A stretch of 64,000 nucleotides of DNA, taken from the IMG/VR virus record IMGVR_UViG_3300022907_000007, positions 1 to 64,000 of that record; one strand, written 5' to 3'. Both the position numbers and the translations under genes were made by a program. Of this stretch, positions 1-64,000 are shown one piece after another. The notes under the pieces were generated by a model. It ran no database searches. It had not been told where the DNA came from and worked only from the letters and a program-made list of their open reading frames with translations. The first letter of the stretch is position 1. Every line of letters starts with the position of its first letter. Source of the stretch: a virus.

Positions 1-127
1 GGTTCTCCGTGGAGAGCCTACAACAGAGGCAGAGTTCAACGAAATGTTCCGCAAGGTCACTGGAGCAGACGCTAATGGTAGTGCCATTGAGTCAGCTAAC
101 TCAGCAGACTGGGGCGTAACGTGGACT
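1..127. repeat. 127-bp exact direct repeat, copy 1
   Basis: Base-for-base identical to 38929-39055; base 128 is g here and c in the second copy. The window starts exactly at the repeat, so upstream identity cannot be judged. A repeat of exactly 127 bp is what an assembly graph built with k=127 leaves at a circular contig end or a branch point. It lies within a fibre-chaperone gene. Confidence 0.95.
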
Positions 128-340
128 GAAGTCTCTGCAAAGCAAGCAGAGCTTACAGCGGCAGAGCCTATGAAGGCATTGCGTGCAGAGCGTGATCGTT
201 TGATTGCCGCTACTGACTGGTGGGCATCATCTGATCTGACCATGACTGCTGAACAGACTGCATACCGTCAGGCACTGCGTGACATCACAGACACAGCAAC
301 TTCTTTAGATGACGTAACTTGGCCTACAAAGCCGGAGTAA
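2..340 (+). CDS. Tail fibre assembly chaperone (5' partial)
   Basis: The reading frame is open from base 2, so the start lies outside the window. The complete copy at 38882-39265 supplies the missing N-terminus (about 16 residues). The C-terminal half carries the pattern ALRAERDRLIAATDWW...AYRQALRDIT...VTWPTKP, characteristic of phage tail assembly chaperones (Phage_tail_APC type), which help fibres fold but are not in the virion. It is followed after 3 bp by a fibre gene. The family call is from remembered motifs. Confidence 0.75.
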   Translation, partial: VLRGEPTTEAEFNEMFRKVTGADANGSAIESANSADWGVTWTEVSAKQAELTAAEPMKALRAERDRLIAATDWWASSDLTMTAEQTAYRQALRDITDTATSLDDVTWPTKPE

Positions 341-343
341 GAG

Positions 344-1369
344 ATGACTCGTGCAAGAGACTTAGCCAACGTAGCAGATGACGTATCAACCGGGACGGTG
401 GTGACCACTGCATCTCCATCGTTGGGGCGCAGGAATCTCATCATCAATGGTGCGATGCAGGTGGCACAGCGTGGGACGAGTATTACGTTAGGTGCAGGAA
501 CAGGGACGTATACGCTAGATAGGGTGCGATCTCAGTCAAACGGTGGCGGTATTACAGTCTCACAAGAAACAAATGCAATCAGTGGTATTGGAACACAGAA
601 GATGTGCCGTTACACAGGTGCATCAGGTGTCACAGGCGTTTATTACATTTATCGTATTGAGAGTAAGGATGTTGCTCAGATTAACGGCAACAGCGTTACT
701 TTCTCCATCTATATAGAAAACAACTCTGGTGCAAGTATTAGTCCTACTATTGATTACTACCATCCGACAGCGGCAGATAACTTTAGTGGTAATACAACTG
801 TTGCAAGTGGAGTAGCATTGGGAACTGTTGCTAACGGTAGTTCAGCCAGATTAACTGCAACAACTGATGTAAGTGGCACAACAATTACTAATGGCCTAAT
901 GTTACAAGTTAATTTTGGATCAGCACTTACATCGGGCACTATTGATTTCACCGGAGTCCAACTAGAAGTCGGCTCTGTTGCGACACCTTTCGAGCATCGC
1001 TCATTCGGGGAGGAGCTTGCGTTGTGTCAGAGGTATTATGAAGTTTTAGCAAATGGGGCCGATAGCTCTTCCGGTTGTATAGGTAGTGGTAATTACTACA
1101 CCTCAACTAGTTTTCATTTACCTGTTAAATTTCAAGTACAAAAAAGAACCACATCATATTCATTAGATCAGGTAACGGGAACATACTTTTATCGTGTCTA
1201 TCGTGAAAGCGGAAACGATCAATTTGATTCATTTGGCTTAACTCGCAAAGGCGCACAATCTTGTACGTTATATAAAGGAAGTGGTTCAGTATCTAGCACG
1301 GCGGGAAATGGTGGCGAATTCTTATGCAATAATGCTAGTGCTTTTGTTGCTATTGATAATGAGTTATAG
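344..1369 (+). CDS. Tail fibre / receptor-binding protein
   Basis: 341 residues, Ser/Thr/Gly-rich, beta-strand character, with no enzymatic motif. Residues 26-46 (SLGRRNLIINGAMQVAQRG) are a common opening of marine podophage fibre tips, and the block GVQLEVGSVATPFEHRS near residue 207 is typical of their carbohydrate-binding-like module. Both blocks are almost identical in phage B fibre 40245-41387, while the middle and the C-terminal tip differ. That is the usual picture of a modular adhesin. Likely receptor recognition (inference). Confidence 0.7.
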   Translation: MTRARDLANVADDVSTGTVVTTASPSLGRRNLIINGAMQVAQRGTSITLGAGTGTYTLDRVRSQSNGGGITVSQETNAISGIGTQKMCRYTGASGVTGVYYIYRIESKDVAQINGNSVTFSIYIENNSGASISPTIDYYHPTAADNFSGNTTVASGVALGTVANGSSARLTATTDVSGTTITNGLMLQVNFGSALTSGTIDFTGVQLEVGSVATPFEHRSFGEELALCQRYYEVLANGADSSSGCIGSGNYYTSTSFHLPVKFQVQKRTTSYSLDQVTGTYFYRVYRESGNDQFDSFGLTRKGAQSCTLYKGSGSVSSTAGNGGEFLCNNASAFVAIDNEL

Positions 1370-1377
1370 GGGTTGAT

Positions 1378-1566
1378 ATGGATATTGTTTTGGCAAAATA
1401 CACAAAGGCTCCAACAGAAACAGAAAATACTGCGGTGTATGTAGTTTTAAATACAAACCCATCAAGGGCATTGTCAGTCCCACTAGACCCTGCCAACCGC
1501 CACTACGCAGAAATCATGCGTCAGGTTGATGCGGGTGAGCTAACCATACAAGAAGCAGACAGCTAA
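1378..1566 (+). CDS. Small fibre-associated protein
   Basis: 62 residues. The N-terminal half is variable and the C-terminal half (NRHYAEIMRQV.AGELTIQEAD) is nearly identical to the 64-residue protein at 41388-41582, which also follows a fibre gene. AGGGG lies 5 bases before the ATG. Its place suggests a fibre chaperone or accessory subunit. Function unknown. Confidence 0.65.
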   Translation: MDIVLAKYTKAPTETENTAVYVVLNTNPSRALSVPLDPANRHYAEIMRQVDAGELTIQEADS

Positions 1567-1584
1567 GGACGGAGTGTGAAAGAG

Positions 1585-1767
1585 ATGGCAACAGAAAGCA
1601 CGAAAACTTTAGTAGACGGTTTAAGTGTAGTCACTGTGGTAGGAACGATTGGTGAACTGTTGCCTCCGATGGCGGCGTTGTTTACATTAGTATGGACAGC
1701 AATAAGGATCTACGAGACAAAGACAGTACAGAGGTTATTGGGCAAGGACAGCCCCGATGATAGCTGA
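1585..1767 (+). CDS. Holin-like small membrane protein
   Basis: 60 residues. GGAG sits 10 bases before this ATG, which favours it over a GTG 9 bases upstream. A hydrophobic region around residues 12-40 (VVTVVGTIGELLPPMAALFTL) contains one, possibly two, membrane spans, followed by a charged tail. Small phage proteins of this form are usually class II holins that open the inner membrane for the endolysin. The next gene overlaps its end by 11 bp. Confidence 0.6.
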   Translation: MATESTKTLVDGLSVVTVVGTIGELLPPMAALFTLVWTAIRIYETKTVQRLLGKDSPDDS

Positions 1768-2197
1768 ACTCGCCGCCGCTAATGCGGCCTTTGGCGTTAT
1801 CAAAGAAACCATCGCCAATGGTAAAGAACTGTATGAAGCAGGACAGGCACTAGCAGACTACTTTGGCCTCAAGGCTGAGATACAAAAGAAAGCACATGAA
1901 CACGGATATAAGTCTGACCTTGAAGCGTTCATGGCCACAGAGCAACTTAAAGAATATGAGGATGCTCTGAAACAAATGATGATCTGGCAAGGGCGAGCCG
2001 GGTTATGGACAGATTGGTTAGACTACCAGAGTAAGATGAAAGAAAGCCGTGAAGCCGCAGAGAAAGCTGAGAAAGCCAAGAAAGCTAAACGTAAAAAACA
2101 AATTGTTGATATTTGTATTAGCATCGGTTTGGGCGTTAGCGTTCTCTCAGCCATTGGCTTGGTAATATACATCTTCTATTGGCTCAGTAAACAGTAG
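1757..2197 (+). CDS. Coiled-coil protein with C-terminal membrane anchor
   Basis: 146 residues. A helical N-terminal part is followed by a Lys/Glu/Ala-rich coiled coil (about residues 90-115) and one membrane span near the C-terminus (about 117-142). Phage B has a counterpart of the same layout and with a shared core (GRAGLW.D) at 54587-55036, also next to holin-like genes. It could be a spanin-like or holin-modulating protein (inference). I know no named family. Confidence 0.6.
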   Translation: MIAELAAANAAFGVIKETIANGKELYEAGQALADYFGLKAEIQKKAHEHGYKSDLEAFMATEQLKEYEDALKQMMIWQGRAGLWTDWLDYQSKMKESREAAEKAEKAKKAKRKKQIVDICISIGLGVSVLSAIGLVIYIFYWLSKQ

Positions 2198-2204
2198 GTC
2201 ACCT

Positions 2205-2387
2205 ATGTGGTTATTATTTGCAATCCTAATTCAGTCTGATAGCTACGCTGTCTATCCTCAAGGGCCATTTGCAACAATGGACGAGTGCTTTGAAGCCCGT
2301 GAGTATTTCATGGCAACAGCACCACAGCCTAAGATAAACTATGAAGCAGTGTGTGTACAGACGGATGTAACAGGAAATGCCTCATGA
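2205..2387 (+). CDS. Small protein with hydrophobic N-terminus
   Basis: 60 residues starting MWLLFAILIQSDSYA, which resembles a short signal or anchor, followed by a polar segment with two Cys (positions 27 and 50). It may be exported and disulfide bonded. Its stop overlaps the next start (ATGA). Function unknown; the position fits a lysis accessory role. Confidence 0.45.
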   Translation: MWLLFAILIQSDSYAVYPQGPFATMDECFEAREYFMATAPQPKINYEAVCVQTDVTGNAS

Positions 2388-2749
2388 TTGGGTTAGTCAC
2401 AGCTATCACGGACTTGGCAGGTACATGGGTCAAGAGCAAGGCGGAATCAACCAAGGCCACCGCAGAGGCCAAAGCCACCGCACTGAAAACAGCGGCACAG
2501 TCCACAGCGGATTGGGAACGCATCATGGCCGAGTCATCCAAGAACTCGTGGAAAGACGAGTGGTTAACGATAGTATTCAGCATCCCCTTGATACTTGTCT
2601 TTATACCAAGCATGGTAGGACATATCCAAGCGGGGTTCAACGCATTGGCAACTTTGCCGATTTGGTATCATGAGATTCTCATGGTAATTGTACTGGCCTC
2701 ATTCGGTGTCAAAGCCGGTAAAGGTCTTATGGAAACATTAAGGAAATAA
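2384..2749 (+). CDS. Holin, GTA-holin-like 3TM family
   Basis: 121 residues. The ATG at 2384 overlaps the previous stop and has AGGAA upstream; an in-frame GTG at 2351 lies inside the previous gene. An Ala/Lys helix leads into KNSWKDEW, then two to three hydrophobic spans. SSWKDEW followed by the same span pattern recurs in phage B at 56162-56539. This matches the 3-TM holins first described in gene transfer agents. Probable lysis timing protein. Confidence 0.65.
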   Translation: MIGLVTAITDLAGTWVKSKAESTKATAEAKATALKTAAQSTADWERIMAESSKNSWKDEWLTIVFSIPLILVFIPSMVGHIQAGFNALATLPIWYHEILMVIVLASFGVKAGKGLMETLRK

Positions 2750-2751
2750 TC

Positions 2752-2994
2752 ATGCCATTAAAAATTGTAGTTGATGGAAAGACTAAAAAGACTATCCCAC
2801 CAAAGAAAAAACAACCGCCTAAAAAAAACTACGATCCTAAAAAAGGCTCACCTAACGCAGTTAAGTCTATGTCTGCAAAAACTCAAGGCAGTGGTAAAGC
2901 AAAAGCGATGCCTAAAATTAAGAGTAAACCAAACTCAGCGGCAAAAGGTTTTTATATGAAACCTAAAACTAAAGTTACTAAAAGAGGTAAGTAA
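2752..2994 (+). CDS. Lys/Pro-rich mini-protein
   Basis: 80 residues, about one third Lys, with no hydrophobic core: likely disordered and nucleic-acid or wall binding. The first 20 residues (KIVVDGKTKKTIPPKKK) resemble the next protein ([17 protein letters not shown]), so the two are probably an old tandem duplication. Function unknown. Confidence 0.55.
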   Translation: MPLKIVVDGKTKKTIPPKKKQPPKKNYDPKKGSPNAVKSMSAKTQGSGKAKAMPKIKSKPNSAAKGFYMKPKTKVTKRGK

Positions 2995-2995
2995 G

Positions 2996-3196
2996 ATGCC
3001 ATTAGCAATTAAAGTTGACGGTAAAACTGTAAAGACTTTACCTCCAAAAAAGAAACACCGTGATCCGGGTGCAGATGATCGTATGAAAAAGTTTGAATCT
3101 TCTTTGCGTCAAACAATGGAGAAGCCTGCTAAAAAGAAACCATCTGCGTGCGGCCAAGGTTCTTGTTCATCTGCAAACATTAGAAATTATAAGTAA
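2996..3196 (+). CDS. Lys-rich mini-protein with Cys pair
   Basis: 66 residues. N-terminal [14 protein letters not shown] is shared with the preceding gene; the C-terminus contains ACGQGSCSS, a C-x4-C pair. Stop and next start share one base (TAATG). Very basic. Function unknown. Confidence 0.55.
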
Positions 3197-3393
3197 TGCC
3201 TCTGAAGAAAGGTTCTAGTCAAAAGACAATCTCTAGCAACATACGCACAGAGATCAAAGCAGGTAAACCGAGGAAACAAGCTGTGGCAATTGCAATGAAG
3301 AAAGCAGGTAAGTCAACATTCAAACCATGTAAGGGATGCCCGAGTCCTGCCGCTTGTAAGAAAGCAGGTAAGTGCAAGAAGAAGGGTAAGTAA
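3196..3393 (+). CDS. Mini-protein with CxxCPxPxxCKKAGxC motif
   Basis: 65 residues. The N-terminal part ([20 protein letters not shown]) is a segment very common in marine phage mini-proteins. The C-terminal part holds [17 protein letters not shown], four Cys likely to bind one metal ion. The same four-Cys motif occurs in phage B at 55296-55430. Starts at the stop of the previous gene. The conserved motif argues for a real, selected protein. Function unknown. Confidence 0.65.
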
Positions 3394-3683
3394 TGCCAAC
3401 AAAGAAAGACTCACGCCTCGCAAGAGCAGGTGTTAGTGGTTACAACAAACCAAAGCGTACTCCTAATCACCCTAAGAAGTCACACGTTGTAGTGGCTAAA
3501 CAAGGTGATCAAGTAAAGACTATTCGGTTTGGTGAGCAAGGTGCTAAGACTGCAGGCAAGCCTAAAGCAGGTGAGTCTGAAGCAATGCGTAAGAAACGTG
3601 CATCATTTAAAGCTCGGCATGGACGCAACATTAGTAAAGGTAAAATGTCAGCGGCATACTGGGCTGATAAAGTTAAGTGGTAG
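3393..3683 (+). CDS. Conserved SGYNKPKRTP basic protein
   Basis: 96 residues, basic. SGYNKPKRTPNHPKKSHVVV, TIRFG, SFKARH and the C-terminal AAYWADKVKW are shared with phage B protein 55039-55290 (SGYNKPKRTP, LIRFG, SFRARH, ARYWSCKKW). This family is common in marine phages near capsid or lysis genes, and no function is known to me. Last gene before a strong promoter. Confidence 0.7.
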   Translation: MPTKKDSRLARAGVSGYNKPKRTPNHPKKSHVVVAKQGDQVKTIRFGEQGAKTAGKPKAGESEAMRKKRASFKARHGRNISKGKMSAAYWADKVKW

Positions 3684-3686
3684 GGG

Positions 3687-3715
3687 TTGACATTTGCACA
3701 AAAGTGTGCTATAAT
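3687..3715 (+). promoter_or_regulatory. Sigma70-type promoter
   Basis: TTGACA at 3687-3692, 17-bp spacer, TATAAT at 3710-3715, preceded by TGC (extended -10). A perfect consensus, placed 27 bp before the tail adaptor gene. It should drive the tail and virion protein operon using host RNA polymerase. Confidence 0.9.
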
Positions 3716-3741
3716 ATTAATCTCTTAAGTAGGAAACGCAA

Positions 3742-4386
3742 ATGACGTATCTTGAAATAGTAAACAATATTCTCAGACGCTTGAGAGAACGTACTGTCTC
3801 TACAGTAAACGAGACTGCGTATTCTACTCTGATTGGTGTGTTGATCAATGACGCAAAAGAAGAGTGTGAAAACGCTTGGAACTGGTCAGCACTACGTACT
3901 ACGTTGTCAGCAACCACTGTGTCTGGTACATTCAACTACGAACTCAACGGCACTAAGAATAGATTTAAAGTGTTGGATGTTGTGAATGACACAAGCAACT
4001 TCTTTATGACCTATCGTACTGCAAGTGAGTTTAATAACTGGTTCTTGAATCAAACTCCTGCGTATGGAACACCTAGGTACTACTCATTCAATGGTATCTC
4101 TAGTGATGGTGATACGCAAGTAGATTTATATCCTATTCCTAATGGTGCATTTAACTTACGCTTTAACGTAATCATGCCTCAAGCAGAATTGACAGCAGAT
4201 AGTAACGTACTACTAATTCCTGAAAAGCCAGTGCAAATGCTTGCGTATGCTAAAGCAGTCGAAGAGCGTGGTGAGGATGGCGGTGCTTCTGCAAACTCTG
4301 CCTACGCCACAGCACAACGTGTACTGAACGATGCAATTGCATTTGATTCAGCTAAACATCCTGAAGAAATTATCTGGACAGTATAA
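3742..4386 (+). CDS. Head-tail adaptor / tail tubular protein A
   Basis: 214 residues. MTYLEIVNNILRRLRE, an N-terminal helix followed by DAKEECENAWNWSALR, is the pattern of T7 gp11-like adaptors that bind under the portal. The pattern DLYPIP and a C-terminal Ala-rich helix (AYAKAVEERGE) also fit. Directly followed by the hub protein, as gp11-gp12 in T7. AGGAAACGCAA precedes the ATG. Confidence 0.75.
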   Translation: MTYLEIVNNILRRLRERTVSTVNETAYSTLIGVLINDAKEECENAWNWSALRTTLSATTVSGTFNYELNGTKNRFKVLDVVNDTSNFFMTYRTASEFNNWFLNQTPAYGTPRYYSFNGISSDGDTQVDLYPIPNGAFNLRFNVIMPQAELTADSNVLLIPEKPVQMLAYAKAVEERGEDGGASANSAYATAQRVLNDAIAFDSAKHPEEIIWTV

Positions 4387-5916
4387 ATGGCTACTCCCTT
4401 ACAGTCAGCTAGTATTGCCGCACCGGGCTTCTTTGGATTAAACACCCAAGAGTCTGGTATTACGCTTGAGTCTGGCTTTGCACTACAAGCTACCAACTGT
4501 GTGATTGATAAGTTTGGACGCTTAGGTGCTAGAAAAGGTTGGCAATTTCTTGATGAGTCTACTGGTGTTGGTCTTCAAGGTATGCATCGGTTTATTGACA
4601 TTGATGCAACTGAATACTTTGGTGCGTGGTCAAATACAAACTTTTATATTTACTCTGCAGGTACGCTTAACGCTATTACCTACTCAGGATCACAGTCAAT
4701 TACTGAAGGTAACTGGCAAGCTGTTACATTAAACGATGCGGCGTACTTGTTCCAAAAGAACTATGAGCCATTGTACTTTGATACGGTTACTGGAACTATC
4801 TTAGATATCTCTGCATCTCCTTCAGCATCTGGTACACCGATTGAAGGTAACTGTGCATTGTCTGCGTATGGTCGAGTATGGACAGCAGATACAGCAACGA
4901 ACACTACCACAGTTTACTGGACTGACTTGCTTGATCCTACTCGTTGGAACTCAGGCACAGCAGGTAGCTTAGATCTGTCAAGTATTCTTGTCAATGGTAA
5001 TGACGAGATTATTGCATTAGGAGCGCACAACGGTTTCTTAATTATCTTCTGTAAGAACAACATTATTATCTTTGGCGACAGTGATACTGCTCAAACTTAC
5101 CTTGACCCTACGACACTGCAACTGGTAGAAGTTATTAACGGTGTTGGTTGTATTGCAAGAGACAGCTTACAGAACACAGGTACAGATATTTTATTCTTGT
5201 CTGACTCAGGTTTGATGTCGTTAGGCCGAGTCATTCAAGAGAAGTCAACACCAATGCGTGACTTGTCAAAGAACGTGCGTGATGATCTTGTGCAGTTAAT
5301 TGAATCTGAGACACCTGCTAATATTAAATCTACATACTCAGCAACAAACGCATTTTATTTACTTGCGTTTCCAACAACTAAACAAGTGTATTGTTTTGAT
5401 ATGCGTGCGCCATTAGAAGATGGATCGGCTCGTGTAACCATCTGGAACAACATGGAGTTTACTGAATGGCTTGGATTTGACGGTGAAATATACATGACTC
5501 ATGCGGATGGGCTTGCTAGATATGCCGGATACCAAGACAATGGTCAGTCATATCGTATGGTGTACTTTACAAACTACTTTGATCTTGGTGCGGCATCGCA
5601 AACAAAGATACTCAAACGTCTGTCTATGACTGTCATTGGAGCCACAGGACAGGACTTTGTTGTTAAGTCAGGGTTCGACTACAGTGACCAGTACAACTCC
5701 TATCCACTAACAGTACGTACAGGTACAGTGTATGAGTATAACGTAGCTGAGTACAACATTGGTGAATACTCAGGCGGTACATTGGTTGACACAGTACGTG
5801 CTCCAGGATCTGGCAGTGGATCAGTATTACAATTAGGATTTGAAGCAGACCTTAACGGTGGTGCTTTGTCAATACAAAAGATGGATGTCTATGTTAAACA
5901 AGGTAGGACAATCTAA
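4387..5916 (+). CDS. Tail tubular protein B-like hub
   Basis: 509 residues. The N-terminus contains GFFGLNTQESGITLESGFALQATNCVIDKFGRLGARKGW split over residues 12-50, a pattern seen in phage tube/hub proteins, followed by repeated beta strands with Trp-containing turns (beta-propeller character). Located right after the adaptor, as T7 gp12. It should form the distal tail tube that holds fibres. Shorter than T7 gp12 (about 790 residues). Confidence 0.7.
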   Translation: MATPLQSASIAAPGFFGLNTQESGITLESGFALQATNCVIDKFGRLGARKGWQFLDESTGVGLQGMHRFIDIDATEYFGAWSNTNFYIYSAGTLNAITYSGSQSITEGNWQAVTLNDAAYLFQKNYEPLYFDTVTGTILDISASPSASGTPIEGNCALSAYGRVWTADTATNTTTVYWTDLLDPTRWNSGTAGSLDLSSILVNGNDEIIALGAHNGFLIIFCKNNIIIFGDSDTAQTYLDPTTLQLVEVINGVGCIARDSLQNTGTDILFLSDSGLMSLGRVIQEKSTPMRDLSKNVRDDLVQLIESETPANIKSTYSATNAFYLLAFPTTKQVYCFDMRAPLEDGSARVTIWNNMEFTEWLGFDGEIYMTHADGLARYAGYQDNGQSYRMVYFTNYFDLGAASQTKILKRLSMTVIGATGQDFVVKSGFDYSDQYNSYPLTVRTGTVYEYNVAEYNIGEYSGGTLVDTVRAPGSGSGSVLQLGFEADLNGGALSIQKMDVYVKQGRTI

Positions 5917-6362
5917 TGAGTGCATATACTAAATCAACAGACTTTGCTTCTAAAGATGCATTGCTTACAGGTAACCCACTTAAGGTTGTCAAGGGTACAG
6001 AGATTGACGATGAGTTCAATGCAATTCAAACAGCAGTTAACTCTAAGGCAGACACTAACTCTCCTGCACTCTCTGGCACACCTACGGCCCCTACAGCTTC
6101 TGCAGGAACATCAACAACACAGATTGCAACAACAGCATTTGTTGATAATACTTATGCTCCTATTGCATCACCTACGTTGACGGGTACACCCTTAGCTCCA
6201 ACAGCTACAGCAGGTACAGATACAACACAGATTGCTACCACTGCTTTTGTTACTGCCGCTGTTGATGCTATTCCAGACCTAGAGTATGCATCTCAAACAA
6301 CCAAAGGTGGTGCAAGAATTTATATTTCTGGTGGTGATCTTTACATTTACACTCAGGACTAA
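5916..6362 (+). CDS. Fibre shaft / tail protein with GTPxAPTA repeats
   Basis: 148 residues. Two tandem repeats around residues 50-77 and 84-111 ([25 protein letters not shown] and LTGTPLAPTATAGTD with the same end), typical of T7-like and prophage fibre shafts. Phage B 41607-42143 ends with the same repeat and with [13 protein letters not shown]. Starts at the stop of the hub gene. Confidence 0.6.
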   Translation: MSAYTKSTDFASKDALLTGNPLKVVKGTEIDDEFNAIQTAVNSKADTNSPALSGTPTAPTASAGTSTTQIATTAFVDNTYAPIASPTLTGTPLAPTATAGTDTTQIATTAFVTAAVDAIPDLEYASQTTKGGARIYISGGDLYIYTQD

Positions 6363-6364
6363 TC

Positions 6365-6823
6365 ATGGCTATTGTCGTAAACGGTGCAGTATTAGATTGG
6401 TATCAAGAAGCAGTATATCTTAACGGTACTGCGGTAAGTACGCCTAATTCACCGGGAGATGTTTATTTTAACGGTACTCGTGTGTTTGGTCTGACCAGTC
6501 CTGCATTTAGCTCAGAGACTACACTGACTACATTAAACCTTGCTCCTGATTCTTCTGATATTGAAAACTGGGTATCTGGATTAACAACAGAAATTACAGA
6601 TGCGTTTCATTCACACAGCTATGCTCAAGGGCCGGGGACAGATACAATCTATAGAATGTATTTAAAAGAAGGCTACCGATGGGTTACAGGTGATGGAACA
6701 TTTGTAGGTAGCGCAAGCCCCGGAACTCAAGTTGATGCATACTCCGGTAAATCTGTCACAGGGTTTAATACATCACATAACGGTGGAGTAAGCGGCACAC
6801 TACGTAGAGACGATGGCGTTTGA
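6365..6823 (+). CDS. Virion-associated protein, conserved in phage B
   Basis: 152 residues. Clear homologue of 42146-42592: both contain SPGD.Y..GT.VFGLT, LAPDS.DIEN, QGPGTDT and SPGTQV..YSG..VTG.NTSHNGG. In both phages it follows the repeat protein and precedes the next virion genes. Beta-rich. Function unknown; probably tail surface. Confidence 0.6.
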   Translation: MAIVVNGAVLDWYQEAVYLNGTAVSTPNSPGDVYFNGTRVFGLTSPAFSSETTLTTLNLAPDSSDIENWVSGLTTEITDAFHSHSYAQGPGTDTIYRMYLKEGYRWVTGDGTFVGSASPGTQVDAYSGKSVTGFNTSHNGGVSGTLRRDDGV

Positions 6824-7107
6824 TAAAAACACCAGTAGCAATACAACCTGCATACACGATTTACTTTGAACGGTTTGCAGATAGAACTTGGACTCACGCA
6901 GATGTACACAAGTGGACACCAAGTATTAAGAAAGAATTTAAACAAGTACATGGACTTTTACAGATGATGCATGGACAACCGTTTTTTTGTTTGACTGACA
7001 ACCCCAAGTTGGAGAAGTTCGTGCAGTCTATTGGTTATAAATATATACAAACATTGTCATGTGATGACGGAATAGATAGACCTATGTGGAGATATACAAA
7101 TGGGTAG
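6820..7107 (+). CDS. Small virion-region protein (possible GNAT-like remnant)
   Basis: 95 residues, with a TTG start at 6820 overlapping the previous stop. C-terminal part LEKFVQSIGYKYIQTLSC.DG resembles the end of short acetyltransferase-like proteins that many T7-like phages encode upstream of the internal virion genes. No complete acetyl-CoA motif is visible. Phage B has an unrelated-looking 135-residue gene in the same slot (44726). Tentative. Confidence 0.4.
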   Translation: MIKTPVAIQPAYTIYFERFADRTWTHADVHKWTPSIKKEFKQVHGLLQMMHGQPFFCLTDNPKLEKFVQSIGYKYIQTLSCDDGIDRPMWRYTNG

Positions 7108-8050
7108 CGCAGTAGGCTCAATTGCAGGGTCAGCTTTAGGAGGCATGGTCGGCGGCCCAATGGGAGCGCAACTAGGTGGTTCAATTGGTGGTAGTTTATT
7201 TGGCGGAGGCGGCGGAGGCGGCGTTGGCGGTGGCATGGGTATGTCTCGTGAAGCTATTGCTGAAGCTAAACGGCGAGCAGATCAAACATACTTTAAACCA
7301 TACACTGTAACATCTGCAACTGGGTCTACATCGTATGATCCTAGTAGTGGTTACCAGACAACCCTCAGTGCTCCATATCAGCAAATTATGGGTACAGCCC
7401 TTGGTGGTGCAGGTGATATGTTTGCACGGGCGGCGGCGTTTGATCCATCAGCGAGAGCCGCTGAAGTGTATGGAGAACAAGCGGCGTTACTACAACCACA
7501 GTTTGAACAACAGGCTACAGCATTACAGTCACGGTTATTTGGCGGTGGACGTTTAGGTCTCCGACTTGCGGGTGAAGGTGCAGGTTTAGGAGCAGGCTCT
7601 GGTATGGTACAGCCTGATGCGTTAGGACTTGGACAAGCACAGCAACAAACTCTTGCACAGCTTGCGGCTAATGCACGTACTCAAGCATTTGGTGAGCAGG
7701 CACAGCTTGGTCAGTTTGCTCAAGGATTACTTGGTGCAGGTACACAGATTAGCGAGCTTGAAAGATTACTTATGTCTCAAGGACTGGACGCAGAAACTGC
7801 ACGCTCTAACGCGGCGGCGATGGCGGGTAAACTTGCAACAGGTCAATTCTCTGATGCGGTCTCAGCACAGAATCGAGCACAACAGAACCAACAGAATCTT
7901 ATTAGTGGCATTGCCGGAGGTTTCTCAGGAGGCTTTGGTACAGCAAGTGGTGGTTTTGGTAGTGGCTTAACTAATAAAATTGGAACAGCAAGAGGATTGT
8001 TTGCGAACTACAATGATCCATACAAAGTAGGCGGAACATTCGGAGACTAA
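7100..8050 (+). CDS. Gly/Ala-rich virion protein
   Basis: 316 residues. Residues 1-45 are an almost pure Gly/Ala/Leu/Val segment (SIAGSALGGMVGGPMGAQLG), membrane-interacting in look. The rest is Gln/Ala-rich helix. Phage B splits the same slot into 45134-45508 and 45518-46213, the latter with the same Gln/Ala helix style (QQALAGLQQTGAQQQ). Probable internal or ejection protein that crosses the envelope (inference). Confidence 0.5.
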   Translation: MGSAVGSIAGSALGGMVGGPMGAQLGGSIGGSLFGGGGGGGVGGGMGMSREAIAEAKRRADQTYFKPYTVTSATGSTSYDPSSGYQTTLSAPYQQIMGTALGGAGDMFARAAAFDPSARAAEVYGEQAALLQPQFEQQATALQSRLFGGGRLGLRLAGEGAGLGAGSGMVQPDALGLGQAQQQTLAQLAANARTQAFGEQAQLGQFAQGLLGAGTQISELERLLMSQGLDAETARSNAAAMAGKLATGQFSDAVSAQNRAQQNQQNLISGIAGGFSGGFGTASGGFGSGLTNKIGTARGLFANYNDPYKVGGTFGD

Positions 8051-8051
8051 C

Positions 8052-8939
8052 ATGGCACAAACACGTAATCAAGTATTATCATTATTCGGTATGTCTCCTG
8101 ATCAAATTATGCAACAGGAGCAAGAAGCTCGACGTAAAGAAATTGCCGCAATTGAAGATCCTTATCGCCGTTCAGGTATGCAAATGGGTCAGCAAATTGA
8201 AGGTATGTTTGGAGGAGGTGCTGAATCTCCTGACGTTACAAGAGCGCGTCAACTTCAAGCTACATTACAAAATGTTAACATGAGTGACCCTGATCAAATG
8301 ACAGCGGCGGCACAGGTATTACACCAAGCAGGGTTTTCTAATGAAGCATTACAATTGTTAGCTCGTGCAGATGACTTCCGTACTACTGCTCAAACTCGTG
8401 AAACATCAGCGGCACAACAAGCCCAACTAGAAACTCAAGCAGGTCAAGTACAAGTCCCAATCTTAACAATGAAGACTACTGTAAATCTAGATGGGTCAAC
8501 AAGTACCACGCCTACAGTTTCTAATGTGTACGTGCCAAAAGAACAACGACAAGAATATCTTGACAGATTTAATCAAGCTATGCAAGGCGGTGGTGCAACT
8601 GACGACACTAATCAACCACAACCAGACGCTATTGTAACAACTAAAACTGGAGCAAGAGTAGGTCTTTACGGGGATAAATATTATTTCTTGACAGATGATA
8701 ATAAGCAAGCCGGATTAGTCCCTGACATTGAAGAGTTAGGCGGAGTTGCAAGTTCTGAAACTGAAGCAGAAAAAAAACCAAAGGGTGAAGTTAAACCTCG
8801 ACCTCCAAGTCCTGCTTATGGTGGCAAAACTAAAAAGCAAGATGAATGGGATAAACAGTATGGAGAAACTTATAATCCTGACGGAACTCGAAAAGGAAAT
8901 CAAGATCCAAACGCAGGTTACACCTTTGATATGGGATAA
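8052..8939 (+). CDS. Virion protein, hydrophilic
   Basis: 295 residues, Gln/Glu-rich helix to about residue 130, then a small beta segment and a Lys/Pro-rich disordered C-terminus. No recognisable family. Between two likely internal virion genes and 1 bp after the previous stop, so probably co-translated as part of the ejection complex. Confidence 0.5.
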   Translation: MAQTRNQVLSLFGMSPDQIMQQEQEARRKEIAAIEDPYRRSGMQMGQQIEGMFGGGAESPDVTRARQLQATLQNVNMSDPDQMTAAAQVLHQAGFSNEALQLLARADDFRTTAQTRETSAAQQAQLETQAGQVQVPILTMKTTVNLDGSTSTTPTVSNVYVPKEQRQEYLDRFNQAMQGGGATDDTNQPQPDAIVTTKTGARVGLYGDKYYFLTDDNKQAGLVPDIEELGGVASSETEAEKKPKGEVKPRPPSPAYGGKTKKQDEWDKQYGETYNPDGTRKGNQDPNAGYTFDMG

Positions 8940-8945
8940 TGTCCA

Positions 8946-10736
8946 ATGACAATTACTGTTGATCATCCAGTCCTAGGTAAAGTTAAATTTCCTGACACTG
9001 CAACGCCTGAGCAGATTAACAATACCCTGCTAAAACTTGGTACTGATCTTTTACCTGAAGGTTCATCAGGTGAAGTATTCTTTAATCAAATGGGTGAGGG
9101 GCTTGAGTCTTCTATTGAAGGTCTCTCTAATATTACTGGTTTAGGATTCTATGAAGACTCATATGAAGATGAGTTTAGAAGTAGAGTACAACTAGAGCAG
9201 TCTCCTATTGCAGGTTACGGCGGTAACTTCATTGGTAATATGCTTGATCCTGTTACTCTTCCTGCGGCATTCTTAAAACCTATTGCATTTGGTAGTAAAG
9301 TCCTTACTGGTATAGGTAGAGGTGGCGCGGCAGGTGCGGCAGGTGGTCTTGTTGAGCCAGTGTTTGAAGAGTTTGGTGATAGTCGTCTGTTAAACACTAC
9401 AGTTGGTGGTGTCTTTGGAGGCGCATTAGGTGGTGCATTATCTAAGTTTATTGCCCGCGATATCAAAGTTCCGACAAAGCAAGACACTGAGAAAGGCGTA
9501 GATGCTGCACTTGAAGATGCGGCAGAGGCGGTAGATCCTCCTGTTAAAGTTGCAGATGATGAAGTCATTACTCCTGCGGCTACACCTACACAAAGAGTAG
9601 AGTCTGAACTTGTTACTCAAGCACAAAGAGGACTGAGTCCTGTTGCAAAAGAAACAAGGGATGAGTATCGTGCATTAGTCCAAGCGGCTAAGGATGCTAA
9701 GGCTAAAGTCACACAAGCAGAAGCAGATCTAGCTCGTGCTAAGAATAATGAAAGCCTACGTTTGCGAGCACAACAGAAACTTGATGCTATCAAGAAAGAC
9801 GCAGATAAAATCACAAAGCGTTTGGATGATGTTAAAGCAGGTAACAAAGCACAAGCAAACCTCAATGCATTACGCCGTGGGGTTATTGACCAACTCAGTC
9901 CTGATGTACGTATTAAGTATAATCAAGCCAGAGCAGAAGAAGCAGGTGCTGTTAAAGTTGCAGATGATGTAACAGTTGAACAACCTACTCCTGTCACAGA
10001 AGCACCAGTTACTCCACGTCAAGCACCTCCAACAGATGAAGCAGAAGAGTTTGCTCCGTTACGTATGGGTACTGAGGCGCGTGAGTCTGCAGGTTCTGCA
10101 GGTGTACGTCCTGAACAGCAGTTTGCACAGCAGGTTGCTGAGGGTGTGAATGAAGAAGAGATGGTTGCTACTGCATGGTCTCTTAAGAACAAACAGCCTG
10201 CGGGATCAAAAGGTTTTGATGAAACTGATGCTGATCTAAGGCGTGCGGCAGGACGAGAGAGTGCGGCTGAGGTACGGCTACGTGATCTCATGGGTCACAA
10301 GTTTGGTTCATACACATTCAAAGATAACCCTGAACTAGAAATAGAAGCACGTCAATTAATCGGAGAAGACTACGATAGTATTGTTGAATGGTTGATGGAT
10401 TCTGCTCGCAAAGGACGGGTGTTCAATGCACAAGAACAACGAATCTTAGAACCACTGAGGGCGGAAGCAGAGCAACGTATACGTGCCACATATAAGGCAA
10501 TGAGAGAAATGCGTAGACAAGGCTCATTCAGGACTAACAAGTGGACGCAAGAAGAGTATGACTCAGTTATGGAACTACAGTTCTACTCTTACATTGCTGA
10601 TGCAATTGATACCAATGGTACTCGTGCATCCCATGCGTTAAAAGAAATTCAAAACATCAAGATGAAGCGAAAGCAAAATGCCGGTAAGATTAAAGCAGGC
10701 AAACCAATTGATGATATCTTTGGAGTTAAGTGTTAA
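8946..10736 (+). CDS. Internal virion protein (596 aa)
   Basis: Starts MTITVDHPVLGKVKFPDTAT, an opening common to large internal virion proteins of marine podophages. Residues about 90-165 are Gly/Ala-rich and hydrophobic (GGAAGAAGGLV). A long coiled coil rich in Ala/Lys/Glu follows (about 235-320), then a disordered Glu/Pro linker and a helical C-terminus. Likely part of the ejected core. No lytic transglycosylase motif seen. Confidence 0.55.
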   Translation: MTITVDHPVLGKVKFPDTATPEQINNTLLKLGTDLLPEGSSGEVFFNQMGEGLESSIEGLSNITGLGFYEDSYEDEFRSRVQLEQSPIAGYGGNFIGNMLDPVTLPAAFLKPIAFGSKVLTGIGRGGAAGAAGGLVEPVFEEFGDSRLLNTTVGGVFGGALGGALSKFIARDIKVPTKQDTEKGVDAALEDAAEAVDPPVKVADDEVITPAATPTQRVESELVTQAQRGLSPVAKETRDEYRALVQAAKDAKAKVTQAEADLARAKNNESLRLRAQQKLDAIKKDADKITKRLDDVKAGNKAQANLNALRRGVIDQLSPDVRIKYNQARAEEAGAVKVADDVTVEQPTPVTEAPVTPRQAPPTDEAEEFAPLRMGTEARESAGSAGVRPEQQFAQQVAEGVNEEEMVATAWSLKNKQPAGSKGFDETDADLRRAAGRESAAEVRLRDLMGHKFGSYTFKDNPELEIEARQLIGEDYDSIVEWLMDSARKGRVFNAQEQRILEPLRAEAEQRIRATYKAMREMRRQGSFRTNKWTQEEYDSVMELQFYSYIADAIDTNGTRASHALKEIQNIKMKRKQNAGKIKAGKPIDDIFGVKC

Positions 10737-12922
10737 TGGCAAAGCCAATCATTATTGAAGTAGCGGATGCGTGTAATACAAATGTTAATTCGGCTTTAGA
10801 TTTAATTGACAATACAGATACGTTACTGAGCGAGAAAGCGTTAGGTGTTGCTATTCGCAAAGGGCTGAACAAGGCTACTCAGCCTACACGATTTAGGGAT
10901 ATGTTTCTTGAAGGCGTAATCAACGGTTACCTTTCAGGCTTTGGTACTCCTATTGCAAACGCTATCTCTATTGGTGTTCAAAACTTTACAGCACCAACTC
11001 TTGAAGCTATTGGTGCATTGACTGATACGTTGCGTGTAACTAACAGAGCACGTAATGCGGCAGGAGAATTACTTAAACCTAATCGTGAACTACGTGATGC
11101 TGTTGCTATGTTTGAAGCGGCAATGGAGGGGTTTGGTGCGGACATTATGTTCCTCAAGCAAGGATGGAAGAGTGGTTATCCTCTTGATGTAAACAGGTCA
11201 TCTGCATCTCTTGCACGTCAACTAGGTGTCAGTACAGCAGAAGCGCGTAAGGTAATTATCAAAGAGATTGCCGCAACTAAAGCGGCAAAAGCATTTGCTG
11301 AACCAGACAACACATCCACAATGGATCAATTAACTAAAGGCTTCACTGCTCAAATGCAGAAGGAAGGGTTAAACCCTACTGAGTTTGAAGCGTATATGGA
11401 TGAAGCCTATGATTATATCTCAGGTCATATTCCATCTAAGTTTGGTGGCAAGATTATCCGTTGGCCTACTCGCGCAACAGTTGCAATTGATGAGTATGGT
11501 AAGGCACGTTTTCGTAGACAGAAGATTGCACAGATGGCATCTGTCAAGGCGCGTGAGGATGAAGCAAAAGGACTTGGATCATACCGTGATCTGTATAACC
11601 AGTATCGTAAGGACTCATTGAGATCAGTCGATGAAGTTAAGGCTGATGAGATTGAAGAAGTCTTTGGCCGCATGAAGATGGATATTGGTAAAGTCTTTGG
11701 TCAATCAGATGATGACATGACTCCATACGGTAGCATCAAAGAGTTTGCATTACGTCAGACGTTTCAGTCTCCCTTGTTCGGTGCGGCTAAAGCGGCACAG
11801 GATATTAGACGTGACCATGCATTCGTTGCTTACTTTGTACCGTTCATTAAGACACCATGGAACATCCTAAAAGAAGGTACATCATTTGTTCCTGGGCTAG
11901 GTTACGCATTACGTCCTGCTTATTTGAAGGGTGCAGTGCCTGTCAAGATGTCTAATGATGAGCTTATTCCTAGACAGATTCTAGGGGCTACAATGTTTGC
12001 AGGAGTCGGTGCTATGTTTGCTAGTGGTAATATCACTGGCTCTCCTAGAAATGCAGATGAAGCGCAAGCATGGAAGGATCAAGGCATTCAACCTTTCTCA
12101 ATTAAGATAGGGGATAGTTGGGTTTCGTATCAGCGGATTGAACCTATCGCTACAGTGCTTGGTCTTGCGGCTGACTTGTTACGTCTAACCGATGAGTATG
12201 TTCAGAACCCTGATCTTGATGCGTCATTCTTGGATGAAGCGGCAAAGCCTACACTTGTAGCAATCAAGGCAAACATCTTAAGTAAGTCATTCATGGAAGG
12301 GTTCTCAAATATCCTTGAGGTTATGTCAGACCCTGCTCGATATGCTGAATCATTCATGGCATCTACATTACGTCCACTGTCTCCTGCAGTATTAAACATG
12401 GTTGCCCGCGCAACTGATCCATATGAACGTCTTGCAACAACACCCGTCGAGAAGTTACAACAACGCTTCCCGTTCCTGCGTCAAGACTTACCAGTGGAGT
12501 ACGGTGCAATTGGAGGTCCGCGTGAGACTAACTTTACACAGGCAGTTACTGGCTTTGGGATTACATCAGGGCCAGAGACAATGCTACAACAAGAGCTTGC
12601 TGATCTGAACTATACAAAGGGGCGTGTAGGAGATACCATTATGCGCGTTGGTTTAACAACAGCACAGCTTGGTGAGTTCCGTATGATGTCTGCTGAGATG
12701 CTGACTCCTATACTAGATCGCTTTATTAACTCAGCGACATACAGGAATGCAACTAATTCTAGACGTAAGGTACTACTTGATAAGATTACAGGACAAGTGC
12801 AGAACGCAGTGCGTAGGAAATACTTTGCACAGTTGCGGAAGCAAGACCCAGAGGTTGCACGTAAGTTCTACAATCAGGAGATCTTGAAGAGAGGACTAGA
12901 GGAACAAGTACCACTCCGCTAG
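10736..12922 (+). CDS. Large internal virion / ejection protein
   Basis: 728 residues from the ATG at 10736 (GGAG 10 bases upstream; a GTG at 10730 is also possible). Helical, with hydrophobic stretches near residues 50-80 and 418-440. Last gene of the rightward structural operon, as T7 gp16. No catalytic motif recognised. Its stop touches a 17-bp double palindrome and a terminator. Confidence 0.55.
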   Translation: MAKPIIIEVADACNTNVNSALDLIDNTDTLLSEKALGVAIRKGLNKATQPTRFRDMFLEGVINGYLSGFGTPIANAISIGVQNFTAPTLEAIGALTDTLRVTNRARNAAGELLKPNRELRDAVAMFEAAMEGFGADIMFLKQGWKSGYPLDVNRSSASLARQLGVSTAEARKVIIKEIAATKAAKAFAEPDNTSTMDQLTKGFTAQMQKEGLNPTEFEAYMDEAYDYISGHIPSKFGGKIIRWPTRATVAIDEYGKARFRRQKIAQMASVKAREDEAKGLGSYRDLYNQYRKDSLRSVDEVKADEIEEVFGRMKMDIGKVFGQSDDDMTPYGSIKEFALRQTFQSPLFGAAKAAQDIRRDHAFVAYFVPFIKTPWNILKEGTSFVPGLGYALRPAYLKGAVPVKMSNDELIPRQILGATMFAGVGAMFASGNITGSPRNADEAQAWKDQGIQPFSIKIGDSWVSYQRIEPIATVLGLAADLLRLTDEYVQNPDLDASFLDEAAKPTLVAIKANILSKSFMEGFSNILEVMSDPARYAESFMASTLRPLSPAVLNMVARATDPYERLATTPVEKLQQRFPFLRQDLPVEYGAIGGPRETNFTQAVTGFGITSGPETMLQQELADLNYTKGRVGDTIMRVGLTTAQLGEFRMMSAEMLTPILDRFINSATYRNATNSRRKVLLDKITGQVQNAVRRKYFAQLRKQDPEVARKFYNQEILKRGLEEQVPLR

Positions 12923-12938
12923 GTTAACTTGGTTAACC
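12922..12938. repeat. 17-bp double palindrome, site 1
   Basis: GGTTAACTTGGTTAACC: two GTTAAC hexamers 3 bp apart, arms GGTTAAC/GTTAACC. It begins on the last base of the large virion gene and lies just left of the convergent terminator. Confidence 0.9.
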
Positions 12939-12949
12939 TCTAAAAAGAA

Positions 12950-12965
12950 CCCCGCCGAAGCGGGG
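12950..12965 (-). terminator. Intrinsic terminator between convergent operons
   Basis: CCCCGC-CGAA-GCGGGG stem-loop. On the minus strand it is followed by TTCTTTTTAG, so it ends the leftward replication operon. On the plus strand no T tract follows, so effect on rightward transcripts is uncertain. Confidence 0.85.
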
Positions 12966-12986
12966 CAAGTTCCACTGGAGGGTGGT

Positions 12987-13178
12987 TCAGTCGTCAACAA
13001 GTCCGTAGACACTGCCGACCATAATCTTTACAAAAGGTATATTGAAGATGTATCCATCAAAGAAGTAGATAGTTGCGTCTTCTTCTGATTCTCCATGCTG
13101 ACGACCGTACACAGGCTGTGCTTCCACAGACTCAACAGACAGTCCAAAGACGTGCCAAAAACTAAACTGTACTACCAT
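12987..13178 (-). CDS. Small protein downstream of nrdB
   Basis: 63 residues from the ATG at 13178, which overlaps the nrdB stop and has GGAG 10 bases upstream. Contains QPVYGRQ and a hydrophobic stretch (FFDGYIFNIPFVKIMVG). Last gene of the leftward operon. Function unknown; translation coupled to nrdB. Confidence 0.45.
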   Translation of the reverse strand: MVVQFSFWHVFGLSVESVEAQPVYGRQHGESEEDATIYFFDGYIFNIPFVKIMVGSVYGLVDD

Positions 13179-14125
13179 CCCCAATCATCTCCATCTAATC
13201 CATGTGCATTGTAATCAGTCACTCGCTTCTCAAAGAAGTTACTCATAGAGCTACCTCCAAGAATCTCCTCCATCCACGGTAGAGGGTTCTCCTTAACCTT
13301 CCAGTTTGTCTTGAGACCAAGTTGCAGTAGTCGTCTGTCTGCGAGATAACGAATGTACTGCTTGACATCTGCCGACGACAGACCTTCCAAGTCACCCATC
13401 TCATACGCAAGATCAATAACCTTGTCTTCAAGTTTGACTGCAGTACGGAACATCTCGTAGATATCTTTCTTGAAATCGTCGTTAACGATTCGTGGATGTT
13501 CATTACAATACTCCCTGAATAACTTAGCCATCCCCTCTGCGTGTTGTGACTCATCACGTACTGACCACTCAACAACAGTACACATACCCGGCATCTTACC
13601 ATAGCGTTGATAGTTAAGTAGCATCGCAAATGCTGAGAACAAACTCATACCTTCATTCAACACTGAGCGTGCAATTGCAAGGGCTGTACCGCTTATAGAA
13701 GTTACGTCTAATCCGGACATGAACTCCAGTTTTGCAGACATTTGCTCATACTCTAAGAACGCTGTGAACTCCTCTTCCGGAAGTCCGAGAGTGTCATTGA
13801 GTAAGGCATATGCTCGTTGATGGATGAACTCACGAGAAGCAAAGGCTGTGAGCATGGCTCTAATCTCATTGTTCTTGAACTTGGGAATATAATACTCAAG
13901 ATAGTTTGTTCCAACCGCCACGTCTGTCTGCGTAAATAACCGCAAGATCTGGGTGATATGGTTCTTCTCGCTCTCCGATAGTGCGCCTGACTTCCAGTGT
14001 GATACATCTGTTTGTAACTCTAACTCATCCTCAATCCAGTGGATACGCTCATGCTCTGTGGCATACGTAACAGCCCAAGGGTAGTTGAATGGTTTATAAC
14101 TTTTGCTCTGTTCCTGCAAGCTCAT
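13172..14125 (-). CDS. nrdB: Ribonucleotide reductase class Ia, beta subunit
   Basis: 317 residues. Supplies the tyrosyl radical for reduction of ribonucleotides to deoxyribonucleotides. Di-iron ligands are all visible: D68, E99 and H102 (EFIH), E158, E192 and H195 (ESQH). Tyr106 stands 4 residues after H102, matching E. coli Tyr122, so this is a radical-bearing class Ia type. GGAGAG lies 8 bases before the ATG. Downstream of nrdA with one 54-codon gene between. Confidence 0.95.
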   Translation of the reverse strand: MSLQEQSKSYKPFNYPWAVTYATEHERIHWIEDELELQTDVSHWKSGALSESEKNHITQILRLFTQTDVAVGTNYLEYYIPKFKNNEIRAMLTAFASREFIHQRAYALLNDTLGLPEEEFTAFLEYEQMSAKLEFMSGLDVTSISGTALAIARSVLNEGMSLFSAFAMLLNYQRYGKMPGMCTVVEWSVRDESQHAEGMAKLFREYCNEHPRIVNDDFKKDIYEMFRTAVKLEDKVIDLAYEMGDLEGLSSADVKQYIRYLADRRLLQLGLKTNWKVKENPLPWMEEILGGSSMSNFFEKRVTDYNAHGLDGDDWGW

Positions 14126-14258
14126 ATAGTTGTCTCTCCAGTGTGTCCAGTTTATTGGACAAGTCTATGATTGTGTCGTATGCGTCATTTAATAATTGTT
14201 TATTGAAAGGGTCTATGTCTTTGACCAGTTCAATTCTCTCTAGTATATTGGTTTGCAT
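14094..14258 (-). CDS. 54-residue coiled-coil protein between nrdA and nrdB
   Basis: Reads MQTNILERIELVKDIDPFNK, then a helical segment with heptad-like Leu/Ile spacing (IIDLSNKLDTLERQL). AGGGGA before the ATG; start is 7 bp after the nrdA stop and the end overlaps the nrdB start by 32 bp. Good ribosome site and tight packing support a real gene. Function unknown; could bind the reductase (inference). Confidence 0.6.
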   Translation of the reverse strand: MQTNILERIELVKDIDPFNKQLLNDAYDTIIDLSNKLDTLERQLYELAGTEQKL

Positions 14259-14264
14259 AGTCCC

Positions 14265-16022
14265 CTATCCCTGACAACTCACACAGACATCATCGTCTTC
14301 AAAGTCTTTCAACGCATTACGGTCCACTTTAGTCCCAACCTTCTCCGCTGTAACACCTGCAGTCGTGCGTAAATAATATAATCCTTTAAGCCCTTCCTTC
14401 CACGCCTTGAGGTGTACCTGATTGACAATAGCCTTGTCAGTACCCGATGGAAAGAACACGTTAACACTCTGCCCTTGACATATAAACTCTTGTCTTTTAG
14501 CTGAGTGTTCGACAACCCACCCCTGATCGAGTTCAAATGCTGTCTTAAATGTAGCCTTCTCGTCGTCGGATAGGAACTCCAAGTGCTGTACAGAGCCTTC
14601 ATTCTCAAGAATACTTTGCCATATCTTCTTGGTGTTCTTTCCTTTGTCATCTAAAAGTTCCTCCAAGTACGGATTGCGAACAGTATGACTCCCGGCACGA
14701 GTACGATGGACAAAGCAGTTGCTAAGACGTGGTTCAATGCTAGCAGAGCACCCACATAGGATACTAGAATTAGCGTTAGGAGCAATAGCCAACAGATGCA
14801 TATTTCTAATACCATAACCCACCCCATCAGGACACTCACCACGTCCCACAGCGAGCGAGTACGTGGCCTCAAGTGCTTGGGATTTGATGTCCTTGAAGAG
14901 GTTGTAGTTTTCACTCGCCGCTTGCCATGACTCCCAAGCTATGCCTTTGCCTTGGAGGTAGCCGTGGAAGCCCATTGCTCCAAGACCGACTGAGCGTTCT
15001 CTGTAAGCTGAGTAGACAGCTTTTGATAGTTCTTCTGGTGCGTTGTCAATAAAGAATTGAAGGACGTTGTCCAAGAATCTGATAAGGTCTCCAACCATGC
15101 CGCTTGATTTCCAGTCATCGTATCGCTCAAGGTTGACTGAGGAGAGGCAACAGACTGCTGTGCGTTCTTCACTTGTTGCGAGATGGATTTCGTTGCAGAG
15201 GTTACTGCCATTAATTGACAGTCCAAGTTTTCTTTGAGCTTCCGGTAAACCTCTTCTGGCTGTGTCGATAAAGTTAAGGTAAGGACTGCCAGTTCTGAAG
15301 CGAGCTTCAAGTATTCGTTGCCAAAGTTTACGAGCTTGGATTGTATCTCTAACAATTCCTGTGTTGGGATCAACAAGGTTCCATTCTGTTCCATTGATTA
15401 CACACTCCATAAAATCATCTGTGATATTCACAGCATTAAAAAGATTAAAACATTTGCGGTTGATGTCACCACCAGTCGCTACTTTAAAGTTGATGAACTC
15501 CTCGATATCAGGATGGCTTACGTCTAGGTACGCCGCGTAGCTTCCCTTCCGTGTCTTCCCCTGTTTGTACGCTGTCATCTGTGCGTCCACTACTTTCATG
15601 AACGGTATCGGTCCCGGTGCTTTGTCGGAGATCCCTCTCACGTCTGACCAATGCCCACCCACACCTCCGCCCTTTACGGAAAGCCATGCTACTTCACCAT
15701 TGTGTTCAATAAGGCTGTCAAGAGAGTCAGCCACATAAGTAAGGAAGCAACTAATAGGCAAGCCACTAATCCTTCCGTTCGGTTCTGGGGCATTAGATAA
15801 GACAGGCGACGCAAACATGAACCAACCCTTTGAGGCATAGTCATAAATACGTTGTGCCAAATCCAGATCCCCATCGCAGTAAGCCACTGCCGCGCGAGCA
15901 AACGCCTGCTGAGGAGACTGCTCATGAGCAAGCATATAGTAATCTTGCATGAGCGTAGTCGCTTGGTCACTGAGGCGAAAGTCTCTTTCATAGTCAATCG
16001 TTATCCCAAGGTGTTGAGTCAT
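14265..16022 (-). CDS. nrdA: Ribonucleotide reductase class Ia, alpha subunit
   Basis: 585 residues from the ATG at 16022 (GGAG 10 bases upstream; longer in-frame starts run into the preceding gene). Catalytic residues visible: C92, N274-L-C276-N-E278 (the N-x-C-x-E loop), C291, the YY radical-transfer pair in GLYYLRT, and the C-terminal CVSC redox pair at 580-583. The roughly 90-residue N-terminal ATP-cone of E. coli NrdA is absent, so overall dATP inhibition is probably lost. Feeds the phage polymerase with dNTPs. Confidence 0.95.
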   Translation of the reverse strand: MTQHLGITIDYERDFRLSDQATTLMQDYYMLAHEQSPQQAFARAAVAYCDGDLDLAQRIYDYASKGWFMFASPVLSNAPEPNGRISGLPISCFLTYVADSLDSLIEHNGEVAWLSVKGGGVGGHWSDVRGISDKAPGPIPFMKVVDAQMTAYKQGKTRKGSYAAYLDVSHPDIEEFINFKVATGGDINRKCFNLFNAVNITDDFMECVINGTEWNLVDPNTGIVRDTIQARKLWQRILEARFRTGSPYLNFIDTARRGLPEAQRKLGLSINGSNLCNEIHLATSEERTAVCCLSSVNLERYDDWKSSGMVGDLIRFLDNVLQFFIDNAPEELSKAVYSAYRERSVGLGAMGFHGYLQGKGIAWESWQAASENYNLFKDIKSQALEATYSLAVGRGECPDGVGYGIRNMHLLAIAPNANSSILCGCSASIEPRLSNCFVHRTRAGSHTVRNPYLEELLDDKGKNTKKIWQSILENEGSVQHLEFLSDDEKATFKTAFELDQGWVVEHSAKRQEFICQGQSVNVFFPSGTDKAIVNQVHLKAWKEGLKGLYYLRTTAGVTAEKVGTKVDRNALKDFEDDDVCVSCQG

Positions 16023-16170
16023 CGAAATCATTCTCCAGTGTATCTTGTTTTTGTTCAATCAGGTCAGAGAACCTGTCAACCAAATCTTCAGAGGTGAGTT
16101 CTAATGTTTCCATCAGAGTCACCTCATCCAACTGCTTGAGTTTATCTTTAATATCTTCAAGCGTAAGCAT
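15994..16170 (-). CDS. Small acidic protein upstream of nrdA
   Basis: 58 residues: MLTLEDIKDKLKQLDEVTLM then ETLELTSEDLVDRFSDLIE and an acidic tail. Overlaps the nrdA start by 29 bp and starts 6 bp after the DUF3310 gene. The motif LDEVTLMETLELTSEDLVD occurs, as I remember it, in many T7-like phages; function unknown. Predicted helical. Confidence 0.65.
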   Translation of the reverse strand: MLTLEDIKDKLKQLDEVTLMETLELTSEDLVDRFSDLIEQKQDTLENDFDDSTPWDND

Positions 16171-16175
16171 CTATT

Positions 16176-16406
16176 TTACCACACTTCTATGAGTTTGTCA
16201 AGGTAATGTTTGCACTTTTGTAAGTCTAACACGCCACCTTTATCCTGAAAGCGAGCAATGTATTTGATCACATTACCAATTAGGAAACCTTTGAACTGCT
16301 CTTCAGTCATCCATTCCTGCATAGCATCCCAAGGCTGTACCTTCTTGTCGGTGTAGTGTGTGCCACCAAGCTGATAGTTCCTAGCCATCTCATTTAAGTC
16401 AGGCAT
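16176..16406 (-). CDS. DUF3310 protein
   Basis: 76 residues with GGTHYTDKKVQPWD at 14-27 and FLIGNVIKYIARF...DLQKCKHYLDKLIE, the hallmark of DUF3310 (often labelled nucleotide kinase-like, but without a P-loop). Common in early regions of phages; biochemical role not established. AGGGAG precedes the ATG, which overlaps the end of the phosphoesterase gene. Confidence 0.85.
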   Translation of the reverse strand: MPDLNEMARNYQLGGTHYTDKKVQPWDAMQEWMTEEQFKGFLIGNVIKYIARFQDKGGVLDLQKCKHYLDKLIEVW

Positions 16407-17160
16407 AACGCTCCCTCAAATAATTGATAGACACTGGCATCTCATCGAACGTACCTTCCATTACCTCATGTAACATCCAGATACCAGACCATGATCCATT
16501 AGTCTGCGGGTTCAGATACTCTTCATCATGTTGATAATAGATACCTGCAAACAGACCAGTGATTCGTTTACCATCAGCGCGTCGAGCGTAAGAGATACTA
16601 CGATCCTGTACGTGACCCATCACACATGACATATGTTGCTTATTGATTAGTGCATTAGAAGAACTTACTGGTCTTCCCATAACACCACTAACAAAATAAT
16701 GGCTGTAACAGACACCATCAATAACCACAGGTTGTAAGAAATCATACACTTCCCATCCCATCTCTGTCAAGTACAGATCATCAAAGGACATGAGACCTTC
16801 TAGCTTAGGGTCTGCATTGATAGCGCGAGCAATACGATACTCATGGTTACCTAATGTAAATACTAAGCGAGGGTTCCACTGCTTGTCTTTGTTACGCTTG
16901 AGTCTATCTTGTTCCTTACGAATAGGATCAAGGAACTCTTGCATTGCCTCGACACCTGCATTGATGTCATTGATGTATCGCCTACCTTCAAACGATTTCT
17001 TACCGACATCATAGGTAGATAGACTAGGCATATCAAAATGATCACCGATGTGTACGATTACATCAGGCTTCTTCTCTACGGCATATTCTCCTGCCCAACG
17101 CAGATGGCTAGTCGGATGATCCGGCTTCACTTGCGTGTCAGGTATGACCATATGTTTCAT
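16399..17160 (-). CDS. Calcineurin-like metallophosphoesterase
   Basis: 253 residues. Metal motifs in order: IPDTQ (residues 6-10, D-x-Q instead of D-x-H), GDHFD (39-43), GNHE (104-107), SHYF, and GHVQ instead of GHxH near the C-terminal third. The fold is clear, but two usual His ligands are replaced by Gln, as in some phage members. Substrate unknown; may remove phosphate from nucleic acid ends or nucleotides. AGGAGA lies 6 bases before the ATG. Confidence 0.8.
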   Translation of the reverse strand: MKHMVIPDTQVKPDHPTSHLRWAGEYAVEKKPDVIVHIGDHFDMPSLSTYDVGKKSFEGRRYINDINAGVEAMQEFLDPIRKEQDRLKRNKDKQWNPRLVFTLGNHEYRIARAINADPKLEGLMSFDDLYLTEMGWEVYDFLQPVVIDGVCYSHYFVSGVMGRPVSSSNALINKQHMSCVMGHVQDRSISYARRADGKRITGLFAGIYYQHDEEYLNPQTNGSWSGIWMLHEVMEGTFDEMPVSINYLRERYA

Positions 17161-17161
17161 A

Positions 17162-17515
17162 TCAGTCTCCTGTGGTTAACTTGGTTAACCTCAACAATTC
17201 AAAAAAGTGTTCGGCATCTAAGACTGCGAGAGGTCTTCGTCTGTTTTCTTTAACGATGACAAGTGGCTGTGCATCACCTCGATTGTTGCACTGGTCAACA
17301 AAACGATAGACTCCAACTCTCGCAAGGCTTTTGCATTCGACATCATACGTGAAAGACTTGCGAGCCAGAGGGCTAAGTTGAACATCACTGCCACTAACAC
17401 CCATACTGGTTGATCTAACATCATCACTCTCCAGATGCGGGAACGTCTGTAGTATCTGTTCCGCTGTCCATTGTTGTAGTTTCCTTCCCTTTGCTTTCGC
17501 GCTCTGTGTCTTCAC
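17162..17515 (-). CDS. PD-(D/E)xK endonuclease (phage resolvase-like)
   Basis: 117 residues from a GTG at 17515 preceded by GGGAG; an ATG at 17569 is also in frame. The family signature is complete: SAKAKGRKLQQW, LESDDVRSTSMG, GSDVQLSP (D44), DVECK (E60, K62), then PLVIVKENRRRPLAVL. These residues form a PD-(D/E)xK metal site. Probably cleaves branched or host DNA, like T7 gp3. Its first 92 bp overlap the exonuclease gene in another frame. Confidence 0.75.
   Translation of the reverse strand: MKTQSAKAKGRKLQQWTAEQILQTFPHLESDDVRSTSMGVSGSDVQLSPLARKSFTYDVECKSLARVGVYRFVDQCNNRGDAQPLVIVKENRRRPLAVLDAEHFFELLRLTKLTTGD
17174..17190. repeat. 17-bp double palindrome, site 2
   Basis: Exact GGTTAACTTGGTTAACC, within the last codons of the endonuclease gene (encodes LTKLT) and just upstream of the phosphoesterase start on the minus strand. 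Confidence 0.9.
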
Positions 17516-18179
17516 TTGGCGGCTCCCATTGCTCTCCTTGTTGACGCTGAAGGTACAGTAGTTTTCCATTCTCTACTGCACGTTCAACACTACCTAATTG
17601 CTCAACGCAAGTATCAAACATTTCTTTTTCACTCAGTCCATTGAGTAACTTGTAAGCCTTCTTAGGCCCAATACCTTTGACACCCATGATGTTATCAATG
17701 CGGTCTCCAACAAGGAACTGCATATAGAAGTTGAGTAATCCCTGCTCATGCGTGATGTAGTACCTGTCTTTCTTAACAAAGTTGTAGTGCCATCCCTGCA
17801 CCTGATCAAAGTCTTTGTCAAGAGAAACAATGATAGAGTCGTCACCATGTGAGGTTGCCGCAATAGCGATCTCATCATCAGCTTCACACCCATCAGATAC
17901 TACACCATTCCATGATAGCTCAAGGTACTCACGCAACAGTGCATGATGCGTAGGCTTTTCACCTTTGCGGTTTCCCTTGTATGGGGCGGTGACTGCAACA
18001 TCAAATCGGAAGTTGGTCTTACCAGTTAGGTAAGTCTGCCAGTCTGATACGTTTATCTCAAACATCAACATCTCCTCCAAGAAGGAGGCCATCGTCCTGA
18101 TAGCCACACTCTCAGATTCTTCGTTGGTTGCAAACCCAATGCGGTAGCAAAGGATGTCACCGTCAATCAGCGCAATCAC
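17424..18179 (-). CDS. 5'-3' exonuclease (FEN / T7 gp6-like)
   Basis: 251 residues, GTG start overlapping the stop of the ssDNA-binding gene. Acidic metal motifs: LIDGD (4-8), APYKGNRK, EADDEIA, SLDKDFDQV, and the helix-hairpin-helix GVKGIGPKKA. These define the FEN1/RNase H family that removes primers and degrades host DNA. The last 35 or so residues are Ser/Thr/Glu-rich and lie over the start of the endonuclease gene. Confidence 0.9.
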   Translation of the reverse strand: MIALIDGDILCYRIGFATNEESESVAIRTMASFLEEMLMFEINVSDWQTYLTGKTNFRFDVAVTAPYKGNRKGEKPTHHALLREYLELSWNGVVSDGCEADDEIAIAATSHGDDSIIVSLDKDFDQVQGWHYNFVKKDRYYITHEQGLLNFYMQFLVGDRIDNIMGVKGIGPKKAYKLLNGLSEKEMFDTCVEQLGSVERAVENGKLLYLQRQQGEQWEPPSEDTERESKGKETTTMDSGTDTTDVPASGE

Positions 18180-18595
18180 AGGGTGTCTTCTTCTACCGTC
18201 ACGTCTGCCTTAGTTTCTTCAGGCACATACTGATTCAACTCAGTGACCATGAGCTTGACGATACCAAGAGAGATACCAGTCTGTCCTGTTGGAGACTTCC
18301 AAGAGTAAGGCTTCGCCATGATAGTCGCACGCGAACCATTACCAACAAGGACGTTACGGCTGATAGCTTCACCGTTCTTGTCGTATGGAGTGATCTCATA
18401 CTTAGACTTGCAGGTTACAAAGAACCCACGCTCATCGTCTTTCGACTTGATCTGCACACCAGTCGTCTCGATCTGATCGATCTGATCTGTTGACAGGTTA
18501 GCCAAGTCTACCTGAAACTTTTGTGACAACTTGTTGACCTCGAAAAGGTTAGGCCAGAACAGTTCGACGTTGTCTAGTTTAATTAAGTTACTCAT
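18176..18595 (-). CDS. Single-stranded DNA-binding protein (gp2.5-like)
   Basis: 139 residues. LIKLDNVELFWPNLFEVNKL and the central FFVTCKSKYEITPYD.NG..I fit the short phage SSB family (DUF2815 / T7 gp2.5-like OB fold). The C-terminal tail (TVEEDTL) is acidic, as needed for contact with polymerase and helicase. AGGAG lies 7 bases before the ATG, and it has its own strong promoter. Confidence 0.75.
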   Translation of the reverse strand: MSNLIKLDNVELFWPNLFEVNKLSQKFQVDLANLSTDQIDQIETTGVQIKSKDDERGFFVTCKSKYEITPYDKNGEAISRNVLVGNGSRATIMAKPYSWKSPTGQTGISLGIVKLMVTELNQYVPEETKADVTVEEDTL

Positions 18596-18624
18596 ACTTT
18601 TCTCCTACGGAAGTGAGTCTATAT

Positions 18625-18653
18625 ATTATAGCACACAAATTAATGTGTGTCAA
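18625..18653 (-). promoter_or_regulatory. Sigma70-type promoter for the ssDNA-binding gene
   Basis: On the minus strand TTGACA (18653-18648), 17-bp spacer, TATAAT (18630-18625) with TGC extension. Overlaps the last codons of the polymerase gene and lies 30 bp before the ssb start. Lets the SSB, exonuclease and reductase genes be made independently of the polymerase. Confidence 0.9.
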
Positions 18654-20271
18654 ACCAAGTCTTACCAATTTTAGACTCGGCATCTACTGGGCATCGAAAG
18701 CCCAAGGTAAGCCCTGCTTGTGAGGCAGAGTCGCACATGATCTGTGCAACCTCTTCACCATACTTCTCCTCTGTTTCAATTTGAATTTCATCGTGTACAA
18801 ATGCAACCTGTCGCACAGGTAAGCAAAGTCGCTTAAACTTTTGGTGTGCTTCAATACACCACTGCTTTGCAATGATAGCCCCACAACCTTGAAGGAGGCT
18901 GTTGAGTGCGGCGTGCTCAGATCTAACAATGATCCTTCTACCATCCAACCCCGGTACGTACCCTTTGCTCGCCACTTTCTTAACTTTTTCCATAAGTCTT
19001 GATAACGCAGGGGTGTTAGCATAAAAGCGCGACAAGACCTCTTGCCCCTGACGCGCACCTCCCCCGACAATACTACCAATCTTTGCGGGTCCCGCGCCGT
19101 AAAGGGTTGCATAGATGAGAGTCTTAGCCTGCGGTCTCGTAATGCCTGCGGCATCTGCGTTCTTCTGATGGATATCTCCATTCAATAACTCCTCTGTCCA
19201 CTCATCATCCTGCATATAATGGGCAAGACATCTCAACTCGATCCCGCTTAAGTCCGTGCCGCATAAGACATGACCATCATCAACAGTCCACAGACCACGA
19301 CACTCAGGTCCATACTCACTGTTGACACTGGGGATTTGTCCCATGTTTGGTTTTTGGTGGGTCATACGTCCAGTAACAGCACCATTAGTAATCACCCTAC
19401 CATGTACCCTGCCGTCATCCTTGAGGTTATCAATCCATGACTCAAGCAAACCGACACGCTTCTGTATCATCAGGTACTCAGCGATCAACTGCGCTTCAGG
19501 CAGATCAATAGCCTTGAGTGTACCCTCATCAACTATGATAGTACCTTTCTCAGTCTTCTTAGTAAACTTAACACCACGCTCCTGAAGACGCTGTGCGATC
19601 TGTTGTCTTGACCCCACATTGAATACGGTAACCCCATCTTTGAGACGCTTGCCTGTCTTCTCTGACCAACGCTCTTCCACAATCGGAGGAAATATATTTT
19701 GCAAGTGATCAGTAATATAAGCCATTCGATCTTTAAGTTGAGCCAACAAAGTGATAGCTTCTTTCTCGTTGAGTTTGAATCCATTGTCCTCTTGCCTCTT
19801 CATAATAAAAGCGATGCTGTGTTCCAGATCAATAGACACACTGTAGTCTTCTAGTTCTTTGCACAATTGTTTGTACAACTTGACTGTTAAGTTCACGTCT
19901 TGAGAACAATACTCAACCATCTGTTCAGTAAGACCGCCATTGAAATCAGTGAAGTCCTGTTTGTAATCACCAAGACGTTCGCCCCATGCACGTAGACTAT
20001 GGCCACCCTCCAGTTGTGGATTCCATAGCCTTGACATGACCAGAGTATCACGAACTTTGGAGAGGGGAATCTTTACTCCCCAAATCCGTGACAACACTGG
20101 CCCGTCAAACCCAATGATGTTGTGACCTACTACTACATCAGCCTTGTCCACTAGCTCTTGGACTTTCTGTGCGTTTGTGTATACAGATGTATAACTGTCG
20201 TAGTTACATCCACAGCACCAGATTCTGTCGTGCGTTAGGTTGGTCTCAATGTCGAGTACCAATACCTTCAT
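18640..20271 (-). CDS. DNA polymerase I family (T7 gp5-like)
   Basis: 543 residues from the second of two adjacent ATGs (GGAG spacing favours it). 3'-5' exonuclease motifs: LDIETN (DxE), GHNIIGFD and EYCSQD. Polymerase motif A is GTDLSGIELR, motif B TRPQAKTLIYATLYGAG, motif C VHDE. The motif B residue equal to E. coli Phe762 is Tyr, as in T7, a trait linked with virulent phages. Shorter than T7 gp5 (704). Confidence 0.95.
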   Translation of the reverse strand: MKVLVLDIETNLTHDRIWCCGCNYDSYTSVYTNAQKVQELVDKADVVVGHNIIGFDGPVLSRIWGVKIPLSKVRDTLVMSRLWNPQLEGGHSLRAWGERLGDYKQDFTDFNGGLTEQMVEYCSQDVNLTVKLYKQLCKELEDYSVSIDLEHSIAFIMKRQEDNGFKLNEKEAITLLAQLKDRMAYITDHLQNIFPPIVEERWSEKTGKRLKDGVTVFNVGSRQQIAQRLQERGVKFTKKTEKGTIIVDEGTLKAIDLPEAQLIAEYLMIQKRVGLLESWIDNLKDDGRVHGRVITNGAVTGRMTHQKPNMGQIPSVNSEYGPECRGLWTVDDGHVLCGTDLSGIELRCLAHYMQDDEWTEELLNGDIHQKNADAAGITRPQAKTLIYATLYGAGPAKIGSIVGGGARQGQEVLSRFYANTPALSRLMEKVKKVASKGYVPGLDGRRIIVRSEHAALNSLLQGCGAIIAKQWCIEAHQKFKRLCLPVRQVAFVHDEIQIETEEKYGEEVAQIMCDSASQAGLTLGFRCPVDAESKIGKTWFDTH

Positions 20272-21875
20272 CATAACTCCTCATCTTTTACCTCAGTCAT
20301 TCTACCTGTTGCGTGAGTATAAAGCAAGCTACAAGCAGGACCAGTGATACCACAGAAACGATTCTTCAGTACCCGCACGCGAGTGGTATTACGCTCAGTG
20401 ATATCCTCAGCCTGACCGTTACGCTCCAGACCAATCACCATGTCAGATAGCTGTGCGATAGAACCAGAGCCACGCAACTGTGCCAGTGATGTAGCTGTCC
20501 CTTCCTCATGTCCCTTACCTTCAGGACGCTTGAGGTGTGAGACACAGATAAGACATATACCTGTCTCTTGCACCAACATCCGGAGCTTGGTCATGATCTC
20601 ATCTATCGCTTTACGTTCGTCACCACTGGCTTGAGCAGACACCACGATACTAATATGATCGAGAAATATATAACTACACCCCAATCCTTTAGCAAGATAT
20701 CGGACACGATTAATAATGTTATCGACGCTAGTGCTACCGAAATGGTCAAAGAGATATATGCGATCAGTCCCAAGAGTTTTGCTAAAAGCATCACGCTTCT
20801 CCTCTTCAGTGGCATCTGAGTCTGGTAGATGCAGTGGTTGATTTGCCGCAAGCGACATGATAGACAGCGCAGACTTCCGCACTGACTCCTCTAAGAACAT
20901 CAGACCTACGTTGTCCTCTGTCTTATTCAAGATGTGCCATACAATCTCTCGCACAAACTGTGACTTACCTAGTCCAGATCCTGCAGTGATAGTCACTAGC
21001 TCACCCTTACGTACACCATAGGTTAACTTGGTTAACCCTGCGAATGGGTAATCACAGTCCGATGGGGCAACAGGTTTCATTACCTCCTCAAGCAGAGTAC
21101 CACCCGCAACAATACCATCAGGTACGTGCTGTTCAGAAGACCACCACTTGTCAGTGAACTCCTTCATCTTCTTGTTCTGAAGATAGTCGCACGCATCCTT
21201 CATACCATCGAGGTGCATAAAGACTTTGGCTTTACTACCAAAGATCTCTGCCGCCTGTGATGCCGCACGCTTGCCTGCATCGTCACCGTCAAAGCAGATC
21301 ACGACGTTGTCAAAGGAATCTAACCACTCATACTGAGCGCGGATGTCTTTGGCGGCAGAGGCCGCACCGTTCCGTACCGAAACCACCGGATACTTAGACC
21401 CTAGCATTTGGTATGCCGCCATCGCATCGAACTCTCCCTCAACAATGGTGACGTACTTACCACCCTTGCTGAATAGATTCTGTCCGTACAGCACAGCACT
21501 CTTCCAGTCACCTGCGATTGAGAACTGCTTGTCCTCTGCACGTTCCTTCTGTGCCACGAGTTGACCACTCGCATTACAGTAGCCAAAGAATGTAGTGCCG
21601 TCAGCGACAGAGCACTTGTATGCCTTGGCGGTATCGCTACTGATACCACGGTCAATAATTGTACGATACCCTGCGTCTTGGAACTTAGACAGTTGAGTAT
21701 CAGTCAGTTGTTTAGCTTCCACCTGTACCTCCCTATGGGTTGGTGTGTAATCGTCGCTCTGTGAGCCTGTGTATGCCTCGCAGACAAAGCAAAAGGATGA
21801 ACCGTCATCGTTGTATGACAGCCCATCGCTTGAGCCACAGTCACTGCATGGTTGGTGCGTCTTGACAAATGGCAC
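20271..21875 (-). CDS. Primase-helicase (T7 gp4-like)
   Basis: A GTG at 21875 has the better spacing to AAGGAG; the ATG at 21881 gives 536 residues. In that numbering: Zn finger C12/C15/C31/C34, Toprim EGE (148-150) and DGDD (198-201), linker, then RecA-like helicase with Walker A AGSGLGKS (300-307), Walker B IFLDH, and SHLKRPEG...QLRGSGSIAQLSD. Hexameric helicase with its own primase, acting with the adjacent polymerase. Confidence 0.95.
   Translation of the reverse strand: MPFVKTHQPCSDCGSSDGLSYNDDGSSFCFVCEAYTGSQSDDYTPTHREVQVEAKQLTDTQLSKFQDAGYRTIIDRGISSDTAKAYKCSVADGTTFFGYCNASGQLVAQKERAEDKQFSIAGDWKSAVLYGQNLFSKGGKYVTIVEGEFDAMAAYQMLGSKYPVVSVRNGAASAAKDIRAQYEWLDSFDNVVICFDGDDAGKRAASQAAEIFGSKAKVFMHLDGMKDACDYLQNKKMKEFTDKWWSSEQHVPDGIVAGGTLLEEVMKPVAPSDCDYPFAGLTKLTYGVRKGELVTITAGSGLGKSQFVREIVWHILNKTEDNVGLMFLEESVRKSALSIMSLAANQPLHLPDSDATEEEKRDAFSKTLGTDRIYLFDHFGSTSVDNIINRVRYLAKGLGCSYIFLDHISIVVSAQASGDERKAIDEIMTKLRMLVQETGICLICVSHLKRPEGKGHEEGTATSLAQLRGSGSIAQLSDMVIGLERNGQAEDITERNTTRVRVLKNRFCGITGPACSLLYTHATGRMTEVKDEEL
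21021..21037. repeat. 17-bp double palindrome, site 3
   Basis: Exact GGTTAACTTGGTTAACC inside the primase-helicase gene, where it encodes LTKLT of AGLTKLTYGV. Confidence 0.9.
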
Positions 21876-22080
21876 GCTCATTCTCCTTGTAGAAATCTGC
21901 CATCAATGATAGCGCATATGACTCCTTGTTGTCAGCGCAGTAGTCTGCAAGAGAAGTCAGCACTCGATGTAATCCATAACGATAAATCAAATCGCAAGTG
22001 TCAACAAGAACTTGATGTTGAATCATCTCTTCCATCGCAAGAGTAAAATCGTCAACAGGAATATTTAAATCTTTATACAC
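21841..22080 (-). CDS. Small early protein (79 aa)
   Basis: GTG start with AGGAG 8 bases upstream; the end overlaps the primase-helicase start by 35-41 bp. Mostly helical, with MIQHQVLVDTCDLIYRYGL. No known family. An extended -10 promoter lies 73 bp upstream. Confidence 0.55.
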   Translation of the reverse strand: MYKDLNIPVDDFTLAMEEMIQHQVLVDTCDLIYRYGLHRVLTSLADYCADNKESYALSLMADFYKENERAICQDAPTMQ

Positions 22081-22152
22081 TTCAGCACTCCTAAGTAGAT
22101 GTAAGAGATAACTAAGATAATAATTATCTCTTGCATATGTCTTTAAAGTAAT

Positions 22153-22161
22153 ATTATATCA
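22153..22161 (-). promoter_or_regulatory. Extended -10 promoter candidate
   Basis: Minus strand TGATATAAT. The -35 region (CAGACT, 17-bp spacing) matches only at the central GAC. Downstream the leader carries AAGAGATAA and TTATCTCTT as a 9-bp inverted repeat. It would serve the 79-residue gene and the replication genes. Confidence 0.55.
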
Positions 22162-22356
22162 CGAATCAGGACGAAAGTCTGCTTGAAAAAGATCATCATC
22201 ATCTTCATGCATTAGATCCATTCGCTCGACAGCCTTTACCTCATCCTTAACAAAGGTATAACAATGATTGCATAAGTCTATGAATTCATTGGTCTCAGCA
22301 CTCTTGCGTGTGGACTCAAAGTCTGTCAGTTCTACGTTACACGATAGGCATCTCAC
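22159..22356 (-). CDS. Zinc-ribbon mini-protein
   Basis: 65 residues from a GTG at 22356 (AGGAG 9 bases before). Frame is open further upstream, but that part overlaps the promoter at 22393-22421 and looks non-coding. RCLSCNVELTDFES and DLCNHCYTF give C-x2-C...C-x2-C, one zinc site. Small proteins with C.SCN.ELTDFES are frequent in T7-like phages; function unknown. Confidence 0.7.
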   Translation of the reverse strand: MRCLSCNVELTDFESTRKSAETNEFIDLCNHCYTFVKDEVKAVERMDLMHEDDDDLFQADFRPDS

Positions 22357-22392
22357 AACTGTGCGCTCCTTATTAAGTACAGTAAGATGACT

Positions 22393-22421
22393 AGTATAAC
22401 ACACCCGAATAAAAATCTCAA
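22393..22421 (-). promoter_or_regulatory. Sigma70-type promoter
   Basis: Minus strand TTGAGA (22421-22416), 17-bp spacer, TATACT (22398-22393) with TG extension. 37 bp before the zinc-ribbon gene. Confidence 0.75.
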
Positions 22422-22651
22422 ACGTGACTCCACGCCCCATCACGGGCATTGACAATTTCCCACACACGTTGCTTGCTGATGCCAAACTTCTCACCGATAG
22501 CCCGCTGAGATAGGCTGTCAAGTTTTTCTTTGGCGCGTATGCGCTCTTGATTCAACTCAAGAATCAATCGAACATCGCTCTCATCAATCTTTGCGTTGTG
22601 ATGCTTCGATCCGCGTGGTGCATAAGGACGATCTGTATCATAATTAGCCAT
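22418..22651 (-). CDS. Helix-turn-helix DNA-binding protein
   Basis: 77 residues. LSQRAIGEKFGISKQRVWEIVN (residues 47-68) is a clear helix-turn-helix. The N-terminus is basic and His-rich. A double palindrome (22686-22702) lies 35 bp upstream of its start, and seven others lie in the same module, so it is the best candidate for a regulator that binds them (inference). Confidence 0.7.
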   Translation of the reverse strand: MANYDTDRPYAPRGSKHHNAKIDESDVRLILELNQERIRAKEKLDSLSQRAIGEKFGISKQRVWEIVNARDGAWSHV

Positions 22652-22685
22652 TGTGTTCTACCTTGTATATACAAAAAAAATACGA

Positions 22686-22702
22686 GGTTAACTTGGTTAA
22701 CC
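22686..22702. repeat. 17-bp double palindrome, site 4
   Basis: Exact copy between the 95-residue gene and the HTH gene. On the minus strand it is followed by TCGTATTTTTTTT, so it could also act as a weak terminator. A 12-bp palindrome TTGTATATACAA (22663-22674) lies between it and the HTH start. Confidence 0.9.
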
Positions 22703-22711
22703 CCGCGAGTG

Positions 22712-22999
22712 TTATTCGTAACTTACCTCTTCCATTTTCATTGATGGTCCTTCATCCACAACATAACGCCAGATCTCTCTGTCTGTTCCACACATCCACT
22801 TGACTTCCTCGATGAACCCTTGTGGCAAACTCTGGCTGTAGTCTTCCAACTCAACAGACTGCAAGTGCCATGAGTCAGGGATATCATAACCCTTCTCAAA
22901 CTTCCACACGACATTGAGACAGAACTCATTGTCCTCTGGGTCATACCACCAATGAGTACCGTAATACTCATGACCATCTTTGTATAAGCTAGTTGACAT
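22712..22999 (-). CDS. Hypothetical early protein (95 aa)
   Basis: Acidic, Trp-rich (THWWYDPEDNEFCLNVVWKFE). No family recognised. Overlaps the end of the next upstream gene by 11 bp and ends 10 bp before palindrome site 4. Confidence 0.55.
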   Translation of the reverse strand: MSTSLYKDGHEYYGTHWWYDPEDNEFCLNVVWKFEKGYDIPDSWHLQSVELEDYSQSLPQGFIEEVKWMCGTDREIWRYVVDEGPSMKMEEVSYE

Positions 23000-23342
23000 A
23001 CATCACCCCATACATTCTACCTACTTCATCACGGGTCATAAACTTGTGGTCAATGTCCGCAACATCCTCTGCATCAAGCCATGCATCCTTGGAGTTACCT
23101 CCCGCATCAATACCAAGGAACAACACACGACCTGCATACGGATCAGGGTATATATCAGGGGCATACCAGAACTCAGACTCCTCATGTAACCCATTGTCAT
23201 TGACATAGATTGCATCACCGCCCTCATCATAACCACCACTGCAGAAGATATCACACTGCAAATGCTTACTGATATCTGTGTAGTCATTCACTTCTACATT
23301 CTCAATCGTCTTGAGATATGGATCTACTAATACTGCTTTCAT
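22989..23342 (-). CDS. DUF3846-like early protein
   Basis: 117 residues. MKAVLVDPYLKTIENVEV and the middle VNDNGLHEES...GRVLFLGIDAGGN recall DUF3846 proteins (start KAILIDP..KTI). Function of that family is unknown. Start and upstream stop overlap as TAATG. Confidence 0.5.
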   Translation of the reverse strand: MKAVLVDPYLKTIENVEVNDYTDISKHLQCDIFCSGGYDEGGDAIYVNDNGLHEESEFWYAPDIYPDPYAGRVLFLGIDAGGNSKDAWLDAEDVADIDHKFMTRDEVGRMYGVMYVN

Positions 23343-23551
23343 TACTTCACCTCTGCTATCAAACCGTCACTCATTGTGACCTGTGCAAAAAACTCACGAC
23401 CTTTGTTAGTCGTAAGCTGTGGTCTGTTAGAGCCTGTCAACACACCATTAGGTCTGTACTCTGGACCAAAGTAGGATGTCTCAGTGTAGTTAAGACGCTG
23501 ACCAATATGCTCACGCATTTCTTTCTTGCTACTGTAATTGAATATCATCAT
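23342..23551 (-). CDS. Small conserved early protein
   Basis: 69 residues from the ATG at 23551 (AGG 9 bases before; 23548 and 23572 are alternatives). SKKEMREHIGQRL.YTETS.FGPEY.PNG.L.G.NRP is a pattern I associate with small phage early proteins. No function known. Confidence 0.5.
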   Translation of the reverse strand: MMIFNYSSKKEMREHIGQRLNYTETSYFGPEYRPNGVLTGSNRPQLTTNKGREFFAQVTMSDGLIAEVK

Positions 23552-23619
23552 GGTTATGTACCTATATGTCATACACTTTTAAAGACAAGCAGTTTTACAT
23601 CATGCTCAGGATGGGAGGA

Positions 23620-24249
23620 TTAACCGATCAGCGCGGCAACGTGCATCTGAGATACTTCATTGCCATCTGCAAAACGCCCACGGTTACATGGCTTGTAAAC
23701 TAATTGCTCACACCATGAGTCCCACAGTTTCTCTGTACTACGATTGACCTTGCACAGGCTGACGTAGTTCATCAGCTTAGCAAACTTAGTCTGCGGCTTG
23801 GTGATGTCAGAGAATGTAAAGTCTTTGGGATCTACCTTGCGGAATCGTCGCAAGTTATGCACATCAAAACAACCAACACGACCGAACATCATCTGCATGA
23901 CAAAGCCTGCCTTGACAGCGCGGAGTCCAGGCACTTCGACAAGACGCAACAACATCGCCGCATCTTTCTGATCCTGAGTACCACCAAACTCTTTCTTCGG
24001 TGACATCCACAACTGCATGAGATCATCATACAATTCCTTGCCGTGTTCTTGCAGATAATTGTGAGTGTCAATCTTGAATCCCCACACATACTTAGAGTTA
24101 ACTTGGTTAACCCTGTAGTCGTCCATCTGACGCTTCATCGTATGGAATGGTGTCTTCACAGACAGCACAACAAACATAATACCCATGCTCATTTGCTCAT
24201 GGTTCTCTTGCATATACGCATTGATAATTGGATTATGATTCTTGAACAT
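23620..24249 (-). CDS. Helix-hairpin-helix (HhH-GPD-like) protein
   Basis: 209 residues. VPGLRAVKAGFVMQMM at 106-121 followed by GCFDVHNLRRF (D129) mirrors the HhH-GPD core LPGxGxxTA...VDTHVxR, where the Asp is catalytic in DNA glycosylases. The loop has Arg where Gly is usual. A base-excision or DNA-modification role is inferred. Start overlaps the upstream stop as TAATG. Confidence 0.5.
   Translation of the reverse strand: MFKNHNPIINAYMQENHEQMSMGIMFVVLSVKTPFHTMKRQMDDYRVNQVNSKYVWGFKIDTHNYLQEHGKELYDDLMQLWMSPKKEFGGTQDQKDAAMLLRLVEVPGLRAVKAGFVMQMMFGRVGCFDVHNLRRFRKVDPKDFTFSDITKPQTKFAKLMNYVSLCKVNRSTEKLWDSWCEQLVYKPCNRGRFADGNEVSQMHVAALIG
24096..24112. repeat. 17-bp double palindrome, site 5
   Basis: AGTTAACTTGGTTAACC (first base A). 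Inside the HhH-like gene, where it encodes VNQVN, a different frame from sites 2 and 3. Confidence 0.85.
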
Positions 24250-24347
24250 TATTTTAACCCTCTCAAGAAATTAGAAATAACTTGGGACAGCAAATGCGCC
24301 GCCCCAATAAAGGCCAACAGGCCAAGCCACAGTACAAAGAACTCCAT
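24249..24347 (-). CDS. 32-residue single-span membrane mini-protein
   Basis: Reads MEFFVLWLGLLAFIGAAHLL then SQVISNFLRGLK. One membrane helix (about residues 3-25) and a basic end. Its ATG overlaps the upstream stop (TGATG) and its stop overlaps the downstream start (TAATG), so it sits as a perfectly coupled cistron between two genes. GAC and weak ribosome site are consistent with coupled translation. Function unknown. Confidence 0.55.
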   Translation of the reverse strand: MEFFVLWLGLLAFIGAAHLLSQVISNFLRGLK

Positions 24348-24640
24348 CAGTCTTGAAACTCCGGAGTGTCTATCCCTTCATATGCTTCCATGATCTGACG
24401 ACAATGAGTGTGAAAGAACTCTTGCATTCTTGTCTCAAGATCACGAGCTTGATCATACGATAACTCACGCGCAACATGACGTATCGCCCAATAAGCACCA
24501 CCAATCTTGCAACTCACGCGAGGCTCGAAAGTCTTCGGTTCGTTGTAAGCCACAGCATATTTATCAACGTCTTCAGGTCTTGTAATATCCTCAACAACTT
24601 CGCTGATGAACGCACCAAGTAATGTTTTAACTGTAATCAT
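24347..24640 (-). CDS. Hypothetical early protein (97 aa)
   Basis: ATG at 24640 chosen because GGAGGG lies 7 bases upstream. Helical, with SCKIGGAYWAIRHVARELSYD. No family recognised. Palindrome site 6 lies directly upstream of its ribosome site. Confidence 0.55.
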   Translation of the reverse strand: MITVKTLLGAFISEVVEDITRPEDVDKYAVAYNEPKTFEPRVSCKIGGAYWAIRHVARELSYDQARDLETRMQEFFHTHCRQIMEAYEGIDTPEFQD

Positions 24641-24656
24641 TTTGCAACCCTCCACA

Positions 24657-24673
24657 GGTTAACCAAGTTAACT
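24657..24673. repeat. 17-bp double palindrome, site 6
   Basis: GGTTAACCAAGTTAACT, the opposite-strand form with one end mismatch. Lies in the 5' leader, between the -10 at 24715 and the GGAGGG of the 97-residue gene. Confidence 0.85.
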
Positions 24674-24714
24674 TCACAGCCGGAATGCATACTGTCGCCC
24701 GACTGTGTAAGCAC

Positions 24715-24723
24715 AGTATAACA
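24715..24723 (-). promoter_or_regulatory. Extended -10 promoter candidate
   Basis: Minus strand TGTTATACT; no good -35 at 17 bp (CGGATT). Lies just after the terminator of the first leftward gene and before palindrome site 6, so it likely restarts transcription of the early operon. Confidence 0.5.
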
Positions 24724-24763
24724 CAGCAGACCCAGTAAATCCGGCGTAAAAAAATTTATTTTA

Positions 24764-24790
24764 GACAAAGAAAAAGGGGCTTTCGCCCCT
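24764..24790 (-). terminator. Intrinsic terminator after first leftward gene
   Basis: Minus strand AGGGGC-GAAA-GCCCCT followed by TTTTCTTTG. 8 bp past the stop of the 179-residue gene. A GNRA (GAAA) loop stabilises the stem. Confidence 0.85.
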
Positions 24791-24797
24791 CTCTCGA

Positions 24798-25337
24798 TTA
24801 TGCCGCTTTCGGTGCGGCGGTCAGTTCCTTGAATGCTTTCTGGATATCGGCTTGGCTGTATCCCTCCTCGAATGCTTTCTCGATCAGTGCATTCATCTTC
24901 TCGCCGAGATCCCATTTCTTTGGTTGCGCCTCATCCCCTTCGGCTTCGCGGCAGAGTCCGGCCAGTGCGTTGATATTGGTGGCGCCCTTGAATTCTTGAA
25001 CGACCATTGTCTTACCTTCGCCATTTCCCCATAGTTCGGGTTGCTCCTGTTGCTTTTTGCGGATGCCTAGTGCAAAATCTAGGATGCATTTTCTCGCTGA
25101 TTTCAGCGCCTTGATGCTTTTCTTATCCCGTCCGGACGCGAGTAACATGGAATCAAAATCAGCGCAATAGGCCTTAATGATATCTTTGTCGAGGTTAACC
25201 GAGTTAACCATGTCAATCATGTTATCCACTTGCTTACCATCAGTAGAGTTTACAATCAACTCCACATCAGTATTCAAGAACTTCGCGTAAGACGCACCTT
25301 TCCCATCGAATTGAATCGCTTCGTTTTTAGTAGTCAT
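24798..25337 (-). CDS. First early protein (179 aa), unknown
   Basis: First gene of the leftward module, with GGAGGG 5 bases before the ATG, its own promoter and its own terminator, so probably made early and in quantity. Lys/Glu-rich and helical; C-terminus Ala-rich (ELTAAPKAA). Base composition at the 3' end is more G+C-rich than that of its neighbours. No known family. Confidence 0.6.
   Translation of the reverse strand: MTTKNEAIQFDGKGASYAKFLNTDVELIVNSTDGKQVDNMIDMVNSVNLDKDIIKAYCADFDSMLLASGRDKKSIKALKSARKCILDFALGIRKKQQEQPELWGNGEGKTMVVQEFKGATNINALAGLCREAEGDEAQPKKWDLGEKMNALIEKAFEEGYSQADIQKAFKELTAAPKAA
25193..25209. repeat. 17-bp double palindrome, site 7
   Basis: GGTTAACCGAGTTAACC, spacer CGA. 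Inside the first early gene, encoding VNSVN. Confidence 0.9.
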
Positions 25338-25400
25338 GAGACCCTCCAGTCTATATATTTACTATTTAATTTATGATCATTTGTTATTGACCATATGTAC

Positions 25401-25428
25401 ATATTACCAGAGTCAGGGTAGATAGCAA
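25401..25428 (-). promoter_or_regulatory. Leftward early promoter candidate
   Basis: Minus strand TTGCTA (25428-25423), 16-bp spacer, TAATAT (25406-25401). About 64 bp before the first early gene. Palindrome site 8 abuts its -35 on the upstream side, a position for an activator or repressor. Confidence 0.5.
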
Positions 25429-25433
25429 GCAAT

Positions 25434-25450
25434 TGTTAACCGAGTTAACC
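25434..25450. repeat. 17-bp double palindrome, site 8
   Basis: TGTTAACCGAGTTAACC (first base T). Directly upstream of the leftward promoter candidate. Confidence 0.85.
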
Positions 25451-25827
25451 TTGTATATTTCTATCGATATGGCTGGGGTGATAGTTTAATACTATGGGGA
25501 GGCTATAGCGGGTACTTATCAGACCCTCACATTCAATAGTCTGGGGCAATGATTGCGTTATCTAGCAAGAACTATGCCAACTTTTCCATGCAAGAGGCGT
25601 GCCAACTATGGAGGGGCGGGGGAGGCGCACAACAGTACGTCGAATATAGTGTACCTGCTTAGACACAATAAAGGGTGAAATTAGGATTTAAATAAGAATG
25701 GTTCGCATTTGCGTAAAAGAGCTATAAGTATATTGTTATTAATAGTAAAAATCAATCGCGCACTGCGGAGAACAGTCTACTGAAACCCGCTGAGTAAAGG
25801 GAATCTGTACTGATCTTTAAAAAGAGC
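25451..25827. other. Gene-free divergent intergenic region
   Basis: No open frame with a ribosome site, no tRNA and no repeat was recognised. It separates the leftward replication module from the rightward packaging module, next to the terminase genes, where T7-like phages often carry genome ends or origins. Contains purine-rich GGAGGGGCGGGGGAGG around 25611. Function not determined. Confidence 0.5.
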
Positions 25828-25856
25828 TTGACATTTACTAAAAAGTATGCTACAAT
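25828..25856 (+). promoter_or_regulatory. Sigma70-type promoter of packaging operon
   Basis: TTGACA (25828-25833), 17-bp spacer, TACAAT (25851-25856) with TGC extension. 91 bp before the small terminase candidate. Confidence 0.9.
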
Positions 25857-25874
25857 ATTAGCACTAAAGAGATA

Positions 25875-25926
25875 CGCAAGAGACATATGCAAAAGAATTA
25901 ATATTTAAAAGTAATAATCTCTTGCG
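25875..25926 (+). promoter_or_regulatory. Leader inverted repeat (5' UTR hairpin)
   Basis: CGCAAGAGA (25875-25883) and TCTCTTGCG (25918-25926) form a 9-bp stem with an AT-rich 34-nt loop, ending 21 bp before the next ATG. The loop start GACATATGCAA recurs in the leader of the leftward promoter at 22153, so both transcripts may share a processing or stability element (inference). Confidence 0.55.
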
Positions 25927-25947
25927 ATAAACTACATAGAGTACAGA

Positions 25948-26331
25948 ATGACTGAGAATACTCAACCTAAAAAGCGTGGAAGACCCAAGAAGAGTCTTGT
26001 TGAATCCAAGAAGCCGGGCAATCGCGGTGTTAGAGGAAGACCTCCCGGCGATGCGGCGGCAATCAATGAGTTCAAAGCCCGATTGTTGTCCTCTCCACGG
26101 TCGCAAAAGGTACTCGATAGTATTATGAGTGCCGCATTAGACGATGAACACAAGAATCAAGCGGCGGCATGGAAGTTATTAATGGATCGTATGTTACCCG
26201 TTAGTTATTTCGAGAAAGATAAAAACAATATGGGGCGATCTGCTGTATCTATTACCATCACTGGTGTAGGTGGAGAAACTGTAATCACAAATGACGAGGA
26301 TATAATTGATGTTACCCCCGAATCTGATTGA
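25948..26331 (+). CDS. Terminase small subunit candidate
   Basis: 127 residues. Two AT-hook-like basic motifs near the N-terminus (KKRGRPKK, GVRGRPPG), a helical centre (AALDDEHKNQAAAWKLLMDR) and an acidic C-terminus. First gene of the packaging operon. Short basic-helical proteins in this slot are DNA recognition subunits of terminases (T7 gp18-like). Assignment rests on position and features. Confidence 0.6.
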   Translation: MTENTQPKKRGRPKKSLVESKKPGNRGVRGRPPGDAAAINEFKARLLSSPRSQKVLDSIMSAALDDEHKNQAAAWKLLMDRMLPVSYFEKDKNNMGRSAVSITITGVGGETVITNDEDIIDVTPESD

Positions 26332-26761
26332 TGTCATCAAGGAAGACCTTGTTAAACACGAAGGATACGTAACAGAAATCTATCTATGTTCTGAGAACTA
26401 CCCTACCTTTGGGATTGGTCACATGGTTACGGAAAATGATATGGAACATACGTGGCCTGTTGGTACACCAGTGACTGATGAGCGTATCCTCCAAGTATTC
26501 CATGATGATTGTAACGCCGCTTGCGTAGATGCAAGTGCATTGTTCCTAAACTTTAGCTCACATCCTGAAGATGTACAGCGTGTGTTAGTGAACATGGCGT
26601 TTAATCTAGGGCGTTCACGCTTAGGTAAGTTTAAGAATATGATTACTGCTGTCAATGAGGGGAACTACTCCAAGGCCGCAGATGAGATGGTAGATTCAAA
26701 GTGGTATCGTCAGGTTAAACGCCGTGGCGAAGAACTCGTGGAGATAATGCGTGGCGTATAA
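26309..26761 (+). CDS. Endolysin, GH24 lysozyme
   Basis: 150 residues from the ATG at 26309. Catalytic triad by T4 lysozyme spacing: E18 (KHEG), C27, T33 (YPTFGIGH), that is E-8aa-C-5aa-T. The usual Asp is Cys, as in several phage lysozymes and the active T4 D20C variant. Cleaves peptidoglycan glycan strands. No signal peptide, so it needs a holin. Sits between the two terminase genes. Confidence 0.85.
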   Translation: MLPPNLIDVIKEDLVKHEGYVTEIYLCSENYPTFGIGHMVTENDMEHTWPVGTPVTDERILQVFHDDCNAACVDASALFLNFSSHPEDVQRVLVNMAFNLGRSRLGKFKNMITAVNEGNYSKAADEMVDSKWYRQVKRRGEELVEIMRGV

Positions 26762-27797
26762 AGTACAAGCAGGCGATACTCTAGGTAAGATCGCACAGAA
26801 TCAAGGCGCAACTCTGGAACAGATCCTAGCATTGAACCCAGAGATTACAAACCCTAACATGATCCGTGCAGGTCAAGACATTCTCCTACCTGATACACCA
26901 GAGGATGAAGTTGTTTCCTTGGAATCAGAGTTTGATGCTCCTGCACCTGTAGAGCCACGTAACCTTGCTGAGGTTGTTCCTCCTGTGGAAGAAGAGTCTA
27001 GCATGGTAGACAGTATGTTTGGCGCAATAGGAGACATAGGAGCAGGATTAGTGAATATGTTAATCCCTTCTGCGCGTGCTGATGTATCTGAAGTTCCTGA
27101 AGAGAATGTTATTAAGGTTGGTGAGCCTCCTCCTGTAGAAGCTGTAGCAGACATCGCTGCATCTAAGAACCCTGCAAGTGTAGCCATGAAGTATCTTGGT
27201 ATGTCAGAAGATGACAAGGAAGGAGCAGAAGCAATACGTGGATTCTTTGATAATGCTGTGGGTAACTGGCGTGCAGATATGACACCAGAACAGTTTGCAA
27301 AAGAAACTCCGTGGTGTGCGGCATTTGTTACACAGGTACTACGTGACTCAGGTGTCAACCCTCAAGAAGAACTAGGGCAAGACAGCTTTAATCAAATACG
27401 TGCCTCGTCCTATGCCAAAGCAGGCGTAGGGGTTTCTCCTGAGTTAGCTAAGCCCGGTGACATAATGGTTAAATTCCATGACGAAGCTACGCGAAAGAAA
27501 TATAATACTGGACCTGCTCATGCGGGTATTGTTGTTAAAGTTGAAGGCGACACAGTATGGTACGTTGGTGGTAACACAGGCGATAAAGTTGAAGTATCTT
27601 CATATAGTTTGAAGGATAATGATATTCGGTTGCGTCGAGTTCGTGGTGCTTCAGATATTCCTCCAGAAAGTTTACCTTCAATTACTGAGCTACGTATTGG
27701 TAAAGCAGGTCGGAAGATTGCAGATGAGTTATCTAGTTTCTTTTCTGCAAGTGCCGCTTCTCCACAAGATCCAAATGTAAATATCAATGGAGCTTAA
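26751..27797 (+). CDS. LysM plus cysteine-peptidase wall hydrolase
   Basis: 348 residues, GTG start with GGAG 7 bases before. LysM (residues 2-48: YKVQAGDTLGKIA...LNP...IRAGQDILLP) binds peptidoglycan. After a Pro/Glu-rich linker comes a papain-like domain with ETPWCAAFV (C189) and GPAHAGIVV (H257), as in CHAP/TIGR02594-type amidases. Could be a second lysin or a virion-borne entry enzyme. Overlaps both neighbouring genes by 11 bp. Confidence 0.75.
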   Translation: MAYKVQAGDTLGKIAQNQGATLEQILALNPEITNPNMIRAGQDILLPDTPEDEVVSLESEFDAPAPVEPRNLAEVVPPVEEESSMVDSMFGAIGDIGAGLVNMLIPSARADVSEVPEENVIKVGEPPPVEAVADIAASKNPASVAMKYLGMSEDDKEGAEAIRGFFDNAVGNWRADMTPEQFAKETPWCAAFVTQVLRDSGVNPQEELGQDSFNQIRASSYAKAGVGVSPELAKPGDIMVKFHDEATRKKYNTGPAHAGIVVKVEGDTVWYVGGNTGDKVEVSSYSLKDNDIRLRRVRGASDIPPESLPSITELRIGKAGRKIADELSSFFSASAASPQDPNVNINGA

Positions 27798-29040
27798 TGT
27801 TGAGTTGCTTCCTTGGCAACAGGAAGTCTTTAACGATCCAACACGATTCAAGATTGTAGCGGCAGGGCGGCGTACTGGTAAGTCTCGTCTAGCCGCGTGG
27901 CAGTTGATTATCTATGGACTGCAAACAAACCGTGGTCATGTGTTTTATGTTGCTCCGACTCAGGGGCAGGCTCGTGACATTATGTGGTCTACTCTGCTAG
28001 AGTTAGCACATCCTGTTATTAAAACATCCCACATTAACAACTTGCAAATCACTCTTATTAACGGTTGCACTATCTCACTGAAGGGTGCTGACAGGCCAGA
28101 GACGATGCGTGGTGTATCCCTAAAGTTCCTTGTTATGGACGAATATGCGGATATGAAGCCTAGTGTGTGGGAACAGATCCTACGTCCTGCGCTTGCTGAC
28201 CAGAAGGGTGAAGCCATGTTTATTGGTACACCGATGGGACGTAACCACTTCTATGAACTGTATCACTATGCAGAGTTAGGAGATGATGATAGCTACAAGG
28301 CGTGGCACTTTACATCATACGATAACCCATTGCTAGACCCTGAAGAGATTGACACAGCCAAGAAGTCAATGTCTAGCTATGCATTCCGTCAAGAGTTCCT
28401 TGCCTCGTTTGAAGCATCAGGCAGTGAAGTATTCAAAGAAAATTGGATACAGTTTGATGACGAAGAACCAGAACTTGGTGATTACTACATTGCAGTTGAC
28501 TTAGCAGGTTTCGCAGATGTGGAATCGGCTACCAAGTCTAAGAATAAAAAACTTGACCAAACAGCAATTGCAATTGTTAAAGCAAGTGAGAACGGATGGT
28601 GGGTAGCGGATATTGTACATGGACGATGGGATATCAAAAAGACCGCCAAGAAAATATTCGATGCTGTAGAACATTATCAACCAGTTGCGGTTGGTATCGA
28701 AAAAGGGGCATTGAAGAATGCGGTACTGCCTTATCTTACAGACGTGATGAAGTCCAAACAAAGATTCTTCAGAGTGGAAGAGTTGACACACGGCAACAAG
28801 AAAAAAACTGATCGTGTTGTGTGGGCTTTGCAAGGACGTTTTGAACACGGACAGATAACATTAAACAAAGGCGACTGGACTGCTAACTTTCTTGATGAGT
28901 TGTTTCAGTTTCCCAATGCCCTAGTGCATGATGACTTAGTAGATGCTCTGGCATACATTGACCAGTTAGCAAAAGTGTCGTACTTCTACGATTATGAAGA
29001 AGACGACTTTGAAATTTTAGACCCTGTAGCAGGATATTAA
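27787..29040 (+). CDS. Terminase large subunit
   Basis: 417 residues. ATPase: Walker A AAGRRTGKS (25-33), Walker B FLVMDEYADM, coupling region IGTPMGRNHFYELYH. RNase H-like nuclease: YIAVDLAGFAD, GIEKG and HDDLVDALAY acidic residues. Motor and nuclease that package concatemeric DNA into the prohead. Shorter than T7 gp19 (586); the compact type is common in marine podophages. Confidence 0.95.
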   Translation: MELNVELLPWQQEVFNDPTRFKIVAAGRRTGKSRLAAWQLIIYGLQTNRGHVFYVAPTQGQARDIMWSTLLELAHPVIKTSHINNLQITLINGCTISLKGADRPETMRGVSLKFLVMDEYADMKPSVWEQILRPALADQKGEAMFIGTPMGRNHFYELYHYAELGDDDSYKAWHFTSYDNPLLDPEEIDTAKKSMSSYAFRQEFLASFEASGSEVFKENWIQFDDEEPELGDYYIAVDLAGFADVESATKSKNKKLDQTAIAIVKASENGWWVADIVHGRWDIKKTAKKIFDAVEHYQPVAVGIEKGALKNAVLPYLTDVMKSKQRFFRVEELTHGNKKKTDRVVWALQGRFEHGQITLNKGDWTANFLDELFQFPNALVHDDLVDALAYIDQLAKVSYFYDYEEDDFEILDPVAGY

Positions 29041-29041
29041 C

Positions 29042-31009
29042 ATGGACTATGATCATAACCACGAAGACCCCACATCATTAGAAGGTTGGGTTATACACAA
29101 GTGCAACCAATGGCGTGACCACTTTGAGTCAAACTATCAAGAAAAGTTTGATGAGTATTATCGTCTATGGCGTGGCATCTGGGCTGAAGAAGATTCAATG
29201 CGTGCATCAGAGCGTTCACGTCTTATCTCTCCTGCATTACAACAAGCTGTTGAGTCTGCTGTTGCTGAAGTAGAAGAAGCAACCTTTGGGCGTGGTAAAT
29301 GGTTTGACATCAAGGATGACTTTGCTGATGAGCAACCACAAGACATCCAAGTCTTACGTACTCAACTTGATGAGGATATGACTTTTGCTAAAGCTCGTAA
29401 GGCAATTGCAGAATGTTTAATTAACTCTGCTGTCTTTGGTACAGGAATTGGTGAAATCATTTTGGATGAAGTCAATGAGCTACGTCCTGCAACTCAACCA
29501 ATCATGGACGGTGAGATGACAGCCGTAGGTGTGACAGAACAACCTCGTACTCTTGTTAAGCTACGTCCGGTTATGCCTCAGAACTTTTTGATTGATCCAG
29601 TTGCTACAAGTATTGAAGAAGCATTGGGTGTAGCAATTGATGAGTTTGTACCTTTACATCAAATTGAGATTGCTCAAGAAGCAGGCATCTATCGTGACGT
29701 TGACGTTGCTGTAGCGGCTCCTGATACAGACATTGAGCCTGATCAAGATCTAACAATTTACATGGATGATAAGGTTCGTCTAACAAAGTATTATGGTCTT
29801 GTTCCTCGTGAGTTATTTGAAGAAGCTCTGTATGATCCTGAAGGCGAAGACAAACCTACTGACGAAGAACTAGAAGAATACAGCGGATACATCGAAGCAA
29901 TTGTTGTTATTGCTAATGGTGGTACTCTTCTTAAGATTGAAGCAAACCCATACATGATGCAGGATCGTCCTGTTATTGCTTTCCCTTGGGATGTAGTACC
30001 TAGTCGTTTCTGGGGGCGTGGTATTTGTGAGAAAGGCTACAACGCACAAAAAGCCCTTGACACCGAACTACGCGCACGTATTGATGCCTTGGCATTGACT
30101 GTACATCCAATGATGGCTGTAGACGCTTCTAGGCTCCCTCGTGGTGCTAAGCTAGAGGTACGTCCGGGCAAAGCAATCTTGACTAATGGTAACCCTTCAG
30201 AGATCCTTCAGCCATTTAATTTTGGTACGCTTGATCCTAATACCTTTAACCAAGCGGCTACCCTACAGCAGATGGTACAGCAAGCAACAGGTGCTATTGA
30301 TGCCGCAGGGATTCCTGGGTCAATCAATGGAGACTCAACAGCGGCAGGTATTTCAATGTCACTGGGTGCTATTATTAAGCGGCACAAGCGTACATTGATT
30401 AACTTCCAAGACTCGTTCTTACTACCGTTTGTAACTAAAGCGGCTCATCGGTATATGCAATTCAGTCCTGAGTTGTATCCAATCAAAGACTTTAAGTTTG
30501 TTGCAAGCAGTTCACTTGGGATTATTGCTCGTGAATATGAAGTCACTCAGTTAGTTCAGTTACTACAAACTATGAGTCCTGAGTCTCCTATGTATCCAAT
30601 GTTGATTGAATCAATTGTGGATAATATGAACTTAAGCAACCGTGAGCAAATCATTGAAGGATTGAAACAGGCTAACCAACCTGATCCTCAACAACAAGAA
30701 ATGCAACAGATGCAAGTACAAATGGAAATGGCTCAGAAGGAAGAGACCATTAAAAATATCCAAGCACAAACTGCTGAGATTCAATCGCGTGTACAACAGA
30801 ATGAGATTGAGTCGCAATTGCTTCCATTGGATGCAGAGACACGTCGTATTGCGGTACAGCTTAAGGCAGGCGGTAGTGATGACGTAGATAAAGAGTTTGA
30901 GCGTAGAGCTAAACTTGCAGAGCTTGTACTCAAAGAACGTGAGATTGCAAGTAAAGAAGACATAGTTGAACAACAAATGAGGAAATCTAATGGTAGTTAC
31001 CAAGCGTGA
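29042..31009 (+). CDS. Portal protein (phage A)
   Basis: 655 residues, 1 bp after the terminase stop. Pattern typical of podophage portals: N-terminal ESNYQEKFDEYYRLWRGIW and RSRLISPALQQAVESAVAEVEE, central FPWDVVPSRFWGRGICE, C-terminal long Gln/Glu coiled coil (barrel). Dodecameric ring at the capsid vertex for DNA passage. Order terminase-portal-scaffold-coat supports it. Not close to portal of phage B. Confidence 0.85.
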   Translation: MDYDHNHEDPTSLEGWVIHKCNQWRDHFESNYQEKFDEYYRLWRGIWAEEDSMRASERSRLISPALQQAVESAVAEVEEATFGRGKWFDIKDDFADEQPQDIQVLRTQLDEDMTFAKARKAIAECLINSAVFGTGIGEIILDEVNELRPATQPIMDGEMTAVGVTEQPRTLVKLRPVMPQNFLIDPVATSIEEALGVAIDEFVPLHQIEIAQEAGIYRDVDVAVAAPDTDIEPDQDLTIYMDDKVRLTKYYGLVPRELFEEALYDPEGEDKPTDEELEEYSGYIEAIVVIANGGTLLKIEANPYMMQDRPVIAFPWDVVPSRFWGRGICEKGYNAQKALDTELRARIDALALTVHPMMAVDASRLPRGAKLEVRPGKAILTNGNPSEILQPFNFGTLDPNTFNQAATLQQMVQQATGAIDAAGIPGSINGDSTAAGISMSLGAIIKRHKRTLINFQDSFLLPFVTKAAHRYMQFSPELYPIKDFKFVASSSLGIIAREYEVTQLVQLLQTMSPESPMYPMLIESIVDNMNLSNREQIIEGLKQANQPDPQQQEMQQMQVQMEMAQKEETIKNIQAQTAEIQSRVQQNEIESQLLPLDAETRRIAVQLKAGGSDDVDKEFERRAKLAELVLKEREIASKEDIVEQQMRKSNGSYQA

Positions 31010-31145
31010 GTTCCAAGAAATCATTGATCAAATGAATGGTATCTTGACAAAACTTGACAGCCGTATCAAAGACTTAGAAGATACTAAGACTCCTCGTAAT
31101 ACTAAGCCTGCAAAAAGTGTGCCAAAAGACTTGACAAATGAATAA
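30990..31145 (+). CDS. 51-residue coiled-coil mini-protein
   Basis: Starts inside the portal 3' end with AGGAAA upstream: MVVTKREFQEIIDQMNGILT, then heptads (LTKLDSRIKDLED) and a basic tail. Overlaps the -35 of the next promoter. Short gene usually missed. Probably expressed with the portal; function unknown. Confidence 0.55.
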   Translation: MVVTKREFQEIIDQMNGILTKLDSRIKDLEDTKTPRNTKPAKSVPKDLTNE

Positions 31146-31159
31146 AAGTATGGTATAAT
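31131..31159 (+). promoter_or_regulatory. Sigma70-type promoter for capsid genes
   Basis: TTGACA (31131-31136), 17-bp spacer, TATAAT (31154-31159), TGG extension. 27 bp before the 77-residue gene; gives extra transcription of scaffold and coat. Confidence 0.9.
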
Positions 31160-31186
31160 ATTTGCTTATAAATTAGGAGAAACTCT

Positions 31187-31420
31187 TTGAGTCCTGAAGA
31201 ACAAAAGTATTACGAAACTTATTTTGATCTGTTCATGACAGATGGTTGGAAACAATTCATCGAAGAGATCAACGAAATTCTTGATAGACATCGTATAGAA
31301 GATATTAAGAATGAAACACATTTAGCGTTTGTCAAAGGTGAACGCGATGCACTGTTCAGAGTGAGACGCTTTGAGACAGGTATCAAAACAGCTTATGACG
31401 TATTGCAGGGGCCGAAATAA
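31187..31420 (+). CDS. Small protein between portal and scaffold
   Basis: 77 residues with a TTG start preceded by AGGAGA. SPEEQKYYETYFDLFMTDGWKQ and FVKGERDALFRV are typical of a small gene found between portal and scaffold in T7-like marine phages. Function unknown. Confidence 0.65.
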   Translation: MSPEEQKYYETYFDLFMTDGWKQFIEEINEILDRHRIEDIKNETHLAFVKGERDALFRVRRFETGIKTAYDVLQGPK

Positions 31421-31632
31421 TGCTTAGGCGATACGATTATAAATGCACCGTATGTAACCATACAGAGGAAGACTGGGCTGACTCGTCAGACTGTGACTTC
31501 TCAACCTGTAAGGAATGCGGTGAAACATCAGTACGGATAATCTCTCCTGTCCGAACACATTTCGTTGGTCACGGTTGGCCGGATAAAGACGATAGGTGGG
31601 CTAAGGATCATGAGAGAGCCGCACGTAAATAA
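31420..31632 (+). CDS. Zinc-ribbon protein (FmdB-like)
   Basis: 70 residues. YDYKCTVCNHTEE and CKECGETS form C-x2-C...C-x2-C. N-terminal pattern is that of FmdB-type zinc ribbons. Overlaps the previous stop (TAATG). Role in phage unknown. Confidence 0.65.
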   Translation: MLRRYDYKCTVCNHTEEDWADSSDCDFSTCKECGETSVRIISPVRTHFVGHGWPDKDDRWAKDHERAARK

Positions 31633-31666
31633 CTTTCCATAATGCTACGGCACGGAGTTTAACAAT

Positions 31667-32485
31667 ATGGCACGTTTTATAGATGAGAGTCCCGAGTATC
31701 AACCAGAAGACGGGGAAGCACTCGCTAACTTAGAAGATGAAGAGACGCAGATTCCGGAAGAGGAACAACCTGCAGAACCTGAAGAGATTCAAGAAGCACA
31801 AGAAGAAAGCATTCCTGAGAAATATCAGGGTAAGGATATCAAAGATGTTGTCCGAATGCATCAAGAGGCTGAGAAACTTTTAGGTAAACAATCATCAGAA
31901 GTTGGTGAGTTACGTCAGATAGTTGATAATTTCGTAAAGACGCAACTTGAAGCCAATAGCCCACAAAAAGAAGAAGACGAAGAAGACGACATTGATTTCT
32001 TTGATGATCCAAAGAAAGCAGTAGAGCGAGCAATTGCGAAGCATCCTAAAATTAGGGAAGCAGAAGAAGTTACTCGCGCCATGAAGCAACAGGAGATCCT
32101 AAACAAACTCCAACGTAGCCATCCCGATTTCAATGAAATCATTCAGGATAGTAGGTTTGGAGAATGGGTAGCGGCTTCTAAGGTACGGACTGAATTGTAC
32201 CAACGTGCAGACCAACGGTTTGACTTTGACAGTGCTGATGAACTTTTAAATACTTGGAAGGAACGTCAGAACTTAGTTAGTGAAACTGTTGAGATGCAAG
32301 AGGCTGACCGTAAGCGTCAGTTAAAATCTGCTTCTACTGGTACTGCTAAAGGGTCAGGCGAAAAGCCAAGTCGTAAAGTCTATCGTCGTGCTGATATTAT
32401 TAAACTTATGCAAACAGACCCTAACAGATATCAAGAACTGGCGGCTGAGATTCGCCAAGCATATGCTGAGGGTCGAGTTAAATAG
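31667..32485 (+). CDS. Scaffolding protein (phage A)
   Basis: 272 residues, Glu/Gln-rich helix, acidic first half, basic C-terminus (KPSRKVYRRADIIKLM), which usually binds the coat. Directly before the coat gene. Contains the KYQGKDIKDVVRMHQEAE pattern seen in T7-like scaffolds. Directs coat assembly and leaves before DNA packaging. Confidence 0.8.
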   Translation: MARFIDESPEYQPEDGEALANLEDEETQIPEEEQPAEPEEIQEAQEESIPEKYQGKDIKDVVRMHQEAEKLLGKQSSEVGELRQIVDNFVKTQLEANSPQKEEDEEDDIDFFDDPKKAVERAIAKHPKIREAEEVTRAMKQQEILNKLQRSHPDFNEIIQDSRFGEWVAASKVRTELYQRADQRFDFDSADELLNTWKERQNLVSETVEMQEADRKRQLKSASTGTAKGSGEKPSRKVYRRADIIKLMQTDPNRYQELAAEIRQAYAEGRVK

Positions 32486-32504
32486 CTATTAGGAGATATT
32501 TACA

Positions 32505-33440
32505 ATGGCAAACTTAACCCCCGCAAGTAACAATACCGTTACTTTAGCAAACGCGGCTACGTTCATTCCAGAACTGTGGTCAGATGAAATCATTGCGGCG
32601 TACAAGCAAAACCTCGTTCTTGCTAACCTCGTAAACAAAATGCCTATGACTGGTAAGAAAGGTGATACTCTTCACATTCCTAAGCCTGTCCGTGGCGCGG
32701 CCAATGCTAAGACAGCGGCTGACACTGTAACAATTCAACAGACTGCTAACACAGAAGTTATAATCACTATCGACAAGCACTACGAATACTCACGCTTGAT
32801 CGAGGACATCACAGAAGTACAGGCGTTGGATTCACTCCGCCGTTTCTACACTGACGATGCAGGTTACGCTCTTGCTAAGCAAGTCGATGACGATCTGTTC
32901 GCAGAGTTGTTGAACGTGTCAAACGATGCAGGTACTGCTGATGGTGCTGATGCTACTCAGTCTCACTACCAGATCAACGGTGCATCTGATGTCTTGATTG
33001 ACTACGATGACTCTACTGCTCTTGAAGCGTTCTCTGATGCGGCTTTCCGCAACATGATTCAACGGTTGGATGATGCTGATGTTCCTATGGAAGGTCGTGT
33101 ATTGATTATCCCTCCTGTGATTCGCAACACTATCATGGGCATTGAGCGTTACGTGTCTTCTGACTTTGTCAACGGTCGTGGTGTTAACAACGGTCAGATT
33201 GGTCAGCTTTACGGTGTTGACGTTTACGTTACATCTAACGCTCCAACTGTCACTGGTACTACCACTTCTGGTCGTGTCATGACTATGATGCACAAGGACG
33301 CTTTCGTTCTTGCAGAGCAAATGGCTGTACGTTCACAGACTCAGTACAAGCAAGAGTTCCTTGCGAACTTGTTCACTGCTGACACTCTGTACGGCACCAA
33401 GGTTCTCCGTCAAGAGAACGTACTCTCTGTTGTAGTATAA
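32505..33440 (+). CDS. Major capsid protein (phage A)
   Basis: 311 residues; AGGAGA before the ATG. N-terminal ATFIPELWSDEIIAAYKQNLV, KGDTLHIPKP and DKHYEYSRLIEDI, and P-domain-like QVDDDLFAEL fit HK97-fold coats of T7-like marine podophages. Smooth codon use and a terminator right after suggest high expression. Different family pattern from the coat of phage B. Confidence 0.85.
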   Translation: MANLTPASNNTVTLANAATFIPELWSDEIIAAYKQNLVLANLVNKMPMTGKKGDTLHIPKPVRGAANAKTAADTVTIQQTANTEVIITIDKHYEYSRLIEDITEVQALDSLRRFYTDDAGYALAKQVDDDLFAELLNVSNDAGTADGADATQSHYQINGASDVLIDYDDSTALEAFSDAAFRNMIQRLDDADVPMEGRVLIIPPVIRNTIMGIERYVSSDFVNGRGVNNGQIGQLYGVDVYVTSNAPTVTGTTTSGRVMTMMHKDAFVLAEQMAVRSQTQYKQEFLANLFTADTLYGTKVLRQENVLSVVV

Positions 33441-33449
33441 ACAGAGTCC

Positions 33450-33472
33450 GGGGGAGTCTACTCAGGCTCCCC
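33450..33472 (+). terminator. Terminator after coat gene
   Basis: GGGGAG (33451-33456) and CTCCCC (33467-33472) with a 10-nt loop, followed by TATCTTATTTCT. Ends most coat transcription before the fibre genes. Confidence 0.65.
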
Positions 33473-33498
33473 TATCTTATTTCTAACTGGAGAGTGTA

Positions 33499-34671
33499 AT
33501 GGCTATCTTTCGTGGTATTGGTGGTGCAGGTGATTCAACAACTGACGCTACAGTTACTGAAGTAACTCAGCAAGCAACTAACGCCGCCGCATCTGCAACA
33601 GCCGCCTCCTCTTCAGCTTCATCAGCCGCTACTTCAGCAAGTAATGCGGCAACCTCAGAAAGCAATGCCGCTACCTCTGCAACTAATGCGGCTACCTCTG
33701 AGTCTAATGCAAGTACCTCCGCAACTAATGCCGCAAGCTCTGCTACTACAGCATCGACAGCGGCTACAGCGGCTCAGACTGCTCAGACTGCCGCAGAAGC
33801 GGCTCAAACAGCGGCAGAAACTGCAGAGACTAATGCATCTACTTCAGCCACGTCAGCGGCTTCTAGTGCAACCTCAGCGGCATCTTCAGCATCTGCGGCA
33901 AACACAAGTGAAACGAATGCGGCCACAAGCGAGACAAACGCCGCTACGTCAGAAACTAATGCGGCTACATCAGCGACTACGGCACAGAGCGCACAGACTG
34001 CGGCAGAGGCGGCAAGAGATGAGGCTGTAGCGGCACAAGAAGCAATTGATGGTTTGTATCTTGGAGCGCAAACATCTGATCCCACATTAGACAATAATGG
34101 TGATCCAGTTACTGCAGGTGATTGGTATTACAATACATCCACTGGTGTAACTCGTATCTACGATGGTAGTGCTTGGGTTAATGGTGCAGTCTCTACCGCT
34201 TCTTTTCTATTAGCGGCTAACAACTTATCAGACCTTACTAATGCGACTACAGCACGTACTAACTTAGGTCTTGGTACTGCGGCTACGACAGCATCTACAG
34301 ACTATGCGACAGCCGCACAAGGTACACTAGCTGATAGTGCTACTCAGCCCGGAGACAACATCTCCACATTAACTAATGACTCTGGTTATCTCACTAGCTT
34401 CACAGAGACTAACGATCTATCGACAGCGGTCACATGGGCAAACGTACCAGACGCTAACATTACGCAGTCTTCAGTCACACAACATCAGGCGGCACTGTCG
34501 ATCACAGAGTCACAGATCAGCGACTTTGGCACATACGCTACATCCGCAGAGTTAACATCAGCAACAGCCAACTCAGGCAACTGGGACACTGCATACTCAT
34601 GGGGTGATCACTCAGTCGCAGGATACGGGACAACTGACGAGGCTCTTGCACTCGCAATCGCACTAGGATAG
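33499..34671 (+). CDS. Fibre shaft protein with Ala/Ser/Thr coiled coil
   Basis: 390 residues. Residues 25-180 are repeats of AATSESNAATSATNAA type, which form trimeric coiled-coil shafts in phage fibres. Then YLGAQTSDPTLDNNGDPV.AGDWYYNTSTG..RIYDGSAW, a widespread fibre domain, then LSDLTNATTARTNLGLGTA repeats. First gene of a fibre locus. GC content rises toward its end, a sign of module exchange. Confidence 0.8.
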   Translation: MAIFRGIGGAGDSTTDATVTEVTQQATNAAASATAASSSASSAATSASNAATSESNAATSATNAATSESNASTSATNAASSATTASTAATAAQTAQTAAEAAQTAAETAETNASTSATSAASSATSAASSASAANTSETNAATSETNAATSETNAATSATTAQSAQTAAEAARDEAVAAQEAIDGLYLGAQTSDPTLDNNGDPVTAGDWYYNTSTGVTRIYDGSAWVNGAVSTASFLLAANNLSDLTNATTARTNLGLGTAATTASTDYATAAQGTLADSATQPGDNISTLTNDSGYLTSFTETNDLSTAVTWANVPDANITQSSVTQHQAALSITESQISDFGTYATSAELTSATANSGNWDTAYSWGDHSVAGYGTTDEALALAIALG

Positions 34672-34675
34672 GACA

Positions 34676-34984
34676 ATGGCAAACACGTTCAAGAATTACA
34701 CATCGGCATCTGTAGGCACATCACCTGTGACGGTCTACACAGTGCCATCAGCAACCACTGCGGTTGTCATCGGGTGCAACGTAGCAAACCGCACAGCATC
34801 GTCCATTACTGTGGATGTACAGCTAGGGTCTACCTACATCGTGAAAGGCGCACCAGTGCCTGCAGGATCAGCCCTGAGCGTACTGGACGGCAAGATCATT
34901 GCAGAGACTACAGAGACTATTGTGGTGACATCTGATACCGCAAGCAGTGCTGACGTAATCCTGAGTGTACTGGAGCAAAGCTAA
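34676..34984 (+). CDS. Fibre-associated protein (102 aa)
   Basis: Beta-rich: VTVYTVPSATTAVVIGCNVANRT and SALSVLDGKIIAETTETIVV. A domain frequently found beside phage fibre genes; probably a small jelly-roll attachment protein. Stop overlaps the next start region. Confidence 0.5.
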   Translation: MANTFKNYTSASVGTSPVTVYTVPSATTAVVIGCNVANRTASSITVDVQLGSTYIVKGAPVPAGSALSVLDGKIIAETTETIVVTSDTASSADVILSVLEQS

Positions 34985-36654
34985 TGGCAGGCTATATTGG
35001 TAAGGCACAGTCTTTAGCCAACCTATCTGAAGCAGATACTTTAGATTCTGTAACGGGGCGTGGAGCCACTACAGCAAATGATTTATCGCTAACTGGCGAT
35101 CTCAGCGTAGACGGCGGCACAATCAAACTGGATGGGAATTATCCGGTTGGTACGGAAAACGTAGCTTTGGGTAATGAGGCTTTAGATGCCTTAACTTCAG
35201 GTGGTGATTACAACACAGCCCTTGGTTATGCGGCATTGACAGCTAATACATCCGGGCAAAGAAATACTGCGGTTGGTCGTACAGCAATGTCATCAAATGC
35301 TACTGGCTCATATAATACTGCTGTTGGTATGGCTTCACTAAGTGCTAGTGGTTCTGGAAATTCTAACACCGGACTGGGATATAATGCCTTAGCAAATAAT
35401 ACTACTGCCTCTAACAACACTGCTGTCGGTTTTGAGGCACTTGTTGTAAACACCACAGGTACACAGAACGTGGCTGTTGGTTATTTAGCATTAGATGCAA
35501 ACACCACAACAAGTAATAATACAGCTATTGGTGGAAATTCACTTTCTGCAAACATAGCGCACAATAATACAGCACTTGGATATAACACGTTTGCTGTCAA
35601 CACCACAGGCACAGACGGTGTAGCTATCGGTGCATATGCGCTAGATTCTAATACGACAGGTACAAATAATGTTGGTATAGGACGAGACGCATTAGGAGCA
35701 AACACCACAGGTGCATCAGGGACGGCAGTCGGTTATCAGGCAGGAGGTAGCGTCACTACTGGTAGTGGCAATAGTTATTTCGGGATGCAAGCAGGATATT
35801 CAAATACAACAGGGATATTCAATACTGCTGTTGGTTACAATGCTCTTTATACAAGCACAGCAAGTTACAACACAGCCTGTGGTATGTATGCGCTCAGATA
35901 TACTACGTCAGGAGGATATAATACTGCTGTTGGTTACAATGCTTTACAAGGCAATACTACGGCTACATTCAATACTGCGCTAGGTTGGTCAGCATTATCC
36001 GCCAGTACAACTGGAGACAGCAACGTAGCTGTCGGAGTATCGGCATCAGGTAACCTTACGACTGGTTCGCAAAATACTGTTATGGGACGGTATGCAGGTG
36101 GAGCAATTACAACCGGAAACGAAAATGTCGTCATTGGACATTACGCAGGTGCTTCTGGGACAAACGATTTAACAACTGGTTCGTATAACGTCTTAATCGG
36201 AAGATTGGCTCATATGTCCAGTGCAAGTGGGCAAGAGCAAATCGTTATTGGATTCAATGCTCAAGGTAAAGGTAACAACACGACCTTTGTTGGTGGCGGT
36301 TCAGGTGCTTATCAGGCAAACAATTCATCATCTTGGTCAACAACGTCAGATGAGCGTCTGAAAAAGAACATCGTTGATAACACAGATGGTCTAGACAAGA
36401 TCAATGCCATTCAAGTCCGCAACTTTGAATATCGCACTGAAGATGAAATCACAGAACTTGAGCCATCAAATGTCATTCAGATTGAAGGCACTCAGCTTGG
36501 TGTTATCGCTCAAGAGATCCAACAAGTTTGCCCACAGATGGTCAAAGAAGAGTCAACAGGTGTTTTATCCGTCGATACAGACAATTTAGTCTGGTATTTA
36601 ATTAACGCTGTTAAGGAATTATCAGCCAAAGTCGAAGCATTGGAGAACGCATAA
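34984..36654 (+). CDS. YadA-head-like fibre with S74 chaperone domain
   Basis: 556 residues. Residues 55-420 are about 25 short repeats of the form NTAVGYNAL / TGTNNVGIG, the left-handed beta-roll repeat of trimeric adhesin heads (YadA/Hep_Hag-like). C-terminal 110 residues (TSDERLKKNIVDNTDGLDKI ... GVIAQEIQQVCPQMV) are an intramolecular chaperone of peptidase family S74, with Ser and Lys of SDERLKK positioned for self-cleavage after trimer folding. Likely the main receptor-binding fibre. Confidence 0.85.
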   Translation: MAGYIGKAQSLANLSEADTLDSVTGRGATTANDLSLTGDLSVDGGTIKLDGNYPVGTENVALGNEALDALTSGGDYNTALGYAALTANTSGQRNTAVGRTAMSSNATGSYNTAVGMASLSASGSGNSNTGLGYNALANNTTASNNTAVGFEALVVNTTGTQNVAVGYLALDANTTTSNNTAIGGNSLSANIAHNNTALGYNTFAVNTTGTDGVAIGAYALDSNTTGTNNVGIGRDALGANTTGASGTAVGYQAGGSVTTGSGNSYFGMQAGYSNTTGIFNTAVGYNALYTSTASYNTACGMYALRYTTSGGYNTAVGYNALQGNTTATFNTALGWSALSASTTGDSNVAVGVSASGNLTTGSQNTVMGRYAGGAITTGNENVVIGHYAGASGTNDLTTGSYNVLIGRLAHMSSASGQEQIVIGFNAQGKGNNTTFVGGGSGAYQANNSSSWSTTSDERLKKNIVDNTDGLDKINAIQVRNFEYRTEDEITELEPSNVIQIEGTQLGVIAQEIQQVCPQMVKEESTGVLSVDTDNLVWYLINAVKELSAKVEALENA

Positions 36655-36863
36655 TGGAAGAACTCACAGCAGAACAAATCGCACAGCACTACTCAGCCGC
36701 TATGGACTCAGTGAACCTGTTGAACGCAGGACAACCAGACGACATGAGCGATGATGACTGGGCTGATTGTGTTGCACGAAACAAAGAACACTTACGGATC
36801 ATGTTAGCTAAGGACTTCTGGACTGATGAAGACCTTACACCATTACAGGAAGCGAGTGCATAA
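36654..36863 (+). CDS. Small acidic fibre-locus protein
   Basis: 69 residues, acidic, helical: LTAEQIAQHYSAAMDSVNLL and DDWADCVARNKEHLRIML. Starts at the stop of the adhesin and its stop touches the next start (TAATG), so probably a fibre chaperone. No family named. Confidence 0.5.
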   Translation: MEELTAEQIAQHYSAAMDSVNLLNAGQPDDMSDDDWADCVARNKEHLRIMLAKDFWTDEDLTPLQEASA

Positions 36864-37315
36864 TGTCAGGTTACATCGGAAACATCCCAGTACCACAGGC
36901 TACGCAGACTCGTGACAACTTCACAGCCACTGCAAGCCAGACTACCTTTGCTACCTCTGGGTACACTCCGGGCTACCTTGACGTATACCTCAACGGTGTA
37001 CACTTAGACCCTACAGACTACACAGCCGCTAACGGCACTGATGTGGTGTTGGCTACTGGAGCGACTGCAGGTGACGTACTATCAGTGGTGGCATTCACTA
37101 CCTTTGAACTAGCAGGGCCGGCAGGTGCGGGATACTTCCTTGGTGAGAACGGTGCTACTGGCGACACTACGAATGGCCTAGGTGACATCTTCAGGGTGCA
37201 TGAGGATGCCCTTGATACTGCAGTGACCATTGCCGCTAACACCAACGCATCAGCCACTGGCCCACTGACATTGAATGCGACAGTGACGGTCAACGGCACA
37301 CTGACGATTGTATAA
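36863..37315 (+). CDS. Fibre protein (SGYIGN type)
   Basis: 150 residues. SGYIGNIPVPQATQTRDNFT and SGYTPGYLDVYLNGVHLDPT..YTA.NGTDVVL, a beta domain common in marine phage fibres, then a short shaft. Part of a chain of overlapping fibre genes. Confidence 0.6.
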   Translation: MSGYIGNIPVPQATQTRDNFTATASQTTFATSGYTPGYLDVYLNGVHLDPTDYTAANGTDVVLATGATAGDVLSVVAFTTFELAGPAGAGYFLGENGATGDTTNGLGDIFRVHEDALDTAVTIAANTNASATGPLTLNATVTVNGTLTIV

Positions 37316-37324
37316 GGAACTGAG

Positions 37325-37867
37325 ATGGCTTCAGAGCTAATCGTACAAACACTCAAGGGGCCAACTAGCGGGGCCAATGCGAACAAGGTGATTATCCCGT
37401 CTGGGCAGACGTTGGATGCGAGTGCGGGTGGTTTTACTCCTGCTAGTGGTCAGATTGTTAATCATGAATATTACACAAATAATACTTATGTAAACAATTC
37501 TACTGAAACTTTTGCAGACCTTTGGAGTGTAACGTACACACCAGTTCTTACTCAAAGTCTTATTTACTTTATGTGGTCTTGCGATATTAGAACATCAAGA
37601 AGTGGCGGGGCGGATACACGAGCGCATTTACGCACTGTTGTAGATGGAGCAGGTTACGCAAATAACTATGATATGTCTCACTACGATTATGGCAATAGTG
37701 GGGCTTGGCATCACATGATGGTTGCAGTGACAAGTTTTAAAAACAATACGGACGGATCGGCTACAACTCATGTATTCCAAGGGCGTACAGCAGGCGGCGC
37801 AGAAGTTGGTATAAGTATAACCGCAACTAATACGAGCTACTTACACGTCATGGAGATCGCAGGATGA
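37325..37867 (+). CDS. Fibre tip paralogue 1
   Basis: 180 residues. MASELIVQTLKGPTSGANAN, then beta-rich domain ending LHVMEIAG. Shares its layout and the xEIAG end with the next two genes. The stop overlaps the next ATG (ATGA). Probable receptor-binding tip. Confidence 0.6.
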   Translation: MASELIVQTLKGPTSGANANKVIIPSGQTLDASAGGFTPASGQIVNHEYYTNNTYVNNSTETFADLWSVTYTPVLTQSLIYFMWSCDIRTSRSGGADTRAHLRTVVDGAGYANNYDMSHYDYGNSGAWHHMMVAVTSFKNNTDGSATTHVFQGRTAGGAEVGISITATNTSYLHVMEIAG

Positions 37868-38334
37868 CAACACTCTATGTAGACAACATCGCCCCGAATC
37901 TCCAGAGTCGTGTATCAGTGCCGGGTCATGTGATTCAGGTTGTAGGTGCTAATGACATTATTACTGCAACTAACACTAACTCAACAAGTTTTATCGCTAC
38001 GACACTAGCGGCCACAATTACGCCAACAAGTACATCTAGTAAAATTTTAGTTACGGCAACATTTAGTGCTACTCAAGACGGTGGCTCTAATGAACAAGCA
38101 TATGTACAAATTTATCGTGGAGCGTCTAATCTTAGGCCATCAGGCACTCCACAGTTTATGTATGATCATCCCGGTGGCAACGTGGGTTTCAGCGGGACAT
38201 ATATGTTTTATGATTCTCCTGCTACGACATCCGCAACAACTTACACTGTGTATATCAAAGTAAGTGGGTCAGGTTCATTTTTTAGAGCAGTAGCCGGGAC
38301 AGACACCATCACACTCATGGAGATCGCCGGATGA
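37864..38334 (+). CDS. Fibre tip paralogue 2
   Basis: 156 residues. ATITPTSTSSKILVTATFSA followed by a jelly-roll-like domain ending ITLMEIAG. Clearly related to the next gene (TITPSSTSSKVLVLVTQ). Overlaps both neighbours by 4 bp. Confidence 0.6.
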   Translation: MTTLYVDNIAPNLQSRVSVPGHVIQVVGANDIITATNTNSTSFIATTLAATITPTSTSSKILVTATFSATQDGGSNEQAYVQIYRGASNLRPSGTPQFMYDHPGGNVGFSGTYMFYDSPATTSATTYTVYIKVSGSGSFFRAVAGTDTITLMEIAG

Positions 38335-38870
38335 GCAGTATAATCAAAGTCGATCAAATCCAACTGGCTGATGGCTCGACACCAACTGCGGGTGATCTTG
38401 GGTTGAATGTTACTGGTAGCACTTTACAAACAGTCAACGCTGTTTTTTCTGGTTCAGAAACTTTTTCTTCTGATTCTTACGCAGATACTAGCTTAACGGC
38501 AACTATCACTCCTTCCAGTACAAGCAGTAAAGTGCTTGTTTTAGTGACTCAAAGATTATTAGTTACAGAAGCTCAATCCGGTATTGGTTATGGAAACAAC
38601 TCTAATATGGGATGGAAGGTAGTTAGAGATTCTACAGACCTTATGAACCCCGGTAGCGATAGCGGAGGTAAATACTCTATGGGGTTGGCCGCTTCTGACA
38701 CAAGCAGTGGAAATCTTATGATGACTGCGTATATAAATTATGCATATTTGGATTCACCCGGTAAAGCAACAGCTTGCGTGTACAAAACACAAGCCGCAAA
38801 AGGAACGTCCGGGATGGGTTCCGTTTACACAAGAGATGGATTTATCACCCTAATTGAAATCGCAGGCTAA
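38331..38870 (+). CDS. Fibre tip paralogue 3
   Basis: 179 residues. IIKVDQIQLADGSTPTAGDL at the N-terminus (fibre docking), TITPSSTSSKVLVLVTQ in the middle, ending FITLIEIAG. Third of three tandem paralogues. Last gene before the shared chaperone. Confidence 0.6.
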   Translation: MSSIIKVDQIQLADGSTPTAGDLGLNVTGSTLQTVNAVFSGSETFSSDSYADTSLTATITPSSTSSKVLVLVTQRLLVTEAQSGIGYGNNSNMGWKVVRDSTDLMNPGSDSGGKYSMGLAASDTSSGNLMMTAYINYAYLDSPGKATACVYKTQAAKGTSGMGSVYTRDGFITLIEIAG

Positions 38871-38881
38871 AGGAGAAACAC

Positions 38882-39265
38882 ATGGCAAGCGTATCACAGG
38901 CTTTATCAGAGCTTAATATTACAGAATGGGTTCTCCGTGGAGAGCCTACAACAGAGGCAGAGTTCAACGAAATGTTCCGCAAGGTCACTGGAGCAGACGC
39001 TAATGGTAGTGCCATTGAGTCAGCTAACTCAGCAGACTGGGGCGTAACGTGGACTCAGGTATCAGCCAAGGTCACAGAGCTTACAGCGGCAGAACCGATG
39101 AAGGCATTGCGTGAAGAACGTAACCGCCGAATCGCTGAGACAGACTGGTGGGCATCATCTGATCTGACCATGACTGCTGAACAGACTGCATACCGTCAGG
39201 AACTGCGCGACATCACAAACAGCGCAACATCGCTTGATGACGTAACTTGGCCTACAAAGCCTTAA
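38882..39265 (+). CDS. Tail fibre assembly chaperone (complete copy)
   Basis: 127 residues; AGGAG before the ATG. Same protein as the partial gene at 2-340: identical over the first 127 bp shared, then about 80 percent alike. NRRIAETDWW...AYRQELRDIT...VTWPTKP is the chaperone signature. The junction between phage A and phage B lies in this gene. Confidence 0.75.
   Translation: MASVSQALSELNITEWVLRGEPTTEAEFNEMFRKVTGADANGSAIESANSADWGVTWTQVSAKVTELTAAEPMKALREERNRRIAETDWWASSDLTMTAEQTAYRQELRDITNSATSLDDVTWPTKP
38929..39055. repeat. 127-bp exact direct repeat, copy 2
   Basis: Identical to bases 1-127; diverges at 39056 (c against g). Probable join point of two phage genomes. Confidence 0.95.
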
Positions 39266-39277
39266 TAGGAGATTGCC

Positions 39278-39784
39278 GTGTCTAAAATAGCTATCAAAGG
39301 TGCTACTACTGGCACTGGCACATTTACTATTGAAAGCCCTGCGACTAACACAGACCGCACACTGACTCTGCCAGATGAGGCGGGGACGGTTGTCACAAAA
39401 AATGGTTCTGGGACGATTGCGTCAACAAATATTTCCGATGGAACAAACAGCACAAGCACTACGAATGTTGTCAAGGGTAGCGCAAAGGCATGGGCTAATT
39501 ACAACGGATCATCTAACACTTTAGATAATAATTACGGAGTAAGTTCTGTAACAGATAATGGTACAGGTGATTTTACATTTAATTTTACAACTGCATTTGC
39601 TAACGCAAATTACGCTGTTTCAGGGGCTGTCGGTAACGATAATAACACGGACACAACAAATACCTGCATACGGCCCGGAGCAAAAACAACATCTTCTTGT
39701 AGAGTAAGTATTAACTATGCATCTGCAGGGACAAATTCTTTATACGATTACAGCGATATAAGCATAGTAATTTTCGGAGACTAA
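39278..39784 (+). CDS. Fibre / tail tip protein (168 aa)
   Basis: GTG start with AGGAGA before it. IAIKGATTGTGTFTIESPAT and DRTLTLPDEAGTVVTKNGSG is a common fibre N-terminal segment. Ser/Asn/Thr-rich beta domain follows. Probable adhesin of phage B. Confidence 0.6.
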   Translation: MSKIAIKGATTGTGTFTIESPATNTDRTLTLPDEAGTVVTKNGSGTIASTNISDGTNSTSTTNVVKGSAKAWANYNGSSNTLDNNYGVSSVTDNGTGDFTFNFTTAFANANYAVSGAVGNDNNTDTTNTCIRPGAKTTSSCRVSINYASAGTNSLYDYSDISIVIFGD

Positions 39785-39787
39785 GTA

Positions 39788-40030
39788 GTGAATCAACGAA
39801 TTATTTATACAACAGACGAAGGCGATCTTGCGGTAATCATTCCTACGAACGAAGCACTACAAACTCACACTATCCAAGAAATTGCAGAGAAAGACGTACC
39901 GGCAGGAAAGCCATACAAGATCGTCTCAGTGGATGACATCCCATCAGACCGCACTTTCCGCAATGCGTGGACGGTTGACGAGACGACATTGACCGATGGT
40001 GTTGGAGCAGATCGGAGTACGTTTGAATGA
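39788..40030 (+). CDS. Small fibre-locus protein (80 aa)
   Basis: GTG start. DEGDLAVIIPTNEAL, DVPAGKPYKIVSVDDIPSDR and FRNAWTVDE form a pattern common in small genes beside phage fibres; likely chaperone or adaptor. Stop overlaps the next ATG. Confidence 0.5.
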   Translation: MNQRIIYTTDEGDLAVIIPTNEALQTHTIQEIAEKDVPAGKPYKIVSVDDIPSDRTFRNAWTVDETTLTDGVGADRSTFE

Positions 40031-40248
40031 TTACCGTAGACATGACCAAGGCCAAGGCCATAGCACACGAGAAGCGCAGACAGGCACGGGCTGAAGAATT
40101 TGCACCACTGGACATCAAGGCCACAATCCCTACGGAAGCTGATGCGGCTGAAGCGGCTAGACAGATAGTGCGTGATAAGTACGATACAATGCAAACAGCA
40201 ATGGATGCGGCTGAGACACCTGAAGCATTGAAGGAATTATTGCCATGA
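40027..40248 (+). CDS. Small fibre-locus protein (73 aa)
   Basis: MITVDMTKAKAIAHEKRRQA, helical and charged. It typically follows the 80-residue protein in marine phages and resembles fibre assembly chaperones. Overlaps both neighbours by 4 bp. Confidence 0.5.
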   Translation: MITVDMTKAKAIAHEKRRQARAEEFAPLDIKATIPTEADAAEAARQIVRDKYDTMQTAMDAAETPEALKELLP

Positions 40249-41387
40249 GCCAACTCAACGTAGATACAATCAAGAAAGCTGACGGCACAGGCAACCTCAG
40301 TGTCCCTGCTGAGACAGGTACGGTGGTGACCACTTCATCTCCATCGTTGGGGCGCAGGAATCTCATCATCAACGGTGCGATGCAGGTGGCACAGCGTGGG
40401 ACGAGTCAGTCAGGTGTATCTAATACTTCTGGTTACTATGTCTGCGATAGATGGAATGGTGAGGAAACGGGGTTTCAAACTCCTGCGTTTACTATTAGCC
40501 AAGAAACCTCTGTTGTCCCTGACGGATTTGGTGCGGCGTTAAAGTACGATGTTACTACTGCTGACGCAACTTTAGGAGCAGATAATAGTTGGATTATTCA
40601 ACAACGCCTAGAAGGGCAAGACCTTCAAGGATTAAAGTTTGGAACATCATCTGCTCAATCCTTAACATTATCGTTCTGGGTTTACTCTAACAAAACCGGA
40701 ACATGGATTGCTGAACTACAAAACAATGATGCAACAAGACATATCTCTCAAGCGTATACAATCAATTCAGCAAATACTTGGGAACAAAAAACTCTGACGT
40801 TTTCAGGAGATACCACTAGCGGTTTTGACAACGATAACAATGCATCTTTGTATGTAAACTTCTGGCTATATGGCGGGACAAACTTTACCAGTGGAACTTT
40901 AGCAACCTCATGGGCCGCAACTACAAACGCTAATCGTGCAGTAGGACAAGTTAATTTTGCCGACAGTACAGACAACAACTTCTATCTCGCCGGAGTCCAA
41001 CTCGAAGTCGGCTCTGTTGCGACACCTTTCGAGCATCGCTCATACGGGGAGGAGCTTGCGTTGTGTCAGAGGTATTTTTATAGGGCGAGTAGAGGAACAA
41101 TTATTGGTGCTTACATTGATTCAAATCGTATAGATGCAACGATTCATTTCCCTACTACTATGAGGGCTACCCCCACTATAACCGCATCTTCTGGAACAAA
41201 CTACTGGTATGCATATACTGGAGGATCGCCAGATTATTTTAATGCGTGGTCAGGAGCCGGAGGTGCTTCCGTAAACAACGGATCAATGTATGTGAGTAGT
41301 GGAGAAATTTCTGGGCCTGATAACGCAGGGTGTCAAATATCTTTCTCAACTGATGATTCATATTTTCAAGCAGATGCGGAGTTATAA
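40245..41387 (+). CDS. Tail fibre / receptor-binding protein (phage B)
   Basis: 380 residues. Docking start QLNVDTIKKADGTGNLSVPA, then SLGRRNLIINGAMQVAQRG and GVQLEVGSVATPFEHRS shared with 344-1369. At DNA level these two blocks differ by 2 bases in 87 each, whereas the middle and the tip are unrelated. The middle (WRIQQ...SFWVYSNKTGTW) resembles a carbohydrate-binding beta sandwich. Confidence 0.7.
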   Translation: MSQLNVDTIKKADGTGNLSVPAETGTVVTTSSPSLGRRNLIINGAMQVAQRGTSQSGVSNTSGYYVCDRWNGEETGFQTPAFTISQETSVVPDGFGAALKYDVTTADATLGADNSWIIQQRLEGQDLQGLKFGTSSAQSLTLSFWVYSNKTGTWIAELQNNDATRHISQAYTINSANTWEQKTLTFSGDTTSGFDNDNNASLYVNFWLYGGTNFTSGTLATSWAATTNANRAVGQVNFADSTDNNFYLAGVQLEVGSVATPFEHRSYGEELALCQRYFYRASRGTIIGAYIDSNRIDATIHFPTTMRATPTITASSGTNYWYAYTGGSPDYFNAWSGAGGASVNNGSMYVSSGEISGPDNAGCQISFSTDDSYFQADAEL

Positions 41388-41582
41388 ATGGAATCTATGG
41401 ACATTACATCAGCTAAATATGTAAACGATCCTGCTAATATTAAAGCAGTGTCAATTACTGCCACGATTGACGGTGATACTTTGTTTGTCCCACTCGATCC
41501 CGCAAACCGCCACTACGCAGAAATCATGCGTCAGGTTGAGGCGGGTGAGCTAACCATACAAGAAGCAGATGCTGTAGAATAG
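41388..41582 (+). CDS. Small fibre-associated protein (phage B)
   Basis: 64 residues; GGAG 6 bases before the ATG. C-terminal half nearly identical to 1378-1566 (64 of 65 bases over 41505-41569). Directly after the fibre gene, as in phage A. Confidence 0.65.
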   Translation: MESMDITSAKYVNDPANIKAVSITATIDGDTLFVPLDPANRHYAEIMRQVEAGELTIQEADAVE

Positions 41583-41606
41583 GCAAAGGATTCAGAGGAT
41601 TAAGTA

Positions 41607-42143
41607 ATGGCAGATACCACAACCACTACCTACGGCCTAACCAAGCCAGAGCTTGGAGCCAGTGAGAACACATGGGGCCAGAAACTCAATAGTAATTTGG
41701 ATAGTATTGACGATCTACTCGATGGAACAACTGCCATCGCGCCTAATTTGACAGCGGGATCGTGGCAAGTCGGCGGTACTGCAGTTACATCGACTGCGGC
41801 AGAGCTAAACATCCTTGATGGTGTTACTGCTACATCGGCAGAGTTGAACGCTCTGGATGGCATCACAGCAACTGTCACAGAGCTTAACTACACAGACGGT
41901 GTTACATCAGCCATTCAGACACAGTTAGATGCCAAGGCTCCGCTAGCGTCTCCTGCGCTAACAGGAACGCCAACAGCGCCTACAGCATCGGCGGGGACAA
42001 ACAACACGCAGGTTGCAACTACCGCTTATGTAGACACTGCGGTTGGAGCTATCCCTGCTCTTGAATACGCAACACAGACAACAATTGGTGGCGTGAGAGC
42101 GTACACATCAGGTAGCAATCTTTACATCTTCCTGAGCGCATAA
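41607..42143 (+). CDS. Fibre shaft / tail protein (phage B)
   Basis: 178 residues. [20 protein letters not shown] start, [20 protein letters not shown] repeats, then [20 protein letters not shown] and a C-terminal [13 protein letters not shown]. The second half matches 5916-6362 of phage A. Typical trimeric shaft. Confidence 0.65.
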
Positions 42144-42145
42144 TC

Positions 42146-42592
42146 ATGGCCTTATATGTAGATGGCACTGAGTATAAATGGTACGAGAAGACCATCTCTG
42201 TCGATGGATCGACTCTTAGTAGCCCAGATAGCCCCGGAGATATTTATGTCGGCGGCACAAAAGTATTTGGGCTTACTGGGTTTAGTTCTGAGACAACAAT
42301 AATGTCTGGTGGACTAGCCCCTGACTCTGCTGATATTGAAAACATGCTATCTACGTTTCAATCCTTAGACGCATTTCATTCTCAAGGATATACGCAGGGG
42401 CCGGGTACAGACACAACCTATACTGTCTACGTTAAAGAAGGTTACAGGGTGGTGTCATCCGATGGCACTTTCACTGGCACAGCATCTCCGGGGACTCAGG
42501 TTAACTTTTATTCTGGGCGAACAGTGACTGGTATTAATACATCTCACAATGGCGGCACAAGTTTTACTGTGCGCCGTGACAATGGAGTTTAA
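42146..42592 (+). CDS. Virion-associated protein, conserved in phage A
   Basis: 148 residues; homologue of 6365-6823 with the same order of motifs (SPGDIYVGGTKVFGLTGFSS, LAPDSADIEN, QGPGTDTTY, NTSHNGG). Two bases before the hub gene. Function unknown. Confidence 0.6.
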   Translation: MALYVDGTEYKWYEKTISVDGSTLSSPDSPGDIYVGGTKVFGLTGFSSETTIMSGGLAPDSADIENMLSTFQSLDAFHSQGYTQGPGTDTTYTVYVKEGYRVVSSDGTFTGTASPGTQVNFYSGRTVTGINTSHNGGTSFTVRRDNGV

Positions 42593-42594
42593 CA

Positions 42595-44073
42595 ATGCCA
42601 CTGATACCACTCCAGTTGAAGCCGGGCATGTATCGCAACGGCACAGAGTACGAGCAGTCTAATCGTTGGAGAGATGGCTCGTTAGTGCGTTGGTCAGAAG
42701 GCTCATTGCGCCCAGTAGGCGGTTGGACTGCGTTCACAACTGCCGCTGTTAATGCGGCCCCGAGAGGCATGCATGGATGGCGTGCTAATGACGACTCAAA
42801 CAACATTGCTGTCGGAACGTACAACAAGCTGTACTACATTTCATCTTCAGGAACTCTCACAGATATCACTCCTGTAGGGATAACTGCCGGGCGTGAGGAT
42901 GCAACTCAAAATACTGGGTACAGCGGCGGTTATTACAATGTTGGAACGTACTCGACTCCGCGCACACCAACAGCTACTTACCTTCCGGCTACAACGTGGG
43001 CAATCGACAACTGGGGTGAATACCTCGTTGCCTGTTCTATTGATGACGGCAAGATTTACGAGTGGCAGTTGAATACATCGAATCCTGCGGCAGTGATCAC
43101 TAACGCCCCGGTCAACAACAGATCAATGGTTGTGACAGAAGAGCGGTTCATCTTTGCTCTTGGCGCAGATGGCAATCCTCGTAAGGTTTCATGGTGTGAC
43201 CGAGAAGACAACACCACTTGGACTCCTGCGGCAACCAACGAGGCAGGTGATCTAGAGCTACAGACTTCTGGATCGATCATGACAGCGACTCGTGTACGAG
43301 GCCGCACACTGATCCTGACAGACACAGATGCTCACATCGCTACTTATCAAGGGCCGCCTTATGTCTACGGCTTTGAGCGCATTGGTTCAGCGTGTGGCAC
43401 TGACTCACCAAACTCACTGGTAGCGGTTGACCAGTTTGCATTCTGGATGGGGCAGAAAGGCTTCTTCATGTTCAACGGGTCTGTACCTACAGAGTTGAAC
43501 TGTGACGTATCCGACTATGTATTCCGGGATATCAACACAAACCAAATATCTAAGGTCTATGGCGTTCACAACTCGCGGTACTCAGAGATCTGGTGGTTCT
43601 ACCCATCGGAAGACTCAGTAGAGAATAATCGCTATGTGACCTTTGACTACAAGGATCAGATCTGGACGTTTGGCAACCTATCCCGCACAGCGGCGATCGA
43701 CACCGGCATTCTCAGATACCCAGTGTGGACGACTTCAGATGGATACCTGTACTTCCATGAGTACGGCTTCAATCATCAAGGCGACACCACGTTCGTTGAG
43801 TCTGGGCCGATCAGCCTAGGCAATGGCGACACAGTCATGAAGGTCAACCAGTTAGTCCCTGATGAACTCAATCAGGGTGACGTAACGGCTAAGTTTAAGA
43901 CTCGATTCCATCCTAACGACACAGAGCGTGAGTATGGGCCGTACACAATGGCTAACCCAACATCTGTACGGTTTACCGGCAGGCAGATGCGGATGCGGCT
44001 AGAGACAACAGTCAACTCAGACTGGCGAGCAGGCATTATGCGGGTCAAGGCAACCCCAGGCGGTGAGAGATGA
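42595..44073 (+). CDS. Tail hub / stabilisation protein
   Basis: 492 residues. PLQLKPGMYRNGTEYEQSNRW and WRDGSLVRWSEGSLRPVGGW are signature of a podophage tail protein often called stabilisation protein or tubular B analogue. The rest is Trp/Gly-rich beta repeats (propeller). Functional counterpart of 4387-5916 though sequence is different. Confidence 0.75.
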   Translation: MPLIPLQLKPGMYRNGTEYEQSNRWRDGSLVRWSEGSLRPVGGWTAFTTAAVNAAPRGMHGWRANDDSNNIAVGTYNKLYYISSSGTLTDITPVGITAGREDATQNTGYSGGYYNVGTYSTPRTPTATYLPATTWAIDNWGEYLVACSIDDGKIYEWQLNTSNPAAVITNAPVNNRSMVVTEERFIFALGADGNPRKVSWCDREDNTTWTPAATNEAGDLELQTSGSIMTATRVRGRTLILTDTDAHIATYQGPPYVYGFERIGSACGTDSPNSLVAVDQFAFWMGQKGFFMFNGSVPTELNCDVSDYVFRDINTNQISKVYGVHNSRYSEIWWFYPSEDSVENNRYVTFDYKDQIWTFGNLSRTAAIDTGILRYPVWTTSDGYLYFHEYGFNHQGDTTFVESGPISLGNGDTVMKVNQLVPDELNQGDVTAKFKTRFHPNDTEREYGPYTMANPTSVRFTGRQMRMRLETTVNSDWRAGIMRVKATPGGER

Positions 44074-44729
44074 TTAAGCCGCCTCCTCCACTCGGTGACT
44101 TATGGACAGAGTGGGGCGAACGCCTCAACACTTATCTCGTTCGTTTCATGAACCGCATCCAGTTCAAGCAGGCAGATGACTCTGCAAGCGATGACGGCGT
44201 GTTCTTGTGGGATCGAGAAATCAATCAGCCGGTTGTCTCGTACAACAACGAATGGGTTCCACTGGCGTACAGCTACAATAGCTTTGGCGCGTTTTACACG
44301 TTAACAACTCAGGCCGCTACAACGATCAACACAGCTACAGCAATCACATGGGGCAACACGGCGGTTGCAAGTGGTATGGCGGTAGATGGTGCAGTAACAA
44401 GTAGAATAAATTTCAGCAGAGCAGGCACATATGAAATTCACTTTTCCGCCGAGATGCATTCGGAAAGTGCATCAGCTAAAACCATGTACATGTGGCCGCG
44501 TATCAACGGCACTGATGTGTCGGGTTCGACAATGGTTAACGTCATTACCGCAAACGATCAGCGTAAGACTGTCTCACGCACTGGTCTATTCCAAGTGGAG
44601 AGCGGTGATTACTTGGAAGCTATGTTCGCTGTGGATGACCTTGACCTTGACCTTCATGGGATTGCGGCTACGGCGTTTTGCCCGGCAAGTCCAAGTGTCA
44701 CACTGGTAATCACTGAGGTGACTGTATGA
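44070..44729 (+). CDS. Tail protein with jelly-roll C-terminus
   Basis: 219 residues. Helical start (PPPPLGDLWTEWGERLNTYL), then a C1q/TNF-like beta domain (SRINFSRAGTYEIHFSAEMH, GLFQVESGDYLEAMF). Such domains are receptor-binding tips in many phages. Overlaps both neighbours by 4 bp. Confidence 0.55.
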   Translation: MIKPPPPLGDLWTEWGERLNTYLVRFMNRIQFKQADDSASDDGVFLWDREINQPVVSYNNEWVPLAYSYNSFGAFYTLTTQAATTINTATAITWGNTAVASGMAVDGAVTSRINFSRAGTYEIHFSAEMHSESASAKTMYMWPRINGTDVSGSTMVNVITANDQRKTVSRTGLFQVESGDYLEAMFAVDDLDLDLHGIAATAFCPASPSVTLVITEVTV

Positions 44730-45133
44730 CTTACGGACATAACCTAGCCCAACAACTACCGATGGAAGACATCATGATGCTAGAACTCGATCGCTGTCGT
44801 CAGTGGATCGAAAACGCGCTGATGTACTCAGGAGGCACACACGAGTTCATTGATATCGTGAATGGCGTGTTATCAGGTACAATGCAACTGTGGGCCGGTG
44901 AGCGTGGATGTGCGGTGACAGAGATCACTGTTTACCCACGCAAAAAGATTTTGCATGTGTTCCTAGCAGGCGGAGATATGGAACAAATCCTTGATTTTCA
45001 GGAATCTGCCGCAGAATTTGCTAGAATAAACAAATGCGACAGTATGACCATAGCAGGTAGGCGTGGTTGGACACGAGTTTTAGACAAGCACGACTGGGAA
45101 GAGTCGTTCTGTGTAATGAGCAAGGAGTTATAA
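44726..45133 (+). CDS. Virion-region protein (135 aa)
   Basis: Two beta-alpha units: CAVTEITVYPRKKILHVFLAG and MTIAGRRGWTRVL. A short acetyltransferase-like fold is possible, and phage A has a gene in the same slot (6820-7107), but no acetyl-CoA signature is clear. Unknown. Confidence 0.45.
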   Translation: MTYGHNLAQQLPMEDIMMLELDRCRQWIENALMYSGGTHEFIDIVNGVLSGTMQLWAGERGCAVTEITVYPRKKILHVFLAGGDMEQILDFQESAAEFARINKCDSMTIAGRRGWTRVLDKHDWEESFCVMSKEL

Positions 45134-45508
45134 ATGGGCGGCGGCGGCGGAAAAGGCGGAAGCCAAACACAGCAGGTTGAGATTCCAAAGTGGATTGAAG
45201 ATCCTGCAACGCGAAATCTGGCACGAGCGGAAGAGGCTCAGAAGATCCCTTACATGCCATTTTATGGTGCTGATGTTGCGGCGTTTACCCCAACTCAGAC
45301 AGCGGCAATGCAGGGCCAGTACGACACTGCGGCGGCATTCGGTTTAGTTCCACAGGGCGGCGATGTAGCGGCAGGTATGCCACAAGCACAACAGTACGCA
45401 GGTGGTTTCATGGGCTACTCATCAGCCCCAATGTATGAGCAAGCACTGGCCGAGCTAGAGGCTCGCAACCCAGAAGCCGTTGCTCAGTACAACAAGATGT
45501 TTGTGTAG
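45134..45508 (+). CDS. Gly-rich virion protein
   Basis: 124 residues, starting MGGGGGKGGSQTQQVEIPKW. A central Ala/Gly/Gln part. With the next gene it fills the slot of phage A gene 7100-8050. Stop TAG at 45506-45508 is followed by a fresh ribosome site, so the two are separate genes. Confidence 0.5.
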   Translation: MGGGGGKGGSQTQQVEIPKWIEDPATRNLARAEEAQKIPYMPFYGADVAAFTPTQTAAMQGQYDTAAAFGLVPQGGDVAAGMPQAQQYAGGFMGYSSAPMYEQALAELEARNPEAVAQYNKMFV

Positions 45509-45517
45509 GAGATAACG

Positions 45518-46213
45518 ATGGCAGGCGCACCACAGGGCGGAGGTCAGACCGCAACTCCCAATATCAACCAAGCGGCGGCTCAAGGCATTTACGGCGCAGG
45601 AATGGGTACTGCGGCAGGCATGGGGTTCGATCCCGGCACACTAGCCCAGACTGACATCAGCCAGTACCAAAACCCATTCACCGAGCAAGTCATCAAAGCG
45701 AACGAAGCAGATATCCTGCGCGGCGCTCAGATGGGCATGAACGAGCTAGGCGCTCAAGCATCTCGTGCAGGCGCTTTCGGTGGTTCGCGGCAGGGTGTCG
45801 CAGAAGCAGAGATGGGACGCAACGTGCTTCAGCAGTTAGCCCAGTCATCTGCAGGCTTACGTCAGCAAGGGTTTACCACTGCACAGCAAATGGCACAGCA
45901 GGACATCCAGAACCGCATGATGGGTCAGACGGCTCGCACTGGAGCGGCAGGTCAGCTAGCAAACATCGCACAGACTGGTTTTGGTATGGGTCAGCAAGCA
46001 CTCGCAGGTCTACAGCAGACTGGAGCGCAACAGCAGGCTCTACAGCAGGCGCTTATCGATGCGGCAAAGGGTCAGTACGCAGGTTACGTTGGACAGCCAC
46101 AGCAGTCGATTGGTTACGTCTCTCAAGCTCTTGGTGCGACACCAGTACCTCAGACTACGACTACATCAAAACAGCCGGGTCTATTCGATTACCTCACACT
46201 AGCGTTGGCGTAA
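45518..46213 (+). CDS. Gln/Ala-rich virion protein
   Basis: 231 residues. NPFTEQVIKANEADILRG and GAQASRAGAFGGSRQGVAEA, then long Gln/Ala helix. Common beside portal genes in marine podophages; likely internal/ejection protein. Similar style to 7100-8050. Confidence 0.5.
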   Translation: MAGAPQGGGQTATPNINQAAAQGIYGAGMGTAAGMGFDPGTLAQTDISQYQNPFTEQVIKANEADILRGAQMGMNELGAQASRAGAFGGSRQGVAEAEMGRNVLQQLAQSSAGLRQQGFTTAQQMAQQDIQNRMMGQTARTGAAGQLANIAQTGFGMGQQALAGLQQTGAQQQALQQALIDAAKGQYAGYVGQPQQSIGYVSQALGATPVPQTTTTSKQPGLFDYLTLALA

Positions 46214-46217
46214 TACT

Positions 46218-46640
46218 ATGTTGATGGATGCACTAGACAGTTACCTCTCGGCAAAAGATGAAGAATCTAAGTTGAGAAGGCAGATGGCCGCAGGCGGAGA
46301 TACTGGAGATGTAGCAGGCGCAAACTCGATGAGTGCGGCTGACGCTCAGCGGTTACAAAATCTGCAAGCGACAACTCAGCAAAACTTTTTAGAGCATCTA
46401 GGCACAACATTAGGCGCTCGCATGTTAGGTAAGACAGGATTAGATGCATTTGGCGTAGGTCAGGGCAATCAGGCAATGCAGAACGCAATGGCGTATCAGC
46501 AATATCAGCGCCCAGAAATGTTAGCCGCAGGATCTACAGACGGCCTGACAGGCGCTCTCAACGTCCCATCATCAGGAGGCGGCGATAAAAGCAACCTCAA
46601 GAAGATGATCGACATGTACAAGATGATGCAGGCAGGGTAA
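46218..46640 (+). CDS. Virion-region protein (140 aa)
   Basis: Helical, Gln/Met/Ala-rich, with a C-terminal SNLKKMIDMYKMMQAG. No family. Between virion genes, weak ribosome site (possibly coupled to the previous gene). Confidence 0.45.
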   Translation: MLMDALDSYLSAKDEESKLRRQMAAGGDTGDVAGANSMSAADAQRLQNLQATTQQNFLEHLGTTLGARMLGKTGLDAFGVGQGNQAMQNAMAYQQYQRPEMLAAGSTDGLTGALNVPSSGGGDKSNLKKMIDMYKMMQAG

Positions 46641-46650
46641 GGCATAAGTT

Positions 46651-47973
46651 ATGGCTCAAAATACTTTACAAACATTGCGCCCAAGAGCTTCAGGCATTAT
46701 GGAAGCCTTAATCCAACGGTTTAATACGCCTGAGCGTGTCATGCAAATCCCGGAAAGGCCAACACCATTAAGACCGCTAACTGAACAAGAGATTGTATTA
46801 CCTCTTAGACAGCCAGTAATGCCTAATATGAGCGCGATGGCTGATGAAGCAATGGGCCAAATGGAAGCATCTACGACTCCTGCTGATTTTCCTGCGGAGA
46901 CTCCTGAGATTCCACAACAGCCTACTGAAGAGCCGGGCATGTTTTCCAAGTTGTATGACAGCACTATGGGAGATGAGGCGTGGCGCTTACGCAAGGCTAT
47001 TGCGCTGAACTCTATGCGGCTAAATCCAGACCAAGGACTAGCATCCGCTTTGAGTAGCCGTCTAGATTCCGTTACAAAAATGGGCGTAATGAATAAAACA
47101 GCAAAAGCTGTTGCCGACAGATTAAGGTTGATGGGATACGAAAATGAGGCCGCTCTTGTTGAGGCAAACCCATCAATGGCTAAAGAAGTTTATGCCGCGA
47201 TCAAGACAAAAGATAAGCCAATGTCAACCATTGGGAAGCTCACTGACGACTTAAACAATGGAAGAATCACTCGTGAGGAATATGACATAGGTGTTGAGGC
47301 TATAAAGAAATCAGGACTCACGCTCAATTTAGGCGAAAAAGCTCGTGGGCAAGCATTGGGCGCGGCAGGAAAAGATATATTCAAAGCTGATGTTGACGCG
47401 CATGCAGGCGCTGAAAAAGCACTGCAAACAATTGCAAAAGCAGATGAAATTACTTCTGTTCTAGCATCTGGCGCACCAACGACAGGCTTGACAGCGACAT
47501 TCAGAAACGCGGTGGATAACGCACTGGCGTTTATTGGCGATAAAGACGCAATCAGGTCAGCTAGTGATACACAGTTACTGAAATCACTGTTAGGGCAAGA
47601 CGTATTTGGAGCTATTAATTCATTAGGGATTGGAGCAAAAGGTCTTGATACTCCTGCAGAACGAGAGTTCTTGATCAGCGTTATGACTGGTGATATCACC
47701 ATGACTAGTGACGCGATCAGAAAGATCACATCGATTCGCCGTAAGTATGCTGAACAAGCAATCAAGCAGTACAACTCAAAGGTTAAACGAGGCGATTACG
47801 ATTTATTAAATAAAGAATTTGGAAATCGATTCAAGCTAATTGAGATACCAGAGGCTCCAGAAATTACATATGTGGGCGCTCCGCAGGTTGGGACAATTCA
47901 AGAACTTGATGGAATAAAATGGAAATACTTAGGCGGAGATCCAAAAGAACCAAGTAGTTGGGAGGAGCAATAA
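46651..47973 (+). CDS. Internal virion protein candidate (440 aa)
   Basis: Helical N-terminus with Pro-rich segment (TPLRPLTEQEIVLPLRQPV), then an alpha-rich region. C-terminal YVGAPQVGTIQELDGIKWKY resembles ends of podophage ejection proteins. The stop shares a base with the next start (TAATG). No enzyme motif seen. Confidence 0.5.
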   Translation: MAQNTLQTLRPRASGIMEALIQRFNTPERVMQIPERPTPLRPLTEQEIVLPLRQPVMPNMSAMADEAMGQMEASTTPADFPAETPEIPQQPTEEPGMFSKLYDSTMGDEAWRLRKAIALNSMRLNPDQGLASALSSRLDSVTKMGVMNKTAKAVADRLRLMGYENEAALVEANPSMAKEVYAAIKTKDKPMSTIGKLTDDLNNGRITREEYDIGVEAIKKSGLTLNLGEKARGQALGAAGKDIFKADVDAHAGAEKALQTIAKADEITSVLASGAPTTGLTATFRNAVDNALAFIGDKDAIRSASDTQLLKSLLGQDVFGAINSLGIGAKGLDTPAEREFLISVMTGDITMTSDAIRKITSIRRKYAEQAIKQYNSKVKRGDYDLLNKEFGNRFKLIEIPEAPEITYVGAPQVGTIQELDGIKWKYLGGDPKEPSSWEEQ

Positions 47974-49490
47974 TGGCAGAAAGAAAGCCGTGGGAGATGG
48001 ACTACGGTACTGCATCAGCAGTTGATGTTGCAGGAGCCGCTTTTACCAATTTGCCTGAGTCAACTTATAAGTTAGGTAAGCAGACCTATGAGGCGATTAC
48101 TAGCCCATTAGAAACGGCAGATGTAATCACTAAACTGGGAGCGGGCTTATTACAACAGGCTTTGCCAGACGAGCTTGTTGACATGATAGGACGAGATCAG
48201 GAGTCAATTGATTTAGCCAAAAAAGTCGGCGAAATGTATGTGCAGAAATACGGAAGCATTGAAGGTTTCAAAAATGCTTTTGCAAATGATCCTGCAGGCA
48301 TCATCAGTGACGTAGGTTTAGTCCTAGGTATTGGTTCTGCGCCTTTCGCGGCAAAAACTGGCGCTGTCGGTAGAACAGCTAGAGCAGGGCAAGCGACATC
48401 TAAGTACACAGATCCTTTAGGAGCGACTCTTGGTCTTGCAACAGCCGGAGGTAAAGTCGCCTCTGAAGTTCTTGGAGCCACAACTGGTGTTGGCGGGACT
48501 CCAATACGAGAGGCTTTTGAAGCGGGAGCAGAAGGCGGCAAGCGAAGCGAATTGTTTGTAGAAAGCATGCGCGGGAAAAGAGACCCTGCCGCTGTGGTAG
48601 CTGATGCTATAGAGAACTTATCTCAACTAAAAAGACGCCGTAGTGAGCAGTATAGACAGTCGATGGCGCAGGGCGTGTTGAAAGACCCTACTACACTCAA
48701 TTTTGCGGGAGTTGATGCGGCACTACAAAGTGGGTTTGATCGCTTCAGTTACGGTGGCAAGGTCACAAACCAACAAGGCGCTAGTGCGGTTGGTGATGTG
48801 AAGAAACTTGTTGATGAATGGAAGGCCGGAGACCCAAGCGTATTTCACACAGTAGAAGGTTTTGATGCTCTAAAGAAGGCTATATGGGAAATCCAAGACA
48901 GCCTACCAATGGAAGCTAAAAGCGCGAGAGGTGCAATTGGCGACATTTATAACACTGTAAAGTCAGATATCGTGAAACAAGCTCCTGACTACGGAAGAGT
49001 CATGAAGGGGTATGAAGAGGCAAGTCAGCTAATACGGGAAATCGAAAAAACTTTATCTCTAAACCCTACCGCAACGATCGACACTAAATTGCGTAAGCTA
49101 CAGTCGATTATGCGGAATAACGTAAACACTAATTATGGTCAGCGGGTAAAGTTAGTCGATGAACTCGAAGGTCAGCCTAATTTATTAAAGCCTCAGTTAG
49201 CAGGTCAATCTTTAGAGCAGGCAACTCCTCGCGGCATACAAAGCGCAACACAGCCAATGGCAATTGCCTCAACAGGATTTTTCCAAGGAATCCCAGAGGC
49301 AATAGGGTTAGCAGGTGCAAGCTCTCCGAGATTGATAGGAGAAATGGCTTACAAGCTAGGTCAGGCTAGAGGATTAGGCTCAAAACTTCCTGATATTCCG
49401 CTAGTGTATTCTCCTGAATTTAGATTGGCTCTGGCTGAGACACAGCAGGCAAAAGAGCAAGCAAGCGGCAGAAAGCCTTGGGAGCGATAA
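47973..49490 (+). CDS. Internal virion protein candidate (505 aa)
   Basis: ATG at 47973 has GGAGGAG upstream. Contains a hydrophobic Gly/Ala region (GLVLGIGSAPFAAKTGAVG) and a helical body. The sequence RKPWE occurs at both ends (ERKPWEM near the start, GRKPWER at the stop). Probably a membrane-inserting ejection protein. No family recognised. Confidence 0.5.
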   Translation: MAERKPWEMDYGTASAVDVAGAAFTNLPESTYKLGKQTYEAITSPLETADVITKLGAGLLQQALPDELVDMIGRDQESIDLAKKVGEMYVQKYGSIEGFKNAFANDPAGIISDVGLVLGIGSAPFAAKTGAVGRTARAGQATSKYTDPLGATLGLATAGGKVASEVLGATTGVGGTPIREAFEAGAEGGKRSELFVESMRGKRDPAAVVADAIENLSQLKRRRSEQYRQSMAQGVLKDPTTLNFAGVDAALQSGFDRFSYGGKVTNQQGASAVGDVKKLVDEWKAGDPSVFHTVEGFDALKKAIWEIQDSLPMEAKSARGAIGDIYNTVKSDIVKQAPDYGRVMKGYEEASQLIREIEKTLSLNPTATIDTKLRKLQSIMRNNVNTNYGQRVKLVDELEGQPNLLKPQLAGQSLEQATPRGIQSATQPMAIASTGFFQGIPEAIGLAGASSPRLIGEMAYKLGQARGLGSKLPDIPLVYSPEFRLALAETQQAKEQASGRKPWER

Positions 49491-49491
49491 A

Positions 49492-51600
49492 ATGACTCAA
49501 ACACCTCAACCGATGAAGCCTGATCAAATCGAGTCGATCGCTAGCGAAGCCGTTAGTGACGCACTGGACTTCATCGAGTCAGAGATTTCAGAAGACCGCA
49601 TCAAGGCACAGCGTTATTTCGATGGCGAGATCGATTTAGGCCACGAGGAAGGCCGTAGCCGTGTTGTGGCTACAAAGGTGCGTGACACTATCCGCTCAGT
49701 CAAACCATCGCTGATGCGTATCTTCTTGTCGAATGAGAAGTATGTTGAGTACATTCCGCGCTCACCACAAGACGTAGGGCAGGCAGAAACTGCTACCCGG
49801 TACGTCCACTCTACATTTACTGAGAACAACGGCTACCGCATCCTTCAGAATGCATTCCACGATGCCTTGTTGAAGAAGACAGGCGTTGTGAAAGTTTACT
49901 GGGATCAGTACACAAAGGGTAAAACCTACGAGCTTACTGGGCTGACCGAGCAAGAGTACCTGATGGTCACTCAGGAAGACGATATCGAGATCATCGAGCA
50001 ATCGATGGAAACCTCGGTCTCTATGGATGAAATGGGCATGGAGATCGAAACCCCGATCTATGACGTAAAGCTCATGCGTAGGAAAGAAGGCGGGAAGCTC
50101 TGTGTTGAGCCAGTGCCGCCTGAAGAGTTCTTTGTCGATCGTGGCGCTAAATCAGTTGAAGACTTTTATGTTATCGGTCACCGCACAGAGATGCGCGTAG
50201 GTGATCTAGTCGCAATGGGCTATGACTTTGAAGAAGTCTCTGAACTGACAGGTATCTCTGAGCATGACACTCTGGCCGAGGCGGAAGACTTTGAGCGCCG
50301 TGGATACGAGCAGTCAGATGAGGAAGATATCAAAGACCCATCGATGCGTAAGGTAGCCGTCACAGAAGCATATATGCGGATGGACGTAGACGGCACTGGC
50401 GTCCCAATGATGTACAAAATCACGTTGGGCGGCGGCCAGTATAAGTTGCTCGATTATGAGCCATGCGATGACGTACCGTTCGCAATTTTTGAGGTAGACC
50501 CGGAACCACATGCATTCTTTGGCCGGTCAATGGCTGACCTGATCCTTGACGATCAGGATGCGGCAACATCGATTCTGCGTGGAGTCCTCGACAATATCGC
50601 AATGACCAACAACCCGCGCCTGTCGATGGTAGAAGGTCAGGTCAACATCGATGATCTGCTCAACAACGAAATCGGCGGTATCGTCCGCGTTAAAGATCCA
50701 AGCGCCATACAGCAACTTGGAGTGCCATTCGCCGCAGGTCAGACGCTAGCGGCTCTGGAATACTACAATCAGGTTGTCGAGCAAAAGACTGGCGTTTCTC
50801 GTGCATCGAACGGGCTAGACCCAGACGCACTGCAGAATACCACTGCAACTGCTGTGGCGATGACAGCGCAGGCCCAGGCAGGGCAGATCGAGGTAATCGC
50901 TCGGAACCTTGCAGAAGGCGGCATGACGCAGTTATTCAAGCTCATGCTCAAATTGCTTGCTGAGAACTCTCCAGACGAGACGCTGATGAAGATAGCAGGT
51001 GACCAGTTCGCGCCGATCGATCCGCGCTCGTGGAATGTCGAGATGGGCGTATCAGTCAACGTAGGCTTAGGAACTGGCAAGGAAGATCAGCAGGCCGCTG
51101 TTCTACAGGCCACACTGCAAACACAGATGAACATATGGCAGACCTATGGCCCGATGAACGGCTTGGTGTCTATGGTCACAATTCGCAACACACTTGCAGA
51201 TATCCTCGCACTAGGCGGTGTTCGTAACTCTGACAGGTACTACCTGCCAATGAACCCACAGCAGGAGCAGATGCTGATTCAACAGCAACAGCAGATGCAG
51301 GCGCAACAGCAAGCAGGTCAGCAAGATCAGCAGGCTCAGGCACTGGTGCAGGCAGAAACAATCCGGGCGCAGGCCAAGGCTCAGTCTGACATGGCGAAGA
51401 TCCAGTTGGACGCACAGAAGGCTCTGGCATCAGATGACAGAGAGCGCGACAAGATGGATCAGGATCTATTGATCAAGGCGGCAGAGGTGATCGGAAAGTA
51501 CGGCACAGCGGTAGACGTAGAGCGCATCAAGGCAATGCAAGCAGAGCCACGATTTGCGGATACATCACCACAGCAGGCTGTGACGCAGGCTAGATATTAA
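49492..51600 (+). CDS. Portal protein (phage B)
   Basis: 702 residues. EDRIKAQRYFDGEIDLGHEE, VRDTIRSVKPSLMRIFLSNE and the central VEPVPPEEFFVDRGAKSVED are characteristic of the large podophage portal family (HMO-2011/N4-like). C-terminal 150 residues are Gln-rich barrel/coiled coil. Upstream of scaffold and coat. No terminase of phage B is in the window. Confidence 0.85.
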   Translation: MTQTPQPMKPDQIESIASEAVSDALDFIESEISEDRIKAQRYFDGEIDLGHEEGRSRVVATKVRDTIRSVKPSLMRIFLSNEKYVEYIPRSPQDVGQAETATRYVHSTFTENNGYRILQNAFHDALLKKTGVVKVYWDQYTKGKTYELTGLTEQEYLMVTQEDDIEIIEQSMETSVSMDEMGMEIETPIYDVKLMRRKEGGKLCVEPVPPEEFFVDRGAKSVEDFYVIGHRTEMRVGDLVAMGYDFEEVSELTGISEHDTLAEAEDFERRGYEQSDEEDIKDPSMRKVAVTEAYMRMDVDGTGVPMMYKITLGGGQYKLLDYEPCDDVPFAIFEVDPEPHAFFGRSMADLILDDQDAATSILRGVLDNIAMTNNPRLSMVEGQVNIDDLLNNEIGGIVRVKDPSAIQQLGVPFAAGQTLAALEYYNQVVEQKTGVSRASNGLDPDALQNTTATAVAMTAQAQAGQIEVIARNLAEGGMTQLFKLMLKLLAENSPDETLMKIAGDQFAPIDPRSWNVEMGVSVNVGLGTGKEDQQAAVLQATLQTQMNIWQTYGPMNGLVSMVTIRNTLADILALGGVRNSDRYYLPMNPQQEQMLIQQQQQMQAQQQAGQQDQQAQALVQAETIRAQAKAQSDMAKIQLDAQKALASDDRERDKMDQDLLIKAAEVIGKYGTAVDVERIKAMQAEPRFADTSPQQAVTQARY

Positions 51601-51833
51601 TGTCAAACATTAAGGATAAGGCTACCAAGATCCGCATGCTGATGAAGGATGAAACCTTCAAAGAAGTGATGCAAGGCGTGAGAACGGCGCAGGTTGGTGT
51701 ATTTTTATCCAGTAGTGCTACAATCGAGTCTGTTGAAGAAGCGCATCAAATTGTTGTTGCGCTTGATAAAATTGAGGCGTACATGCAAACCGTATTAGAT
51801 GACGAGGCAGTGTACGACAAGAAACATTCATAA
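51600..51833 (+). CDS. Small protein between portal and scaffold (phage B)
   Basis: 77 residues, helical (KIRMLMKDETFKEVMQGVRT). Starts on the stop of the portal gene. Same slot as 31187-31420 in phage A, without clear similarity. Unknown. Confidence 0.5.
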   Translation: MSNIKDKATKIRMLMKDETFKEVMQGVRTAQVGVFLSSSATIESVEEAHQIVVALDKIEAYMQTVLDDEAVYDKKHS

Positions 51834-51851
51834 CACTGGAGACACTGTACC

Positions 51852-52859
51852 GTGGAAACGACAGAATCTGGTAATACTGCACTGAGTTTAGACTCAGCGG
51901 CAGATTTGCTAATACAGGATCAGCAACCTGAGCAAGCTGAAGAGGTAGCAGAAGTTGAGGAGGAGCAACCCGTAGAGGACTCTTTCGATGAAGCGGATGA
52001 CTCGGAGGATGCTGAGGTTGAGGAAGTCGATGCCGATGAAGTCGAGGAGATCGATGACGAGGCAGAAGACGAGGAGTACGAAGACACAGAGGAAGACGAT
52101 GAGGAATCTGACCCTGCGCTAGAAAGCTATACCGTAAAGGTAGACGGCCAAGAAAAGCAGGTAACTCTAGAAGAACTCAAGCGTGGTTACTCAGGTCAGC
52201 AGTACGTCCAAAAGGGCATGCAGGAAGCGGCTGAGGCTCGGAAACAAGCTGAAGGCGTCTATGAAGCCCTGATGCAAGAAAGACAAAATCTTGCACAATT
52301 GGTACAGATGGCACAGGCAGGTGATCTTGCCCCGCCAAAAGAACCTAGCAAAGAGTTGTTTGACGCAGATCCGATTGGCTATATGGAAGCCAAGATGAAC
52401 TACGATGAACAGATGAAGGCATACGGCGAGAAGCAACAGGCATTGCATCAGCAACTGCAAGCGCAGTCTGAGGCAGAGCAAAGAGCAAGATCGGTGTATG
52501 CACAACAGGAAGCTCAAAAGCTAGTAGAACTCGTCCCTGAGTTACGAGACGCCGGTAAGGCATCGCAGTTCAAGGATAAGGTAGTGAAAGCGGCGACAGA
52601 GGTCTACGGCTATACGCCAGACGAGATCGCTAACATCCAAAGTCACAGAGACTTTATGGTTCTCAGGGACGCGATGCTCTACCGCGAGATGATGGCAGGC
52701 AAGGAAAATGTTCAGAAGAAGGCCAAAAAGGCCAGACCGATGATCAAGCCCGGAGCCAAAAAAGTCAGTACCAATAATGACGTAGTCCGCAAAAAGCGGG
52801 CAACACTGAAGAAGACAGGTAGCATCAACGATGCCTTGTCACTGATTTTAGATAACTAA
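51852..52859 (+). CDS. Scaffolding protein (phage B)
   Basis: 335 residues, GTG start with GGAG upstream. Strongly acidic first 90 residues (runs of Glu/Asp), YTVKVDGQEKQVTLEELKRG, Gln-rich coiled coil, basic C-terminus (KKARPMIKPGAKK). Typical scaffold build; directly before the coat. Confidence 0.8.
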   Translation: METTESGNTALSLDSAADLLIQDQQPEQAEEVAEVEEEQPVEDSFDEADDSEDAEVEEVDADEVEEIDDEAEDEEYEDTEEDDEESDPALESYTVKVDGQEKQVTLEELKRGYSGQQYVQKGMQEAAEARKQAEGVYEALMQERQNLAQLVQMAQAGDLAPPKEPSKELFDADPIGYMEAKMNYDEQMKAYGEKQQALHQQLQAQSEAEQRARSVYAQQEAQKLVELVPELRDAGKASQFKDKVVKAATEVYGYTPDEIANIQSHRDFMVLRDAMLYREMMAGKENVQKKAKKARPMIKPGAKKVSTNNDVVRKKRATLKKTGSINDALSLILDN

Positions 52860-52887
52860 GCTAAGTTCTTGATTTAGGAGAAGAATC

Positions 52888-53862
52888 ATGGCGCAACCAT
52901 CGAACACGTTCGACTCATATGACGCGGTCGGCATACGGGAAGACCTAGAAGACATCATCTATGATGTGTCTCCAGAGGAAACTCCATTCTATTCAGCCTG
53001 CGCGAAAGTAAAGGCAACTAACACGTTCCACGAGTGGCAGACAGACGCATTGCGTTCATCTGCGGCAAACGCTCACGTTGAAGGTGATGACACAACTGCT
53101 GAAGCTCGCACAGCGACTTCACGTTTGGGCAACTACACTCAGATCTTCAAGAACGCAGTATCTGTTCCTGACACTGACGATGGCCTGAACAAAGCAGGAC
53201 GCGCAAAGGAAATTGCCTATGCCACGCTCCGCATGGCTAAAGAGCAAAAGCTCGACATTGAAAAGGCATTGTTCGACAACAACGCTCGTGTAGCAGGTAG
53301 CTCTTCAGTTGCCCGTGAATTGGCGGGCGCTCCTGCGTGGATGATCACTAACACTGACTTTGTTACTGGCGGCGCGACTGACGGTGCAGATCCTACTGGT
53401 GACGGTACTGACGCTCGTACAGATGCTGTTGGCTCGTTAACAGCGTTCAGCCAAACTAAGTTTGACGGTGTTATGCAGTCAATCTGGGAGCAGGGTGGTA
53501 ACCCAGACGTTGTTTACTTGTCAGCGTTCCAGATGAACAAAGCTCTGGGCTTCACTGGCATGAACAATCAGCGTTCAACTATCGGCGCTTCTGTTGGTGG
53601 TACTAACGCGGTAATCAACGCAGTAGATGTCTACGTTACTCCTTGGGGTACTGTAGAGTTCATTCCTACTCGTGAAAACCGTTCGCGTGACGTATTCATC
53701 ATGCAGAACGACATGTGGGCTGTTGGCGTATTGCGTCCAACTAAGAACACACAGTTGGCTAAGACTGGCGACTCAACTCGCCGTCAGGTCATCACTGAAC
53801 TCACTCTTGTTTGTAAGAACGAGAAGGCTTCAGGGATCATCGCTGACAACACAACTTCTTAA
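52888..53862 (+). CDS. Major capsid protein (phage B), SU10/DUF5309-like
   Basis: 324 residues. NTFDSYDAVGIREDLEDIIY, VSPEETPFYSACAKVKATN and FHEWQTDALR are the N-terminal signature of the SU10-like coat family (DUF5309); NAVDVYVTPWGTVEFIPTRE and the C-terminal ELTLVCKNEKASGII agree. AGGAG before the ATG; terminator follows. Confidence 0.9.
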   Translation: MAQPSNTFDSYDAVGIREDLEDIIYDVSPEETPFYSACAKVKATNTFHEWQTDALRSSAANAHVEGDDTTAEARTATSRLGNYTQIFKNAVSVPDTDDGLNKAGRAKEIAYATLRMAKEQKLDIEKALFDNNARVAGSSSVARELAGAPAWMITNTDFVTGGATDGADPTGDGTDARTDAVGSLTAFSQTKFDGVMQSIWEQGGNPDVVYLSAFQMNKALGFTGMNNQRSTIGASVGGTNAVINAVDVYVTPWGTVEFIPTRENRSRDVFIMQNDMWAVGVLRPTKNTQLAKTGDSTRRQVITELTLVCKNEKASGIIADNTTS

Positions 53863-53876
53863 TGAAGTGACCAAGG

Positions 53877-53898
53877 AAGGGGCTACGGCCCCTTTCTG
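53877..53898 (+). terminator. Terminator after coat gene (phage B)
   Basis: AAGGGGC-TACG-GCCCCTT followed by TCTGCTTT. UACG tetraloop on a 7-bp stem. The same hairpin recurs at 61436. Confidence 0.8.
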
Positions 53899-53914
53899 CT
53901 TTGGGAGATAGACA

Positions 53915-54097
53915 ATGGCTAAATATAAAGTCGTAGTTGGAACACTATTTTTGGCAGGTCAGAAGTACCGCCGTGGCGACATCGTTGAATGCGCTAACCC
54001 AGAATTGCATGGAACCCGACTGGAGCCAGTCGTGGAGCCAAAGGTAGAAGAGAAGCCAAAACCTGCTCGTAAGCCACGGGCTAAGAAGGCGGAATGA
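53915..54097 (+). CDS. Small capsid-locus protein (60 aa)
   Basis: Beta segment (KYKVVVGTLFLAGQKYRRGD) and a Lys/Pro-rich tail. Possibly a capsid decoration protein by position. Overlaps the next ATG. Confidence 0.5.
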   Translation: MAKYKVVVGTLFLAGQKYRRGDIVECANPELHGTRLEPVVEPKVEEKPKPARKPRAKKAE

Positions 54098-54384
54098 AAC
54101 TAGGCGAGAAGATTCTGTATGACCACACAAACGACAAAGTGGTAATCCAGAAGACTCATGACGTTACCCCTGAGATGCATCGCGCACAGATGTTGCGTGA
54201 GGCAGGTGCAGGCCAGAATGGTGAGCATCGGCTCGTAGGAACAATTCCACTGAACCTTATTGCAGAGTGGTGCAAAGAGGCAGGCGTAAAGTGGAATGAC
54301 ACTCAAGCCCGGCAGGAAGTTGTAAAGCGCAAGATCCTGTCTGGAGACTTTGACAAGTTCAGGGTTTGGAAGGGAACGTATTGA
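54094..54384 (+). CDS. Conserved capsid-locus protein (96 aa)
   Basis: Starts MKLGEKILYDHTNDKVVIQK; contains MLREAGAGQNGEHRLVGTIP and LNLIAEWCKEAGVKW. A pattern I know from marine phages next to coat genes. Role unknown. Confidence 0.55.
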   Translation: MKLGEKILYDHTNDKVVIQKTHDVTPEMHRAQMLREAGAGQNGEHRLVGTIPLNLIAEWCKEAGVKWNDTQARQEVVKRKILSGDFDKFRVWKGTY

Positions 54385-54385
54385 G

Positions 54386-54580
54386 GTGGATAGGCGGACT
54401 GCGGCTTCTGCTCATAAGCGAATTGATGATCTGGAGAAACAACTCGTGAAACATGAGGCTGTATCTACAGAGCGTTGGACAGAAACAATATTACGAATCA
54501 AGAGGATTGAGGCGATCATGATCGGGACAGCGGGTGCTACCATCATGCTCCTGATCACCCTGTTAACCAAAACGGGATAG
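54386..54580 (+). CDS. Small tail-anchored membrane protein (holin-like)
   Basis: 64 residues from a GTG at 54386 (AGGGA upstream; the frame also opens at 54350). Coiled-coil N-terminus (SAHKRIDDLEKQL) and one C-terminal span (IMIGTAGATIMLLITLL). Layout of the hemolysin XhlA-like/holin accessory proteins. Tentative. Confidence 0.5.
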   Translation: MDRRTAASAHKRIDDLEKQLVKHEAVSTERWTETILRIKRIEAIMIGTAGATIMLLITLLTKTG

Positions 54581-54586
54581 AGAGCC

Positions 54587-55036
54587 ATGATATTTGAGGC
54601 CATAGCCGCTATTAAGATTGCCAACGAGGCGATCGGCGCGATCAAGGAATTTGCGGGCCACGTTTCTTCTGTAGGAGAGATGGGCAAAGATTTAACGAAA
54701 TTGGCAGACGCCAAGGACGATATCGAGAAGGCGGCTAAGGACGGCGACATGGAAGCGTTCTGGGCTTTAGAAGATATCAAGCGGCACGAGGCTGAGGTAA
54801 AGCAACAGTTCATCTACGCGGGACGCGCAGGGCTGTGGGACGATTACTGTAAGTTCATAGCAAACCGCAAGCAACTGCGTGAGAACGAGCGGAAACGTGC
54901 AGAAGCTAAAAAACTGGCTCGTAAAAAAGCCATACAGAATGGATTCCTGTATGTGGCTATTGGCATTGCTGTCCTCGGTGCTGTGGGCGGGGCCGTGGCC
55001 TTACTACTGTGGCTTATTAGCCTTAAAGGTACTTAG
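54587..55036 (+). CDS. Coiled-coil protein with C-terminal membrane anchor
   Basis: 149 residues; counterpart of 1757-2197: similar N-terminal AIAAIKIANEAIGAIKE, shared GRAGLWDDY, Lys/Arg coiled coil and C-terminal span (YVAIGIAVLGAVGGAVALLL). Both lie in the lysis/mini-protein island. Function unknown, perhaps spanin-like. Confidence 0.6.
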   Translation: MIFEAIAAIKIANEAIGAIKEFAGHVSSVGEMGKDLTKLADAKDDIEKAAKDGDMEAFWALEDIKRHEAEVKQQFIYAGRAGLWDDYCKFIANRKQLRENERKRAEAKKLARKKAIQNGFLYVAIGIAVLGAVGGAVALLLWLISLKGT

Positions 55037-55038
55037 AG

Positions 55039-55290
55039 ATGGCTATCGTATACCGTGGTGAAAAATTCAGCGGCTACAACAAGCCGAAGAGAACGCCGGG
55101 AGCATCCAAGAAGTTTGCGGTGCTAGCCAAAGAAGGCGAGACGATCCGACTCATCCGATTCGGTGATCCTAATATGACGATCAAGAAATCAAACCCAGAA
55201 CGCAGAAAATCTTTCAGAGCGCGGCATCGCTGTGACAGCAGTCCGCCGTCAAAACTAACGGCCAGATACTGGTCATGCAAGAAGTGGTGA
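55039..55290 (+). CDS. Conserved SGYNKPKRTP basic protein (phage B)
   Basis: 83 residues; homologue of 3393-3683. SGYNKPKRTPGASKKFAVLA, IRLIRFGDP, SFRARHRCDSSPPSKLTARY. The A copy has no Cys in SFKARHGRN, whereas this one has RHRCDSS. Function unknown. Confidence 0.7.
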   Translation: MAIVYRGEKFSGYNKPKRTPGASKKFAVLAKEGETIRLIRFGDPNMTIKKSNPERRKSFRARHRCDSSPPSKLTARYWSCKKW

Positions 55291-55295
55291 AAACT

Positions 55296-55430
55296 ATGGC
55301 TAAGAAAGCATATGGCAAGAAGATGTCACAGAACAGCAAGGCGCAGAAGGGGTTCACGCCATGCAGTCGTTGCCCCAACCCTAGCTCCTGTAAGAAAGCA
55401 GGAATGTGTCTCGCACAGGCAATGTCATGA
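55296..55430 (+). CDS. Mini-protein with CxxCPxPxxCKKAGxC motif (phage B)
   Basis: 44 residues: MAKKAYGKKMSQNSKAQKG, then FTPCSRCPNPSSCKKAGMC and a short tail. The four-Cys motif is the same as in 3196-3393. The stop overlaps the next ATG (ATGA). Likely a single zinc site. Confidence 0.65.
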   Translation: MAKKAYGKKMSQNSKAQKGFTPCSRCPNPSSCKKAGMCLAQAMS

Positions 55431-55588
55431 GCCTGTACGCGAACATCCACAAGAAACGGAAACGTATCAAGGCAGGCTCGAAAGAGACGATGCGGAAGCC
55501 GGGGACTAAAGGCGCTCCAACTGATGCGGCATTTGCTAAGGCAAAAAAGACTGCTAAGAAGCCAAAGAAAAGGACTAAGAAGTCATGA
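55427..55588 (+). CDS. Lys-rich mini-protein (MSLYANIHKKRKRIKAGS)
   Basis: 53 residues from the ATG overlapping the previous stop. This N-terminus is, as I remember, widespread in marine phages, often beside lysis genes. Very basic, ends KKPKKRTKKS. Function unknown. Confidence 0.65.
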   Translation: MSLYANIHKKRKRIKAGSKETMRKPGTKGAPTDAAFAKAKKTAKKPKKRTKKS

Positions 55589-55902
55589 CATTTGATCAAG
55601 TTGACCAGAATGGCGATGGTTTCATCGATCAGGCTGAATGGGAACGCATGAAGCTAGATGCAGAACGTGAGCGTCTAGCTGACGAGAACAATGACAGAGA
55701 TGCTAAAAGAAAGATGTGTTATTTCTGCTTGGCGGGGATGTTGATGTATCCGGCGGCAGTGGTAATCACTGAGATGCTTAAACTCCCTACGGCAAGCCAA
55801 TTATTATCATCAATGGCTAACATCTACTACCCTTCTGTTAGTTTGGTGGTAGGTAGTTACTTTGGCTTCAGCGCAATGTCTGGCAAGGATAAGGCAAAGT
55901 AA
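55585..55902 (+). CDS. EF-hand membrane protein
   Basis: 105 residues. Residues 7-18 DQNGDGFIDQAE form a canonical EF-hand loop (ligands D7, N9, D11, F13 carbonyl, D15, E18). A charged helix and two hydrophobic spans follow (about 45-65 and 80-98). Holin-like size and place, one gene cluster before the endolysin, so calcium may control its membrane action (inference). Confidence 0.65.
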   Translation: MTFDQVDQNGDGFIDQAEWERMKLDAERERLADENNDRDAKRKMCYFCLAGMLMYPAAVVITEMLKLPTASQLLSSMANIYYPSVSLVVGSYFGFSAMSGKDKAK

Positions 55903-56081
55903 TGAAAACCTGTCTGTACTCCTACACTAAGGGAATGTACGAGACAGAGTGCGGATTAAAAGCATTGTTGCGCCCACATCATCGGTGCGATAAATGCGGT
56001 AGGAAAGCAGAAGAGGTGCGCTATGCCACTGACAGCGAAAGGCAAGAAGATCATGAAAGAGATGATCGATCAGTACGGTAG
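55902..56081 (+). CDS. Small zinc-binding protein (59 aa)
   Basis: Reads MKTCLYSYTKGMYETECGLK, then HHRCDKCGRKAEEV. C-x2-C with nearby His and Cys suggests a zinc site. Starts in TAATG overlap. Overlaps the next gene by 59 bp. Function unknown. Confidence 0.5.
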   Translation: MKTCLYSYTKGMYETECGLKALLRPHHRCDKCGRKAEEVRYATDSERQEDHERDDRSVR

Positions 56082-56169
56082 GGACAAGGGTGAGTCCATG
56101 TTCTACGCGATGGAACGCTCAGGCAAACTGAAGGGCGTGGCAGGCAAAAGGAAGAAACGCAATGCTTAA
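56023..56169 (+). CDS. Conserved mini-protein MPLTAKGKKIMKEM
   Basis: 48 residues, basic: MPLTAKGKKIMKEMIDQYGR, then KGESMFYAMERSGKLKGVAG. AGAGG before the ATG. This short protein is common in marine phages; function unknown. Overlaps the holin start by 8 bp. Confidence 0.6.
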   Translation: MPLTAKGKKIMKEMIDQYGRDKGESMFYAMERSGKLKGVAGKRKKRNA

Positions 56170-56539
56170 CATGTTACTCGGCCCGGCTCTTGAGCTAGGC
56201 AAGGACTTTCTGAAAGGGAAGGCGGAAGAAAAGAAAGCAATCCAACAGCGGAAGATCAACCAGATCAACAGTGACGCTGACTGGGAAGCTAAGATGGCTG
56301 ACGCCACTAAATCATCATGGAAAGATGAGTGGTTTTCCTTGATTCTAAGTGCGCCTTTGATTGCCGTGGCATATAGCGTGGCAATGGATGACACCGCTAT
56401 CATTACAAGGATGGATGAGGCTTTCACTGCGCTCAACTCACTGCCTGAATGGTATCAGTACCTGCTTTTTATAGCGGTCAGCGCGTCATTTGGTGTTAAG
56501 GGTGCGGACAAGATTATGAGCATGCGGGGTAAAAAATGA
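56162..56539 (+). CDS. Holin, GTA-holin-like 3TM family (phage B)
   Basis: 125 residues. Helical N-terminus (GKDFLKGKAEEKKAIQQRK), SSWKDEWFSLILSAPLIAVA and two to three spans, C-terminal ASFGVKGADKI. Homologue of 2384-2749. Overlaps the endolysin start by 4 bp, a classic holin-endolysin pair. Confidence 0.75.
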   Translation: MLNMLLGPALELGKDFLKGKAEEKKAIQQRKINQINSDADWEAKMADATKSSWKDEWFSLILSAPLIAVAYSVAMDDTAIITRMDEAFTALNSLPEWYQYLLFIAVSASFGVKGADKIMSMRGKK

Positions 56540-57054
56540 TCGAGAATTATCAGCAATGTCTAGAAATGCTGTTGCATCATGAAGGCGGCTTTGTAAACCA
56601 TCCTGCCGATCCCGGCGGAATGACTAACCTTGGAGTGACCAAGAAGGTCTACGAAGATTATCTGGGCCGAGAGGTCACAGAGGATGAGATGCGAGCTTTG
56701 ACGCCAGAGGATGTCGCGCCACTGTACAAGCGTAATTATTGGGACAGGGTGAAAGGTGATGATTTGCCGTCTGGTCTTGATTGGGCTGTTTTTGATTGGG
56801 CTGTTAATAGTGGGACTGGCCGGAGTGCAAAAGCTCTCCAAACGTGTATCGGAACTACAGCAGATGGAGCGATCGGCCCTAACACACTGAAGAAACTTGC
56901 TGAGTTTGATCCTAAAGAGATCGTTATGCAGATGTTTGAGGCGCGTCAGGCGTTCTACGAGAGCCTGTCTACCTTTGACACGTTCGGCAAGGGATGGACA
57001 CGCAGGAACAGCGAGACACTCGATCAAGCAATCGCAATGTTAGAAAACAAATAA
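56536..57054 (+). CDS. Endolysin, GH108 muramidase
   Basis: 172 residues. HHEGGFVNHPADPGGMTNLG (catalytic E16), VTKKVYEDYLGR and FDWAVNSGTGRSAKALQ, then a C-terminal ADGAIGPNTLKKL binding repeat: the GH108 plus PG_binding_3 architecture. Different family from the GH24 endolysin of phage A. No signal peptide; depends on the holin. Confidence 0.9.
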   Translation: MIENYQQCLEMLLHHEGGFVNHPADPGGMTNLGVTKKVYEDYLGREVTEDEMRALTPEDVAPLYKRNYWDRVKGDDLPSGLDWAVFDWAVNSGTGRSAKALQTCIGTTADGAIGPNTLKKLAEFDPKEIVMQMFEARQAFYESLSTFDTFGKGWTRRNSETLDQAIAMLENK

Positions 57055-57056
57055 TG

Positions 57057-57084
57057 TTGCACAGATAAACATAATATGTTGTAA
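57057..57084 (+). promoter_or_regulatory. Possible promoter with TTGCAC -35
   Basis: TTGCAC at 57057-57062 and a weak -10 (TTGTAA) 16 bp on. The GTTGCA core matches the repeated element upstream of later genes. 32 bp before the recombination operon. Confidence 0.3.
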
Positions 57085-57115
57085 TTCTCCTGTTGTTTAC
57101 CAATGGGAGAATGCA

Positions 57116-57748
57116 ATGAAAAATCAAACAACACTAATGGCCCGTGTCTGGGCTGACCTATCTGCGATCAACGTCAACGATCACATCCAAAAGAAAGGCA
57201 ACTTGTCCTATCTGTCTTGGGCTTGGGCTTGGTCAACTCTTATGACTAAATACCCTGAGTCGTACTACGTCTTCCAAGACACCCGTACTGAAAACGGTAC
57301 GGTAATGGTTGAGTGCGTCCTGACTATTCATGAAGGCGAAGAGGTTGCCACGCGCACAATGTGGTTGCCGGTCATGGATCACAAGAACAAGGCGATCGTT
57401 GACCCTGACACTCGTGCGATATCTGACACACGCATGCGCTGTCTTGTGAAGTGCCTCGCTATGTTTGGTCTAGGTTTCTACATCTATGCAGGTGAAGACA
57501 TCCCGCAGGCTGAGAAAGAAGCCCTAGATCAGCCGATCGACAAGGCTCAGGCTCAACGCCTCAATGAGATGTTGGACTACTCAGGAACCGACATACAGAA
57601 GTTCCTAGCGCACTATCGGATCAGTTCTGTGTCCGAGCTACCACAATCGCATCATGAGCAGGCGTATAACGCGCTGTCGCAGAAGATCTCGCAAATGGAA
57701 GCCCAGACTGCGCAAGCTGATAACGAGTTGTCAGATGTCGATCTGTAA
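57116..57748 (+). CDS. Single-strand annealing protein (DUF1071/Sak-like)
   Basis: 210 residues. KGNLSYLSWAWAWSTLMTKY followed by DTRMRCLVKCLAMFGLGFYI is the pattern of DUF1071/ERF-type Rad52-like annealases. They pair complementary single strands made by the adjacent YqaJ-type exonuclease. GGGAGA before the ATG. Confidence 0.8.
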   Translation: MKNQTTLMARVWADLSAINVNDHIQKKGNLSYLSWAWAWSTLMTKYPESYYVFQDTRTENGTVMVECVLTIHEGEEVATRTMWLPVMDHKNKAIVDPDTRAISDTRMRCLVKCLAMFGLGFYIYAGEDIPQAEKEALDQPIDKAQAQRLNEMLDYSGTDIQKFLAHYRISSVSELPQSHHEQAYNALSQKISQMEAQTAQADNELSDVDL

Positions 57749-57760
57749 GGGGCAAGCACG

Positions 57761-58366
57761 ATGAGAATGATCAATCACGAGCAAGGGACACAGGAGTGGC
57801 TGAACAGCCGCCTAGGCTGTCCTAGTGGGTCAGGATTCGACAAGTTGATTCAGGCCAGTGGCAAGCCTTCTACGCAGGCTGAAGGGTACATTAATCAGTT
57901 AATCGCTGAATTGATGACCGGGCAGACCACAGAAGTCAAAGTCACTGAGTGGATGCAACGGGGAACTGAACTGGAGCCGATGGCGCGTAACTTTTACGAG
58001 CTAGCGTCAGGCAATGACGTTGAAGAGGTTGGGTTTTGCAAGCATGACGTTTTGGAGTGCGGTGTAAGCCCTGATGGACTGATTGGTGAGGATGGCGGGC
58101 TAGAGATTAAATGCCCGACTCCTGCAACACATATTGCTTATTTACGGGCAGGTGTGTTACCAACTAAATACAAACAGCAGGTGATGGGCTGTATGTGGAT
58201 CACTGGCAGGCAGTGGTGGGACTTTGTGTCTTACCACGAGACGATGCCTGCGCTGATCGTCAGAGTCGAACGTGACGATGACTACATCACGCTACTGGCT
58301 GATGAGGTATCAAAGGCCGTAGACACAATTCAATTAGAAGTTAATCGATTAAGGAAAATGCAATGA
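57761..58366 (+). CDS. YqaJ-type exonuclease
   Basis: 201 residues. Lambda-exonuclease fold residues: GTELEPMA (E70/E72), SPDGL (D105), LEIKC (E115, K117), KYKQQVMGC. Degrades one strand of double-stranded DNA to load the annealing protein encoded just upstream, a Red-like recombination pair. Confidence 0.9.
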   Translation: MRMINHEQGTQEWLNSRLGCPSGSGFDKLIQASGKPSTQAEGYINQLIAELMTGQTTEVKVTEWMQRGTELEPMARNFYELASGNDVEEVGFCKHDVLECGVSPDGLIGEDGGLEIKCPTPATHIAYLRAGVLPTKYKQQVMGCMWITGRQWWDFVSYHETMPALIVRVERDDDYITLLADEVSKAVDTIQLEVNRLRKMQ

Positions 58367-58635
58367 CACAATATGACAACACAAACCGGGGCGCTATCTG
58401 GCGCAATGAGAAGAAACGTCCTGACAAGCGTGACCCAGACTTTACCGGGGTCATGAACATCGAAGGTGTGGAGTATCACATGTCAGGTTGGTTGCCTGAT
58501 CCAGAGCGCAAGGGGCCAAAAACGCCTGCAATGACGTACTCGTACAGGCGCGTTGAAGAGCAGAATTTTCAGCCGATCGAGAGAACGATTGAGACCAATC
58601 CTGCGGCTGATGTTAACGATCAGATTCCTTGGTAA
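58363..58635 (+). CDS. Small protein with SSB-like acidic tip
   Basis: 90 residues. DFTGVMNIEGVEYHMSGWLP is a short beta core; the end VNDQIPW resembles the acidic tip of bacterial SSB (DDDIPF), which docks repair enzymes. It may be a small ssDNA-binding or SSB-mimic protein (inference). Overlaps the exonuclease gene by 4 bp. Confidence 0.5.
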   Translation: MTQYDNTNRGAIWRNEKKRPDKRDPDFTGVMNIEGVEYHMSGWLPDPERKGPKTPAMTYSYRRVEEQNFQPIERTIETNPAADVNDQIPW

Positions 58636-58636
58636 C

Positions 58637-58663
58637 AAAAAAAGCCCCGTAGCTTAACGGGGC
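58637..58663 (-). terminator. Hairpin with leftward terminator form
   Basis: GCCCCGT (58644-58650) and ACGGGGC (58657-58663), 6-nt loop. The A run lies to the left, so it is an intrinsic terminator for leftward transcription, although no leftward genes are visible nearby. On the plus strand it may act as an attenuating or stabilising hairpin. Confidence 0.55.
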
Positions 58664-58678
58664 AAAGGAGTCATCCCA

Positions 58679-58732
58679 ATGAGAGAAACATCTTGCGATG
58701 CAGTTACATATTACCACGGGAGCGATAAATGA
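58679..58732 (+). CDS. Possible 17-residue leader peptide
   Basis: MRETSCDAVTYYHGSDK with GGAG 10 bases before, located after the hairpin; its stop overlaps the HTH start (ATGA). Could couple HTH translation. Too short to be certain. Confidence 0.3.
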   Translation: MRETSCDAVTYYHGSDK

Positions 58733-58947
58733 CACGAGTAAACGCAGGGCTGTGTGTTAAGAACGCCCAGAAAGAACTCAACATACCGAACGAGCGGATG
58801 GCTAGGGACTTCAGTGTTCACCATCAGCAGGTGTCGAGATGGCGGGTCAATTCAGATATGCACCTGAGCAAATTGCAGATGTTTGCCAAATATTTTGAAA
58901 TGGATTTGTATGAGTTTTTGAAATTAGGAGAAGAATCCAATGGGTAA
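58729..58947 (+). CDS. Cro/C1-type HTH regulator
   Basis: 72 residues. NIPNERMARDFSVHHQQVSR WRV is a helix-turn-helix of the HTH_3 kind; C-terminal YFEMDLYEFLKLGEE helps dimerise. Transcription regulator of the early region of phage B (inference). Confidence 0.7.
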   Translation: MTRVNAGLCVKNAQKELNIPNERMARDFSVHHQQVSRWRVNSDMHLSKLQMFAKYFEMDLYEFLKLGEESNG

Positions 58948-59209
58948 CAAGAGATGGTCAAACAGTGAGCTATTGATGCTCGGTGACTTGTACCGGGACG
59001 GTCTGAGCTACAACGACATTGCGTGTAAGTTGAAGCGCAGTAAACGTGGAGTGGCGCATGCGCTTCACGCATACCGGCATGTGATCAACGTGGAGTACCG
59101 CAGGAAGCGCGGAGAGTACCACTCAGAGACGCCAACGCAGGAAGAGCTACGCGCACCAGTGAAGGACTTCACGCCTGCTAGCAAGCCTTGGTGGAAGTTC
59201 TGGGGATGA
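58940..59209 (+). CDS. Small HTH/SANT-like protein
   Basis: 89 residues. RWSNSELLMLGDLYRDGLSY NDIACKLKRSKRGVAHALHA is a trihelical DNA-binding segment as in phage SANT/Myb-like proteins. Ends KPWWKFWG, an aromatic basic tail that may touch membrane or protein. Overlaps neighbours. Confidence 0.6.
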   Translation: MGNKRWSNSELLMLGDLYRDGLSYNDIACKLKRSKRGVAHALHAYRHVINVEYRRKRGEYHSETPTQEELRAPVKDFTPASKPWWKFWG

Positions 59210-59658
59210 GTGACTCGCTCAAACAGACGGTAACGTCAGAGCAGGCCGCACTGCAGTCGTATCGTGACATCAAGAATATGATGAAAGATCACGGCTACTG
59301 TGTGGTCACCATCCGGGCAGGTGGCCGATCACTGGAGCAGAACGCGCTCTACCATGTATGGACGCAGGAGATCGCTGACAAGGTCAACAAGCACAACGGC
59401 ACTGACTTCAGCAAGGGTGAGATTCACACTAAACTGAAGGCGATGTTCTTGGGCTACACAGAGCCTAAGCAGATCGGCAGTACAACAATACCGCCACAGT
59501 TGAAAAGCACCACTAAACTAACGAAGGGCGAGATGTTTTTCTTCATGGAACAGGTGGAACACTGGGCTATCGATTCAGGGATCGCTTTATCGCACCCAGA
59601 AGACAATGAGTATTACCGGACAAAGCGAAAGCATGAAGTCGGCGAACAGACGCTGTAA
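59206..59658 (+). CDS. ninB: NinB recombination protein
   Basis: 150 residues from the ATG overlapping the previous stop. GGRSLEQNALYHVWTQEIAD and YTEPKQIGSTTIPPQLKSTT fit lambda NinB/Orf, a recombination mediator that binds ssDNA and SSB. Next to ninG, as in lambdoid phages. Confidence 0.85.
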   Translation: MSDSLKQTVTSEQAALQSYRDIKNMMKDHGYCVVTIRAGGRSLEQNALYHVWTQEIADKVNKHNGTDFSKGEIHTKLKAMFLGYTEPKQIGSTTIPPQLKSTTKLTKGEMFFFMEQVEHWAIDSGIALSHPEDNEYYRTKRKHEVGEQTL

Positions 59659-60217
59659 ACAGTGCCGGAAGAAGGTTCCTGCTGAGTCGGCATTTGTCAC
59701 TCAGTTGCGAGCCTTCTGTTCTTTTGAGTGCCTAACACAATTCACCAAGTCAGAGAAAGGGAGAAAAACGATAGCAAAATCCTCCCTTGCAGAAATGCGT
59801 GAGCGTAAACAAAAACTCAAGACCAAATCTGACTACCTCAAGGAAGCCCAGGCGGCGTTCAACGCATACGTCAGGGCGCGTGACCATGACAAGGCATGCA
59901 TCTCGTGTGGGCAGTGGACAGACGATCGATACGGCGGAGGTTGGGACGCAGGCCACTACAGGTCTGTTGGCTCGGCCCCACACCTCAGATTCAACTTGCA
60001 TGGGTGTCACAAACAATGCGTGAAGTGTAACCGCTATCTCAGCGGCAACGTGGCCGAGTACCGCAAGGGTCTGATCGAGCGCATCGGCATCGAAAAGGTT
60101 GAGGCACTGGAGGCCATGAATGCTGTCGAAAACATAGGGAAAAAAGAAGAGTATTTAATCCGCATCAAAAAAATATTTACCAAGAAGAAACAAAAAGTGT
60201 TGCAATCAAGGTTGTAA
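59633..60217 (+). CDS. ninG: NinG recombination protein
   Basis: 194 residues from the ATG at 59633. N-terminal zinc site (CKQC, CSFEC), basic coiled helix, then CISCGQW...WDAGHYRSVGSAPHLRFN and CHKQCVKCNRYLSGN, the HNH-like zinc nuclease motif of NinG/Rap. Holliday-junction or flap endonuclease in recombination. Overlaps ninB by 26 bp. Confidence 0.9.
   Translation: MKSANRRCKQCRKKVPAESAFVTQLRAFCSFECLTQFTKSEKGRKTIAKSSLAEMRERKQKLKTKSDYLKEAQAAFNAYVRARDHDKACISCGQWTDDRYGGGWDAGHYRSVGSAPHLRFNLHGCHKQCVKCNRYLSGNVAEYRKGLIERIGIEKVEALEAMNAVENIGKKEEYLIRIKKIFTKKKQKVLQSRL
60191..60207 (+). promoter_or_regulatory. Repeated CAAAAAGTGTTGCAATC element, copy 1
   Basis: 17 bp identical to 60519-60535; partly matched at 62062-62075. 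Each lies 25-30 bp before a hairpin leader. TTGCAA looks like a -35, but here no good -10 is seen at 16-17 bp. Overlaps the 3' end of ninG. Confidence 0.55.
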
Positions 60218-60231
60218 AGTGCGAATATACA

Positions 60232-60270
60232 CATGTCGGGAAATTAAATTGAAATGGAGAAAACGACATG
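60232..60270 (+). promoter_or_regulatory. Start-codon leader hairpin, copy 1
   Basis: CATGTCG (60232-60238) pairs with CGACATG (60264-60270), 7 bp, and the second arm contains the ATG start. The loop carries the conserved AAATTAAATTGAAAT and the GGAG ribosome site. Would hide the start codon when folded. Confidence 0.7.
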
Positions 60271-60498
60271 ATCACAGCAGGCATCAAGCACAACTTCCGC
60301 AAAGGCCAGTACATCTGGAGCCTCAACTGCCTTGAGGACATGGTATTTGAGATCGTCAAGATCACACCACACCGTATCGTTGCCAAGCACGTTGGATGGA
60401 TGGATGGCCGCAAGGTGAACTTCCACAAGGCCAACTACGCGGTCAGCAACTTCCGCCCATCAAATGTTTTTGAATTAGATTTTCCGGTCAAGCGGTAA
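60268..60498 (+). CDS. Small protein behind leader hairpin (76 aa)
   Basis: Reads MITAGIKHNFRKGQYIWSLN, basic and beta-rich (VFEIVKITPHRIVAKHVGW). No family. Its start codon lies in a leader hairpin and its stop in the loop of another. Confidence 0.55.
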   Translation: MITAGIKHNFRKGQYIWSLNCLEDMVFEIVKITPHRIVAKHVGWMDGRKVNFHKANYAVSNFRPSNVFELDFPVKR

Positions 60499-60511
60499 AA
60501 AATATCGCTTG
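60489..60511 (+). promoter_or_regulatory. Stop-codon hairpin, 11-nt loop
   Basis: CAAGCG (60489-60494) pairs with CGCTTG (60506-60511); the loop GTAAAAAATAT contains the UAA stop. Related in layout to the four GUAA hairpins downstream. Confidence 0.55.
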
Positions 60512-60518
60512 AATGAAA

Positions 60519-60555
60519 CAAAAAGTGTTGCAATCTATCTTCACTGTGGTATTAT
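60519..60555 (+). promoter_or_regulatory. Promoter with CAAAAAGTGTTGCAATC element, copy 2
   Basis: TTGCAA (60528-60533), 16-bp spacer, TATTAT (60550-60555), within the 17-bp repeat. Transcription would start just at the leader hairpin of the metallopeptidase gene. Confidence 0.6.
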
Positions 60556-60560
60556 TCCTG

Positions 60561-60601
60561 TGTCGAATAAATTTAATTGAAATCTAAGGAGGTTCGACAT
60601 G
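60561..60601 (+). promoter_or_regulatory. Start-codon leader hairpin, copy 2
   Basis: TGTCGAA (60561-60567) pairs with TTCGACA (60593-60599), 7 bp; ATG is 60599-60601. The inner AA/TT pairs replace GG of the other copies with matching change on the other arm (covariation). Loop includes TTTAATTGAAAT and AAGGAGG. Confidence 0.75.
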
Positions 60602-61129
60602 ATCACAAACAAATGCCCTAACAACGTCAGCGTTAAGTTCCACAATCAGGTTGTGGAGATTGTCACTGAGATGGCTAACGCTCTGATGAATGAGTGGGGC
60701 CATGACTTCCCACTGCTGATCAAGACCATCCACAACTGTGGCCGCTCTACTGGCGGTGGTTCGAACAATCATGTGTGCATCTCTGATGCGTATGACGTTC
60801 AGCCACGCAAGCGTGTTTACGAGCTTGTCGAGTACAAGAGCATCGCCAACAAAAAAGTCATTGGCACAATCAAGGGTGACCAAGAGACTGTCCTCAAAGC
60901 ACTGTGCGCTCATGAGGTTGCTCACTGGTGGCATCAGCAGTTACTCCGCGAGGAGTACGGCAATACTTGGTGGCTTGAGCCTGAAGCTCGCAAGGGCTAC
61001 AACTCACCACACGGTATGCGGTGGCAGATGATCTACGCTGATCTGCGTACCATGTTTGTCAACCCAGACACCAAAGGCACAAACCCTTGGTGGCCTGATG
61101 ATGTTTATTCAGATGAGGAGGCGGCGTAA
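60599..61129 (+). CDS. SprT-like zinc metallopeptidase
   Basis: 176 residues. ALCAHEVAHWWHQQ gives HExxH (H105, E106, H109); SPHGMRWQ (H138) supplies the third ligand as in SprT/Spartan proteins (HG..W). N-terminal helix precedes. In eukaryotes Spartan removes proteins crosslinked to DNA; in phages the role is unknown. Next to recombination genes, which fits DNA-protein repair (inference). Confidence 0.7.
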   Translation: MITNKCPNNVSVKFHNQVVEIVTEMANALMNEWGHDFPLLIKTIHNCGRSTGGGSNNHVCISDAYDVQPRKRVYELVEYKSIANKKVIGTIKGDQETVLKALCAHEVAHWWHQQLLREEYGNTWWLEPEARKGYNSPHGMRWQMIYADLRTMFVNPDTKGTNPWWPDDVYSDEEAA

Positions 61130-61137
61130 GCCGCTCC
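61117..61137 (+). promoter_or_regulatory. Stop-codon GUAA tetraloop hairpin, copy 1
   Basis: GGA-g-GCGGC / GUAA / GCCGC-UCC: 8 base pairs with one bulged G; the GNRA loop contains the UAA stop of the metallopeptidase (61127-61129). The next ribosome site (GGAGG) follows after 5 bases. Confidence 0.75.
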
Positions 61138-61152
61138 ACTGGAGGTATCGAC

Positions 61153-61437
61153 ATGAAACTTACCAACCAACAAATTATCCTGACCGCGCAGGCTATTGCG
61201 CGTGTCGGCTACCCTGACGAGAGCGACTTGGACGCAATGGTTGAAGTCCTTCAGAAGCTCGATCAGGAGATTGACTTCAGCCTGCCGCTTGGATACCACG
61301 CAGACAATGTGGTGGGCGAGGCTGAGAACGATCTTGAGGTACAGCGGTGTGCGATCTACGCCGAGCGTGAAGAACAGGAGCGCAGGATCGCAGAGTACGA
61401 GTACGAGCTAGAGCCGGATGGCGAGGATGATGACTAA
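61153..61437 (+). CDS. Acidic protein (94 aa)
   Basis: Helical N-terminus (QQIILTAQAIARVGYPDESD), strongly acidic C-terminus (EYELEPDGEDDD), GGAGG before the ATG. Resembles DNA mimics only in charge. Function unknown. Its stop codon is at the foot of a terminator. Confidence 0.55.
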   Translation: MKLTNQQIILTAQAIARVGYPDESDLDAMVEVLQKLDQEIDFSLPLGYHADNVVGEAENDLEVQRCAIYAEREEQERRIAEYEYELEPDGEDDD

Positions 61438-61457
61438 GGGGCTACGGCCCCTTTTTT
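61436..61457 (+). terminator. Terminator with UACG loop
   Basis: AAGGGGC-TACG-GCCCCTT and a T6 run; first two bases are part of the UAA stop. Same hairpin as at 53877. Confidence 0.9.
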
Positions 61458-61533
61458 AATGCCTGCAAAAATAATTAAAATAAATGCAACGTAAACTGTT
61501 GCTTTACGGCACACCTATTTGAGAAACTAACTG

Positions 61534-61570
61534 TGTCGGGAAATTAAATTGAAATCAGGAGATCGACATG
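61534..61570 (+). promoter_or_regulatory. Start-codon leader hairpin, copy 3
   Basis: TGTCG (61534-61538) pairs with CGACA (61564-61568), extended by G-U pairs; ATG is 61568-61570. Loop GGAAATTAAATTGAAATCAGGAG. The stretch 61458-61533 before it is AT-rich with GTTGC but no clear -10. Confidence 0.7.
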
Positions 61571-61780
61571 ACAGTTTCAAACAAGCTCTTAGTTCTTTCA
61601 GCAGTTAAGCCTTTTCCAGAGTCTTACGATTTAGTTCTTGTGCGTGACAACGAGGTATTTGATGTCACAAGTCAGGAGTCTAAAAGCGTAGAACGTGCAG
61701 TGTCTGAGGCTCGCATTTACATGCCTCATTACACTTGGGAAGCGTGGGTCAAGCAAGACAACGATTGGGTGTTGGCGTAA
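61568..61780 (+). CDS. Small protein behind leader hairpin (70 aa)
   Basis: Alpha-beta, SYDLVLVRDNEVFDVTSQES and YTWEAWVKQDNDWVLA. No known family. Start in a leader hairpin and stop in a GUAA loop, as for 62141-62494. Confidence 0.55.
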   Translation: MTVSNKLLVLSAVKPFPESYDLVLVRDNEVFDVTSQESKSVERAVSEARIYMPHYTWEAWVKQDNDWVLA

Positions 61781-61789
61781 GCCACACCC
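61767..61789 (+). promoter_or_regulatory. Stop-codon GUAA tetraloop hairpin, copy 2
   Basis: GGGUGU-u-GGC / GUAA / GCC-ACACCC: 9 pairs with one bulged U; UAA stop 61778-61780 in the loop. Stem sequence is different from copy 1 but structure is kept. Confidence 0.75.
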
Positions 61790-61805
61790 TTACAGGGAGA
61801 ACGAA

Positions 61806-62006
61806 ATGATCCAGTCAATGGCAACAGCATCGGATTTCAACAACTGGACGGCTCACGCAAAGAGCCTTCCTGAGTCATCAATCCGCCACATCATGGGCGA
61901 CTGCCAGAAGGCAGAAGAAGCCATGCGCGGATGGAACCCAGAGCGCGAGAACTTCTACCGCGATCAGTACCTGACCTACAGGGACGAGTTGCTCAGACGA
62001 GCATGA
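61806..62006 (+). CDS. Small protein (66 aa)
   Basis: ATG at 61806 has AGGGAG 8 bases upstream. Helical: SDFNNWTAHAKSLPESSIRH and RDQYLTYRDELLRRA. Function unknown. Second gene of its short operon, followed by a terminator. Confidence 0.55.
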   Translation: MIQSMATASDFNNWTAHAKSLPESSIRHIMGDCQKAEEAMRGWNPERENFYRDQYLTYRDELLRRA

Positions 62007-62007
62007 G

Positions 62008-62033
62008 AAAGGAGCCGAAAGGCTCTTTTTTTT
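62008..62033 (+). terminator. Terminator with GAAA loop
   Basis: GAGCC-GAAA-GGCTC plus A/T pairs and a T8 run, directly after the stop at 62006. Confidence 0.9.
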
Positions 62034-62061
62034 GGCCAAATAAATATTTTATTGTCAGCAA

Positions 62062-62098
62062 CAAAAAGTGTTGCATTATTATTCCATTGTAGTATCCT
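62062..62098 (+). promoter_or_regulatory. Promoter with CAAAAAGTGTTGCA element, copy 3
   Basis: Repeat 62062-62075; TTGCAT (62071-62076), 16-bp spacer, TATCCT (62093-62098). Same spacing as copy 2 and same distance to the leader hairpin. Confidence 0.6.
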
Positions 62099-62103
62099 AT
62101 CTG

Positions 62104-62143
62104 TGTCGGGTAATTAAATTGAAATTGAGGAGAACACGACATG
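62104..62143 (+). promoter_or_regulatory. Start-codon leader hairpin, copy 4
   Basis: TGTCG (62104-62108) pairs with CGACA (62137-62141); ATG 62141-62143. Loop GGGTAATTAAATTGAAAT, then GAGGAG. Confidence 0.7.
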
Positions 62144-62494
62144 AACTTCAAAGTAACTGCAACACCAAACGGCAAGGGCAAGGTCAAGATCACTGTGACT
62201 AATCCTGATGGCACTTCTTGGGTTTACGCTGAGAAGGCTAAAGAAGGCCGTTTCACTCACTACGCTGTAGTGACTCAAGAAATCACTCAAGCGGCGATCG
62301 ATCGTCACATCTCTTTTGAAAAGCGCCACTGGAATGGCTGTTCTGTTGACCGCCCATATCTGGAAGGTCTGATCGGTGAGTCTTGCTCGTTCATCCAGAT
62401 GGCTACTAAAGAAAGCACCGCAAAGAAAGCAGGGCCATGTTTGCCATACGCTGAAGCTAAATCAGTCGAAGTATTTGAAGTGGAGGCGGCGTAA
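62141..62494 (+). CDS. Small protein behind leader hairpin (117 aa)
   Basis: Beta-rich start (NFKVTATPNGKGKVKITVTN), then helical segments with two Cys. No family recognised. Codon use looks like that of well expressed genes. Carries both RNA devices (leader hairpin and GUAA stop hairpin). Confidence 0.55.
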   Translation: MNFKVTATPNGKGKVKITVTNPDGTSWVYAEKAKEGRFTHYAVVTQEITQAAIDRHISFEKRHWNGCSVDRPYLEGLIGESCSFIQMATKESTAKKAGPCLPYAEAKSVEVFEVEAA

Positions 62495-62502
62495 GCCGCT
62501 CC
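62482..62502 (+). promoter_or_regulatory. Stop-codon GUAA tetraloop hairpin, copy 3
   Basis: GGA-g-GCGGC / GUAA / GCCGC-UCC, identical in stem to copy 1; UAA stop 62492-62494 in the loop. Confidence 0.75.
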
Positions 62503-62517
62503 TCCGGGGAGAGAATC

Positions 62518-62682
62518 ATGAGAATGGGAACTTATTTCGTTTATCCAAAGGGTCAGAAGTCTAAGGGCTTCAAGATTGATGCAGTTAGCTTTGATGCCGC
62601 TAAGTCGATCTTTAATCAGGTTGAAGGCATCGCGGACACCAACCAGAATCGTTGGAAACTTTGGGCAGACCGGGTCGCGTAA
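62518..62682 (+). CDS. Small protein (54 aa)
   Basis: MRMGTYFVYPKGQKSKGFKI then DAVSFDAAKSIFNQVEG. GGAGAG before the ATG. Compact alpha-beta. Short but well framed by a ribosome site and the GUAA stop hairpin. Function unknown. Confidence 0.6.
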   Translation: MRMGTYFVYPKGQKSKGFKIDAVSFDAAKSIFNQVEGIADTNQNRWKLWADRVA

Positions 62683-62689
62683 GCGGCCC
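62672..62689 (+). promoter_or_regulatory. Stop-codon GUAA tetraloop hairpin, copy 4
   Basis: GGGUCGC / GUAA / GCGGCCC: 7 pairs with one G-U; UAA stop 62680-62682 in the loop. GGAG of the next gene follows. Confidence 0.75.
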
Positions 62690-62702
62690 TTTGGAGTTAA
62701 TC

Positions 62703-62915
62703 ATGAGAGCAGTAAAAATTACATCTGAAACCGCCGACACAATCGCTGACTTTATGTCCGAGTATCAGTCAACCCTTCACAACAAGCTCGTTGCTGAAGG
62801 TTTCGATCTAGAGGAGGTTTCCGAGATCATGAGCGCCTACATGTCCATCAACGGCAATCTAATCAATATGCTTGGCGAAGAGTCAGGCACAGGTTTCTCA
62901 ATCGAGATCAAATAA
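62703..62915 (+). CDS. Small protein (70 aa)
   Basis: ATG at 62703 after GGAG. MRAVKITSETADTIADFMSE and EVSEIMSAYMSINGNLINML: helical, acidic. Function unknown. Its stop is not in a hairpin; the noncoding locus begins 40 bp later. Confidence 0.55.
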   Translation: MRAVKITSETADTIADFMSEYQSTLHNKLVAEGFDLEEVSEIMSAYMSINGNLINMLGEESGTGFSIEIK

Positions 62916-62954
62916 GGTTTGACAGGAAATAATTTAAAGGAGTAAGGTTTAAGA

Positions 62955-63035
62955 CAGTGCCGGACGGGGTGTGCGAAGCCCCTAGCGAACCGGACTGAGA
63001 AACAGGAATAAACCCGTGACCGCACTCCGGCACTG
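62955..63035 (+). ncRNA. Structured RNA candidate, 81 nt
   Basis: CAGTGCCGGA (62955-62964) pairs perfectly with TCCGGCACTG (63026-63035). Stacked inside, GTGCG (62971-62975) pairs with CGCAC (63021-63025), and GGGG (62966-62969) could pair with CCCC (62979-62982), which would make a pseudoknot. No open frame. TTGACA at 62919-62924 upstream may be part of a promoter. No known RNA family recognised. Confidence 0.55.
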
Positions 63036-63045
63036 GTTCCAATTG

Positions 63046-63069
63046 TGACCGAAACAGTATTCTCGGTCA
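63046..63069 (+). other. Hairpin between the two structured RNA parts
   Basis: TGACCGA (63046-63052) and TCGGTCA (63063-63069), 7-bp stem with 10-nt loop. Two smaller GTACG/CGTAC hairpins lie further on (63109-63139). Together they fill the gene-free stretch 62916-63359. Confidence 0.5.
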
Positions 63070-63172
63070 ACATTCCTAGAGTCTCATTCTGTATCGTTAG
63101 GGTTCATCCCGTACCGTTAAAGTACGCTCAGTGTCGTACAGCACCAGAAAGCACGATTGCAACCCAACCTTT

Positions 63173-63324
63173 GAGGACGGGACAAACAGCGTTAGAGGTG
63201 ATCCGCCTACGGGCAGGGACGGTTGAGCTACCGAGTCGAGATACCCACGACTAAAAGCACTGCTGATTACTGAGGTTGCATGGACGATAGCGTACCGGAT
63301 GGACAGGGATCACCCTACGTCCTC
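63173..63324 (+). ncRNA. Structured RNA candidate, 152 nt
   Basis: GAGGACG (63173-63179) pairs with CGTCCTC (63318-63324), and inside it GGTGATCC (63197-63204) with GGATCACC (63307-63314): two nested perfect long-range stems of 7 and 8 bp. A local hairpin AGTCG/CGACT (about 63234-63252) lies within. No open frame. Could be one RNA with the 81-nt element. Family unknown. Confidence 0.5.
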
Positions 63325-63359
63325 TAAATGACAACTATGACCAAAATTTGAGGTGACTC

Positions 63360-63812
63360 ATGGGTGAGCTAGACCCAAGAACATTTGTTGGAGAAACAGC
63401 GGAAGATTTGCAAAATGAAATCGCCGTGATTGAGAAATTCTGCAAAAAGTTTAACGTCAAGTATTTCAAGATGAGTAAATATGAACGAGTCGATTTTGTT
63501 CTGTACAGAGGCGAAGCACACAAAAGGCATGTTGTTGCAGTTGCTGAAGTCAAAACTAGATACGATCATAATTTTTTTGATTGGGGCGATCTTTTTTGCC
63601 CACTACATAAAAAAGCTCATTGCGTAATGTACGCAGAAGCAATCAATGTTCCTGCGTTCCTGATCAGTAAGCACAACGATGGTATTTTTTATGTTGATAT
63701 GCGAGAGCCATTTCATGATTGCAGGATCATCAAAGACCCAAGAAGCCGCAATGATTCGGATGAAACACCATGCGTAACTTGGATGGGCGATCTAATAAAA
63801 GAGCTAACATAG
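63360..63812 (+). CDS. PD-(D/E)xK nuclease-like protein
   Basis: 150 residues. YERVDFVLYRG (D45) followed by VAVAEVKTRYD (E63, K65) is the PD-(D/E)xK core; Tyr/Asn after it and a helical N-terminus fit. Begins 36 bp after the structured RNA. Could be a repair nuclease, a homing-type enzyme or a nickase acting with the helicase that follows. Role inferred. Confidence 0.65.
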   Translation: MGELDPRTFVGETAEDLQNEIAVIEKFCKKFNVKYFKMSKYERVDFVLYRGEAHKRHVVAVAEVKTRYDHNFFDWGDLFCPLHKKAHCVMYAEAINVPAFLISKHNDGIFYVDMREPFHDCRIIKDPRSRNDSDETPCVTWMGDLIKELT

Positions 63813-63822
63813 GATCAAGAAT

Positions 63823-64000
63823 ATGCAACTAAGACCACATCAAGAACTGGCGATACAGATGCTGAGAGACAGTCTGGCGTCAGGCAAGAAAAGACCACTG
63901 CTTGCGGCTCCATGCTCATTCGGCAAGACAATTACAGCGGCGGCTATGCTCAAGTCAGCACTCGACAAAGGTAAACGCGGCATCTTCATCTGTGATCGCA
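63823..64000 (+). CDS. Superfamily 2 helicase (3' partial)
   Basis: Only the first 59 residues are in the window: MQLRPHQELAIQMLRDSLAS (Q-motif-like start), LLAAPCSFGKTITAAAM (Walker A, motif I) and KRGIFICDR (motif Ia). DEAD/DEAH-type helicase of phage replication or recombination. AGGATCAAGAAT precedes the ATG. Continues outside. Confidence 0.8.
   Translation, partial: MQLRPHQELAIQMLRDSLASGKKRPLLAAPCSFGKTITAAAMLKSALDKGKRGIFICDR

Follow-up and report, generated by a model that had tools for sequence, protein, structure and literature searches.

The stretch of viral DNA analysed here, referred to as the window (64,000 nucleotides, positions 1 to 64,000 of IMG/VR record IMGVR_UViG_3300022907_000007), raises the question of why four of its genes begin within a hairpin whose arms, TGTCG and CGACA, enclose the ribosome site and whose 3' arm contains the ATG. 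The first-pass annotation had taken this arrangement, before the genes at 60268, 60599, 61568 and 62141, for a repeated translation switch, possibly opened by temperature, a protein or ribosomes. The four hairpins are indeed there, far above chance, as read from the sequence, its predicted fold and a pattern scan:

60234..60270, + strand: leader hairpin copy 1 (TGTCG 60234-60238, CGACA 60264-60268, ATG 60268-60270)
60561..60601, + strand: leader hairpin copy 2 (arms TGTCGAA and TTCGACA, ATG 60599-60601)
61534..61570, + strand: leader hairpin copy 3 (ATG 61568-61570)
62104..62143, + strand: leader hairpin copy 4 (ATG 62141-62143)

Within the window, the pattern TGTCGN{15,36}CGACATG retrieves the four hairpin sites, and copy 1 once more as a mirror match, where 0.20 +/- 0.47 are expected from shuffles (0/100 shuffles reached 5), and a fifth copy lies outside the window at 65731-65765 of the same 74,742-base record. 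Among 36 ribosome-site starts between 45 and 64 kb, only the four leaders have a 5-mer 22-42 nt upstream that is complementary to positions -4..+1. Copies 1, 3 and 4 share the loop block AATTAAATTGAAAT without change, copy 2 departs from it at one position, and in copy 1 a CA just 5' of TGTCG lengthens the pairing to CATGTCG/CGACATG. The stem of copy 2 had been described as having both arms changed together; its core arms are in fact unaltered, the difference being two added A-T pairs (TGTCGAA/TTCGACA) at inner positions that are unpaired in 27/34 cells across relatives. Considering that the core is invariant and that the 2-bp extension occurs in a single copy, we have ruled it out as evidence of covariation.

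The proteins encoded behind the four leaders are short, and no family matches were found for them, the 176-aa protein included:

60268..60498, + strand: 76-aa protein behind leader 1, function unknown
60599..61129, + strand: 176-aa protein behind leader 2, in which HEVAHWWHQ resembles, by eye, a zinc-protease motif
61568..61780, + strand: 70-aa protein behind leader 3
62141..62494, + strand: 117-aa protein behind leader 4

The orthologue of the 176-aa protein in two relatives (L004/L022) has its own TGTCG leader. Across the wider family of leaders, the 50 proteins encoded downstream fall into 35 clusters of unrelated small proteins, and since so many unrelated clusters follow the element, the sequences make a gene-specific feedback switch unlikely.

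A sigma70-like promoter lies 5' of every copy, with a -35/-10 spacing of 16-18 bp, and TGTCG stands exactly 5 nt past the -10. The promoters, read from the sequence, are as follows:

60200..60228, + strand: copy 1 promoter (-35 TTGCAA 60200-60205, -10 GAATAT 60223-60228)
60528..60555, + strand: copy 2 promoter (TTGCAA 60528-60533, TATTAT 60550-60555)
61499..61528, + strand: copy 3 promoter, a weak match (TTGCTT 61499-61504, GAAACT 61523-61528)
62071..62098, + strand: copy 4 promoter (TTGCAT 62071-62076, TATCCT 62093-62098)

Terminator-like hairpins close some units (61436, 62012), and together with the promoters they indicate that each leader heads a small unit in which one to three genes encode short proteins. 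A dyad-like sequence, AACAAAAAGTGTTGC, overlaps the -35 of copy 1, and the full dyad GCAACAAAAAGTGTTGC (62058-62074) overlaps that of copy 4, with equivalents at 60189, 60517 and 61488; from its sequence and placement this dyad is likely to be an operator common to the window's own group. At L277:142 (- strand) a 10-bp inverted repeat, ATGGTGCTCT/AGAGCACCAT, has one arm between the -35 and the -10, while the other ends at the ATG.

Relatives in IMG/VR were collected by scans built to omit one or both arms from the pattern. With the operator alone as the pattern, all family members retrieved have both arms and differ in their loops; with the operator and the 3' arm, the 5' arm is found in every family member (five exceptions are non-homologous sequence); and with the operator and the 5' arm, 55 sequences have CGACATG and three do not. 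Two of the 55 are chance matches (L171, L226) and were removed, leaving 53 family members. Of the three without CGACATG, L112 and L125 apparently come from unrelated phages, and L274 is a true relative that keeps TGTCG but has CAACAGATATG in place of the CGAC arm. A looser scan, and one for promoter and loop elements only, brought into the family phages whose upstream sequences differ (L010/L196/L202; L179/L182/L211/L214/L250; L176/L243/L264/L281). The outcome is some 40 distinct hairpins from several groups of uncultured phages, in which the loop varies in sequence and in length (19-30 nt) and the 5-nt arms are essentially invariant. The suggestion of a repeated, conserved leader element is thus borne out, by four window copies, the copy at 65731 and the relatives, and the relatives keep both arms rather than the ribosome site alone, so that the outcome which the first-pass annotation had named as its refutation did not occur. 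Beyond these phages, we found no leader matching the element in cultured phages, the leader is absent from the Octadecabacter virus DB2 (a capsid relative), bacterial genome contigs gave only chance-like matches, and Rfam covariance models gave no match to the leader at gathering score or E<=1. The element has the look of a genuine, previously undescribed expression cassette of uncultured bacterial viruses.

The position of the leader relative to its promoter is equally constant. In 48/53 family members a -10 hexamer with A2/T6 lies 5 nt before TGTCG, and T6 is present in all unique upstream sequences. Given this near-constant 5-nt distance from the -10, we predict that the stem lies at the 5' end of the mRNA, although the transcription start is one that we infer from sequence: with a standard discriminator (+1 being the seventh base after the -10) transcription would begin at the G of TGTCG and only 4 bp would remain. 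An inverted repeat at the transcription start could also be read as DNA, TGTCG and CGACA being half-sites for a repressor, and another dyad, GCAACAAAAAGTGTTGC, does already overlap the -35. The half-sites are, however, 19-30 nt apart with many lengths in use, and this variable spacing argues against a rigid DNA dyad; in addition, the upstream operator varies by group whereas the arms do not. We consider a DNA operator very improbable. A leaderless upstream reading frame opening with (A/G)TG-TCG at the mRNA 5' end is harder still to credit. The base 5' of TGTCG is A or G in 39/48 cases, giving ATG or GTG, and in some members the frame stays open and matches that of the main start, but the family is mixed (10 in frame and open, 9 in frame with a stop, 15 out of frame with a stop, 7 out of frame and open), and TTG and CTG are also found.

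Whether the two arms belong together was assessed from their co-occurrence and from their variation, and the two lines of evidence differ. CGAC precedes the ATG in 36/49 starts with an upstream TGTCG as against 7/595 ribosome-site starts without, and TGTCG is missing from the start of the sister promoter in the same phages, that of the recombination gene at 57116. The arms therefore occur together, and neither is explained by local context. In the search of 159 promoter plus ribosome-site units, 36 TGTCG/CGACA hairpins were found and one other complementary pair (L102). Compensating changes did not materialize: across relatives no core pair shows a both-side change, since the core never varies, and leaders with exchanged 3' halves pair no worse. 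Cells are paired in 86.0% of cases as against 86.8% after shuffling, and the flanks show no coupling (1534/2000 permutations pair at least as well). The two bases 5' of TGTCG are mostly TG or CA (34/38 and 28/38 are pairable with the G and U of AUG). Seemingly compensating arms in the distant leaders L023/L131, L043, L061, L070 and L081 (TGTGT/ACACA, ATGTTT/AAACAT) were rejected, L142, near-identical to L131, having no pairing and the systematic search of the 159 units having given only the one other pair; CGAATC/GATTCG in L278 was likewise rejected as a pair of variant arms, being a single case, the other CGAATC sites of which do not belong to leaders.

That the arms never covary would suit two independent motifs, TGTCG as an initial transcribed sequence and CGAC as a start-codon context, which spread together as a cassette and are complementary by coincidence. 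The fixed distance of TGTCG from the -10 and the retention of TGTCG without CGAC in L274 point the same way, and one chance complementarity of this kind would be expected at about the percent level. Against this, CGAC is near-absent at other starts of the same phages, the sister promoter manages without TGTCG, the arms have stayed constant while the sequence between them was replaced, and L055 retains CGACA although its ATG is displaced by 2 nt (TGTCG...CGACAAATG). Weighing these, we regard coincidental complementarity as unlikely.

The sister gene at 57116, of the single-strand-annealing (Sak/Erf-like) kind, has a leader hairpin of its own (57083-57118, + strand), with arms ATTCTCC/GGGAGAAT around TGTTGTTTACCAAT. 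It starts near the predicted transcription start, holds the Shine-Dalgarno itself, and covaries in relatives (95.7% of cells are paired and four pairs have changed on both sides; the score for covariation is 0.606, as against 0.309 shuffled and <=0.219 slid), so that it is a candidate translational operator by sequence comparison. That a leader in the same phages shows compensatory changes counts in favour of reading the TGTCG leaders as stems.

In the window copies, each 5-bp core is part of the predicted fold. For the leaders, core pairing is predicted at 0.82-0.85 and an unpaired Shine-Dalgarno at 0.63-0.70. The folding energies of the leaders are unexceptional against shuffles (z -1.6 to +0.8), and the bare hairpin is a weak stem of about -4 to -5 kcal/mol at 37 C. 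Since the start codon sits in the stem, some gating of initiation is possible on the folding model, and a dedicated gate could be envisaged in which the stem occludes the AUG until it is opened by ribosome loading or by an RNA-binding protein from phage or host, many small genes being switched on together. The A of the AUG is predicted to be paired at >=0.96 in all four window copies, several small gene units share the same leader, and the invariant arms could be a recognition site for a protein; yet the Shine-Dalgarno is free, the bare stem has little stability at 37 C, the loops, where proteins usually make contact, are not conserved, and no candidate regulator was identified. We are accordingly doubtful of such a gate. 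Opening by temperature can be given almost no credence: the predicted folding energy does weaken with warming, being about -15 kcal/mol at 5 C and -6 kcal/mol at 37 C, but the start-codon A remains paired at >=0.96 in silico from 5 to 42 C and the Shine-Dalgarno lies outside the stem, so the temperature-opened switch of the earlier proposal finds no support.

The nearest described repeats are the SAS and ESAS elements of Cluster K mycobacteriophages, short repeats by the starts of some small non-structural genes, some with an inverted repeat, whose function is unknown (PMC3203893). SAS is a 13-bp sequence, GGGATAGGAGCCC, just 5' of the starts, and ESAS a 17-bp imperfect inverted repeat with a 4-13 bp spacer, wholly upstream of SAS (PMC3203893). 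Like them, the leader is repeated before a subset of small genes (the record has five copies, and the proteins behind the family's leaders form 35 clusters). Unlike ESAS, its arms are 5 bp, lie 19-30 nt apart and enclose the ribosome site; unlike both, it is coupled to the -10 of a promoter and its 3' arm overlaps the ATG, and the sequences are unrelated, GGGATAGGAGCCC being absent from the aligned leaders. In mechanism the nearest parallel, by analogy, would be the 5'-terminal stem-loop: in E. coli, 5' stem-loops stabilize mRNA and impede RppH (reviewed in PMC3997798), and the ompA and papA leaders are described as 5'-terminal stem-loop stabilizers (Emory, Bouvet and Belasco 1992, as cited in PMC3997798). 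The leader resembles these in that a stem is predicted at its extreme 5' end with a ribosome site predicted to be single-stranded, and differs in that the ribosome site lies in the loop, the stem takes in part of the start codon, copies stand before many genes and the arm sequence is fixed. It shares with RNA thermometers and translational operators a start codon within the stem; unlike them, it has its Shine-Dalgarno outside the stem, no predicted melting, and no dependence on the gene.

Considering the predicted 5'-end position, the open ribosome site and the gene independence, all of which fit a 5' cap with display of the ribosome site, the explanation we favour, with about half of our confidence, is a constitutive, gene-independent cassette of promoter and leader, in which a 5'-terminal stem would cap the mRNA and the ribosome site would be shown in an A-rich loop. 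A host-type promoter would be joined to a short leader; UGUCG, the bases transcribed first, would pair with CGACA-UG, that is, with the bases before the start codon and its A. The resulting 5'-terminal stem, with the Shine-Dalgarno in a mostly open loop, most likely would cap the mRNA against 5'-end-dependent decay while keeping the ribosome site accessible; the ribosome would dock on the loop and melt the 5-7 bp stem to reach the AUG. Conservation, co-occurrence of the arms, their fixed place after the -10 and gene independence are seen in the sequences; that the arms pair in the cell, and that pairing affects stability or translation, is what we infer. On this modelling the cassette is most likely a 'strong, stable, small-gene' module and not a dedicated switch.

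The fixed arm sequence exceeds what a plain 5' cap needs, which leaves space for a binding factor or a promoter-proximal sequence role, and since the cap model alone does not explain this invariance, we hold our confidence at the level given. A bolder reading is that of a clamp with fixed sequence, which would hold the start codon to the 5' end of the mRNA and be recognized by a factor, of host or phage, dedicated to it. This would be a portable post-transcriptional control module, not described before, carried by unrelated genes and promoters in several phage groups; we think it rather unlikely. If real, the cassette is a compact gene-independent leader, reused over unrelated genes of uncultured phages, in which ~80 bp would combine a promoter with protection of the mRNA 5' end and the start of translation. 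It would offer a simple test case for phage control of the expression of many small accessory genes, and a marker for locating such genes and promoters in viral metagenomes.

Directly downstream of the fourth unit, between gene 62703-62915 and the ORF at 63360, lies a non-coding stretch of ~400 nt (62940-63345, + strand) that is conserved in ~20 related phage contigs from several leader groups (97% to ~70% identity). Of the 51 pairs in its RNAalifold consensus, 20 have changed on both sides; the fold z is -2.66, and it has no match in Rfam at E<=1. On this modelled fold it is possibly a new large structured phage RNA, perhaps more interesting than the leader hairpins.

Finally, the record contains two different terminase/portal/capsid sets (27787-33440 and 49492-53862; GC 0.44-0.46 vs 0.49), and a separate contig (L015) matches it from 55958 onward; two phages may have been joined in this IMG/VR record. 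Since the right-hand phage (49492-53862) has a capsid and a portal closest to those of Octadecabacter Antarctic DB virus 2 (72% and 48%), the sequence suggests a host among the Rhodobacterales.
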